Assembly (NCBI RefSeq): GCF_018446385.1
Contig: NC_055987.1
Location: forward strand, 11,555,705-11,619,704
Length of the DNA: 64,000 nt
DNA from: Zingiber officinale
Taxonomy: Eukaryota; Streptophyta; Magnoliopsida; Zingiberales; Zingiberaceae
Reading direction: 5' to 3'
Shown here: positions 1-64,000 of the stretch, piece after piece
How the letters are laid out: every line of letters begins with the position of its first letter
Numbering within the stretch: position 1 is the first letter of the stretch
Position numbers and translations under genes: made by a program
The notes under the pieces: model-generated
Seen by the model: only the letters and a program-made list of their open reading frames with translations
What the model was told of the DNA's origin: nothing
The model's database searches: none

Positions 1-865
1 TCAAGGTGGCAAAAAGTTCGCCTATAGTGACAAGTAGAGGATGGCTACAATAGTCGGTCGGAGCAATCAGGGTCCGATCGGCAAGAGACTACAAAGGTCG
101 GTCGGGTAATAAGTGTCCGGGCGGACCAACCGTCTAACTCGGATAACATGGTAAGACAACCAAACGTTCGGTGTGGAGCAGCAAAACGCTAAGGAGATCG
201 GAGAGCTTGTCCGAACGAGAGGAGCACGCTACTACACAGTCACCACAGGAAGAGCAACTTAGGTCAACAGAGCGGAAGGATCCCGGCCGAGCGGCTACCT
301 TGCTCGACTAAGCAGTGGGACCCTTGTCATCTCTCTGAAGCCGATAGAGTAGAGGAGTCCCGGTCGAGCGGCTATCTCGCTCGGCCAAGCAGCAGGACCA
401 CGGTCGTATCTCACGATATCCTTTTAGAAGATAGTGCCGCTGACATGAGGCATGGTCGACAGGCGGATCGTACAGCGGAAGCTTCTACTGTATTGTCAGG
501 GATATGCATGCTCTGTTAAGGTATGGTGTCAGAGGTACTTTCTTGACAGATCCCTTCATAGGACATATTGGAGAGCGTGTCTACTCCTCGAGGAGCGTGC
601 ACGTTGTCCACTAGAGCTCTATATAAAGAGGGGTCCATTATCGGCAGAGGTATGCGTTATTATTGTTTGTGCTTGCGTTACTGTTGTTCCGCTTCCTTCT
701 ACACTTCCGATGATTGACTTGAGCGTCAGAGGGTCAACGTCGGGGACCTCTTCCCTGACTCGGCACTAACGTTACTTGTTTTGCAGAGCGGAGCGCATTT
801 TACAGCCAGTTAGCGTAATAGCCACATCCCCAACTTTGCATCCTCCCGTTTTTCGGACAGAATCA
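1..865 (+). repeat. 5' LTR (partial) of the gypsy element
   Basis: This stretch matches about 3690-5148, starting with CAAGGTG-CAAAAAG-TC and running through the TATA motif near 610 to the ACAGAATCA end at 865. It contains two copies of a hairpin unit (CCGAGCGG / CCGCTCGG type) near 285-330 and 358-402. The true left end is outside the window. Confidence 0.8.
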
Positions 866-1319
866 TTTTGACACCGTCTGTGGGGAGGTAGTCTGCATTC
901 TAAACGAGAAGATGGAAGACGTTGACGACTCATCACGGTAATTACATTGATAAAGGCGGAGCTCGATATGCTTATACAAGTCTGAGCGACAAGGATAGTG
1001 GAGTAGCAATAGCAATAAGCACTGACCGAGCGCCAAGCGCATGAGCCCGCAACATCAGCGACGGGGCATCAAGCAGGATATGGAGACCGAGTGGATCACG
1101 TATCTGTTCGGGGACAATACAGGAAGCCGACCGGCACATATGGGGAGGTACCCAATGCACCGATCCCGTTTCATCAAGCGTTGTTCTGGACTCCATAAGA
1201 GGAACGGGGTCGAGCAGACAAGGATCAGGGGTCTTCCTCGAATAACGCACCCATTCGGGACGCGCGAAAAGGAAAGGCACCAAGAGAAGATGATTCGCCC
1301 GAGTGGATCAACCAATAAT

Positions 1320-1850
1320 TCTCGCAGGGGATTCTAGACAACCCTCTGCTGAGGCACTACATCCCGCTGGTGGTCAGGGAATACAAAAAAACTACCGATC
1401 TGGACAACCACTTGGCCAAGTTTGACAACGTGACCATACTTCATCAGTACACCGATGGGGTGAAGTGTCGGGTCTTCTTCACCACTTTATCCGGATTAGC
1501 ACAACGGTGGTTCAAGAGATTGTCGAACGAATCAATCCACAGTTTTAAGGACTTTCGAGTGGCGTTTCTATACCATTTCGCCAATAGTCGCCGTCACCAG
1601 AAGACCAGCGTCAATTTGTTCTCCTTAAAACAAGGGTCTAAGGAGGCACTGAGGGCCTACATCTAGCGCTTCAACTAGGTAGCCATGGGCATTCCCTCAA
1701 TCTCCGCAGAAGTATTGGTGAATGCCTTTACCTAGGGCCTCATCGAAGGGGAGTTCTTCTGATCACTCATCCGAAAGTCATCAAGGGACTTCGACCATCT
1801 GCTCAGGAGGGCCACAGAATATATAAACATGGAAGAAGTCTAAGTGACCA
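1320..1850 (+). pseudogene. Gypsy gag remnant (Retrotrans_gag-like)
   Basis: The plus-strand reading contains the hallmarks of plant Tat-type gag: a TTDLDNHLAKF stretch, then YTDGVKCRVFFTTL, then a W-F core and a FKDFRVAFLYHFA-like segment. This is the usual order in the Retrotrans_gag domain. The reading is broken several times, so this is a fossil. It sits about 450 bases after the LTR, where gag is expected. The family identification is from recalled sequence patterns, not from a search. Confidence 0.7.
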
Positions 1851-2225
1851 GAAGAAAGGAGGCAGCTGTCGAGCCCCAGCAGCGCTCGAGCGGCGACCAT
1901 CGAGTAGCCATCAACCACTAAAGGGGCCATGATCGGGAGGAGCCCAGCAACACCAGGAGTCAAGGACACATGCCGTGTAGCATGTAGTGGTTGATCGCCC
2001 AAAGGTAGCAAAAGGCAAGACATGAACGCCATTATTTTGTTCATTCCATTAGTCGGTGACACACAACACACGCGATTGCTATGATCTGACGTTGATTGCA
2101 AATTGATCGGAAGCTTGCTCTTGCCGCCGATTGCAAAGGTAGCATTGATCTCAGCGTCCACAAGCTTGCTTTTGTCGGTCAGATACGCTCTTAACATGAT
2201 GTGAGCTGCAAAAATGAAAACAAAA

Positions 2226-2793
2226 TCAATTAGATTTAAGGATGAAAGGAAGAAAGAGTATACCTAGGTTGGACGGAAGTCGTGTGTGAACCGGGATCAA
2301 GCCAAACACATAAAGGACGCCCTCCAATAGCAATCGGTGAATGTGATATTTCTGACCGACCAAACTGGAAGCTGTCTGGAGAAAGTCTGATCGACTTTTA
2401 TATTTCCCGAGTGATGGGGGATTCGTCACCTCTATCTGCCAGCCGATCGGGAAGTCTGGCCGCTCGAGAAATCGGAGAAAAAAAGTAGTGGTCCCTCCAA
2501 TGTTTATTGGAGGATGACATCTTATCAAAAAAGACAAAGCTCACTCGGGCTTGAAACAAGAAGATCCCTGGCTCGGACAATTTAGGGTAATAAAAATAAT
2601 GGAAGAGCCAAGAAGTCAAAGGAATGTCGTGTAAGCAGAACAAGACAACGACCCCGCACAAAAGCCTAAAGGAGTTCGACACTAATTGGTTAAGAAAAAT
2701 ATGGAAATATTTACAAACAGCGAAGAAGAACGGATTAACAGAGAATCGTAGGTCGCGACGAACTGGTCCTAAAAAACACACAAAAAAACTCAC
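2226..2793 (-). pseudogene. Antisense ORF of the gypsy element (putative gypsy-type transposon family)
   Basis: On the strand opposite to gag, two partly overlapping readings contain patterns such as SNSFRLLCGVVVLF, DIPLTSWLF and SSNKHWRDHYFF, followed by an FPIGW segment. They resemble the plant protein family annotated as putative gypsy-type transposon, which Tat-lineage elements are known to carry in antisense between pol and the 3' LTR. Its location upstream of the right LTR fits that. The region is degraded. Function in the family is unknown. Confidence 0.5.
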
Positions 2794-3639
2794 GGGCGGT
2801 TCGTGTGGCCGATCGTACGTAGAAGGAATAGCAACTTGGTAGTCGGATGGGAATTCATAGATGAATTTCAGACTTTCAATATTGTCCCTGTCGAACCTGG
2901 ACTCAGTGTAAGTATACTAGAGCCCAGGGACAGGGACGGGGGGTTGCGAAGAATTAGCCATCGAAAATAAAAGAGGCATGAAGGAGCAGCGAACAGATTC
3001 AGATAAGGAAAAGGTGAAGAAGTTTACAGAAAAGATCGTCAGAGAAGAAGAAGAAAAGGTGAAGCATCACAAAAGGCTCGGAGACGAAGGCACGCGAAGT
3101 GAAGAAGACGGCGACGCAAGCAAGGTTTATAAACCTCATGGTTGATCGCCCTGAGCCGTCCAATCCAGTATTCGAAAACCAAGAGAAGATTTGACAATAG
3201 AATTTGAAAAGGCACCTGCCACACACCAGCGGATATCCGCTTGTCACATCAAAGTGCAACGGCAGAAAGTGGGACACATGACATTCAATTAGCGAAAGAC
3301 ATTAATGAGCTTTAATTAAAAGGTATGGCCACGTGCTCGGCCATAATAATCAGAGATTTGCACGGTCTTCAAGAAATTTGGATGACATCAACTACTGTGA
3401 AAGGGCACTCATCCGAGACAGCGCAGGGAAAAGAAAATTTTTGCCAAGTGTTGTCGCCCATCGTCCCGATCGGCACAGAGGGTGGGCTATCACACTGCCG
3501 AGCGACCGATTCACTATTTGTATTTGTAGGTATGATTCGAGCAACACCTACAAATCAAGCCTAGCAAAATAAAGCCGAACAACGTGAACTCTTGTTCTAA
3601 ACAGAAACTTGGGAGCGTATCCGATAGAGGGGGGGCCCA

Positions 3640-5148
3640 CTCGACACGGGTCAACTGTCGAGGTGGAGGTCAAAGTCAAGGTAGTTAACGCCAAGGTGTC
3701 AAAAAGCTCACCTACGGTGGTCGAGCGGAGGACGACTACAGTGGTCGATCAGGGCAATCAGGGTCTGATTGGCAAGAGACTACAAAGGGCAGTCAGGTAA
3801 TAAGTGTCCGGACGGGCCAACCGTCTAGCTTGGATATCATGGTAAGATAGCCAGACACTCAATGTCTAGCAGCAGAACGCTAAGGAGACCAGAGAGGTTG
3901 TCCAAACGGGAGGGGCAAGCTACTACATAGTCACCGCAGGAAAGAACAGCTGAGGTTGACAGAGTAGAGGAATCCCGACCAAGCAGTTATCTCGCTTGGC
4001 CAAGCAGTGGGACCCTTGTCATCTCTCTGAAGCCGACAGAGTGGAGGAGTCCCGGCCGAGCGGCTATCCCGCTCGGTCAAGCAGCGGGACCTGACTGTCA
4101 ACAGAGCTGAGGAGTCCCGGCCGAGCGGCTATTCTGCTCGGCCAAGTAGCAAGACCACAATCGTATCTCTCGATATCCTTTTAGGAGATAGTGTCGCTGA
4201 CACGAGGCATGGTCGATAGACGGATCATATGGCGGAAGTTTCTATTGTATTGTCAGGGATATGCATGCCTTGTTAAAGTATGATGTTAGAGGTATTTTCC
4301 TGACAAGTAGGGGTGAGCAATTAACCCTCCAAACCGTCCAACCCGCTTATACTGACCTGAACCTAATCGAAAAAAAAATCCGTTAGATATAGGGCCGGAT
4401 GTAGGGTCCTGATATTGCATTATCTGATCTAGTAGGGGTAGATAGTTTTTTATCCCAATAATCGAACCAACCTGATCCGCGATCACTCTTACTTGTAGCA
4501 ACTATTGTTGATAGCTGCTATAGTTGTAGCAGCTACTGCCGATAAGCTGCTACACATTGTAGTAGCTATTTCCGATTAGCTGCTACAACGTGTAATGAGT
4601 AATGTCTATTATCATTTTAAAATATTTTATTTTTTTGTTGTATTTATATTTTATATTTCATTGGATATAAGGTCGGATATCCAAATCACTGACAACCCGT
4701 CGGATATCTGATACATAAGAACCGTCGGATATAAGACCAGATATAAGTCATGATATTACATTATCTGATATAGTAGAGTCGGATAGTTTTTTACCCCAAT
4801 AATCGAACTAACCCAATCCGTGAGCACCCCTACTGACAAACCCTTTCATAGGGTATATTGGAGAACATGTCCACGCCTCGAGGAACGTACATGTTGCCCA
4901 TTAGGACTCTATATAAAGGTCCATTATCGGTAGAGGTATGCGTTATTACTATTTACGCTTGTGTTATTATTGCTCCGCTTCCTTCTACACTTCCTGTAAC
5001 TGACTTGAACGTCGGAGGACTAACACCGTAGACTCCTTCCCTAATTCGACATGACATTATTTATTTTATAAAACAGAGTACATTCTATAGCCAGTTAATA
5101 TAGTACTCGTATCACTAATTTTCTATCCTCCCATTTTCAAACAGAATC
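3640..5148 (+). repeat. 3' LTR of the gypsy element, interrupted by a MITE
   Basis: It is homologous to the left LTR, with a TATA motif near 4909 and an end near 5148. It carries three hairpin units (about 3966-4013, 4048-4091, 4112-4153) against two in the left LTR. A hAT MITE (4308-4832) splits it. The start is approximate; a G-rich tract near 3629-3635 may be the polypurine tract. Confidence 0.7.
4308..4832. mobile_element. hAT-type MITE inside the LTR
   Basis: A 525-bp insertion with terminal inverted repeats TAGGGGTG / CACCCCTA is flanked by an 8-bp target repeat with one mismatch (CTGACAAG at 4300-4307, CTGACAAA at 4833-4840). The uninterrupted site is visible in the left LTR near 540. 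An 8-bp duplication and TAGGGGTG ends are typical of hAT elements. The interior has two diverged direct copies of an about 90-bp segment (from about 4382 and about 4728) around TAGCAGCTAC palindromes. There is no coding capacity. Confidence 0.85.
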
Positions 5149-5287
5149 GTATAGATTTATTCTGAAATGGATGTGCAAAAATTATTACGAGTTCATGAAA
5201 TCAAAATAAATAAATGTCTAGTATCTTTTTCTAAATTTCTACCTTCTCGATAACTTAAAAGAAAAAAGAAATGAAAATTTTCACACC

Positions 5288-5305
5288 TATATATATATAT
5301 ATATA
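5288..5305. repeat. (TA)n microsatellite upstream of the O-fucosyltransferase gene
   Basis: A TA run of 18 bases lies about 370 bases before the start codon and 130 bases after the end of the LTR element. It could serve as a TATA-type core promoter for the gene, but no transcript start can be read from sequence. The stretch from 5330 to 5672 looks like leader, with a possible leader intron starting at a GTGAGT near 5511. Confidence 0.4.
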
Positions 5306-5672
5306 ACGGATATTTTTTTTTTTTTTTTTCTCAACTCAAATCTTTCACCAACTCCGCGTTGTTCAGTAGGACGAGTCCATCGTCGTAGGGCGCACCGTCG
5401 CGATCCAACGCAAGGCGAGGCGATCTCGTCTTTGACGACTCCCTCTCTCCTCCTCTTCTTTCTCTCCTTTCGATTCCTTTCTTGCTTCGCTTCTCGATTC
5501 TCTGGAAAGCTGTGAGTTTTTTTTGTTCTTTCACGCCTTTTTCTTTTCGATTTGTGTGATTTAGTCTTGTGTTTGTGTTAAAAATCTCTTCTTGATGGTC
5601 TTAATTTGTCGTTGTGTTTCCGATGTAGTCGCTGATTTGGATATATATATTTTTTTCCCTGTTTGGGAGCTA

Positions 5673-8600
5673 ATGGCGGACGAGGTTAGGGCGAGGAAGG
5701 CGTTGCCTCCGGGAAGCAGGACTTTTGGTGCGGGCGGGTGGCGGCGCACGGCGACGAGGACGTGGATCCTGCGGTTGGGGTCCAGTATCCTCATATGGAC
5801 GGCGCTGATGCAGCTGACTTCGGTGTGGCATCCGCGTCCCCCCAAATCGTCGCCTGCCGCTTGCTTCGACGGCCGCGGTGCCGCAACTGCTGGCAACGGC
5901 GGCAGAGATCTCAATGGTTCCACGAATCTTTCCGTGCTTGATGGCGAAGAACACGCGCTGTTCGGGTCCCGCTCCTCCCCGCCCGCTCTTCTTCCTCGGA
6001 GTTAGTCTCGGTTCTTCTTTTTTACTCATCGTTTTGTTTGAAAGAGTACCTTCTTTCTTGATCCCTTTTTCTTGCGTTGCTGTATTCTTTCATCTATGTT
6101 TGTGTGGATTGCGCTAAGATATATTGATCTTTTGGTTTAATTAGACGTTGATAATCGGAGTTGGATATGAACTGAAATTAAGGTTCCCTTTTCCAACAAA
6201 TGCCTCTACTTTCTTGATTTGGTAATATACAAGTTTATCTTGTCTTTTCCCAATCTTTAACCCCGAAACTTAACTGCTATTGATAGGTAGCTCTCCTGAT
6301 AGAAGATTGAGGTTGCATAAGATATAAGAATTGATTGAAAATAAAGTGCTAGATATGAATAACATGAAGGATACATGCCCCTGCTGAAATTGACGTAAAG
6401 AGCTTGAGGATTGACAGTAAGAAATTTGCAGTGAGAGAGAATTTCATGCCAACAAAACTGTCATGTAACTTCTGTTTTTTGCTTTAGAACCATTGATATG
6501 TTTTGGCTTATGGGCCTGACTGAGCTATGATAGGTGTTCAGAACCATTTTCTTTGATATGTTTTGGCTCATGGACTTGAGTGAGCTATGATGGGTGTTCA
6601 GAACCATCTTCTTTGATATATTTTGGCTTGGGGATTTGTCACAAAAAAAAAAGAAAAGAAATGGAAAACAAATATTAAAGAACATATGAAATAATATGGA
6701 TACAATTTTTTATGTTTATCAGCAAACATAGGTTTCTAACATTTCTCACTACACTTCAAGATTAAACTCAAAGCTTGAATTTTTGAAGAGATGCTTTAGA
6801 AACTAAAGATTTTTAAATTTAGTCTAATGAAATTATGTGAAAAACAGTTTCAATAGTAAGAAAAGAACAGAGGGAAGAGTTAAGATGGAAGTATGTAAGA
6901 TATTTATATGAGTTGCAGTTTTCTTGGAAGAATTATTAAAAAAATTATATTGATGACGTGATCATAACTAGGTTAAATTTTGGGTGATTGGAATGGATAA
7001 GAACTTTGTGTTTTTGTGATCGTCTTTGTGCTCCTTAATGTAGTAGAGATTACAATACAATGCTAGCATGGATTTGTGAGATTATGAGTAAAGATGAATA
7101 GAGTAACTGTGAGTAGTTTCATTAGATGATAAATGAGAATATAGATAAAATGCTATGAACTATTTACGAAACAATCAATAAATTCTTTATTGGATGAGCT
7201 GTATCAATAAGAGTTAGTGTAGCAGTTGGAGTGATCAAAGAACACTCTAGTTAAGATGACTAAAAGTGATTTAATCAACTTGATGATCATACATTTTCTA
7301 ATAACCTAAATCAACCTTATCTTTTCATTGATATTTCACTAACCTTTACTTGATGTTTGAGCTAATTCAATTTATTTGCTACTAGTACTTTAATCTATAT
7401 GTAAATTATAACACTGTCACAATACCATTGGTCTTAGTTACCAGAATTTTGAGAGTAAGATAACTTCATCTTTAGGATGATTTTGCTGAGTGGGACTCCC
7501 ACCTAACCAAACAAGTTACCTATGCTATGGATGGCTTGAATAGTTTCACTTGTGGTTCCTCATGTTGCTTATGCTAAGTTATTCATAATTGTTGGAATTC
7601 GACAATTCATGATTCGTTTCCTTTGATATGATAAGTCTTGAACAAAAAATAATATGTACCTAACCAGACTTTATGATAATAAATTTGACTTGATGCACTA
7701 CCATTTAAAACAGAGTTGTTTTCTATATGATTTTGGAAAAAAAGGAAAGAAAGAAAAAAATGAATTCTTTATAGCAGTACGGAATGTCAGTCTATGATAA
7801 GGATGAGGTAAACACCTGACACCAGTTGAGAAGGTGAACAAGGTTGTCAAACTCATGTTCCTATATAGGTGTGGATTTGGGGGTGTATGGACTCATGTAA
7901 TCTATAATTTATAAAATTTAATATTTTTCATCACAAATAAAGATGTGAAAATTGATACTAGTCGAAATAAGCTTAATGAATAGAGGCTTGCAAGTAACTA
8001 GGATTCTAAGTGGCAACAATATAGGAAACTAAGAGGCAAGGAATCATCAAGCCATTTTGCTAAAAGAGAAGGAATGAGGGACACAATGATGGCGACGTCA
8101 CAAGAAATAATCAGTTGACACTTGAGAACGATGGAACAATCATAGATAGTAAGAAGAAGAGATGGTTATCTTACAAAAAGTCATTGCAAAATGAAGAAGA
8201 TGGTGAAAAGTGTGATGTTGATCATGGGACTGGGGCCGCCAAGCATATGGAATAGCCAAGATTGAATGACAACGCTAAGAAAAATAAGATTTATGTTGGA
8301 TCACATGCTCCATCAGTGAGCCAATTGGTGCTCAGTAGACTTGTAAAATCAGATTGAGTTCACAAGTATACAACTCGGAGCACAAGTTTTATTTGTAATC
8401 CAAGTACAAGACCCACTTTAACTTGGCTGATAGGCACTTGTAAATCTATATGTCTGTAAGTCAAATTATGAGTTTTAGAACACTAAAAAGGAGTCTTGCC
8501 ACATCTAAACTTAACAGTCAACTAGTGGAGTAAAGTTGATGGTGACTGAGAAGTAGGGTGAGTATTCAGTTAAAACTGAACCGAACCAATTTTTTTCGAA

Positions 8601-11454
8601 CAAACCGAACCGAACTGAACCGATTTCGATAAAAAACCTAATAAACTGAACCGAATTTTCGATAAAACCGAACAAACCGAATCGAACAAACTGATTTTTT
8701 CTAAAAATTCAGTATGGCTTAATAAAAATTCGGTTCGGTTTAAAATTTAGGGTCTAAAAATTTGATTCGGGTCAACAATTCATTCTATTCGGTTTAACTG
8801 AATTTGAAATTTCAAAACCGAACCCGAACCGAATTAACCGATTTTTCAGGAAAAAAAACTGAATTTCCAAATAAACTGAACCTAATTTTTAAATTTGGTT
8901 AGTTTGATCGGTTTAACCGAATTTTTGCTCACCCCACTGAGAAGTCTTTCTACATCCAAGCCTTCTTCATTTTCTATTTTCATTTTTGCCATTGACTTGC
9001 TCTTTATGTGTTACTTGCATTGATGCATTGAGATTCAAGATGCTGATGTGAGTGGATTTCATGATCAATAGTTTACTTTTAGGAACAATTAACGATGAAA
9101 TATCCTGATCTCCAATTCATTTGAATTCTAAATGAAAATAATTTTAGAATGGAATTGTTCGATAAGTCTTTTTTTTTTTACATCAATTGTGATCATTGTG
9201 CTCTATTACTCATAATATGGTATTAAATTGGATTCAATTTTCAATTTTTGTTTTGACCCTATAATAAAAATACAATCATGAAAAAAAATCATGATACTAC
9301 TCTCATTTGATCAATTATGTACATGTGGCCTATCAAATTTGGTATTGGTCGTTATTGGATGCTTAATAGAAACCTTGCTGCTAACAAGTATGCTAACAAA
9401 TTGCAAGTTTCTCCAGCACTTTGAAGCTATTATTTTTTTTTTTTTAAATTTTCTCATTTATCTGATAGGATGTGCCCCACTATCACCAGAGACTACAATA
9501 TACAATGAATTGAACTGAAGCTTTCATGTTTGACGATATGATCTTCTGTTTTCATTTTTCAGGACTTTACAAAAGCAATGGTTATCTTAAGGTGTCATGC
9601 AATGGAGGCCTGAATCAGATGCGTGCTGCGGTTTGTAAAATCCTTACCTTTTGTAGTCTCCTGAATCATTCATATGTTTCCAAATATTTTTTTTATGTAG
9701 CCAGATCATACTAGTTAATTTAAGTTACCTTTTTATATGTGTTATGACTGTTATTGGGTTTTCTTGCAGATATGTGATATGGTTACTATAGCACGCTATC
9801 TCAATCTAACGCTTGTAGTTCCTGAACTTGATAAAATATCTTTCTGGGCTGATCCTAGGTATAAATTTCCCTGTTAGCATTCACTAGTGAATGTGGCCTT
9901 CTTTCTTTTGATCTGGAGCTAAATTTCGGATAACACTTTCTTTCCTTTGCAGTGATTTTGGTGATATATTCAATGTAGATCACTTTATTAATTCTTTGAG
10001 AGATGAAGTGAAGATAGTAAGAGCGCTCCCTAAAAAGTTTAGCAAAAAGATCCACACTGAACCATTCTCAATGCCTCCTGTTAGCTGGTCTAGTTTGAAA
10101 TACTACTCGAAGGAGGTTAGCTAAGAGAGTCTTTTCATTCATTGCTGTTATTATTTTCTATTCCAGATAGGTAATGTTTAAAGAAATGTTAATTGCAGAT
10201 TCTCCCGCTTGTGAGGAAGCACAAGGTAGTTCATTTTAACAGAACAGATGCTCGTCTTGCAAATAATGGATTGCCGTTACACCTCCAAAAACTCCGTTGT
10301 CGTGTTAATTACAAGGCCTTAAGATTTACGCCTGCAATTGAAGCCCTAGGCAATAAACTTGTCTCAACTCTCCAGAGAAGTGGATTCTTCGTTGTTCTTC
10401 ACCTGCGATATGAGATGGATATGCTCTCTTTCTCTGGTTGCACACATGGATGCTCTGCAAAAGAGACTGAAGATCTCACTAGGATGAGGTTTGCCATTCT
10501 TGTGCTCTTTTATACTTTTTTATACTATGCTTTTCGTTCCATTTTTTTTTTTCTTTTTCACCAACCAATAATAAAGGCTCCTTTTTGTGTCTTTGGATCT
10601 TAAGATATGCCTATCCATGGTGGAAAGAGAAAGAAATAATATCAGAAAAGAAAAGATCAGAAGGTTTGTGCCCTCTTACACCTGAAGAAACAGCTGTAGT
10701 TTTACGAGCACTAGGTTTCACAAGGGACACCCTAATTTACATTGCCTCTGGTGAAATCTATGGTGGGGAAAGAAGGATGGCTTCTTTGAGGGCTGCATAT
10801 CCGAGAATAGTAAGACATTTATCTCTCGACTATTACATCAGGTGCGGATATGATATACTCACCTGTAATCTATCAATTCAGGTGAGGAAAGAAATGCTTC
10901 TTAGTGCTGAGGAATTGAACCCTTTCCAAAACCACTCAACTCAAATGGCAGCATTGGACTATCAGGTTTCTGTTGCAAGTGATGTCTTTGTCCCTACCTA
11001 TGATGGAAATATGGCCAAAGTAGTAGAGGGGCACCGCAGGTTTGCTCATTATCCAAATTTATTACTGACAGATTTCTTAATCTTAGTTTATTTTTTATAA
11101 TACATGATGCTTCTTTCTTGTATATATGTTTCATCTCATTATTATCTGTTTTGCTCTTGTGCATCTCATGGCCAGTTAATTCTTGTTCATAGGTATAATG
11201 GTTTTCGTAAGACAATCGTGTTGGATAGGAGAGAACTTGTAAAACTTTTGGATCTTCTCCAGGATGGGAATGTATCCTGGGATCAGTTCTCGACTGCTGT
11301 TATGGAATTGCACAAGGGCCGCATGGGCCAACCAACATTAAGGATGGTCCTGCATGGTCGACCAAAAGAAGAGGACTATTTCTATTCTAATCCTCACGAG
11401 TGTACTGGCTCTTCAAGGATCAGACATACTGAGTCGAGAGAATTTGACATCTAA
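5673..11454 (+). CDS. O-fucosyltransferase family protein (GT106-like), 8 exons
   Basis: The predicted type II membrane glycosyltransferase has 520 residues. Exons: 5673-6000, 9563-9630, 9770-9858, 9953-10115, 10199-10488, 10605-10809, 10882-11039, 11193-11454; all junctions are GT/AG and the frame closes. A membrane segment lies at about 31-52. Then come [32 protein letters not shown], the [14 protein letters not shown] block with the arginine expected to touch the GDP-sugar, [25 protein letters not shown], and [20 protein letters not shown]. These match plant DUF246/O-fucosyltransferases, a group including the rhamnogalacturonan I rhamnosyltransferases, so the donor sugar cannot be assigned. 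Length suits the family (about 500). The Golgi is the likely site. An in-frame ATG at 5592 exists, but 5673 gives the family-like N terminus. Intron 1 is 3.6 kb and holds a MITE. Confidence 0.9.
6487..6636 (+). repeat. Tandem repeat, about 60 bp, 2.5 copies
   Basis: Copies begin at 6487, 6541 and 6601, each with GAACCAT followed by TTGATAT-TTTTGGCT. The first copy is 6 bases shorter. It lies in intron 1 of the O-fucosyltransferase gene. No function is suggested. Confidence 0.8.
8554..8936. mobile_element. hAT-type MITE in intron 1
   Basis: A 383-bp element with ends TAGGGTGAG / CTCACCCCA is flanked by a perfect 8-bp target repeat CTGAGAAG (8546-8553 and 8937-8944). The interior is rich in AACCGAA/TTCGGTT motifs, typical of non-autonomous hAT elements in plants. 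It has no ORF. It is a different family from the 4308 MITE but has the same superfamily signature. Confidence 0.9.
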
Positions 11455-12954
11455 ATCTACTGCTATTGTGGCTGCTTCCGCTGATGAAATTCAGGGTGAT
11501 GTGCAGCTCGCTGTATAGCTCTAATTCTAAAGTATGGACAACTCTTGCTCTTTTTAGGCAAGCCTGAAGTCCAGATGCTTGCAAATGATACTCTGGAAGA
11601 GAGTCAGTAGACTGCTGTGCCATTGAGTTGGTCATCAGAGATCAGGATTTGGGAGTGAAGCTTGTCAAGATTTGCGCCGATATAGATTTCTGATTACCCC
11701 CTTTACCATTCTTTCATTTCTTACAGGCATTTCCCCTCACCCTGCCCCTGCCTCCAGATTTGTACTGTGTTGTTAGTTACAGATTGATAGACTACAAGTG
11801 CGCCGACTAAGAATTTAGCATGTATCAGGTTTCTTTGTCACAGAGATTGACATGTTTTCAAAAGACAACAGTCCAATGCAAGATAGAACTACAATGTATC
11901 TGGAACTGCACGCACATTATCCTTCTTTTTTTTTAGCAGCTTGCAGAATATCTACAAGTTTGGCTGCCAACATCGAATTAAAGGGTACACGCTAAACACA
12001 TGTTTTGTATTGAGTAATTAGTACCAATTTCTCACTATACAATGAATGAAGAAAAAGATGAGTTTGCACCCCGAGACCCCATATCACGCTTCCTATAGCA
12101 TGGTGAAGGGAGGTATTTCTTAGATGGGAGGATATTTAATGCTCGCCTTCTATGCAATTGAGACATCAACATAACTTGCTCATTGGTTCCATAATTATCC
12201 TACTAAATTATTAAAAGAATAATTCCATCTTTCTGTTTTTCCAATTCATGGAACATTCTCAGGCTTTACATTTGAGCGTTATCATATTTTTTTTATTATA
12301 TTTAGTAGGATTTGGTGTGTTCCCCGACTTTGTCTGCGGCCGAGATCAGAATGTGTTTGGGTGTTCGGAAATGCACTCAGTCGCAGACGGAATCGGACAG
12401 CATAAGTCGGGCTCTCATATTTAGTAGAATAAATGCTTAGTTTTAGTTATCGTTGTATGGTCAAATATGGCCCTTAAATAGTAGATGTTTTAAATTAAGC
12501 ATTACAAATTATATATTAAACAAAAATAAGTAAAAGTATTATCATGTAATTATCATAAAAATCATAATTTTTTAATGTTGGAAAATTACTATCATTAAAT
12601 TTCTCCACAACTAAAATGAAAGAATTAAATTCCTCCCTTCTTTCTCTCACCATCTTTTCAAATTAACAAGAATTAAACTTCCCTCTTATTTTCGTCCAAG
12701 TAAACGCCCCCATAAAATCGAGGGATCCAGGATTTATGCGAGACACTCATGGCGGTTGAGAGACCTGACTTGACTGGGTGATATCGGTATCAACGGTCGT
12801 ATTTTATTTTAGCACAGTTGCTTTTTGGATGGAGTAGTTATATATTCAACCAGATGTTTTACTCTAGAGCAAAATCCAACAGTTTCCAATAGTAATGGAG
12901 GTGAATAAAAGTGTATTGAAAACCAGTATAAGTAAACAATTCTCTTTAATTTAT
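11455..12954. other. Intergenic: 3' flank of the O-fucosyltransferase gene and promoter side of the RING gene
   Basis: Probable 3' UTR runs to about 11830. I see no further gene. A GC-rich 108-bp insert flanked by 11-bp direct repeats lies at 12298-12427 (listed separately). The rest is AT-rich and featureless to me. Confidence 0.5.
12298..12427. repeat. Small GC-rich inverted-repeat insert flanked by 11-bp direct repeats
   Basis: ATATTTAGTAG occurs at 12298-12308 and 12417-12427. Between them is a 108-bp GC-rich segment whose arms pair (CCCGACTT near 12323 with AAGTCGGG near 12404; GTCTGCG with CGCAGAC further in). The compositional break and direct repeats suggest a small transposon footprint. 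The inverted arms do not reach the ends, so the class is unclear. Confidence 0.45.
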
Positions 12955-14074
12955 TTAAACTATGCTACTTTTGTTCGCTTCCGCTGACTCCCCGAGGAAG
13001 GAGACGACCATTTGGGACTTTCCCTCGATTGTTCGTTCGCGTCTTTTCGATTCCCTCTCGCAAACGCAAACCACGCTCTTACAGTCTTGATTTACTTTCA
13101 GGTGTTTGGATTCCCTTTCCTGCATCCTCTGAATCACCCGGTTGTTTGGCCCTGTCTGTGGATTTGAGAAATTTCTCGAGCATTCCCCTAAATTCCGCCG
13201 GTTTGATTCTCGTTCGTCCAATCTCTTAGCTTTCTTTTCTTTTTCAAAAAAAAGATGAAACTTTGTGCTTATTGAATCCATTGCTTGTCGAAAGGTCTTT
13301 TAACCTTATTTTCTTCTTCGAGAGGTTGTAGACTGATTCATATGACATTAATCCGAGGAACTTTGCCTTTCGTAGTTCGTTTAGGCGCTTTTACGCAATT
13401 CAAAATGGATTATTTTTGTTATTTTATTTATCACTGCTGGCCATATAGTATGCTGACCTTGCCCTTTGTGAAAATGAAGTCCATAGACAATTTGCTATAT
13501 TTGACCTAATCCCGTCAATTATTATTATTTTAAAGTTTTTGATTCAGCAGAATGTTACTTTTTTCCTGGCAGAGGAACAATGTTGTAAGTGATCATAACA
13601 AAGTGCGTATTCATGTCCTTTATCTTCACCACCTTTTTTTTTTTTTTTTGCTCTAACTCAGTTTGAGTCGTTAAATCAATTGGACCTATGTGTTTGATGA
13701 AGAAACTTGTTTGTTTTTTGTCAAATTGTTTATATCACGCTGATTTTTAAGTTGTGACTTATCTCGGTGTATATTGTTAACTCAATACTAGTGCAATTGT
13801 TTATATGTTGTGCATTTTGTAGGATCTGAGGAAGAATATTATGGTAAAAATACTTAGTCATATGTTGTTTTGGATAACCCTCTAAGCTCATTGTAGGTTA
13901 ATGATTTTGATTTTTTGAACAGGTTACAGGTTTTCTTATCAATAAAGTGAAATTCAAATGTTAACACTGGTGGCTGTTGATATACATCCATGATTTTTAA
14001 ATAGTTTCTCTTCTCAAGCTATTGGTCTGTGTTGCTTTCCTCAGATTTGTTGCGTACCATATTAAATCGATAAG
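12955..14074 (+). other. Probable leader region of the RING gene, with candidate micro-exons
   Basis: 12960-13220 is CT-rich, leader-like sequence. Two short segments have good splice borders: 13573-13584 (12 bases, CAG before, GTAAGT after) and 13823-13843 (21 bases, TAG before, GTAAAA after), the latter ending exactly in ATG. A canonical acceptor (TTTCCTCAG) ends at 14044. Whether these are used needs transcripts. Confidence 0.35.
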
Positions 14075-17000
14075 ACGGGTGCTCTTTGTTGTGTGGCCAC
14101 TGGGCCACATGGACCTAAATCTAATTCCTCCAGAAGAGCAGGCTCCATGGATCCACATGATCCTCACTGGCGAACCAATTCAAGCTACTCACCTCATTTA
14201 TCTAGGAGATGGGACTGCAGTTCTCAGCCACCTGAACTATCCAATAGAGTCCATGAAGTTCCTTTGACTGGCAGTTCATACTCTCTGAGTAGTAAAAGTG
14301 GCAGACAAACTTGTGACCTTAATCATCACCATTCTGTGTCAGATGGGGCAGTATCTTTGACAGGGAGCCCATCTGACCATCTCCAACCACGCTGCTGGAC
14401 ACCATGTATGCATAGATATGATCTTGGGGAATTTTCTATACCCACTGGAGGTATCTGATTGTTTTTTGCTTCCCTATCTCACTATGAGGACAAAATTTCC
14501 TCTCTCTATGTTTAAAATTTCCATTTTTTCCAGGAGGATATGACAATCTAATTTTTATATAAATTCTCTACTTGTATTTTTGTATTTAGTTAACATTGTG
14601 TGGCATTTGTACCTGATTTAGGAGGCACTATTTTGAGATGAGGTCACCAAATTTACCATGTCTGAGTTGGGAAACTGGTCTAGAAGTGTTTAATTCTATA
14701 GGAGTTTGTTGCAAGTTTGAAATGCATTATGGAATTATCATAGATTTTGTTGAGTGATCTTTAGTCCCACTTCAGCAAGGAGTGTTGAATCTCAAGGACT
14801 TATAAGTTTAAAGATATGTCCACTCTTCAAGGCACTTTTCATCAAAAGGGTAAAACCATGAGAACTTCAATCCTAAAGCAAGCAATAATCCAGTTGGCCC
14901 AACACCCACAAGACCCAAATCAACATTCACAAAATGACTTCATGGCATCATTGATGGGAATGTGACATTCAGCTGTCTAGGTGGCTCTGATGAAAAGGCT
15001 TTTGTCCCACATTGGTAAGGAGTGTAGAGTCTCAGTTTGATGTAAGCTCAAAGATAGGCTCCTTTTGACAAAGGACAAAACCAAGCAGGTCTCACTATTA
15101 AAACATACAATATTGTGCAAACTTACAGTCACGTGATTTGGATATGTTCATATATGATGTCATCAAGAGCAAAGGGAGAGTAGACATAATAAGTGGCAAT
15201 TATAGATTGGCATGGATAGAAAATCATGAATACATTATGGGTGTACAACTGAATACATGTTTTCGGGTTAGGAATTGGATTGGTGAGCTTGCAAGTAATT
15301 TTCTTAGTAAAACTCTCATAACTGTCTAGGTTAATATATAGTAGTTACCTTAAATTTGATAGTTTCTCATCCAGTCATCAGAAATAGATAAAATAATTTG
15401 TTGGTTGTATGGTGATGACCATGTTGCCAGTAAGTTTATGATTGTTCTGCTGTGCTCATTTAGAATTTTTTTTTGAAAATTTATATTTCAGAAAATCTGC
15501 ATGAATAGAACACCTAGTAAAATATTCCTTTAAAATAATGTAGTAACTGGAAATAATCCTTTTTGGAATAACAGGTGTGTCATGGGTAACAGATTGAATT
15601 TTCCATGTTTATCTGTCTGTTCAAGTTGATTATACAATTTAGATTGTTACATTAATATGCATATTTTATATGTTTCATTAAGTCAAACATTTTGTATGGA
15701 AGTACAGGCTTAGAAAAAAAGGTACATTGATTCCAGCATCGATATGGTGCTCCATTGTTTCTGTGTTTGCCACCAAATTGTTCTTCTGTGTCTTTAAAAT
15801 GACTAGAATGGCATATAGGTTTTTCTGGAAGAAAGACTACATGGGTATGGGCAGGATGTTGTTTTGTGAATCAAAAAGGAAATACACAAAATTTGTCCAC
15901 ATAGGACTTCTAAAGGACATTACAAAAACCAAGAATGGCTTACATGGTCAAATAAGACAGCAGGTAGGCTAAAAAAGCAAGATGCAGTAACAATTAGTTC
16001 TGATATTATCAGTCACCTATAATCATTTCCAGATATTGAGGTTGAATTTATTGTGAATCACCATAAGTAATCATTCATTTTGAGAACCGTAAACATAACT
16101 TTGGTCATCCACAATATGGATAAATGTTCCTTTCTTATGAAGCTGGGAAATTTGAAATGTGATGTTTTCTCTGGCTTCGAACTTGAATTCCTTTGCCTTT
16201 TGTTCTACTATAGATTATGTTTTACACAATGCTAATGTAGAATCAACTTGATATTAGTTTCTACGCCATAGTTGTTAAATAATTTGCATGCAACAATGTT
16301 TAGTTCTAGTGTGTCAGTTTTTAATTTCTGGTTAGTAAAAACATCACTTTATACCTTGTTTTCAAATGTCTTCATAAATCGGATACATTGTCAGATCCAT
16401 ATATGTTATTGAACTTGATTGAACTCAAGTTGATTAGCAAGTGATCTATCACTCTTTTTCTTTTCATGTGAGTTTTGGTTTTTTTATTGGTTTTAGAAGA
16501 GCCTACATGGCTCCATCTGAGATGGAGCATGGTTTTTTACCGTATTCCTCTTCACTTCACCTGTAAAATAGAAACTTAGAAATACTAACAAATTAGGGGC
16601 TCACTTCAATTCTAAATGTTTGTGAATACTGTTTCATTGTTGAAGCTTTACTGCTGTCCAAATTACATTTAATTCTTAATATCTAGGGTTAATTACTATA
16701 ACTATCATGAATTTTTTAGGTTTTAAAAACACTTTTTTTCTAACATTGCATCGTGTACTTATGATTTTGTAACAAACTTAGCCTGGAAAAAGTTTGAAGT
16801 AATGTTTGATTAATTCTCGAAAGTATTATGTTTCATGTGATATCATATGCCATTTTGACACCTCATTACATTCTCTAATGATCGAGATGTCATTTCTTAA
16901 TATGCCAATTAATTTATAAAGATTCAAATTATAAAAAAATATACTTATTTTTGGTTGGGAATGACTGGAATTTTTTTACAAAATTAGTACTTTTATGCAT

Positions 17001-18167
17001 TAATTAAAAATGAAAGCTGATGATAGATTTGTTAAAACCTTAAAAGTTTAAGTATGTAACTAATCTTCAATTACTTCTACATTGTTAGGTGGGAGGCCTG
17101 AAGCTTGTGTATTCTCCAGAGGAAGTGAGGTAGCATTCTAATTCAGAGTTCTCATGGTGTTTGTTTCTCTGAAAATCAATTCCCATCATGTCTGGCTGGC
17201 TTTATGTAGATTATTCTAAAAAGTAACCTTTTCCCTCTTCTTTTTATTGTAGGGATATGTTTCTGTGGCAAATAGTATTGGTTCTCCATTTTCACCATTA
17301 GAATCTAGTAGATGGTCATCTGCTAGCAAGCAACCCCGTCAACTTTCGAACAGGTGGTCATTCATTTCAAAGCCCATTTATCCACTTGTGTTCCAGAATC
17401 CTGTTTCAGATGCTGATGTCCCAGGAACAGCTGAAGCAAGTTCTAGTGGTGCAAGAATGCACCAGGAAGATATTAGGGCTTCACCCATGTGGTCTGAGAG
17501 AACATGGAGTCCTGAGCTTAAGTTCCATAGAGCCCTAACTGAACTCCAGAAGATGGAGGCTTCTTCAGAACTCAGCATGAGTTCGAGAAGGGAAGGATTT
17601 AGATGGAGTAACGCAAGCAGCTACGATTTCAGGTTTGACGGGGATGGCACAGAAATCAGAGACAATATTGATGTAGAGAATGAGAGATACCCTAATGACG
17701 CTGCAACATACCAGAAATGTGAACTTTGCAAGAGGTCGTTGCATCAGAAGTCTCCGTGGAGTTCTAATCAGATCATCAAAAACGGGGATATGCCTGTCGC
17801 TGGCATACTACCATGCCACCATGTTTTCCATGCAGATTGTTTGGAAGAGACAACTCCAAAGGATCAAATTCATGAGCCACCCTGTCCAGTGTGTCTGAAA
17901 GCCACTGGAGTAGAAAAACTGATATCATTCTCAGAACCTCTCCATGTGGCTCTAAAATCTTCTATCAAGAGTCATGGCATGGGAACATTCAGTGAAGCAG
18001 GTACTACTAACAACCTGATCTCACATCAGTGCAAGGAGGAAACGAGGCAAAACAATTTACTTGCCGCCCCTCAACATACGAGTTCGTCTATGAGGAACCA
18101 CATCAAAAAGCTATTTTCTTTCAAGAGCAAGATAGGAAAGGAATTCCAGCGGAGCCAAAGTGTTTAG
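14075..18167 (+). CDS. RING-H2 zinc finger protein (likely E3 ubiquitin ligase), 3 coding exons
   Basis: Exons 14075-14450, 17089-17129 and 17253-18167 join in frame at GT/AG sites, giving 443 residues if counted from 14075. A RING-H2 finger lies at about residues 295-353: C-E-L-C, then PCHHVFHADC, then CPVC, with the C3H2C3 ligand set complete. The rest is serine-rich and probably disordered, with a basic C terminus. The N-terminal reading is x-GALCCVA; relatives I recall begin MG-x-x-CCVA, with a glycine suited to N-myristoylation. Here the expected ATG is ACG at 14075, with A at -3 and G at +4, and an in-frame stop lies just upstream. The next in-frame ATG is 14147. Substrate unknown. The 2.6-kb intron holds a MITE-like element and two diverged copies of a TCCCAC--GGAGTG segment (about 14768 and 15007). 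Confidence 0.8.
16686..17075. mobile_element. MITE-like element with about 45-bp inverted ends
   Basis: The left end (TTAATTACTATAACT followed by TTTTTTAGGTTTTAA) matches the reverse complement of the right end (TTAGTTACATACTT, then CTTTTAAGGTTTTAA) with mismatches. It is about 390 bp, AT-rich and non-coding. No clear target repeat was found. It ends about 15 bases before the acceptor at 17088, so it lies very close to the splice site. Confidence 0.5.
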
Positions 18168-19130
18168 GACTAGCAGTTGACAACACCAATCAGAAAATTA
18201 CGTGAACATAAATTCTAGGCAAGTGTAGATCATCGGTTCCAGGTTGGTGTTCCATTCCCTCGTTATGCTCCACCTTATTCTGCTTGCTCATTATGAGGGC
18301 TGTACTTTCAGTTTGTCAATATCTCTGGTGTTTAGACAATATCTTGTGACCATGATTTTTTATATTACCTGAATAATTGCATGGTCAAGAAAGATCAATA
18401 CCATTTTTAGCAATTCATGATTAGCTAGTTGGATTATGAGAAGGCTGGATGTTGATTTAAGTTCATAGAATAGTTATAATTGCCAAGCTACAACTTGTGA
18501 AAACTCCATTCGTTGTGATGTGAATTGTAAATTTGTAACGGGTTTTATATCACTTTGCCAGCCATAGTCCCTCAGTTCGTTTCCCTAACGGTTTTAAGTA
18601 GGTGTCCCACCTCCTTTTAATGGTCACAATGTTCCACTTCTCCTCACCTTCCCCTGCTGTTATTCATGAAGGATTGTTTTTGCCTTCTCTTTTATTCCCA
18701 ACAACTTTGGATCCAAGATGAAGAAAGGATTGAGGAACTTTTGTTATGTGTTAGTGAGCATTTGATTAAAACTGAACCCATTGAATTGAATTTGTTAAAA
18801 TAAAATTTAGAGTTTATTTACCAACTAAACTGATTGATTTTTACTATTAAAACTGAATCGATTAAAAAATTAATGAATTCGGTTGGTAATTGATTTTTTT
18901 TTTTTTTTTAAATAAAAATTTAAGTGATTTAATATTTTTTTATTATTTAATAAAAACGATTTAATATATTTTCAAAATCTATAATTAAAATTGAATTGAT
19001 TGAATTGAAATAATTGATATTTAATATATAAATAAAATTTTGAGTTCTTGCGGATAAAATTTTGAGTTCTTGTAGATTCATAGCAACAGTATGCCAAGTA
19101 TAAATCCCATATGTTTCTTAAATATGTTTA
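18168..19130. other. Intergenic, 3' flank of the RING gene
   Basis: Probable 3' UTR runs to about 18560. A strongly AT-rich stretch at 18760-19030 (AAACTGAA / AATTGAAT motifs) resembles decayed hAT-MITE sequence, but I cannot define its ends. No gene is seen. Confidence 0.4.
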
Positions 19131-20491
19131 CTGATCTTGTATGAAAACTGGAGAGATGACATACTGGTTAGGTGGTTGCGATGTTGATTGTGTGAGGACT
19201 TTAAATTAGAGAAAAATGGGCTTTTCCTCTCTGCACACATCAAAGAGTGCAAACAAGACGTCAGCGCCAAAAATAGGGAGAGGGTCCCTAGCGTAGGCTC
19301 TTCGACACTCAAATCAGTACAATGCCCGAGCGAGAAAAGGGAGAGATGAACAGTAAATGCGTGTGCATAAGTAAGACTACCGTAAGACGTGTATCTAGCC
19401 AACGGAGAGGACTCCTTTTATATACCACCTCTTATAACCTCCGCGATCATGAAGTGACAAAGAATGTTGAGTGTTAGAGGTTGTCGGGTATGGGAAGATG
19501 TACAACCTAGGAGATGTACCGTCACCGTTTAAGGAATCTTTCGTTATCCATCTGTGCACCTCTTTTGTAACTTATGTCATTAATGAGGCGGTTGAAGGAA
19601 TATGCTGTCATAAAATGTCGGGTGATGGGAAGTGATCACTTTCGAAGAAGGTTATAGTGAATGCTCATATTACAATAGAGAAATATTCTTTGAAAAAATG
19701 GTTGTTACATGTTATTGTGATTCTCTGACCATGTTGTCTGAGTGTATCCCAACCGGATCTTTAAACTAGCTGATTGTATAACTGCCCTTCTCTTAAGCTG
19801 CTCGGTTATGCACTAGGTGGTGCTGAAGTCTACTCTAGAAGTAATATGAAGCTAATTTCCTTAGGTCTGGTCAATTCTATGACCGACCGGCCATATACCG
19901 AATTACTTGCCTCTAAGAAATGGGGAACTGAGGACCGGGAGATTGGATCGGTACTTTAAGCCGATCGCCTAGATGATCGAAGACTTGCTTTTGAAGTGAT
20001 AAACAGATATCTAGAAGCCCAATCGAGTTTATAAGGAGAGTTGTTTTACACTTATCTTCTATATGAATAAGCGACGGGCATGCTGAGTTATATAAATCTG
20101 ATCAAAATTATTACCGAATGGTTATATGAAGGAGGACCGATATATGAGAAAACCCTTAAGGTCAACCGACAGTGTGGTCGACTGGTCATATTCTGAAAGA
20201 CTTGTGCTGAATGGAGAGTTGGATCCCCTTACTCCGGTCGACTCTATGGTAGGTCAGACATCCCTTAAACTCGGTCGACTATTTAATGATAGTATACATA
20301 ATAGATATATTAATATAGAAATGGAGCACTAAGCCCCCTAGGTTCGACCGACTCATGGCCTGGTCGTTCTCGTACTGAAGCGCTGGGCGAAGAACAAAGT
20401 CCTATTAAGAGTGACACGCTGGTTGTCACCTGCCTTTGACTGCCATATCACATTGACTTTGATCACGTCATATTCGGATCCGCCTGTAACA
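19130..20491 (-). mobile_element. Solo LTR of a gypsy-type element (minus strand)
   Basis: Read on the minus strand it starts TGTTACAGGCGG at 20491. It has a TATA-like motif (TATATAAAAGG near 19417), then the layout seen in the other gypsy LTRs here: a TTTGAGTGTCG stretch, a GGGACCCTCTCC stretch and a GTGTGCAGAGAGG stretch. Interior homology ends near 19130. No target repeat was found, so the low-coordinate end is approximate and it could be a fragment. It is non-coding and old. Confidence 0.55.
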
Positions 20492-20776
20492 TCCCGTATC
20501 ACTTACTATTGATTAAACTTTGAAAAGGAGGCTTAATCAAGGCTTTCTCTTGTTTATGACCAGAAAGAATAACCTTGTGGATCAGTGGATGTTCACTATG
20601 TTAAATCTAGCTAAAAACATATCCTGATTAATTTTCTTAACCAGTCTTAATGAACCATTACTACAAACGAAAAGTGCTTTGAAACTCTTATTTACTATAC
20701 TAGAGATTCAAATGACAAGTAGTTGTTCTCAAGCATTCTCTGTGGTACTTAGATACAACCATACGTACGTTTTGCC
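20492..20776. other. Probable 3' UTR side of the MYB-CC gene
   Basis: This is the stretch between the solo LTR and the minus-strand stop codon at 20777. It probably holds the 3' UTR of the MYB-CC gene. I see nothing else in it. Confidence 0.4.
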
Positions 20777-22247
20777 TCAAAATGGGCCTCCTTTCCGTGT
20801 ATTAACTCCACTGAAGCCATTCAGGTCAAATTGCTTACAGCCTGATGCACCTCCACTGTCTTCATAGATTTTTAGTTCTAAATTTGTGGCAAGGCAGAAT
20901 AAATCCGTCTGGCTGCTTTCTTCTGTCCTGTACAACTTCTGCTGCTCTCCTGTTACTGGATGTTCAAGAAACTTGTTCTTTGATGCTGAATCTTTAGACA
21001 TGGATAAAGCTTTCTTCAGCTCAATCGGATCACTACACCTCATGTGTTGAGTATGTTCGAGCTTAGATCGTCCTCCATACTGTTTCATGCACAGGGAAAG
21101 CCCTTCTTGATGATCTGCAGCAGCTCTAAACCCCATCGATCCCTCAGATGTGGTCAGACAACTATCCACTGAGCAATCAATAAGTTGGGTTGGATTTAGT
21201 TGTAGCATGTGTTGGATGGCATTTCCTTCAGTGTATTCACTTGAGAGTCGTAGCCTGGAAGAACCCAAGTTCTGCTGCCTAAGTGTCTCTTCAGCCTTCT
21301 CCAGCACTGACTGCAAATACTTTCCCTGTGCCTCTATCTGGAATTGCAAATGTCTTTGTACCTTCACGTCCATTGCACCTTTATCAGAATATCATTTAGA
21401 AAAAAAAAAAAGAACAGGAAATTGACTTCAAAATAAAAGGTTCAAACTATGATTAGTTGCCAATTGTTTTGGAGAATTAGGACTTGCCCCGAGTTGTTCA
21501 TGTTGCTTTTGCTGAACTTCAATTTGCATTCTGAAGGCTTCATTTATCTGCATGGTTCTGTGAAATATATTACTGTTAGAGAAACATGTTATATAAAGTT
21601 TCACTAATCTTATCGTACTTGTTCACCGGTGCCATGATATTTGTTGCTGATCCATTGTCCTCACCAAAAACTACAATTAAGTTGTAAAAACTTTGGAACT
21701 GATGTATCTGGTTTGAAGGCCCATATATAAACTCTAGGAGTTCACTTACAATTCTTCATGCTTCCAGTGCTTGTTTGAGCCTGCAGATTTTTACTGAGCC
21801 TGTATTTCTAAAAGACAAAATGACAAAAGCAAGTTAATTAGTTCTGAAAATGAAACGAGAGATTCTAGAGCATGGTAGTTAGGACCTGAAGATGACTTTT
21901 GAGATGATACAGAGTGAGTCCTGGAATGCCCATCAGCCTAATGATCGTCTTCGGGGTAGCCTCTGCAAGATACATATAGAACATGCTTTCTTAGTCTTGA
22001 ACATGAAAACAATTACTTGCATCTATCTATGCTCACCATCTGCTCCACCTAGTTGGTTCACTGCATCGATAAACCTTTCATGGAGCTCAGGGGTCCATTT
22101 TAATCTAGGCTTGGCATCGGCTGAAAGAACTAGCCCAGGCTCACCTGAATCACTTCCTCTTTGCAAAATCAAGTGTCTCTCTGAAGGACATGGTGTCCTA
22201 AAAGAATGGAGGCCAGTTCGGCTTTGATGAGATTGATGCTGATACAT
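20777..22247 (-). CDS. MYB-CC (G2-like/GARP) transcription factor, PHL type, 6 exons
   Basis: Minus-strand exons 22247-22037, 21962-21886, 21807-21750, 21670-21619, 21557-21488 and 21361-20777 join in frame to 350 residues. The single-MYB (SHLQKYR-class) domain is at about 46-103: KPRLKWTPELHERFIDAVNQ, LGGADEATPKT, MGIPGLTLYHLKSHLQ, KYRLSKN. The MYB-CC coiled coil is at about 134-182: MQINEAFRMQIEVQQKQ, then VQRHLQFQIEAQGKYLQSV. The N terminus resembles PHL2/PHL7 of the phosphate-starvation PHR1 group. Nuclear regulator; targets of PHR1 relatives are P1BS-type sites (family knowledge). The first coding exon starts exactly at ATG after a CAG acceptor, so a leader intron is likely (donor near 22332). 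Intron 5 appears to be GC-AG with a weak donor, and HEQL is followed by G where relatives have E. Confidence 0.88.
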
Positions 22248-22958
22248 CTGATTCAGGAAGAAAATTTTAGGAGACAAGCTAAATCATGGAGACCATCGGC
22301 TTTGTCGTCTCATTTTCTAAAATTTCATTACCTTTTCATCTTTCTCCTTTCTTTGTAGATCTACACTCCATTTGGGAGCTTCATTTCAGACAAACTGAAT
22401 TGTTCCTAGGAAGCTGAGAGACACATTGGTGCTGAGAGATGACTCCAAGGCTCTCCTTATAAGGCAATCCTTAAGGGAGTTTAGAATCACTGAACACAGC
22501 ACTCACAAGTTAAGGCTTCAGTTAATATTCTGCATCAACAAACTTTCTGCTAGGCTCCCTTTGGCTTGTCACATGTCCAAAGGAATAAAGAAGTAAGAAC
22601 CTTCATGCTCATGTCAAGAACTTCCTTACTCAAATTTATGAAAGATAAAAAAAAAATCCAGTTGATAGAAATAGTTAATGAAGTTAAGCCTGAAATGAAT
22701 TGGTTATGGCAGAAGTCTGAAAACTCTGTTTGACTGTGTAAATAATAGAAAACTCTACTGTATATGATGCTCTCGAGTTTACTTTGAAAGCAAGGAATGG
22801 AACAAGCAACAAGTATTGTATTCCATTTTGTCTCCTCCGCTATGTTTTGGTACTTATTCAGTTATCCCTTCGACACACACACACAAAAAGAGAAGGAATC
22901 TTGAAAGTTTACTACTGATTTATTATTATTTTTTTCAATCACGAATTTAAAGTATTCA
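22248..22958. other. Leader and promoter side of the MYB-CC gene
   Basis: A leader exon ending in AAAAG|GTAATG (minus strand, near 22332) fits a 5' UTR intron. Further out (22440-22958) is presumed promoter. I saw no clear TATA motif or other gene. A short CA run lies near 22873-22885. Confidence 0.35.
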
Positions 22959-23254
22959 GGGGGCGTTTGGTTTAGGGAAATAGGAGTGGAGAATGAGAAT
23001 GAAAATCATTGATTGTCATTGTTAATGTTTGGATTATAGGAATAGGAATACAAATAAGGGAATGAATTCTTGAAATTGGGTAATGACTCATTCCCATGTA
23101 CCTCCCCTTCAATGAGTCATTACCCTATTTTTATCAATCAAAATATTTCCTTATTCCAAAAATACCCTTGTCCTAAAACTAAAATTTTCTCCCTTAATAT
23201 CAAATATCAAAATATATTTATTTATTTTTTCTTTCATATCACTTCTCTCTCCTT

Positions 23255-23656
23255 GTTCTCTCTCATCATTTTATCACACACTTTCTCTCTCCTATCACAC
23301 TATCTTTCCTCTTTTTTTCTCATTACACTTTATCTCTCATCATACTTTCTCTCTCTTCAATTTCTTCCATCACACTTTCTTCCTTCTTTTTTTTCTCATC
23401 ATACTTTCTCTTTCCTCAATATCTCCCATCACTCTCTTTTTTCTTTTTTTTCTCATCACACTTTCGCTCTCATCACACTTTCTCTTTCCTCAATCTCTCT
23501 TGTCACACTCCCTTCTTTTTTTTTCCTCAACACACTTTCTCTTTCATTATACTGTCTCTCTCATCATACTTTCTCTCTCCTCAATCTCTCCCATCACACT
23601 CACTGTTCTCTTTTTTTTTTCATCACACTTTCTCTCTCATCATACTTTCTCTCTCA
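23255..23656 (+). repeat. CT-rich degenerate minisatellite (left part)
   Basis: Degenerate units built on TCATCACACTTTCTCTC / CTCAATCTCTCCCATCACAC repeat irregularly with interposed T runs. The same array resumes at about 24678-25030 after the solo LTR, confirming the LTR landed inside it. The purine/pyrimidine strand asymmetry is extreme. Confidence 0.8.
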
Positions 23657-23661
23657 CCATA

Positions 23662-24672
23662 TGATCCTGTCCGAATCGCTGAGTCAACGGACGCTGGGCA
23701 CGTGGAGCTCTCCTTGTCGCTGACGTAGATCTTCGGCCGGTCGGACGGAGCTCCGGCGAACCTGCAAAGATGTCGGGCCGGGAAGGGGTTCCCGGCGGCG
23801 ACCCTTCGACGCTCAAGTCAGGCAAGTGGACAACAAAGAAGTGGCTCCAAATCTCCAAGAATGCGTACCTCCGGCGAAGGGTGAGGACCCTTTATATAGA
23901 GCTATGAAGAGGCTCGGGCACACATACCGAGGTGCATACGTGTCCTTTGTCCATACCTCGGTATGGGCTTGTCAGAAGAGCTTACCTGACCCCTTACTGC
24001 TACAGTCCGAGCACGTCTTTGATGGGACAGCGGACTCCTGTCATAAGATCCTGCGTATGACCTGCTCCTCGAACATACCCGCTGTCAGAGGATGTTTCCT
24101 TGTCCTGTTGTCTATTCTTACTCCGTCTCGAGTGTCCATCTGGTCGGCAATCCCCTTACGTCCGACCGGTCTTATGTTGTGTGGACTGTTCGCAGTGTTG
24201 CTACTTTGTGCCTTCAGCCGAGCGGGCTACCCGCTCGGCCATACGACTCTGTTCAACATGAGCGTCGGAACCCCGGCTATGGTCGGGTTACCTTCCGTTC
24301 GGCCCGGTATGATTCCGTTCGGCCCGACATGCTTCCGTTCGGCGAGGCATCCTTCCGTTCGACCTTGCATGCTTCCGTTCGGCGCGGCATCCTTCCGTTC
24401 GGCCCGGCATACTTCCGTTCGGCCCGGCATGCTTCCGTTCGGCCCGAACTTGGGGTTGACCTCCACGTCTTTGACCCTACGGTCATGAGGGTCCGCTCGG
24501 CCATATGTCTCTGTTCGTCGGAACCCCTAGTCCCGTCGGGTCGTCTTTGGTTCAGCTGTGACCCCGTTCGGCCGACCGGTCTCCGCTTCTCCGGTCGGAC
24601 ATCGGATACTTTGACCTCCCCGTGGCGTTGACTTCCCAAAAAAGGGGGTCCCCCGTTCTTACCACCGGATCA
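23662..24672 (-). mobile_element. Solo LTR (gypsy type) with 5-bp target repeat CCATA
   Basis: A 1011-bp insert starts TGATCC and ends GGATCA, and is flanked by CCATA at 23657-23661 and 24673-24677. The minus strand shows a TATA motif (CTATATAAAGGGTCC near 23895) and a GACTTGAGCGTCG stretch like the gypsy LTR at the window start, so it reads on the minus strand. It contains eight 20-bp tandem repeats (24291-24450) and a hairpin pair near 24218-24240. No interior sequence is present, consistent with LTR-LTR recombination. Confidence 0.85.
24291..24450 (+). repeat. 20-bp tandem repeat, 8 copies, inside the solo LTR
   Basis: Eight units of exactly 20 bp, consensus GCTTCCGTTCGGCCCGGCAT, fall in register from 24291. 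They vary mainly in the last 8 positions. The short ORFs over it on both strands are repeat artefacts. Confidence 0.95.
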
Positions 24673-26557
24673 CCATACTTTCTCTCTACTCAATCTCTCC
24701 CATCACACTCATTGTTCTCTTTTTTTTTTCATCACACTTTCTCTCTCATCATACTTTCTCTCTCCTCAATCTCTCTCATCACACACTCTCTCCTCTTTTT
24801 TCATTATATTTTCTCTCTCTTCATCCTCTCACATCATATTTTCTCTCTCATCTTCTCTCATCATGCTCTCTCCTATTACACTCTCTTTTCTCATTTTCTC
24901 TCATCACACTTTCTCTCTCTTCATTCTTTCTCATCACACTTTCTCTCTCATCATACTTTCTCATCATTCTCTTTCATCATATTTTTCTCTCACATTCATC
25001 TTTCTCTCACATCTAATTTTTTCTCTTATTTTCCTTTAAGGGTAAAAAAGGAAATTTTGATTTATTCCGATAGAAAATATGCAAGTAACCAAACATTGCT
25101 TTTAAGAATGATATTAATGCTCATACTTATTCTCATTCCACAATACAATGATTCCCATTCCGATTCCTATTCCTAGGAAAGAACCAAACGTCCCCTTATT
25201 TTCATTTTTAGAGTTCTTGGACTACTTCATCACTATCCTTCTATGAACTTGTAAATTTGTAATATATGCTTTCGTATATGTTATTTTCTAGGCTTAGTTA
25301 ACTGATAAGGAGATAATTAATCTTAAATAGAGCAGCACTTTGCTCCATTAGCTCGAGGAGTGGATATTATTCCCAGGGACTGAGGACAAGGTTGGGCATA
25401 GAATATAGTGTATCATCATTAGATTATTACTTTGTGATCATCCAAGAATATATTGTTTGAAGTACATTTGAATTGAACATCCAAACTGTTGGATGTTTCT
25501 CTGTGGCACTTAGTGGCATATCTCCTCCAAGCACCTTCCTGATCAAAAATAATGCCAGGAATCAATAAAAGTTTAAGTTGAAAAAGCAAGGAATATGTCT
25601 TCTTTTTTTTTTTTTTTTGTTATCATCTTCTTTTGTTGATGTTGACAAGGAAATTTGCTTGTTTGCCTGTTGGCGAGCATCTTATAGAGTAATATGGTTT
25701 TCTCCTATGTGGTGGAGCTGATTAACCATGAAATGAAGAATAACGTCATTGGTTCAACTTAGTAATCACCGTATAGATAGATATATTATACGTAACTTTA
25801 TTTTGTATTTTGCAGCCGATTGTTTTCGCAACTCAAATCTACGACCTCAAAATCATATGATATTAATTTTACCATTATACTAAGACTCTTCAATTTAATT
25901 TAGTGCTCATTTGGGTGCATGTTGGACTAACATGCAACCCTAATGCATGAGCCAACACAATTAATAGGGCAAAAATTAAAAGGGCAAAAATTAAGAAAAA
26001 CATCACATCAACACACTTTAAAAAAAAAATACAAAGTCAAATGGACGTTTCTTCTATGATTTTATCTCAAAAATACTCATAGATTAATGTTGTTGTAGAA
26101 GCTATCAAGTATCTTCTACAATATGTAGAAACTATTGGTTAACTTATATAATGTATAGAAGTTAGCATTAAGCTATTATATATTGTAAAAATTACATATT
26201 AACTTTTCCCAGTTCAATCATGATTAAATTATGTTCAGTAACAACTATTTATAATCTTCTACACTATTAAATGATCAGATAATAGTAAAGTGCTTTGGAC
26301 AGTTCATGTTAAATAGGGTGTTCATTTAACTTTAATTGAAAATGAGACGCCTAATAATTTTATAAATGATGGATATACTTTTAAATTTAGCCCATCCTAA
26401 TAGACCTAATATGGAGTACTTCTAGCTCTTATTAAACACTACATCTTAATATAGTAAGCGTTTTAAAAATGAGACATCCCTAATTAACACAATGGTTAAT
26501 TTTTTTTTTAAAAAAATAAAATAAAATTACATCGTACTTTATATATATATATGAAAA

Positions 26558-26708
26558 ATGAGATGTAGAGGGAAAAAATCTCAAAGAAAAGTTCAGGGAT
26601 AGACACATAAAGTGATGAAGTTCACAAAAATGAAATGGTGGATCATGAATTTATGTGTCTATCCTTGAATTTTTTCTTGAGATTTTTTCTCTCTGCATAT
26701 CATTGCTA
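26558..26708. mobile_element. Hairpin MITE (unit A) upstream of glucosidase II beta
   Basis: About 50-bp arms pair with few mismatches: GAGATGTAGAGGGAAAAAAT at the left and GATATGCAGAGAGAAAAAAT from the reverse complement of the right, both running to GGATAGACACATAAA. The loop is about 45 bases. TA runs flank it (26540-26552 and 26709-26721), suggesting a TA target preference. It lies about 550 bases before the start codon. Confidence 0.7.
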
Positions 26709-27257
26709 TATATATATATATACTACATTAAAGTAAATCATTTTTTAATTTTAATCAAAAATATTATATATAGAGTATTTTTATATCAAAAATATTTTAA
26801 AAAGTTAGTCAATATTATTTAAATTTATCAAAAACTTCTTAGAAAGATCAAAATTAATAAAATATTATCGTATCAATCACTAAAATCATTGTTATAATAA
26901 TATTTTTAATTGAGCTAAATTGAAATATTTTAATATCTTTTAGCAATTAATTAATTAATAACGGTTATAATACTAAAATAAAAAGTATTATTTTAATTTT
27001 TAATTTTTAATTTTTAATTTTGATTTAACATGCGGCTCGGTTTGAAAGCGAACCGGTTCGAGAGGAGTGGAACGCGCCGGTTTGGTTTCGCCAATTGAAA
27101 GTGAACCGGCTCAAATGCGTGAGTTGAAGTCACCGACTTACGAGTGTGGTTCTGGAAGTTTACCAACTGGTACGAGTACGACCGGGGATACCCTTCGGCC
27201 GCCGTTCTCCACTTCTCCTGCATAGCGCGGAGACGAAGCTTTCTCGCTGAGGGATCG

Positions 27258-30200
27258 ATGGGAACCCATCGAATCACGCTTTCTCTGACGATCACGTGTC
27301 TTTGCTCGCTGTGGATCGGTGGATTCGCCTCCCTCTTGGCTCGCGAGTTTCTAGGAATCGCTCCCCAAGGTCCTCCTCCCGATCGCATTTGTTTATTTTT
27401 TTGCGTTTTTGTAATCTCTCGCTTCATCTGAGTTTTGCCATGATATTTTTGTGATTATTCTGATTTTAACTTCTTTGATTCGTAGATGAGGGTTACTATA
27501 AGTCGGATGTGATCAAATGCAAGGACGGATCGAAGAAATTCACCAAGCAACAGCTGAATGATGAGTTCTGCGACTGTGTCGATGGAACTGACGAGCCGGG
27601 TGAGTCTTACTGCAGGAGGATTTTCTTTTTGTCCGTGTCTCTTTTGCCTGATGAGGCTATTGTTCCAAAAAGTTCTCCTTTTTCCGTCGGTTTCGTGAAC
27701 ATTGTAGGATGTCTCTAGGAAGCCAGCAAACGTTGATTTTTTTCCCCCATTATTGATCTATTCGTTTTTAAAATGCCAAATTGCCGCTGGGGTTTTGCAG
27801 GTACATCAGCCTGTCCAGAAGGCAAATTCTACTGCCGGAACTTGGGCCACACTCCACAGATTATCTTCTCCTCTCGAGTGAACGATGGTCTTTGTGGTAA
27901 AGTTCAATATTTGTTTCTCTTTCCATTTCAGTTGTCACTTTAATGACTTTATCTGGAGTGGAAGTTTCTTTGTAAGCACATAGATTTTTTAAGAAAAAGA
28001 TATAAAATTTAGTCACGCGGCATAAAAATCATTTATATGATATAAATGCAATTGCTTGTGGCCAAGTATCACACATATTTTTAGGCTGTAATATGCAGTC
28101 ACTTGATGATGTTGTTGGTTCATCAACTCATCAATTTGCCAATTATTGTTTTGTTGACCTACTATAGCTATTAATTGCAAAGAAATAATATATTGTTTGT
28201 TCTATGTTTAGACCTTTATTGTATGATAGGATCATGCAAAAATTGAATCATTCTGTTTTTAAGAAAGTTGGAACAAGATGAAATGAGAGCAAGTACCTTG
28301 ATATATACCAGTAACTTTATTCAACAATTGCCTCGTGGTATTAATTCATAACATTTCCGTTGTTGCATTAGATTCTAATGACGTTCCTTTTGGTTTCTAT
28401 TGTACCTTGAATGTTTATGCCTATCTTTTGCTCATATTGTGTAGATTGTTGTGATGGAAGTGATGAATACAATGGCAATATAAAGTGCTCAAATACATGT
28501 TGGGAAGCTGGGAAAGCAGCACGAGAGAGATTGAAGAAGAAGATAGAAAGACATCAGGATGGTATAGTTATCCGTAAACAAGAAGTTGAAAAGGCAAAAC
28601 AAGCGTTTCTGAAAGAGGAGGCTGAGCTATCAAAACTGAAAAATGAAGAGAAGATACTTAAAGGACTAGTTGAGAAACTTAGAGGTGCGGTACTCTTTGC
28701 AACTGCACTGAAGTTCAGTAGTTCTAGTCTCATCAGTAAAAAATATTTGTTTAATGATTAAAATATTGTCAATTTTGACTTGGCTATGCATTTTGATTAT
28801 AATGATTCATCATTCACATGTCTCATGACAACAAAAAATTGCCTATTTGCTATTCTCACATGGTTCATTGATTCAAATAGAATATGGAATTGAAATATCC
28901 TTTTAGTATGAAATATCTCAATTATCTTGATTTAATCTTCATAATGACATTATCTCAGTTGAAGTGCATGTTTGAAGAGGCTTTTATATTCTTGAATTTA
29001 TTATGAGTTCTAAGTTTGTCAGTATTAAGTTTCTAACAAATATTTATTAGAGTTTATGATATCATAATCCAATGTTTCTTGTCCTACTCTTTTTTTTCTA
29101 ACCCTCTACGCAGAGCATAAAGAAAGGATAAAGCAAGTAGAGGAGGAAGAACGTTTGAAAAAGGAGAAAGAAGAAGAGAGACAGAGAGTTGCTGAAATAA
29201 AATCAAATGAACAGAAGAAATTATCAGATGAATATCTGCAAGATCTGACTGAGGAGACTCAGGACAAGCTGGAAAGGACTAGTCAGGTTAATTTGATTGT
29301 TGAACTAATATGCTTTGTTTCATAACTTTATCATACCTGAGTTAGCCATGCACTGATAGATCTTGTGGAGTGTAACTAAGGACATCCTATTCTAATGTGT
29401 TACAAGCTCAAATGAGTTTTAAAGTAACATAGAATCATTAAGTAGCTAAAACTGACATGGAGAGTAGTCTAGTAAATTCACAATACAAATGTACAGATTT
29501 ATTACCAAGTTTCTTATCTCATTTGTTTGCAATATCTGGGTGATGTCTTGGTTTGTACTGTTGTAGATCTCTGTTTGGTTATCAAGCAGTAAGCAAGTTG
29601 ATTTGTAAAACTTTGGAAGGAAGTTATTCTAGTTAACTGATTAAAGAAAGACAATCTATTTATTCATTGTCTATAACTCTATACAGGAAGATATATAATT
29701 GAATATTTGACTGAAAAGATTCTGAAGGATGTAGGCTATTTATGTTGACGGTTTGATGCAGGAACGGAAGAGTAATTTTAGTATTTTTTATTATTTTGCT
29801 AAGCTAGGTTTTTGAGGGTATTTCAGTCTTTTTCATATCTAGGGTTGGAGTCTATATATTTGGCTTTTTTAGTTATTTTGAGATAGTTTTTGATCAATAA
29901 GAATTTGCAGCTGCGCTGTTTCTTCCCAAATGTGAGTTTGATTACCTATCTCCTGGCATTCTGTGGAATCAACAGGGTTTACGAATCAACGGAACCAATA
30001 GTTTCCACTGTATTGGTTGGTATCAGAGCAAAATAATAAATTAGTTGGCACCCTTCTCCATCAGAACGAGGCACTTTGATACCCTCAAAAGAAGTTACGC
30101 CGGGAGCAATTTCCATTCTCTGTGGTCAAGGGTGCAAACGACATATATGCAAAAGACTAAAATACCCTAAAAACCTAACTCAGAAAAATAATAAAAATAC

Positions 30201-33200
30201 TAAAATTACTCTTCCGTTCCCGCATCATTATTTATTTGGCAAAAGAAACAAATTTGGAATAAATGTTCTATAACGTATATGATGGGTAGGCTATTGAGGC
30301 ATCTCGTAGACATATTAGTATATGTAGTATATTAATTACCTTCATAATATTTCAAATGAAGTCAGTATTTGTTAATCGGATGTGGTTCTGTGAACCATCT
30401 ATACACTAGCTGGAATTACAAATCAAAATTTGATCTATATCTTATTCTTGGTGAGTACCAAAATTGCTTATGCAGTGAGGGACCATATAATATTTGCTTA
30501 TAGCCATATCAGGATCATTTGGCTTCTCATGCAATAAGTTAACATCTATAGCTTATGGCACTTTATTTTTGTTATATGGTTCTGTTAGACACATACAAAG
30601 ATTTACTATGTATTGGTTAAGATGATTTGTTTAATTAGTAAGTGATGTATGTAAATTTTGTTTATTTTGGTTACTTAGGTTGATTAACTTACTGTATTAC
30701 ATAGTAGATGCAAATCAACATATTTTTAATTGGTGAGGTTATGCAATATCATCACGATAATTGGAAGCATCAAGTGGGGTAGGCCAACCTCTCTTGACCG
30801 ACTTGGGTCGTGCCATGAACCACAGACAAGTTGGGGTTGGGCATCACTTACGGTGTTCATGTCTTGAGCCCAACCAACTTCAAATCTATCAAAAAAAATT
30901 TATTTAATTTTTTAAATTTTATTTATATTTTTTATTTTTAAATGTTTAATTATTTTTAATTTCTTAAAAATGTTTAAAATAATTATTAAAAAACTCAAAC
31001 CTAATGGTACTTGTTCCTGTGCATAGGCTGGGTCAGCGTCTCGGCCTTGTCCAACCATGACATGACAAGTGTTTAGCCGATTGTGCCTGACCTAAAAAAA
31101 TTGCAGGCATATTGAGCTCGCACTAGCTAGGACTAAGTATAGCCTGTTGACACCACTAGTTATAGCTAACGTTATTTGTTATAAAGGTGGACTGCATATA
31201 AACCTGAGCATGCCTTAAATTGACTCAACTGTATACTTCCTGGATATACTCATTATCATCTTAATTTTTGTTGAAACTATATTTCCTCTAACAAATTTCT
31301 AGTTTTATTTCACTTCAATTTTTTAGTTCTGAAGTTCCTTTGTGCAATTCAAACTTTGATTTGATTTTATTTACACTCATTATATCAAAAACAATATACA
31401 CCAAGAAGCTTTATCACATCAATATAGTTATCTGATATTTATTTCTTCTCTGAACTTCGTCATAATAGTTATTTAGAACAAATCATGTGCTATTTAAAGC
31501 AAATTTAGAACTGTAGAAACTAGAAACTAACGTGGATGTCAAAATATACAAAAATATCCATGAATTGACATGGGAACATTCTATTCTCAGTTGTCTATAT
31601 CACGTTAGGAAACACTTGGAACTTGATTCTTGTCCATCCTTGGAAAATATGTGGAAACAAGATCTTCAAGCAATTATACTAGCAATTTCTATCTTGCTCT
31701 TCTAGGATTAACCAGAAGTAGTATCTTAATGACACTATTTTTAATGCTTATATCAGGACAAGACAGAAGTACAGCATGAATCTACAGTTCAAGCGGGAAA
31801 TGACTACAAATCTGGGAATGAGATTCCTGCTGATCACACAGTGGATCAGGTACTTGCTATATTGAGGATGCTAAAATTAGTACTATTCTCTTTCTTATTA
31901 ATATATATTTCCTTCCACTAAAGTACATTAGAGATGATCATGGTTCTGATCATACAAGTGATGAGGTGCCTTCAGATCATGCAACAAATCAGGTAAAAGA
32001 TCATCTCTTGTCAGGAGATCATTGTGTCTGAAATTTTCTGTGTTTTTTGGGTTTTGGTGAACATTTCTTGGCTTGTTTTACTAGCATGTGCCAGAAGACA
32101 AAGATATTACTACATTTAAAGCTAGAGCTAGTGAGGAAACTGGAGCCAAAGAGGTCCATCCAGACCATGCTGCAGAGCAGGTAATGGGTGTTTCTGAATC
32201 CTTTGCTTCTGTTTTGTCAAAGAATGTTTGTATTTCTGATAGATAAAGGATCTTCCAGTGATTGCAGCTCTTCAGCTGGTTCCAAATTTGAGATGACTTG
32301 CATTTGCTAAGAAGCTAATTTAGAGCTGTTCATCTATGACGACTGTGAACTTTGAATCTTTTTTATATGGGTGTTTGATAATGTTTCTATTCCAATCTTC
32401 TACTCATGTATAAACAAAATCATTGTTCATAAGAAAAAATTGCCGGCAAAAGTGCTACTAGTAATTTTGGGCTTATCACCTGAATGCTATTATAAAAACT
32501 ATCCAAGTATGAGAGGGCATCTAATTTTTTTACTATTTAATTGAATTGCTTTTCAATGAGCTCAAGTTAAAAAAAAAATAAAAATTACAGGTCTATTTTT
32601 TTAAGGAAAAAATAGATTATTTTGTACTTGTTTGATCTTGGTTGTATTGTTGGAAATATTTTGCTGTGTTTGGGGCACACAAAAGGAAATAATTTTCCCT
32701 CTCTAGGTGGGGTTGACTGGGTCATCAATCTGCTCAGCTGGATTAGTCTGCTGGCTTGATCAGTCTGCCTAGTCATGCCCAGCATGACCGACCTAACTGT
32801 CCTGCTTGAATCGATTGACCAAAACCTTTGACCCATTTCCAATGAAAGTCATTTTCCTCAAAGGAATACTTAGACCAGAAGAAAGTTTCCCTGTGAAAAG
32901 GAATTTTTTGTTTACTATGATATTCTATTGCACCAAACACCAGAAAATTTAGAAAATGTTTTTCTTGAAAACATTTTACACGAAACAAATGGATCCTAAG
33001 TATGCAGTTGTACGTTGAAAGTTTAAAGCATCAAATATGCTAACAGTTGTATTCTTGGTTGATCCAAAACTAGAAACGTAAGTATGAGTGACGTACCTAT
33101 CAGGACAATGATGTTGAAGGATGATTGTTATTGGTGAAGGTTTACAGAGAAATACTGTACTGTATTTTTTGATGAGTTTTCATTTTTAGTTGCCTTCATA

Positions 33201-36200
33201 AGCTACTGTTTCATGGTCTCAGGGCATGTATTGATGTGACGGCACATTAGTGGCCAATTAAGGGTAGGGTTTGTGTTTTGACTTCTGTTGTATCCTATTT
33301 TATGTTTCTTATTGACTACATGAATTCTTTGATGCTTGAATCCTTTCTTATAAAGCAATCAAATTCGTAGATCTGTGGATAAAAGTTGTCTTTCATGTTT
33401 CATCATGGATTCTTACAGGAGCAGAGTCCTGAGACCACTGAGGGCTTATCAAGAGAAGAGTTGGGTCGCCTTGTAGCCTCTAGATGGACTGGTGAAGTCT
33501 CTGACAAACAGACAAAAGAACACAATGATAGAATAGAGGAAGAGGAAGAGGAAGAAAATCATAATTTTGCTGAGAGGGTAGAAGAAGAAAATTATGATAG
33601 TTATCATTCTGACATTGATGATCATGGACATCAATATGATGAGGGTGAGGATGATGATAATGATATTGAAGATGATGCAGATGAGCAGTATGGCAAAGAT
33701 GATATTGAACATGATGATTCCAGTTACTCTGACAAAGATTTTAAATCAGAGTTTCCAGGTTTTAGAAGTTTGATGATTTAGCTTTAACCATACACTATCT
33801 GGTTCTGTAAGAATATGTTATATGTAATGTTGTTTTAAGTATCTGTTTCTAATGCATGTAGATACAACTCCTGGTAGCCTATCATGGCTTGAGAAGATAC
33901 AACATACTGTTCAAAATGTCATTCAAACATTCAACTTTTTCAAGGCTCCTGTAAATATATCAGGTATGTCATGTTTCTCAATCTTAAACTATGGTCCATG
34001 AGGCATGAGAATCTCCAACTCCTTGATTTTTTCAACACATTTGCAGAGTCTTCTCAAGTGAATAAGGAGTATGATGATGCAAGCTCAAAACTGTCCAAGT
34101 TACAATCAAGGATTTCCAGTCTATCCGAGAAGCTACAGCATGATTTTGGTGAGTATCAAGACAAACAACATAGTTTTCTGATAAAATCATTTTCTGTTAG
34201 GTATGTATATGTTTGTATGCTTATGAAATAAAAAGATTGCTTTCTTTTTAACTGTCGTTAGTCTTGTGTTCTAATTATATGGGCAGAACTCTTCATCTAT
34301 TTGACATTTCATCTTAAGCTCCTTTTTCATGACATTGCACATTGTCTAATTGACCTATTGTGCTTACTTCTGTTTTATCAGACATTTATTCTTGTAAGTG
34401 CAACTAATCTGTTTCTTTGCTTTTAATATATTTCTATGTCAATGTAGCTCTGTTAGGTGCTTCACATGTGTCTGGGAAGCCATCCATTGTTGTAGGCCAA
34501 ATATTTTATAAGATACCATTCAAATATAAAATTAAGTTCACTTCATATGATGTTATCTGGTGAGGAACATTACAAAACTGGAGATGCCATTGGATTCTTT
34601 TTTGTAGTATGATAGTAAATTGTGTACTAGATTCATGTTTGTTACATTTTGTTGATTTTTATGTGCACAATCTCTGTTATCCCCACCATTTGATAAATGA
34701 AAAAAAAAATCTAATCTCAGCTTAACTACTTTTGCCAGGGAAGGAGAAAGAGTTTTATTCGTTTTATGATCATTGCTTTGAGAGAAACCAGAACAAGTAT
34801 GCACTTACACTTTCATCATTTCATGTGTCCCTTTTTCTGTTTGTCTCACATATGCACTCCAAATCTTTAATTTGGCTTTTGCGTTTGTTTTTGCCAGGTA
34901 TGTCTACAAGGTCTGTCCATTTAAAAAAGCATCCCAAGTTGAAGGACATAGCACTACACAGTTAGGGTAAGCTCTGATTCACCTTGCTTGTAAAGTTACT
35001 ATTTGTTTGTCTAGGTCAAGGAAGCTTTGGTTTCTTGACAATGAGAGACTTGTGTTTTTTGGTGGCTGCATAATGTTTTTGAAAATTGAAAGAGTTATCA
35101 AATGTTAATAAACTAATTAGGACATTCGTGAACAAGCTTAGTGCTCAGCTTTATAAGAACTTATTTATCTTCATGTGATATATATATAAGTGGCTTATAT
35201 TAGATCAGCTATTTTTCTTAAATTATAAGGAAGACAGCATTGTTGCTTGAGCTCAGTAAAGAAAATGACAAGCTTGAACACCGTGAAACTTGACTTGGCT
35301 CAGCTTATGTATACCCCTACAACTGACCTTGGAAAAAGTTGGTTTACTGATTAGGCATGTATCGTCATGGAGCACTTTGTAAACTGTGTCATAATTTGAA
35401 GGAATTATTTAATTGCACAGCATTATTAGGTCTCTTCATTTGTTCTCAAGGCGTATTGACGAACTGAAGTTAGTTCAATAACTTTGGAGGACTTGACGAG
35501 TTGTATACATGTTATTTATCTTCATCAAGAGAGGCATTCACCTGGAAAATGACTGGCCTATCCAACTAATGTGACAAATGAAAGAAATTAGTGAAGTTCG
35601 CTTAAAAATTTGAGTTTGTCATTATTTAAAGGTTTTATTCCAAAAGGCTGAGGTTCATGTAATTCTGTTGCATGATTCATTATCAGGCGATGGGAAAGAT
35701 TCGAAGAGTCTTACAGTGTGATGCAATTTTTAAATGGAGACAGATGCTGGAATGGTCCAGATAGAAGTTTAAAGGTATCAGTCATCATTAAATGGCCACT
35801 TTTGTGATCCTTAGCAATGTTGTTTCCCAATTGTTGACTTCCATACAACAAACAGATAAGGCTCAGATGTGGCTTGAAAGATGAACTTATGGATGTTGAC
35901 GAACCAAGCCGATGCGAGTATGTAACTTCTTACCTCAAACCACTTGCCTCACAGCTGTTTCGTATGTTATTTTTTAATGCTATTTTATCACAAAATATTT
36001 GTTCAGTGAGGTATATTCCATTTCTTTTCTTATTTTCAGGTATGCTGCAATTCTCACAACTCCTATCTTGTGTCAAGAAGAGAAGTTGAAGGTACCCAAA
36101 TTCATTTTTTACTTGGGACAAATTTAAAACTTTCCTTAAATGAATTTAAAGCTTACAGTACGAATGATGAAAATTGTGATAGGAACTACAACAAAAACTA

Positions 36201-36245
36201 GAGGATCTGAGCAAAAATCAACCCTCGACTCACGACGAGCTATAG
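27258..36245 (+). CDS. PSL4: Glucosidase II subunit beta (PRKCSH-like), 17 exons, copy A
   Basis: Non-catalytic subunit of ER glucosidase II, which trims glucose from N-glycans in glycoprotein folding control; in Arabidopsis PSL4 it supports immune-receptor maturation. Exons: 27258-27369, 27486-27599, 27801-27896, 28445-28684, 29114-29286, 31757-31849, 31924-31992, 32085-32180, 33419-33758, 33862-33963, 34047-34148, 34739-34796, 34898-34966, 35687-35774, 35856-35917, 36040-36091, 36183-36245; frame closes at 642 residues (family about 640). Domains: signal peptide 1-27; cysteine-rich LDLa-like alpha-subunit-binding part 38-108 ([18 protein letters not shown]); coiled coil 115-245; acidic 345-440; MRH mannose-binding domain 513-622 ([23 protein letters not shown]); C-terminal HDEL for ER retention. 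An upstream in-frame extension to 27144 is less likely because the signal peptide starts at 27258. Intact. Confidence 0.96.
29743..30029 (+). mobile_element. Copia-type LTR remnant in intron 5 (copy A)
   Basis: TGTTGACGG at 29743 begins an LTR-like stretch with a TATATATTTGG motif. It is followed at 30018-30029 by TGGTATCAGAGC, the methionine-tRNA primer site usual for plant Ty1/copia elements. No coding part remains. It is degraded and old. The twin in unit B is at 42358-42644. Confidence 0.55.
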
Positions 36246-37536
36246 TTTTCACGCAAGAAGATTTGACAAGCTGTGGTCACTCTCGAGTTAGCTCTGAAGA
36301 GCAACACACTTCACAGTAGATTGAGAACCAAGCGTTATTTATTGAGAAAACATCATGAGGCACCTCCCGATTATTTCCAGGCTCGCTTCTTTTGATGTTG
36401 TTATTCTTTTTATGCATTCCAGGCAAAGCTACGATTAATCTTTTCTATAAATTTTGGTAAGGCAACCATGGATTAGTGTGTACTTTTGTTATGGGTTTAT
36501 TTCATATAAGATCTGATCTGAGGTAAACCAGTTACCTATTGTGAGCTCTATTTAGCCCTCACAAGCACAGCTGAATTCGTTAGGTGGTAGATTATCATAA
36601 AAGAGCATAGATTAAATTCCTTAGGAAATAATCTCTTAGGAAGTAAAATTCCTCTCACTTAAAGAGACATTGTTCGGCCATCGTGATTTATCTTCCTTTT
36701 AAATATCTTTGGATAGACGTGGAGCTGTGGAGGGGGCGTCTAGGATGAACGGATCCCATTTTGTCACAAGCTGAAAGTTATATTTGGAGTAGATGGACTC
36801 TGAGACAGTTGATTCCTTGGCCAGAGTTTCAAAACACAAGTTAGATTTGAGACATGGTTCATTTCTTCAATCTCGTGTGGCTCCATGTCCTCTTTCAATT
36901 CTTGAAATCTAGACTTGGAAGACTTTGTTATCATGATCTACCTTCTTTGCCCTCTTTCAATTCTTACGTAATCTAGACTTGGAAGACTTTATTATCATGA
37001 TCTATTTTCTTTGTGTTGATCCTAGGACGGGTGTTGAGGGTGAACACTTCATCTTTCTTTTGCCACTCAGTAATCTAGACTTGGAAAAACACAATTTAGA
37101 GTGTATATATATATATATATAAAAGTAATCCAGATATCTAACTCTTTGAATTAATTAATCTTGAAGAAATTTTTTGAACCGACTAATCCTAAAATTGATC
37201 GGTCTAGTCTTATATAAAAAATTAATTATCAGGATAAATTAGAAAGGGTTCGTAATTTAATCTTAGATTCCTAATTAAAATCATTGTTCGGGGTTAGAGT
37301 AGAAACATGTTTGCACTCACGTAAAATATTTTATTGATTCACCGTCAAAATGACAAACTACACTTACCACACATGAGAGAGTACAACTTATGTAAAAGAA
37401 GATTGAGACTGCAAATTTAAGTTGGCAACGAACGGCCAAAGCTAAATTTATTCTTTAACTAATGATCATAGACTTGCATGGATTGTAACAATTCCTGCAT
37501 GCATGCAGCGTACTTGAATATATCAGCAGACCCCAT
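36246..37536. other. Intergenic between glucosidase II beta and the cut glycine-rich gene (unit A)
   Basis: This holds the probable 3' UTR of the glucosidase gene, a two-copy tandem repeat of about 62 bp (about 36889-37013, units with ATCTAGACTTGGAAGACTTT), a third partial unit near 37070, and a TA microsatellite at about 37107-37122. The convergent arrangement means the 3' ends of the two genes face each other. Same content at 48861-50151 in unit B. Confidence 0.6.
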
Positions 37537-38034
37537 TCAATGACGGCCGCCAATTCCACCGTCGAACCCACCACCACCGAATCCTCCACTGAGGCCGCCG
37601 CCCTTGCCGAAACCACTTCCCAAGCCACCTCCCAGTCCGCCTACCTTGCCAAAACCGCCGCCGGCGCCGCCACCAAACCCAGCTCCTTTCTCTCTGCCGT
37701 CACCAAGCCCGCCACCTTTACCAATGCCACCGCCGAGCCCACCACCTTTCCCAATGCCACCGCCAAGTCCCACGCCTCCACCAAGCCCGCCGCCGAGCCC
37801 TCCACCCTTTCCAATGCCAGTGGCAAGTCCACTTCCCTTTCCATAACCACCGCCAAGTCCCACGCCTCCACCGAGCCCGCCGCCGAGCCCTCCACCTTTT
37901 CCGATGCCAGCACCAAGTCCAGATAAGGAGATAATTAATCTAAATAGAGCAGCACTTTGCTCCATTAGCTCGAGGTGGATATTATTCCCAGGGACTGAGG
38001 ACAAGGTTGGGCATAGAATATAGTGTATCATCAT
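37537..38034 (-). pseudogene. Cut glycine-rich protein gene fused to foreign 5' sequence
   Basis: Reading on the minus strand, 37921-37537 is the C-terminal part of the glycine-rich protein found whole at 50718-50152. Its signal peptide, first glycine-rich block and promoter are missing because the repeat edge falls inside the gene. Upstream of the edge the reading stays open by chance for about 38 codons to an ATG at 38034 (165 codons in all), made from non-coding sequence of unit B. There is no signal peptide and no known promoter, so it is probably dead unless the fusion recruits one. If the repeat is an assembly artefact, this object does not exist. Confidence 0.75.
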
Positions 38035-39172
38035 TAGATTATTACTTTGTGATCATCCAAGAATATATTGTTTGAAGTACATTTGAATTGAACATCCAAA
38101 CTGTTGGATGTTTCTCTGTGGCACTTAGTGGCATATCTCCTCCAAGCACCTTCCTGATCAAAAATAATGCCAGGAATCAATAAAAGTTTAAGTTGAAAAA
38201 GCAAGGAATATGTCTTCTTTTTTTTTTTTTTTTGTTATCATCTTCTTTTGTTGATGTTGACAAGGAAATTTGCTTGTTTGCCTGTTGGCGAGCATCTTAT
38301 AGAGTAATATGGTTTTCTCCTATGTGGTGGAGCTGATTAACCATGAAATGAAGAATAACGTCATTGGTTCAACTTAGTAATCACCGTATAGATAGATATA
38401 TTATACGTAACTTTATTTTGTATTTTGCAGCCGATTGTTTTCGCAACTCAAATCTACGACCTCAAAATCATATGATATTAATTTTACCATTATACTAAGA
38501 CTCTTCAATTTAATTTAGTGCTCATTTGGGTGCATGTTGGACTAACATGCAACCCTAATGCATGAGCCAACACAATTAATAGGGCAAAAATTAAAAGGGC
38601 AAAAATTAAGAAAAACATCACATCAACACACTTTAAAAAAAAAATACAAAGTCAAATGGACGTTTCTTCTATGATTTTATCTCAAAAATACTCATAGATT
38701 AATGTTGTTGTAGAAGCTATCAAGTATCTTCTACAATATGTAGAAACTATTGGTTAACTTATATAATGTATAGAAGTTAGCATTAAGCTATTATATATTG
38801 TAAAAATTACATATTAACTTTTCCCAGTTCAATCATGATTAAATTATGTTCAGTAACAACTATTTATAATCTTCTACACTATTAAATGATCAGATAATAG
38901 TAAAGTGCTTTGGACAGTTCATGTTAAATAGGGTGTTCATTTAACTTTAATTGAAAATGAGACGCCTAATAATTTTATAAATGATGGATATACTTTTAAA
39001 TTTAGCCCATCCTAATAGACCTAATATGGAGTACTTCTAGCTCTTATTAAACACTACATCTTAATATAGTAAGCGTTTTAAAAATGAGACATCCCTAATT
39101 AACACAATGGTTAATTTTTTTTTTAAAAAAATAAAATAAAATTACATCGTACTTTATATATATATATGAAAA

Positions 39173-39323
39173 ATGAGATGTAGAGGGAAAAAATCTCAAA
39201 GAAAAGTTCAGGGATAGACACATAAAGTGATGAAGTTCACAAAAATGAAATGGTGGATCATGAATTTATGTGTCTATCCTTGAATTTTTTCTTGAGATTT
39301 TTTCTCTCTGCATATCATTGCTA
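39173..39323. mobile_element. Hairpin MITE (unit B)
   Basis: This is the exact copy of the 26558-26708 hairpin, carried along in the tandem repeat. It lies about 550 bases before the start of glucosidase II beta copy B. Confidence 0.7.
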
Positions 39324-39872
39324 TATATATATATATACTACATTAAAGTAAATCATTTTTTAATTTTAATCAAAAATATTATATATAGAGTATTTTTATA
39401 TCAAAAATATTTTAAAAAGTTAGTCAATATTATTTAAATTTATCAAAAACTTCTTAGAAAGATCAAAATTAATAAAATATTATCGTATCAATCACTAAAA
39501 TCATTGTTATAATAATATTTTTAATTGAGCTAAATTGAAATATTTTAATATCTTTTAGCAATTAATTAATTAATAACGGTTATAATACTAAAATAAAAAG
39601 TATTATTTTAATTTTTAATTTTTAATTTTTAATTTTGATTTAACATGCGGCTCGGTTTGAAAGCGAACCGGTTCGAGAGGAGTGGAACGCGCCGGTTTGG
39701 TTTCGCCAATTGAAAGTGAACCGGCTCAAATGCGTGAGTTGAAGTCACCGACTTACGAGTGTGGTTCTGGAAGTTTACCAACTGGTACGAGTACGACCGG
39801 GGATACCCTTCGGCCGCCGTTCTCCACTTCTCCTGCATAGCGCGGAGACGAAGCTTTCTCGCTGAGGGATCG

Positions 39873-42800
39873 ATGGGAACCCATCGAATCACGCTTTCTC
39901 TGACGATCACGTGTCTTTGCTCGCTGTGGATCGGTGGATTCGCCTCCCTCTTGGCTCGCGAGTTTCTAGGAATCGCTCCCCAAGGTCCTCCTCCCGATCG
40001 CATTTGTTTATTTTTTTGCGTTTTTGTAATCTCTCGCTTCATCTGAGTTTTGCCATGATATTTTTGTGATTATTCTGATTTTAACTTCTTTGATTCGTAG
40101 ATGAGGGTTACTATAAGTCGGATGTGATCAAATGCAAGGACGGATCGAAGAAATTCACCAAGCAACAGCTGAATGATGAGTTCTGCGACTGTGTCGATGG
40201 AACTGACGAGCCGGGTGAGTCTTACTGCAGGAGGATTTTCTTTTTGTTCGTGTCTCTTTTGCCTGATGAGGCTATTGTTCCAAAAAGTTCTCCTTTTTCC
40301 GTCGGTTTCGTGAACATTGTAGGATGTCTCTAGGAAGCCAGCAAACGTTGATTTTTTTCCCCCATTATTGATCTATTCGTTTTTAAAATGCCAAATTGCC
40401 GCTGGGGTTTTGCAGGTACATCAGCCTGTCCAGAAGGCAAATTCTACTGCCGGAACTTGGGCCACACTCCACAGATTATCTTCTCCTCTCGAGTGAACGA
40501 TGGTCTTTGTGGTAAAGTTCAATATTTGTTTCTCTTTCCATTTCAGTTGTCACTTTAATGACTTTATCTGGAGTGGAAGTTTCTTTGTAAGCACATAGAT
40601 TTTTTAAGAAAAAGATATAAAATTTAGTCACGCGGCATAAAAATCATTTATATGATATAAATGCAATTGCTTGTGGCCAAGTATCACACATATTTTTAGG
40701 CTGTAATATGCAGTCACTTGATGATGTTGTTGGTTCATCAACTCATCAATTTGCCAATTATTGTTTTGTTGACCTACTATAGCTATTAATTGCAAAGAAA
40801 TAATATATTGTTTGTTCTATGTTTAGACCTTTATTGTATGATAGGATCATGCAAAAATTGAATCATTCTGTTTTTAAGAAAGTTGGAACAAGATGAAATG
40901 AGAGCAAGTACCTTGATATATACCAGTAACTTTATTCAACAATTGCCTCGTGGTATTAATTCATAACATTTCCGTTGTTGCATTAGATTCTAATGACGTT
41001 CCTTTTGGTTTCTATTGTACCTTGAATGTTTATGCCTATCTTTTGCTCATATTGTGTAGATTGTTGTGATGGAAGTGATGAATACAATGGCAATATAAAG
41101 TGCTCAAATACATGTTGGGAAGCTGGGAAAGCAGCACGAGAGAGATTGAAGAAGAAGATAGAAAGACATCAGGATGGTATAGTTATCCGTAAACAAGAAG
41201 TTGAAAAGGCAAAACAAGCGTTTCTGAAAGAGGAGGCTGAGCTATCAAAACTGAAAAATGAAGAGAAGATACTTAAAGGACTAGTTGAGAAACTTAGAGG
41301 TGCGGTACTCTTTGCAACTGCACTGAAGTTCAGTAGTTCTAGTCTCATCAGTAAAAAATATTTGTTTAATGATTAAAATATTGTCAATTTTGACTTGGCT
41401 ATGCATTTTGATTATAATGATTCATCATTCACATGTCTCATGACAACAAAAAATTGCCTATTTGCTATTCTCACATGGTTCATTGATTCAAATAGAATAT
41501 GGAATTGAAATATCCTTTTAGTATGAAATATCTCAATTATCTTGATTTAATCTTCATAATGACATTATCTCAGTTGAAGTGCATGTTTGAAGAGGCTTTT
41601 ATATTCTTGAATTTATTATGAGTTCTAAGTTTGTCAGTATTAAGTTTCTAACAAATATTTATTAGAGTTTATGATATCATAATCCAATGTTTCTTGTCCT
41701 ACTCTTTTTTTTCTAACCCTCTACGCAGAGCATAAAGAAAGGATAAAGCAAGTAGAGGAGGAAGAACGTTTGAAAAAGGAGAAAGAAGAAGAGAGACAGA
41801 GAGTTGCTGAAATAAAATCAAATGAACAGAAGAAATTATCAGATGAATATCTGCAAGATCTGACTGAGGAGACTCAGGACAAGCTGGAAAGGACTAGTCA
41901 GGTTAATTTGATTGTTGAACTAATATGCTTTGTTTCATAACTTTATCATACCTGAGTTAGCCATGCACTGATAGATCTTGTGGAGTGTAACTAAGGACAT
42001 CCTATTCTAATGTGTTACAAGCTCAAATGAGTTTTAAAGTAACATAGAATCATTAAGTAGCTAAAACTGACATGGAGAGTAGTCTAGTAAATTCACAATA
42101 CAAATGTACAGATTTATTACCAAGTTTCTTATCTCATTTGTTTGCAATATCTGGGTGATGTCTTGGTTTGTACTGTTGTAGATCTCTGTTTGGTTATCAA
42201 GCAGTAAGCAAGTTGATTTGTAAAACTTTGGAAGGAAGTTATTCTAGTTAACTGATTAAAGAAAGACAATCTATTTATTCATTGTCTATAACTCTATACA
42301 GGAAGATATATAATTGAATATTTGACTGAAAAGATTCTGAAGGATGTAGGCTATTTATGTTGACGGTTTGATGCAGGAACGGAAGAGTAATTTTAGTATT
42401 TTTTATTATTTTGCTAAGCTAGGTTTTTGAGGGTATTTCAGTCTTTTTCATATCTAGGGTTGGAGTCTATATATTTGGCTTTTTTAGTTATTTTGAGATA
42501 GTTTTTGATCAATAAGAATTTGCAGCTGCGCTGTTTCTTCCCAAATGTGAGTTTGATTACCTATCTCCTGGCATTCTGTGGAATCAACAGGGTTTACGAA
42601 TCAACGGAACCAATAGTTTCCACTGTATTGGTTGGTATCAGAGCAAAATAATAAATTAGTTGGCACCCTTCTCCATCAGAACGAGGCACTTTGATACCCT
42701 CAAAAGAAGTTACGCCGGGAGCAATTTCCATTCTCTGTGGTCAAGGGTGCAAACGACATATATGCAAAAGACTAAAATACCCTAAAAACCTAACTCAGAA

Positions 42801-45800
42801 AAATAATAAAAATACTAAAATTACTCTTCCGTTCCCGCATCATTATTTATTTGGCAAAAGAAACAAATTTGGAATAAATGTTCTATAACGTATATGATGG
42901 GTAGGCTATTGAGGCATCTCGTAGACATATTAGTATATGTAGTATATTAATTACCTTCATAATATTTCAAATGAAGTCAGTATTTGTTAATCGGATGTGG
43001 TTCTGTGAACCATCTATACACTAGCTGGAATTACAAATCAAAATTTGATCTATATCTTATTCTTGGTGAGTACCAAAATTGCTTATGCAGTGAGGGACCA
43101 TATAATATTTGCTTATAGCCATATCAGGATCATTTGGCTTCTCATGCAATAAGTTAACATCTATAGCTTATGGCACTTTATTTTTGTTATATGGTTCTGT
43201 TAGACACATACAAAGATTTACTATGTATTGGTTAAGATGATTTGTTTAATTAGTAAGTGATGTATGTAAATTTTGTTTATTTTGGTTACTTAGGTTGATT
43301 AACTTACTGTATTACATAGTAGATGCAAATCAACATATTTTTAATTGGTGAGGTTATGCAATATCATCACGATAATTGGAAGCATCAAGTGGGGTAGGCC
43401 AACCTCTCTTGACCGACTTGGGTCGTGCCATGAACCACAGACAAGTTGGGGTTGGGCATCACTTACGGTGTTCATGTCTTGAGCCCAACCAACTTCAAAT
43501 CTATCAAAAAAAATTTATTTAATTTTTTAAATTTTATTTATATTTTTTATTTTTAAATGTTTAATTATTTTTAATTTCTTAAAAATGTTTAAAATAATTA
43601 TTAAAAAACTCAAACCTAATGGTACTTGTTCCTGTGCATAGGCTGGGTCAGCGTCTCGGCCTTGTCCAACCATGACATGACAAGTGTTTAGCCGATTGTG
43701 CCTGACCTAAAAAAATTGCAGGCATATTGAGCTCGCACTAGCTAGGACTAAGTATAGCCTGTTGACACCACTAGTTATAGCTAACGTTATTTGTTATAAA
43801 GGTGGACTGCATATAAACCTGAGCATGCCTTAAATTGACTCAACTGTATACTTCCTGGATATACTCATTATCATCTTAATTTTTGTTGAAACTATATTTC
43901 CTCTAACAAATTTCTAGTTTTATTTCACTTCAATTTTTTAGTTCTGAAGTTCCTTTGTGCAATTCAAACTTTGATTTGATTTTATTTACACTCATTATAT
44001 CAAAAACAATATACACCAAGAAGCTTTATCACATCAATATAGTTATCTGATATTTATTTCTTCTCTGAACTTCGTCATAATAGTTATTTAGAACAAATCA
44101 TGTGCTATTTAAAGCAAATTTAGAACTGTAGAAACTAGAAACTAACGTGGATGTCAAAATATACAAAAATATCCATGAATTGACATGGGAACATTCTATT
44201 CTCAGTTGTCTATATCACGTTAGGAAACACTTGGAACTTGATTCTTGTCCATCCTTGGAAAATATGTGGAAACAAGATCTTCAAGCAATTATACTAGCAA
44301 TTTCTATCTTGCTCTTCTAGGATTAACCAGAAGTAGTATCTTAATGACACTATTTTTAATGCTTATATCAGGACAAGACAGAAGTACAGCATGAATCTAC
44401 AGTTCAAGCGGGAAATGACTACAAATCTGGGAATGAGATTCCTGCTGATCACACAGTGGATCAGGTACTTGCTATATTGAGGATGCTAAAATTAGTACTA
44501 TTCTCTTTCTTATTAATATATATTTCCTTCCACTAAAGTACATTAGAGATGATCATGGTTCTGATCATACAAGTGATGAGGTGCCTTCAGATCATGCAAC
44601 AAATCAGGTAAAAGATCATCTCTTGTCAGGAGATCATTGTGTCTGAAATTTTCTGTGTTTTTTGGGTTTTGGTGAACATTTCTTGGCTTGTTTTACTAGC
44701 ATGTGCCAGAAGACAAAGATATTACTACATTTAAAGCTAGAGCTAGTGAGGAAACTGGAGCCAAAGAGGTCCATCCAGACCATGCTGCAGAGCAGGTAAT
44801 GGGTGTTTCTGAATCCTTTGCTTCTGTTTTGTCAAAGAATGTTTGTATTTCTGATAGATAAAGGATCTTCCAGTGATTGCAGCTCTTCAGCTGGTTCCAA
44901 ATTTGAGATGACTTGCATTTGCTAAGAAGCTAATTTAGAGCTGTTCATCTATGACGACTGTGAACTTTGAATCTTTTTTATATGGGTGTTTGATAATGTT
45001 TCTATTCCAATCTTCTACTCATGTATAAACAAAATCATTGTTCATAAGAAAAAATTGCCGGCAAAAGTGCTACTAGTAATTTTGGGCTTATCACCTGAAT
45101 GCTATTATAAAAACTATCCAAGTATGAGAGGGCATCTAATTTTTTTACTATTTAATTGAATTGCTTTTCAATGAGCTCAAGTTAAAAAAAAAATAAAAAT
45201 TACAGGTCTATTTTTTTAAGGAAAAAATAGATTATTTTGTACTTGTTTGATCTTGGTTGTATTGTTGGAAATATTTTGCTGTGTTTGGGGCACACAAAAG
45301 GAAATAATTTTCCCTCTCTAGGTGGGGTTGACTGGGTCATCAATCTGCTCAGCTGGATTAGTCTGCTGGCTTGATCAGTCTGCCTAGTCATGCCCAGCAT
45401 GACCGACCTAACTGTCCTGCTTGAATCGATTGACCAAAACCTTTGACCCATTTCCAATGAAAGTCATTTTCCTCAAAGGAATACTTAGACCAGAAGAAAG
45501 TTTCCCTGTGAAAAGGAATTTTTTGTTTACTATGATATTCTATTGCACCAAACACCAGAAAATTTAGAAAATGTTTTTCTTGAAAACATTTTACACGAAA
45601 CAAATGGATCCTAAGTATGCAGTTGTACGTTGAAAGTTTAAAGCATCAAATATGCTAACAGTTGTATTCTTGGTTGATCCAAAACTAGAAACGTAAGTAT
45701 GAGTGACGTACCTATCAGGACAATGATGTTGAAGGATGATTGTTATTGGTGAAGGTTTACAGAGAAATACTGTACTGTATTTTTTGATGAGTTTTCATTT

Positions 45801-48800
45801 TTAGTTGCCTTCATAAGCTACTGTTTCATGGTCTCAGGGCATGTATTGATGTGACGGCACATTAGTGGCCAATTAAGGGTAGGGTTTGTGTTTTGACTTC
45901 TGTTGTATCCTATTTTATGTTTCTTATTGACTACATGAATTCTTTGATGCTTGAATCCTTTCTTATAAAGCAATCAAATTCGTAGATCTGTGGATAAAAG
46001 TTGTCTTTCATGTTTCATCATGGATTCTTACAGGAGCAGAGTCCTGAGACCACTGAGGGCTTATCAAGAGAAGAGTTGGGTCGCCTTGTAGCCTCTAGAT
46101 GGACTGGTGAAGTCTCTGACAAACAGACAAAAGAACACAATGATAGAATAGAGGAAGAGGAAGAGGAAGAAAATCATAATTTTGCTGAGAGGGTAGAAGA
46201 AGAAAATTATGATAGTTATCATTCTGACATTGATGATCATGGACATCAATATGATGAGGGTGAGGATGATGATAATGATATTGAAGATGATGCAGATGAG
46301 CAGTATGGCAAAGATGATATTGAACATGATGATTCCAGTTACTCTGACAAAGATTTTAAATCAGAGTTTCCAGGTTTTAGAAGTTTGATGATTTAGCTTT
46401 AACCATACACTATCTGGTTCTGTAAGAATATGTTATATGTAATGTTGTTTTAAGTATCTGTTTCTAATGCATGTAGATACAACTCCTGGTAGCCTATCAT
46501 GGCTTGAGAAGATACAACATACTGTTCAAAATGTCATTCAAACATTCAACTTTTTCAAGGCTCCTGTAAATATATCAGGTATGTCATGTTTCTCAATCTT
46601 AAACTATGGTCCATGAGGCATGAGAATCTCCAACTCCTTGATTTTTTCAACACATTTGCAGAGTCTTCTCAAGTGAATAAGGAGTATGATGATGCAAGCT
46701 CAAAACTGTCCAAGTTACAATCAAGGATTTCCAGTCTATCCGAGAAGCTACAGCATGATTTTGGTGAGTATCAAGACAAACAACATAGTTTTCTGATAAA
46801 ATCATTTTCTGTTAGGTATGTATATGTTTGTATGCTTATGAAATAAAAAGATTGCTTTCTTTTTAACTGTCGTTAGTCTTGTGTTCTAATTATATGGGCA
46901 GAACTCTTCATCTATTTGACATTTCATCTTAAGCTCCTTTTTCATGACATTGCACATTGTCTAATTGACCTATTGTGCTTACTTCTGTTTTATCAGACAT
47001 TTATTCTTGTAAGTGCAACTAATCTGTTTCTTTGCTTTTAATATATTTCTATGTCAATGTAGCTCTGTTAGGTGCTTCACATGTGTCTGGGAAGCCATCC
47101 ATTGTTGTAGGCCAAATATTTTATAAGATACCATTCAAATATAAAATTAAGTTCACTTCATATGATGTTATCTGGTGAGGAACATTACAAAACTGGAGAT
47201 GCCATTGGATTCTTTTTTGTAGTATGATAGTAAATTGTGTACTAGATTCATGTTTGTTACATTTTGTTGATTTTTATGTGCACAATCTCTGTTATCCCCA
47301 CCATTTGATAAATGAAAAAAAAAATCTAATCTCAGCTTAACTACTTTTGCCAGGGAAGGAGAAAGAGTTTTATTCGTTTTATGATCATTGCTTTGAGAGA
47401 AACCAGAACAAGTATGCACTTACACTTTCATCATTTCATGTGTCCCTTTTTCTGTTTGTCTCACATATGCACTCCAAATCTTTAATTTGGCTTTTGCGTT
47501 TGTTTTTGCCAGGTATGTCTACAAGGTCTGTCCATTTAAAAAAGCATCCCAAGTTGAAGGACATAGCACTACACAGTTAGGGTAAGCTCTGATTCACCTT
47601 GCTTGTAAAGTTACTATTTGTTTGTCTAGGTCAAGGAAGCTTTGGTTTCTTGACAATGAGAGACTTGTGTTTTTTGGTGGCTGCATAATGTTTTTGAAAA
47701 TTGAAAGAGTTATCAAATGTTAATAAACTAATTAGGACATTCGTGAACAAGCTTAGTGCTCAGCTTTATAAGAACTTATTTATCTTCATGTGATATATAT
47801 ATAAGTGGCTTATATTAGATCAGCTATTTTTCTTAAATTATAAGGAAGACAGCATTGTTGCTTGAGCTCAGTAAAGAAAATGACAAGCTTGAACACCGTG
47901 AAACTTGACTTGGCTCAGCTTATGTATACCCCTACAACTGACCTTGGAAAAAGTTGGTTTACTGATTAGGCATGTATCGTCATGGAGCACTTTGTAAACT
48001 GTGTCATAATTTGAAGGAATTATTTAATTGCACAGCATTATTAGGTCTCTTCATTTGTTCTCAAGGCGTATTGACGAACTGAAGTTAGTTCAATAACTTT
48101 GGAGGACTTGACGAGTTGTATACATGTTATTTATCTTCATCAAGAGAGGCATTCACCTGGAAAATGACTGGCCTATCCAACTAATGTGACAAATGAAAGA
48201 AATTAGTGAAGTTCGCTTAAAAATTTGAGTTTGTCATTATTTAAAGGTTTTATTCCAAAAGGCTGAGGTTCATGTAATTCTGTTGCATGATTCATTATCA
48301 GGCGATGGGAAAGATTCGAAGAGTCTTACAGTGTGATGCAATTTTTAAATGGAGACAGATGCTGGAATGGTCCAGATAGAAGTTTAAAGGTATCAGTCAT
48401 CATTAAATGGCCACTTTTGTGATCCTTAGCAATGTTGTTTCCCAATTGTTGACTTCCATACAACAAACAGATAAGGCTCAGATGTGGCTTGAAAGATGAA
48501 CTTATGGATGTTGACGAACCAAGCCGATGCGAGTATGTAACTTCTTACCTCAAACCACTTGCCTCACAGCTGTTTCGTATGTTATTTTTTAATGCTATTT
48601 TATCACAAAATATTTGTTCAGTGAGGTATATTCCATTTCTTTTCTTATTTTCAGGTATGCTGCAATTCTCACAACTCCTATCTTGTGTCAAGAAGAGAAG
48701 TTGAAGGTACCCAAATTCATTTTTTACTTGGGACAAATTTAAAACTTTCCTTAAATGAATTTAAAGCTTACAGTACGAATGATGAAAATTGTGATAGGAA

Positions 48801-48860
48801 CTACAACAAAAACTAGAGGATCTGAGCAAAAATCAACCCTCGACTCACGACGAGCTATAG
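39873..48860 (+). CDS. PSL4: Glucosidase II subunit beta, 17 exons, copy B
   Basis: This copy is identical in every exon I compared to copy A, shifted by 12,615. Exons: 39873-39984, 40101-40214, 40416-40511, 41060-41299, 41729-41901, 44372-44464, 44539-44607, 44700-44795, 46034-46373, 46477-46578, 46662-46763, 47354-47411, 47513-47581, 48302-48389, 48471-48532, 48655-48706, 48798-48860. It predicts the same 642-residue protein with signal peptide, LDLa-like part, coiled coil, acidic stretch, MRH domain and HDEL. About 1.95 kb of upstream sequence is shared with copy A, so both may be expressed alike. The sequence upstream of that differs: copy A has the TIR element, copy B the cut glycine-rich gene. 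Confidence 0.95.
42358..42644 (+). mobile_element. Copia-type LTR remnant in intron 5 (copy B)
   Basis: This is the copy of the 29743-30029 remnant, including the TGGTATCAGAGC primer-site motif (42633-42644). It is present because the whole intron was duplicated. Confidence 0.55.
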
Positions 48861-50151
48861 TTTTCACGCAAGAAGATTTGACAAGCTGTGGTCACTCTCG
48901 AGTTAGCTCTGAAGAGCAACACACTTCACAGTAGATTGAGAACCAAGCGTTATTTATTGAGAAAACATCATGAGGCACCTCCCGATTATTTCCAGGCTCG
49001 CTTCTTTTGATGTTGTTATTCTTTTTATGCATTCCAGGCAAAGCTACGATTAATCTTTTCTATAAATTTTGGTAAGGCAACCATGGATTAGTGTGTACTT
49101 TTGTTATGGGTTTATTTCATATAAGATCTGATCTGAGGTAAACCAGTTACCTATTGTGAGCTCTATTTAGCCCTCACAAGCACAGCTGAATTCGTTAGGT
49201 GGTAGATTATCATAAAAGAGCATAGATTAAATTCCTTAGGAAATAATCTCTTAGGAAGTAAAATTCCTCTCACTTAAAGAGACATTGTTCGGCCATCGTG
49301 ATTTATCTTCCTTTTAAATATCTTTGGATAGACGTGGAGCTGTGGAGGGGGCGTCTAGGATGAACGGATCCCATTTTGTCACAAGCTGAAAGTTATATTT
49401 GGAGTAGATGGACTCTGAGACAGTTGATTCCTTGGCCAGAGTTTCAAAACACAAGTTAGATTTGAGACATGGTTCATTTCTTCAATCTCGTGTGGCTCCA
49501 TGTCCTCTTTCAATTCTTGAAATCTAGACTTGGAAGACTTTGTTATCATGATCTACCTTCTTTGCCCTCTTTCAATTCTTACGTAATCTAGACTTGGAAG
49601 ACTTTATTATCATGATCTATTTTCTTTGTGTTGATCCTAGGACGGGTGTTGAGGGTGAACACTTCATCTTTCTTTTGCCACTCAGTAATCTAGACTTGGA
49701 AAAACACAATTTAGAGTGTATATATATATATATATAAAAGTAATCCAGATATCTAACTCTTTGAATTAATTAATCTTGAAGAAATTTTTTGAACCGACTA
49801 ATCCTAAAATTGATCGGTCTAGTCTTATATAAAAAATTAATTATCAGGATAAATTAGAAAGGGTTCGTAATTTAATCTTAGATTCCTAATTAAAATCATT
49901 GTTCGGGGTTAGAGTAGAAACATGTTTGCACTCACGTAAAATATTTTATTGATTCACCGTCAAAATGACAAACTACACTTACCACACATGAGAGAGTACA
50001 ACTTATGTAAAAGAAGATTGAGACTGCAAATTTAAGTTGGCAACGAACGGCCAAAGCTAAATTTATTCTTTAACTAATGATCATAGACTTGCATGGATTG
50101 TAACAATTCCTGCATGCATGCAGCGTACTTGAATATATCAGCAGACCCCAT
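48861..50151. other. Intergenic between glucosidase II beta and the glycine-rich gene (unit B)
   Basis: Same content as 36246-37536: probable 3' UTR, the about 62-bp tandem duplication (about 49504-49628) and a TA microsatellite near 49722-49737. Confidence 0.6.
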
Positions 50152-50718
50152 TCAATGACGGCCGCCAATTCCACCGTCGAACCCACCACCACCGAATCCT
50201 CCACTGAGGCCGCCGCCCTTGCCGAAACCACTTCCCAAGCCACCTCCCAGTCCGCCTACCTTGCCAAAACCGCCGCCGGCGCCGCCACCAAACCCAGCTC
50301 CTTTCTCTCTGCCGTCACCAAGCCCGCCACCTTTACCAATGCCACCGCCGAGCCCACCACCTTTCCCAATGCCACCGCCAAGTCCCACGCCTCCACCAAG
50401 CCCGCCGCCGAGCCCTCCACCCTTTCCAATGCCAGTGGCAAGTCCACTTCCCTTTCCATAACCACCGCCAAGTCCCACGCCTCCACCGAGCCCGCCGCCG
50501 AGCCCTCCACCTTTTCCGATGCCAGCACCAAGTCCACCTGCCTTGCCAAAACCACCACCAAGTCCAACACCGCCACCGAGGCCCTTGCCAAAGCTGCCAC
50601 CTTTGATGGGCCACAAGAATTCCTCGCCGAGCTTCTTGTCGGCCAGTTGCCTACCGAAGGCAGAGGCGGCGACAGAGCTGAAGCAGAGCAGCATCGCAAG
50701 CGTGCTTCTGCTCCCCAT
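50152..50718 (-). CDS. Secreted glycine-rich protein (cell-wall type), single exon
   Basis: 188 residues from the ATG at 50718. An upstream in-frame ATG at 50757 would add 13 residues, but 50718 directly precedes a good signal peptide (MGSRSTLAMLLCFSSVAASA, cleavage likely near residue 22). A short charged linker follows (RQLADKKLGEEFLWPIKGG), then a glycine-rich body of repeats such as GLGGGVGLGGG and IGKGGGLGGG, ending GGIGGRH. This fits class I plant glycine-rich wall proteins; function beyond wall structure is not established. A TATAAATA box on the minus strand (50791-50798) is about 75 bases upstream. The repeat boundary at 50536 lies at about codon 61, so this is the complete parent of the cut copy at 37537-37921. 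Confidence 0.88.
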   Translation of the reverse strand: MGSRSTLAMLLCFSSVAASAFGRQLADKKLGEEFLWPIKGGSFGKGLGGGVGLGGGFGKAGGLGAGIGKGGGLGGGLGGGVGLGGGYGKGSGLATGIGKGGGLGGGLGGGVGLGGGIGKGGGLGGGIGKGGGLGDGREKGAGFGGGAGGGFGKVGGLGGGLGSGFGKGGGLSGGFGGGGFDGGIGGRH

Positions 50719-50790
50719 TGTTAATACGTGCTGGTGCAGAAGACTATACGCTTGCAATTGTGTTGGAAAAAGGAAGAGGAAGAGCTCAAA

Positions 50791-50798
50791 TATTTATA
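50791..50798 (-). promoter_or_regulatory. TATA box of the glycine-rich protein gene
   Basis: TATAAATA on the minus strand lies about 73 bases before the ATG at 50718, a normal spacing for a short plant leader. Confidence 0.6.
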
Positions 50799-50844
50799 GG
50801 AAAGAAAGAACGAACAATTAATGATTCCCAACTTTTCAAAAACA

Positions 50845-51056
50845 GTAGTTTGGATCTTCTGTTCCGAAATTTTTTTGTCCTCGTGTCCCCTTTGTTGATC
50901 GGACGGATCAAATTATATCTCAAGGATATTTTACGCATCACGAGGATATTGCACACATCTTAAGGATGTCATGATATCTTGAGATGTAATCTGATCCGTC
51001 CGATCGGTAAAGGAACACAGGAATAGAGAAATTTCGGGACAGAGATTCCGAACTAC
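50845..51056. mobile_element. MITE with about 80-bp inverted arms, upstream of the glycine-rich gene
   Basis: The left arm starts GTAGTTTGGA and the right arm, reverse-complemented, starts GTAGTTCGGA. Both continue through TGTYCCGAAATTT, a CTCGTGT/CCTGTGT stretch and GATCGGACGGATCA, so the 212-bp element can fold almost completely. There is no ORF. No clear target repeat was seen, so the superfamily is undetermined. Confidence 0.75.
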
Positions 51057-52910
51057 AGAAACAACGCATCCATGGCGACGCAAGTTGCAAGTCATGGTCT
51101 TCTGTGTGGCCTAACAATTTGCTTATCTTGCTTGAAGTTAGATTTCCTTTCACTTTTCTCTTCGCTTTTCTATTTTTTTTTTCTGCAAGATCAACCCTAG
51201 ACATTCATTCGATCGACTCCATAACCATACATAGAAAAATTAATTAAAAAATAGAACGGCCAGAGAGTATTTTATCGGTTTCATCGCGAATCAATCTTGA
51301 TTAATTTATACAAATATCATATGAAAACTAACTCAACTGTCCTGGGAGCTTCACATGTCTCTTCACGTTAGCAAAAAGATGATTGCGCTCTCCCCTAGCG
51401 CTCTCGTCAATTCATTCCAGGGTCAGCACGGAGAAGATAAATATGATTACAAAGTCAAGACATTAAGTTGACAGTATCTCATATGATAGTCAATAGAACG
51501 TATTGATGATACTTCTCTTGTCTCTTCACGTCCATGCTTATGGTGGTTAGTAGTTGAATGATCATTAATGTTGAAAAAAGATAATTATTCATCCCAAGCA
51601 GTCGAATATCGTGAGTCCTATGACTATATACAGACAGATAAATTATATACCGAACATGCCCCATATGAAAGGGCATTTTCCACAACTTCATCTTATTCAA
51701 TCCTTATCTTATGCTATAAATCTGCCATATAGTTACCGGTTCAGCACAGTCATGGAAACACTTAGACTGATCATTAACGATGGATACTTTGAACAAGAGA
51801 TTAATTACCACTCAGTACTCTAGCGCTTTAACGACCTGAGCTATAAATTGAGTTTAGCTATGTTTAAGCAGTCCGATTATGTTAATAAATTTATCTATTA
51901 AACATTTTACTTGGGACGCAGTATTTTAATCACTGAGCTCGATCAAAAAAAACTTTTATATTTATAGTTTAGTTAAAAATTTTAATATCAACTAGTACAT
52001 TTTTAATATCATGTAAATAACAGAAAATTATATGATTTGAGTTACTATAAATTTTAATATATAGATTGTTTTTTGATAAATTTTATTTATGAACATTAAT
52101 GATAGTTGGAGTTCGTGTTTAAACGTAATTAAATAACCATAAGAGAGCAAGTATAGTATATTATTATACTTAAGCTTGATCATCCGATTCATTTACTTCT
52201 TATTATGTTTATTTGAGATCGAAGATGGGAAAAAACAGAGTCAGCCACTTCTTTTGTCCATTTGAGCCATAAATAAATAAAACAAGTATTTTAAAACACT
52301 ATTTTAAATGCGTTGAAGGCATTGAACAGCAATTAACAACATTGAATTCTATTCTTCTAAATGCAGCAAACAAGAGGTGGAAGATTTGAGCAAATGCTGC
52401 AGCCACAAAAAGAATACATCTGCTACACAAGAGTAAAAGATGAACTCGTCATCTTAGTGGTCTCATATTTTTTGAAAAGGAGTGAAAAATCTAGGAAAGT
52501 AATTATCCAGGCAAATATCAACTATGTAAATCTACGGAAACACACTGCTTGGTCTGCATGCATACACATTCCATGTATGGTGGCGCCGAGCTGGCGTAGT
52601 GCCCATAAATGAATGAAGCCACGGGAATTGTTTCTAACTCGAATGGCTCAGTATGTGAGTGATCTTAGCAAGCCATTAGATGTCCTGACTACGGCATGTG
52701 CAATGAATGCTCCAGCAGCAGCAGGGGCGGCAGTAGCTGGTGGTCTTTAAGGCTTTAGGCATTGGGCATGCAGCAGAACCTTCCGTCCAGTGCAGGTCAT
52801 TTATTGCGAACTCCCGCGGGAGTTTGAAGCCGAGATTTGGATATGGTGCGAAAATAATTGCAAAATTAAGAACATTTAAAACCATTAAATAAGAGGGAGT
52901 AATTTAGTCC
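51057..52910. other. Intergenic, no gene recognised
   Basis: AT-rich sequence with short chance ORFs only. Nothing has the feel of an exon series or a domain. A compositional change near 52910 marks the start of the LTR pile. Confidence 0.4.
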
Positions 52911-52917
52911 AGAAAGT

Positions 52918-54080
52918 GTTATTTCTAGTTGATAAAATGGGATTGATAATTAAGATAATTGTCAGACAAAATCAAGATAAGGTGGTAATCAAAGTCAAAA
53001 CGTGTATAGTCAATCAGCCCCTACACTGGTCATACCTTTAGGGCTTAGCTCCCCATTCTTTAAGGGCAAGACTCCCAGCATACAACCGGTCGACCCTAGC
53101 AAGGATTAGACTTATAGGGCCCAGCTCCCCACTTCTCCAATATAAGTGTCTCAGCATATATCCGATCGACCCCAGTGCCCGTTGGACTTACGGGGTCCAG
53201 CTCTCCAACTTTCCAATGTAAGGTTCTCAGCATACATTCGATCGTCTCTAGTGTCGGTCAGACCTTCAGGGCTCAACTCCCCACTCTTCAAGAGTAAAAC
53301 TCCCAACACACAGTTGGTCGCCCCCAACGCCGATTGGACTTAATTACGGGGCTCATCTCCCCACTTCTCCAAAACAAAGTTCTCAACATATATCCAGTCT
53401 GCCCCAGTGTCGGTCGAACTTACGATGCCCAGCTCTCCACTTCTCCAATACAGGGTTCTTAGCATATATCCGGTCGGCCCCAACGCCTATTGGACCCACG
53501 GGGCCTAGCTCCCCACTTCTCCAATACAGGATTCTCAACATACGCCCGATCGGCTCCAGTACCAGCCGGGTTCTCTTAAGGAGACAATATTGTCAGAAAA
53601 TTACAACAACCTGTTAGAAATAACAACTACTCACTAGGAAATATTCTACTACTCTTACATACACATGCAACGGAACCTTTCTCTGAGGGTAGCCGTACAT
53701 CTTCCATTACTCGACATATTCTGACACCAGATATTCTTTATCATCACATTATTACTGAGGTTATGAAAGGTGATATAAAAAGGGATCCTCTCTGTTGTCC
53801 AAGTACGCTCTCACGTGCACTCACACACACATCCACACTTATAGTTCTACTGTTCATCTTCTTCAACATTCGGTTACTATTCTGACTTGAGCATCGAAGT
53901 ATCTGCGCCAGGGACTCCCTTCCTAGTTCTCACTCTAACGTTTCCATTTGCTTTATCTGTGATGTGCGCAGAAAGGACCGCTCAACGTCATCTTCTTCCA
54001 ACTCAAAGTCTTCTCATGATAAACAGCAGAACCATCTATCTAGCGTGCCATCTCCCCTTATTTTAGGCAGGAGTAAATTT
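52918..54080 (+). mobile_element. Gypsy-type LTR with internal 76-bp repeats
   Basis: The LTR has the same architecture as the LTR at the window start: a GACTTGAGCATCG stretch, GGGACTCCCTTCC, GTGATGTGCGCAG, then a primer-site-like TTGGAGTCATCTGTGGGA after about 54080. The start near 52918 (TGTTATTT) is a guess. A short piece of its interior follows (54081-54170) and resumes at 59844-59968 after the copia element, showing that the copia element landed in it. The right part of this element is not seen before the window ends. Old and broken. Confidence 0.6.
53037..53575 (+). repeat. About 76-bp tandem repeat, 7 copies, inside the LTR
   Basis: Units start near 53037, 53113, 53189, 53265, 53345, 53421 and 53497. 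Each has the pattern GGGSYYAGCTCCCCACTTC, then CTCAGCATA, a CGGTCG-type stretch and TTGGACTTA. Divergence between units is substantial. Confidence 0.85.
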
Positions 54081-54170
54081 GGAGTCATCTGTGGGACCTT
54101 CGCCCGAATCTGAAAGGTAGATATGGAAGAGACTGGATGATTCACTACAATTATTTTATCACAAGAAGAC

Positions 54171-55027
54171 TGTAAGTACCCTATGACAGTTTTGATGTGG
54201 TCAACCAAGTTAAGTTAGGTCCTGTTATATTTGATCTTTGTGTCTAAGTGTGTATGAGCTTAGGAACACAAGAAGTCGAGTGGAAGACGAAGCTAGCGAG
54301 AAGGATGACATGAGAAAAGAGTCAACGAGCTCGGTGCATCTGAAGGATGAGGTACTGCAGAAGAGTACACTGGCAGATGAGAATGATGCACGCGACGGTC
54401 TGAGGGACGAGAAGTCGGGTAAGAAGGCTGCTCGAGGAGAAGGTTGGAGTTGGGTTGGGTTGAGCTCAACTCCGGTTAGCCGAACTATCACCCATGCGAA
54501 GAGATCAACTTATGGGAGCTGATATGCCTTATGGAAGGTGCCCTCCATGGCTTGAAAGGTGCCTTCGATGAATAGTGCTAAGACGCCTTCCAGCCATAGA
54601 AGGTACCTTCCCTAGCCGTTAATTGATGATAATGTTTTATCCTTGGGGGGATAAAATTTATTCGATGGAAGAGGCCTTAGATCCTCCTTTGAAGGCGCCT
54701 TCAAGTTGCGGATAACAAAAAAAAACCCGAGACATAGTAAATTAATAACAATTCTTGTATTCATTTCCTAGCACATTTCTGAGCATTCAACGAGTGTAAG
54801 AGGCTTCTCTACCTATACGAAGGAGACTTTTTTCAAAATTTTCTCTTATTTTGGATTAACAATCACCTAGGTTGTAACCAAGTAATTCTTTAGCCTATTT
54901 TATTTATTAGTTGCTCAATTATTTTAATTTAATTGTGCTACTAATCTGAGTTGAAAGATAGAGAAGGTTTAGCTTTATTTTTTTACAGGCAATTCACCCC
55001 CCTCTTGTCGGCCGCACAGGTCCAACA
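54171..55027 (+). repeat. 5' LTR of the gag-only copia element
   Basis: 857 bp, TG to CA, matching 58975-59838 along its length, including the paired GAAGGCGCCTTC-type palindromes near 54535-54615 and 54695-54710. Confidence 0.9.
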
Positions 55028-55648
55028 AGTGGTATCAGAGTTAGAATGCCTCAGAAGGAATAACCGTCAATTGAAGCACCGAGATGATGGCCGGATCGAG
55101 CATCTACCCACCGAAGTTTGAGGGAAAATTCACGACATGGAAGAAACGCATGGAGGTATTCTTTAAAACAGACTTTGAATTGCTTTTAATAATTAAATAT
55201 GATTTTATAGCTCCCAAGGATCACAAGGAGGTGAAAAAGAGGAATACTAGTGGACCAAGAAGGAGCAAGCAAACTTTGTAGCAAATGGATGAGTCTAATT
55301 CCATCCGCTGAGCGTGCTACCTCCAAAGGAAGTCAACAGAATTAGCACCTACGAATCAGCAAAGGAACTTTGAAAGAAGTTCATGGAGCTACATGAAGGT
55401 ACGTTTGAAGCCAAGCTCGCTAAATGGGATCTGATCTAGAACCAACTGACCAACCTCTAGCTAAAATAAGGAGAGTCAGTAACACAACTGCACGCCAAGC
55501 TAAAGGAGTTAATCACCATACTTACGAATCTTGGAGAGCAGGTAACAAACCAAGATTCTTTAAGGTATGCGTTAAATGATTTTCCTATAACACAAGATTG
55601 GACATCTATAGTAGACTCTTATTATATTTCAAAAAATCTAGAGGTAAG

Positions 55649-56913
55649 TGTTGGGGATCTTGTGGCCAGCTAGAAAGAGGTTGAATAAACTAGGTCACCC
55701 CAATTCGATTGCTTCTATACAAGAAGGTTAGTGCGCAAGTGGAAATACAACTAACTAATGAAAATAATAAGGAAAGAATATCAAACTGCTAACACGATTC
55801 CTTTTACGTGGTTCGGAGATTGCTTGTTCTTATTCTACGGCTTGTCCTTGTGGTGGACGAACCCTTAATCCTTCAGTGGATTAGTCCCCGATAATCTCCG
55901 ACTAGAGGTTTCTCCTTCTCGGTGGAGCAAATATCTCATAATGCTCTTTTTCTCTTTACAAGATGAAACTTAGGTTTGGAAAGGAAGAGAAGACTTGGAA
56001 GCTTGAAGGCAAAGACTAAGGGGCTGCTTGTTTGGGGGGTTTGGAATGGGAATGGAATGAAACTTGGTGCGATTTGGGGAAATGATGGTGGGACCCACGG
56101 ATTCATTCCTCTAAATATAGGAATGGGTCATTCCTGAATAATATGAGAGGTTTGGGAATCATTCCCATTTCATTAATATTTGCAATCATTCCCATATCCT
56201 TTCCCATTCCCTTACCTGAACCAAGCACCCCCTAAGAGTATGCAATTAGATCAGTAACCTCCTTTATGCCCCAAAACTCCCCTTAAATAAGAGGAGAGAG
56301 TTGAATACAAGGTCAACTCATCTCAGCACCAGTCGACTGGTCTATGCACCAGTTGACTGGTGTAGCCGTTGGATATAGCCAACGGCACTCCGCATAATCC
56401 ACGATCCTACTAACGGACTGGTGTCATCACCAGTCAAGTGGTCTTCACAACTGTTGAGCACAGAATCATGCTATGCTTTTGTGAATTTAGACCAGCCGAC
56501 TGGTACTAGGTCCTAGTACCAATCGATTGGTACCTTACATTCACTCATACTCATCCTTTCCAGAGTCACCTTTAAAGCCCTCTTCCTCGGCCTTCGTCCC
56601 TCAGATGCACCCTAGCCTATGGCTCCTCTCCATGCACCTTTCACGTTGCCTTGAAGTTCGCTTCACTCAACTTCACTCCATTCCTCGTCCGGCGGTCCCT
56701 CGGATGTCTTCCACACCATCATTCACCAACTCAAGGATTCGAGCCCTAGGATGAGCTTCCCAAACTTAGTCGCACCAAGTTCCTCATGTGTTTCACCAAG
56801 TCCTGCATGACTCAAACACATATCAAATACATATAAAAGCATAACTTAAACTCTTTGACACACACATCAAAACCATGATCATACCGATCAATTCTAAGTC
56901 GATTGCACCAACA
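55649..56913 (-). mobile_element. Nested solo LTR (copia type, minus strand)
   Basis: 1265 bp with ends TGTTGG / CCAACA. Read on the minus strand it begins TGTTGGTGCAATCGA and ends GGCCACAAGATCCCCAACA. The latter matches the 3' end of the LTR at 59969-60964, so it is a relative of that family. Flanking five bases are GTAAG and ATAAA, only partly alike. It carries ACCAGTCGACTGGT-type palindromes (56328-56361, 56491-56533) and a Harbinger-like MITE. Confidence 0.75.
56020..56232. mobile_element. PIF/Harbinger-like MITE nested in the solo LTR
   Basis: 213 bp, flanked by TAA on both sides (56017-56019, 56233-56235). The ends are GGGGCTGCTTGTTTGG and, reverse-complemented, GGGGGTGCTTGGTTCAGG. Inside are GGAATGGGAATGG-type subterminal repeats. 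A 3-bp TAA duplication with such ends fits PIF/Harbinger. It resembles the large element at 22959-25195 in its GGAATGGGAAT motifs. Confidence 0.85.
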
Positions 56914-57777
56914 ATAAAAACCTTAGAGTGTTTATTTTCCACTTTAAAACTTCATGAATCTGGATGTGTAAAATTGAAAAAGGAGCAGAATGTTGCCTTG
57001 AAGGCAAGAATGGACAATCCAGACTCCAAAGTGTCAATTGATAAAGAAGAAGCAACCCTAATGGTAAGAAAATTTAGTAAATTTATTAAATCTAATAAAT
57101 TTAATAAAGTGTAGGGTAAGAAACATTCTCAGAGCAAAAGGAAGGTTTGATATTACAACTATAATGAAGAAGGACACATCAAGGATGATTGCCCAAAGCT
57201 AAAGACAAAGGAGAAGAAGAAAGAGTCAGTCAAATCAAGGTACAAAAACTTAAAAGCTACATTGGACGAGTCATTATTGGAGTTAAAAGTTGAAAAATAC
57301 GCCGAACTAGCCCTATTAGTGGACAACCTAGGAGAAGATAAAAGTAGCTCAGAGATGAACATTGATGAAGGGGGAGAAACCTCAGAAGAAAGCCACAATA
57401 AAGGGAGAGCATCAAAACACGAGGTAATTAAAGTACATGCTCTACGTTCTGAAAAGTCATTTCAATTTATTAAGATGCCTACAAAGAATATAAAACAATT
57501 AGAAAGAGAAAATGCTAGGTTAAAATTAAATTTAGCGAATTCATGCCCCTTAGATATGTTTGATAATCTAAAAATAGAAAACAAAAAATTGAAAGTACAA
57601 ATAGAAAAATTTAAAAATAACTATGCATGTTCTAACGACTTTCAAAAATCAAAATTTAGAAAGCATGGTAAAATTAATTGGTACATTACAAATCACCAAG
57701 GACAAATTAGAAAAATCCATACGAATTATGTGCCACCGAAATTTTTAGTAAACCCAATAGGAAGGAACCTATATTAG

Positions 57778-58974
57778 ATTCCAAAATCATTCTTAGATTA
57801 ATTTTTTGGGTAAAAAAAATTTATGTTAAAATAATTTTTTGGGTTATATTCTTTGCTCAAAATTTTATCTATGCATTAATTAATTTAGACATTTTTATAA
57901 AGTCATTTATTTCATTAATCTTTCGGTCTTAATTTTTACTAAATTTTGTTTGGGTGCAAAATGGAAATATGATTTACAAACATGATTTTTTTTGAAATTG
58001 TTTTACCATTGATTTAATTTCAATAAAATTATTAACTAAAATTATATTTTGAAATTTAAAATTATTTCACAGACTTAGTTTTTGAGAATTTTATTATTCT
58101 GTGATAAAATATAATATTTTTTGCCAAAGGAAATATTGTTATAATTTTTTGATAAATTATTTTCTATGAATTTATTAATGAAGTAGTATTTTGAAATTAA
58201 AAATAATTTTCAGACTTATCTTTGAAATCTTTTATTTTTTTTGGATAAAACATGATGTCTTTTATTATAACAAAAATATTTGGTATTTTTTTTATTTTAT
58301 CTGATTTATTATGAATATTTTTTTAAAAGTTAATTTTTAATATTAAAAATGTAAGAAAATAGAAATTCAGAAACTTTGTTTTTTCTTGTATTAGACAATC
58401 TATTTGCCATATCCAAAAAAATTAATAGAATTTTTTTGAGTTAAAAAAGATATTTTTTTACTTATTTTTTGAAAATTAGTTGTTTTACTAAAATAAATTA
58501 TTTTTGTTAGATTAAATAATATATTTTATGAATTTTTTTACTAGTCTAACTTTCTCTGCTTATATTCGACAAAAAGTTTCACGATTTTTTGAAACTGAGT
58601 AATTTTTAATTTATTTTTGTTAGAATAGAAGCTTAATTATTAAAACTAGAATATGTCTGAAAATTATTTCTACAAAATGTCGACCTACTAGTAATATTTG
58701 TAATATATCCCTAGATTTTTTTTAAAAAATTTGTTTAACTGTTTGTTGTATTTTTTCCCTATTTTTTGATGTGATAAAGGGAAGAGAAATAAGTACAAGT
58801 TAAGGGAAAGTTATGATATTTTTTGGATTTAAAGTTTTTACTTATTTTGTAAACTTCGTTAATTAATTGCATTGTAATATTTTATTCTAACTTCAACTTA
58901 TTTGCATAATCATGTTATTATTTTGTTTGACCCTAACTTTAACTTGGGTTAATGCACATCAAAAAGGAGGAGAT
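57778..58974 (+). other. AT-rich non-coding spacer of the copia element
   Basis: Very AT-rich, with no ORF of note. Recurrent motifs such as TTTTGAAATT and AATTATTT appear at irregular spacing. It sits where pol would be in an autonomous copia element. Confidence 0.6.
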
Positions 58975-59838
58975 TGTAAGTACCCCGTAGTAGTTTTGAT
59001 ATGGTCAACTAAGTTATGTTATGTTGTATTTAATCCTTGTGTCTAAGTGTGTAGGAGCTTAAGAACACAAGAAGTCAAGCAGAAGACGTAGCTAAAGAGA
59101 AGGATGACACGAGAAATGAGTCGACAGGCTCGATGCATTCGAAGGACGAGGTGCTGCAGAATAGTACACCGATGGACGAGAAGGACGCGTGCGATGGTTC
59201 GAGGGGCGAGAAGTCGGGTAGGAAGGCTGCTCGAGATGAAGGTCAGAGTTGAGTTCGGATAAGCTCAACTCCGGTTAGCCAGATCATCATCCATGCGAAG
59301 AGATAAACTAATGGGAGCTGATATACCTTAAGGAAGGAGTCTTCCATGGCTTGAAAGACGCCTTTGATGAATAGTGTGAAGGTGTCTTCCAGCCATAGAA
59401 GGCGCCTTCCCTAGCCATTACTTGAGAATAATATTTTATCCTTGAGGGGATAAAATTTATCCGATGGAAGGTGCCTTGGACCCTTTTGAAGGCCTCTTCA
59501 AGTTGCGGATAACATTTTCCAGGGGCTATAAAAAGATCCCTAGACCTAGGAAATTAATAAAAACTCTTGTATTCAATTTCTAGCATATTTCTGAGTGTTC
59601 AACGAGTGTAAGAGGCTTCTCTGCTACACAAAGGAGACTTTTTTTTAGTGATTTCTCTTACCTTGGATTATACCTACATTGTAACCAAGTAATTCTTTAT
59701 CATCTTTTATTTTATTAGCTATTCAATTGGTTTAATTTAATTATGTTACTAATCTAAGTTGAAAAATCAAGAAAGGTTTAGTTTTATTTTTTACAGGCAA
59801 TTCATCCCCCCCCTTTTGCTGGTCGCGTAGGTTCAACA
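58975..59838 (+). repeat. 3' LTR of the gag-only copia element
   Basis: 864 bp, TGTAAGTACC to TTCAACA, preceded directly by a purine tract and followed by the AAGAC target repeat. Confidence 0.9.
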
Positions 59839-59843
59839 AAGAC

Positions 59844-59968
59844 TTGGAGTTATTAATAGCCACCCGAGCGTAGAGGTTAGGGCAATGACAACAAGTATCA
59901 GTCGGGTGTCCTTTGTCGAATGACCTAGTTGCATCACTAACGAGTCCTCAACCGAGCAAGGAACCCAA
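59844..59968 (+). mobile_element. Interior fragment of the gypsy element (continuation of 54081-54170)
   Basis: The sequence left of 54171 continues here after the copia element and its target repeat. It is cut again at 59969 by the next LTR. No domain is recognisable in so short a piece. Confidence 0.55.
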
Positions 59969-60964
59969 TGTTGGAGCAATTTCAATGGTTCGTGCGACCA
60001 TGTGTTTTGATGTTGAGGCAAAGGATTTAAGTTAGGTTCACCCTTGTATTTGATATATGTATTTGAGTTGTGCGGGTTTGCAGGATACATATATAACTCA
60101 GCTTGATGACTTCGGGTTTGGTGAAGGATGGAGCATCCGAGGGGCTATGGAAAATGCAGCAAGGACAAGGGCCGAGGGAAGCGACTTCGAGACATACCGA
60201 AGGATGACATTGGGATGATCCGCGGGCTTGGGTGCATCCGAGGGACGAGAGCCAAAGTAAGTAAACTTGAAAGCAAGAGGTCAAGGCTGCAACGAAAAAT
60301 CAAGTGAGTCGTAAGGGTGAGGGTCCGAGTACGTGAGATTGTACTTGGGGTACCAATCAACTGGTACTTTCACCAGTCGACTGGGGAGCGAACAGAATAT
60401 CTCTGTTTGCTCAGCCAGTGTGGAGAATTCGACTGGTACTTTCATCAGTCGATTGGTATCGGGTTGTTGGGATGTAACGGTCGAATCTCTACATAGGGCA
60501 GTCGACTGACACTTTCACCAATCAATTGGTAGGTGGAGTTTTCCAACCTGTGACCTATATAACCAAGGCTTTGGAGCTTGGTTAAGGTTGATGAAATAGA
60601 GGTGGTTAACCCCTATTAATAGTCTACCAGTGCCCTAGCTTCTCAAGAGTTCTTATAAGAGTTGTGGTGAGGTTTCTCCACCCACAAGGAGCTACGTGAG
60701 CTAGTTAGAGGTCTTCCAGGGAGTAATCCACCGACGGATAGGGATCATCCACCTTACGGACAGCCGTGGAGTAGGAACTTTATCTCTGAACCACGTAAAT
60801 CGGCGTGTAGCAACTTTCTTATTCTTTTTCTTATTGTCTTTTGCTTTTGTATTCATATTAGTATTAGATTTCCACTGTGCACTAACGAATACATAGGGAG
60901 CAATCGATTTGGGGGCACCGTCTATTGAATCTCCCTTCTAGCCGGCCATACAAGATCCTCAACA
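59969..60964 (+). repeat. 5' LTR of the second copia element
   Basis: 996 bp, beginning TGTTGGAGCAAT and ending AGATCCTCAACA. It contains several CAGTCGACTGG-type palindromes at 60357-60392, 60430-60460 and 60500-60530, alternating with ACTTTCACC. Confidence 0.85.
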
Positions 60965-60999
60965 AGTGGCATCAGAGCCAATGTCGCACTTCACTGGAC

Positions 61000-61867
61000 T
61001 AACCGCTGAGAAGAGCAACGCTTAAGAAGATGACCGACTTAATAGAACTGCTGAAGTATGAAGGAGGAAGCCTAGGGGACATCACATTTTGGATGATGAA
61101 GATGGATGTCTTCTTTGACATGGATTGGGATACCATGATGGTGATCAAGGAGCCGCTCGAAGTCCCAAAAGATAAGAAATGGAAGAAACTCTGACAATGA
61201 CATTGGACGAAAGAGAAAACCTTACGATCGGAGGCAAACTCAAAGGTAATACCAATCTTAATAGATATATTGTCGTCTAATGTGATAAGTGGTGTAGGTG
61301 AATATGAGAACGTCCATGATTTGTAGAGCAAAGTAAAGATGGTTCTAGGGAAAGAACCTAAACCTACACAAGAAGAAGAAGAAGAACCCAAGGAGATGAA
61401 TTTAATTGCTCAAGTTGAAGAGAAGCAAACGGGAGTTGAGCCATTCTCAACATCCGAAGAGGAGAAGGATAAAGAAATGTCATCCGCAAATGTGGATGAG
61501 GAAGCATCATCAATATCCTCAAAGGTTGAAGAAGAATCCAAGACAAGCGAAGAAAAAGTCTTGGAAGTCAACCTAGTGAGCATCTCCATCGAAGTGAAGT
61601 CAAAGGACCACATCACTTGCTTCGGGTGCAATGAGAAGAGACACTACAAGAGTAGGTGCCCATTGGGTAAGAAGAAGGTAATTCCTAAACTCATTCAAGT
61701 TAATTTAAATACTAACAAGGGTTGTAGGAATCAAGAAACCCAAAGGAGGAGGATGCAAATAATATGTTTCACGTGTGGGGAGAAGGGACACTACCACACC
61801 ATATGTCCTAAAAAGAGGGAGATGAAGAAGCTTGCACATCTAAAGAAATGGGAGCAGAAGAAAAGCT
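61000..61867 (+). pseudogene. Copia gag remnant with two zinc knuckles
   Basis: The plus-strand reading contains an acidic linker rich in E and S, followed by two CCHC knuckles: CFGCNEKRHYKSRC (about 61618-61659) and CFTCGEKGHYHTIC (about 61765-61806). Both have the C-x2-C-x4-H-x4-C spacing of retroelement nucleocapsids. The upstream part is broken in places. Further gag-like sequence follows the nested LTR at 63548-63903. Confidence 0.75.
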
Positions 61868-63542
61868 TGTAGGATCGGAAGAGTGCGATAGAGGGGGGAT
61901 GAATATCGCACTTTTAAAAACGTTTCTTCGACTTATCAAAATCAAAGTCGTGTAGCAGAAAATAGAAAACACAATTCAGTTACTTGGTTCGAAGCCTAGG
62001 TCAACTTTTACTCCAAAATCCGCTATCCTTGATTGCACAGATGGACAATCCACTAAAACTCTTTTCTCCGAAAACCTCGGAGAGAATCAGATCGTACAAT
62101 GAAATGAGTAAGATAGTAACAGTCTACTATCTTACTTTTAAATTAACTACAAAACAAGTTAAATAAATATACCGATTACTTAGATAGAAGATACAACTCG
62201 ATCGGTACTTCTTGGATGGTACATCAGCTTGCTTGATGGATGCGTAGAGATGAACTTTGAATAGATCTAATTTCCTTGTTCCCAGCCTCGGATCTCGAGC
62301 TCACTTTTATAAGAGTCGTCGACGTTCGGTCGACCGATCATTAAGTTGGGCTGACCAAACCAGCTCCCTTCCATCTTCGTTGAGATATGATGTTGATTCG
62401 ATCTTCGATTTTTAATGACATTAAAGTGTTCGGTTGACCGATCACATTCTTCGGTTGACCGAACAAAGAATTTCCCTGTTTGTCGAGATTCGCACTTAAT
62501 GCTGCATTGATGAGGTGATCGTTCAGTCGATCGATCTACTGGTTCAGTCGACCGATCAGCTTAGTTTCATTCTCTGTTTCTGATCGAACTGATCTGTGTC
62601 ACATCATCAGTGTTTGATCGACTGATCTTTTGGTTCGGTCGACCGATCAAGGTTTGATCGCTTTGCTTTGGTCTAAACTTGTATTTGCTCTAAGTCAGAC
62701 TTGTTCGGTCAACCGAACAAGGAGTTCGGTCGACTGATCAGGCCGAACCTGCAAAACAATGTTAGATAATAATTCTATAAAATGGATATTAGCACAGTAA
62801 TAATATATCTAATGCATGAGTAATAATAATAGATAGTTTAACTGTCTTGATCTCAACTTGGAAACCTTTCCGATTTCTTTAGTTGGATCAACGACCTTAG
62901 GTTGTTCCTTTCGGGAACATGACCTCACTGCCGCTCCTCTAATCGTATACCTCAACTTACCTACCAAACATTGGTCCTCTAGATCTGTTTGGACTTTGTC
63001 TGCTCAGTGTCTGATCGTCTGATCCACTAAGACTTTTCCTGCAATGCTACATTAGCCAACAACAATAATAGTAACATAGAATACTATGGTAAACCTAAAA
63101 TTAGATTTACCGAGATCCGCTGGTCCGGTCGACCACGCGATCTGATCAACCTTGCTTAGAGTTCACTCCTCCAAGACTTCTCGTTACCTAAGGTTATCTC
63201 CCTCTAAGATTTTCTCCATCTGGCTTCACTCACCAGAACCTAAGGTTATCACCCCCTAGGGGTTCTCCACCTGGCTTCACTCACCAAGACTCAGTATTTG
63301 ACTACCCAGGGATCAGGTCCTCCAGGCCTATCGAATCCACCTAGCTTCCATGATCTACCGATATTTCCCTTGCCTAACCTGCAACTAGGACTTCCCTTGC
63401 CTAACCGCAGTTAGGACTAGTCACTCGGTTGACTTCCCACCCTTACCTAGCCACGACTAGGACTTCCCATAATCAAGCTCCATTAAACTTACTTAAACAT
63501 ATTTGTCAGACATTAAAACCTTGGATGTCGATTGCACCAACA
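61868..63542 (-). mobile_element. Nested solo LTR with 5-bp target repeat AAGCT
   Basis: 1675 bp, TG to CA, flanked by AAGCT at 61863-61867 and 63543-63547. On the minus strand it begins TGTTGGTGCAATCGACATCC, shares its first 16 bases with the nested LTR at 55649-56913, and has a TATAAAAG motif near 62310. It contains at least eight GGTCGACCGAT/TCGGTTGACCGA-type palindromes between 62320 and 62745. No interior part is present. Confidence 0.85.
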
Positions 63543-64000
63543 AAGCTTAAGTCAAGGGGGAGCTTCAAGGGTAAGGGAGGTATATTTTAACTTGAATTGC
63601 AATTATAATTCTTATGCTCTCATGCATGCTAGAAATAATTTTTATTATTTATCCATGCAAAATTTTGGATTTAAATATCATGATAGAAATAGGGTCAATG
63701 TAGATCATAACCCTAGGAGACCAATTCATGATAACCCTAGACATGTTAAATTCCCAGTACCTAAGGGAAAGAAGGTAATAGAGAACCAAGGCATTAATCC
63801 CAAGAAGTGGAGACATATGCCTAGGAAGAGTAGGTCTACGAATGTCCAAGGTGGACATGTTGACTCTAGGTTTAGGAACCTAGAAAGGGAGAACAAGCTT
63901 TAAAGGCAAAGCTTGATAAGTTGGAGAAAACCCTAGAAAGATTTAATGTTGGATCTAGAGGGTTAGGTATGGTGTTGGGTAGCCAAAAATCGAATAATAA

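Follow-up and report, generated by a model that had tools for sequence, protein, structure and literature searches.

Does the head-to-tail repeat in this part of the ginger genome represent a real second copy of a glucosidase II beta gene, or the same stretch of one chromosome assembled twice? The window, i.e., the whole 64,000-nt stretch of DNA that was analysed, corresponds to C2:11,555,705–11,619,704 (total length of C2, 194,392,478 bp), and the genome used for comparison comprised 3,090,333,446 bases in 211 contigs. The source of the sequence is very probably the haplotype-resolved assembly of ginger (Zingiber officinale 'Zhangliang'; PMC8342452) and the 171.6-Mb C1 would then be the homologous chromosome of C2.

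Results

Structure of the repeat and its junction

The first-pass annotation had placed a head-to-tail 12.6-kb tandem repeat at positions 25304–50536 of the window. This was borne out by self-BLAST of the window, in which units A and B were 99.968% identical over 12,618 columns, with one mismatch and two gaps.

25304..37921, plus strand: unit A, 12,618 bp, with the letters of C1 at both the substitution and the 2-bp deletion
37922..50536, plus strand: unit B, 12,615 bp, with T at 40248 and three bases missing in its first 57 bp
37921..37922, no strand: blunt, N-free A/B junction, proposed to be an unmerged contig boundary

Direct comparison of the units confirmed that the sole substitution is 27633 C/40248 T. 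Unit B additionally lacks one T, corresponding to position 25323 of unit A (CTTAAA to CTAAA), and two bases of GAGGAG, corresponding to positions 25358–25359 of unit A, and the units are otherwise identical. The three missing bases had been described as falling within the first 55 bases of unit B; their location and clustering at the start of this unit were reproduced, with all three in the first 57 bp, and bases are missing in unit B only. The two deletions lie 20 and 55 bp from the A/B junction, on one side of it only, and, with three difference events placed at random, at least two would be no further than 57 bp from a unit end with a probability of approximately 2 × 10−4.

No N was found anywhere in the 64,000-nt window, the A/B junction included, and the comparison of bases at the breakpoints revealed no microhomology or filler at this junction. 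Unit A and the left flank end in different bases, and unit B and the right flank start with different bases. When 3 kb of sequence to each side of the two unit ends was compared, only chance or simple-repeat matches of 12–17 bp were present among the first four matches listed per comparison, and unequal crossing over was rejected on this ground. The mechanistic breakpoint signature of a young tandem duplication, i.e., flanking homology, microhomology or filler, was accordingly not seen, blunt end joining being possible. A 244-bp probe over the junction had a single full-length match in the genome, at 37921/37922; the halves of the probe matched the outer unit ends, C1 and, more weakly, other places.

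Gene content of the units

A glucosidase II beta gene is present in each unit, and the right breakpoint falls in a glycine-rich-protein ORF.

27258..36245, plus strand: intron-containing glucosidase II beta gene of unit A, from the signal-peptide ATG to the stop after HDEL
39873..48860, plus strand: glucosidase II beta gene of unit B, at the coordinates of unit A + 12,615, with identical coding sequence
50155..50793, minus strand: ORF of a glycine-rich protein, with the right breakpoint (50536/50537) inside it
37540..37921, minus strand: headless part of the glycine-rich-protein ORF at the end of unit A

In unit A, the gene starts with the ATG at 27258 and ends with HDEL and a stop at 36231–36245, and exon-sized segments between the start and HDEL are kept in the paralog on C13. 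In the earlier statement that the unit carries a complete glucosidase II beta gene, “complete” is thus to be understood by start, stop and conserved segments. PF12999 scored at or above its cut-off on the exon segments 27479–27643 and 27779–27901 and below it on 28411–28758, whereas PF13015 scored above its cut-off on 35676–35792 and below it on 35844–36083; PF07915 was weak in the gene (16 bits vs a cut-off of 27). These PRKCSH-group domains and the ER-retention signal HDEL are as expected of glucosidase II beta. The sole A/B difference within the gene is in the intron that follows exon 2, 34 bp from the start of that intron, and, because this single difference is intronic, both gene copies encode the same protein.

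Genome-wide, PF12999 was found 12 times: two matches in the C1 gene, four in the C2 units, two each on C13 and C14, and one further match each on C1 and C2. This further PF12999-like pair lies far from the locus, at C2:154276187–154276294 and C1:136865689–136865796, on homologous chromosomes.

Because the right breakpoint cuts the glycine-rich-protein ORF, unit A has only a startless part of it. Compared with that of C1, the ORF lacks 15 bp, in frame, after position 50554, 18 bp to the right of the right breakpoint (50537–50600 region).

Comparison with the homologous chromosome and paralogs

C1 is collinear with the window from approximately 3.5 kb to the window end, with insertions and deletions, and the unit occurs once on it, in the order left flank–unit–right flank. 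Both breakpoints are crossed by unbroken C1 alignment blocks, the left one by the block at window positions 25196–26549 and the right one by the block at 49904–50845. This single-unit order is the ancestral state that would be predicted both by a contig overlap and by a real duplication. At the substitution, C1 has C, the same as unit A, and at the 2-bp deletion, it carries the letters of unit A; the T run contains three bases in C1, two in unit A and one in unit B. Judged by these letters, it is unit B that deviates at every A/B difference.

The divergence of C1 from the unit amounts to 0.8–15.7% substitutions per 500-bp bin vs one substitution in 12.6 kb between units A and B. This bears on the reading in which the units are two alleles placed in one chromosome, i.e., an allelic (heterotype) false duplication. 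Such a duplication would suit the high heterozygosity of ginger, estimated by k-mers at 3.6% in the cultivar 'Zhugen' (PMC8342499), and among the false duplications of the genomes examined in PMC9516828, the heterotype kind was more common. However, the other allele sits on C1 and is far more divergent than A is from B, so this reading was rejected and is given only a very small probability. What the units do present is the same locus twice, near-identical and without allele-like differences, as is typical of homotype false duplications.

Over positions 3500–64000, the C1/C2 divergence is very uneven, ranging from 0.2% (15500–16499) to more than 15% (36500–36999 and 53000–53499) per 500-bp bin. 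C13 and C14 carry an older paralogous copy, and their mutual identity is 93–96% in the three longest aligned blocks.

Near the left breakpoint, the two chromosomes differ by an insertion.

22957..25195, no strand: 2.24-kb insertion, absent from C1 (empty site), ending 108 bp left of unit A

The insertion is bounded by the terminal inverted repeats GGGGGCGTTTGG / CCAAACGTCCCC, and its edges are TCA/TTA, where C1 has a single TTA; it looks like an element of the PIF/Harbinger type. Its middle part (approximately 23662–24673) matches repeat pairs located a few kilobases apart elsewhere and, to judge by this pattern, looks like a solo LTR nested within the insertion. In the 264 kb sampled, no 300-bp windows are more pyrimidine-biased than those at 23281 and 24711, both within the insertion. 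Loss of PacBio HiFi coverage in T/C-rich sequence has been described in print; as a cause of a break at this locus it was not relied on, the assembly having been made from nanopore reads.

Origin of the repeat

We consider it highly probable that the tandem repeat is an unmerged contig overlap, i.e., an assembly artefact, and the second glucosidase II beta copy is probably not real; the weights given to the three readings discussed here are our judgement rather than computed posteriors. According to this model, one contig would have ended at 37921 and another would have begun at the base equivalent to 25304, and a single 12.6-kb piece of one chromosome-1 haplotype would be represented in both contig ends. 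During scaffolding, the contigs would have been set side by side with their overlap unrecognised, and gap closing or an assembler join would have left no N between them, so that the true chromosome would read left flank–one unit–right flank, like C1. The position 37921/37922 would then be a former contig boundary, and the bases missing from unit B would be uncorrected nanopore errors at a contig end; the pipeline step that made the join may have been scaffolding, gap closing or the assembler join.

The first-pass annotation had set a contig overlap beside a very young duplication, and this pair of readings is supported. The overlap is now favoured because C1 is single-copy and continuous over both breakpoints, because unit B is the odd copy throughout, because two of the three difference events, comprising all of the missing bases, lie within 57 bp of the junction, because this junction is blunt and without homology, and because of the way in which the assembly was made, i.e., by nanopore overlap-layout, Hi-C scaffolding, gap closing and short-read polishing.

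As described in PMC8342452, the 'Zhangliang' assembly (3.1 Gb, 11 chromosome pairs, 219 scaffolds, the longest of 194.39 Mb) started from contigs obtained from nanopore reads by Canu correction and the overlap-layout assemblers SMARTdenovo and wtdbg2, with Pilon polishing applied seven times, followed by Hi-C scaffolding by 3d-DNA, LR_Gapcloser (twice) and NextPolish (five times). In the tests of one benchmark, raw fills by LR_Gapcloser averaged approximately 88–90% identity (PMC8848313). The 1185 contigs with an N50 of 5.74 Mb present before scaffolding gave way to 796 contigs with an N50 of 12.68 Mb, with 577 gaps left (PMC8342452); because the contigs fell in number through the gap-closing pipeline, N-free joins of former contigs are to be expected. 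The same paper gives a single-base error rate of approximately 0.0014%, from which approximately 0.2 errors would be expected per unit, so one stray substitution is unremarkable. It also reports 17,445 duplications between haplotypes and the production of approximately 145 Gb of Illumina reads; the raw reads of the project are public (PRJNA647255). If the junction were real, Illumina reads across it should let the polishers mend nanopore deletions; at a false junction, the reads would be clipped and the errors would stay.

At the same time, several points weaken the overlap reading. There is no N spacer at the junction, whereas the described class of such artefacts has a gap between the copies. 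LR_Gapcloser tolerates a deviation of no more than 20% between the distances on read and scaffold, and the algorithm section of its paper does not treat overlapping contigs (PMC6324547), so that such a join by this program is not obvious. Another benchmark attributes duplications largely to scaffolding (LRScaf) rather than to gap filling (PMC10166144). Finally, no second join of this kind appeared in the sampled 264 kb (C2, 144 kb; C1, 60 kb; C13 and C14, 30 kb each), a sample too small to say how common such joins are: it contained no other multi-kilobase near-identical tandem repeats, and the other direct pairs of at least 98% identity that were listed were 381–887 bp long.

The ginger repeat most likely belongs to a described class, the homotype false duplications, which are located at contig boundaries, have approximately the length of a read and result from overlapping contig ends scaffolded in tandem with a gap, as set out in PMC8081667. 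It shares with them the near-identical head-to-tail copies, the differences attributable to sequencing errors and the origin in a scaffolded overlap-layout assembly; the error-like differences are seen here as bases missing in unit B only, in two events that both lie in its first 57 bp. Unlike the published examples, which have a gap between the copies, the ginger copies abut without N. Those examples were proven by read depth and k-mer copy number.

By comparison, it is unlikely that one chromosome-1 haplotype carries a genuine tandem duplication of very recent date, formed via end joining or template switching. The small deletions would then be repair scars beside the junction, and clonal propagation would keep the duplication heterozygous. 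Consistent with such an event, the N-free junction came through Hi-C scaffolding, gap closing and polishing, the other haplotype would be expected to be single-copy here as well, and the pyrimidine-rich tracts of the haplotype-specific insertion near the left breakpoint could favour breakage. The repeat also resembles a young tandem segmental duplication in its head-to-tail order, in the doubling of one whole gene and in the cutting of one ORF at the boundary. It differs in the blunt junction without microhomology or filler, in the one-sided deletions, which at 20 and 55 bp off the junction and on the unit B side only would be an unusual scar, and in a junction without independent support elsewhere in the assembly; homology for unequal crossing over is lacking as well. 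At assumed substitution rates of 1.3 × 10−8 to 2 × 10−9, one substitution in 12.6 kb would correspond to roughly 3,000–20,000 years. With a real duplication a few thousand years old, which we regard as improbable, the diploid would have three copies of glucosidase II beta at this locus instead of two, accompanied by a headless glycine-rich-protein fragment, and the left breakpoint would lie beside a pyrimidine-rich transposon insertion present on this haplotype only.

If, as we favour, the repeat is an overlap artefact, gene counts and comparisons of haplotypes that are based on this ginger assembly include one false glucosidase II beta gene, the headless glycine-rich-protein fragment has also been falsely added, and other N-free joins of the ginger assembly deserve the same check. 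False duplications do get counted as gene gains, as PMC9516828 describes. If real, the repeat would be an ordinary young copy-number variant.

Other repeats and non-coding RNA scans

Scans of the window with Rfam (gathering threshold) and for tRNA genes gave no matches. An element at 29754–30227 has inverted ends of approximately 85 bp (29754–29838 and 30145–30227) and relatives on many other chromosomes, the copy counts there being lower bounds. Additionally, a short, partly palindromic, MITE-like repeat at 26497–26766 recurs in both orientations at numerous sites on other chromosomes.
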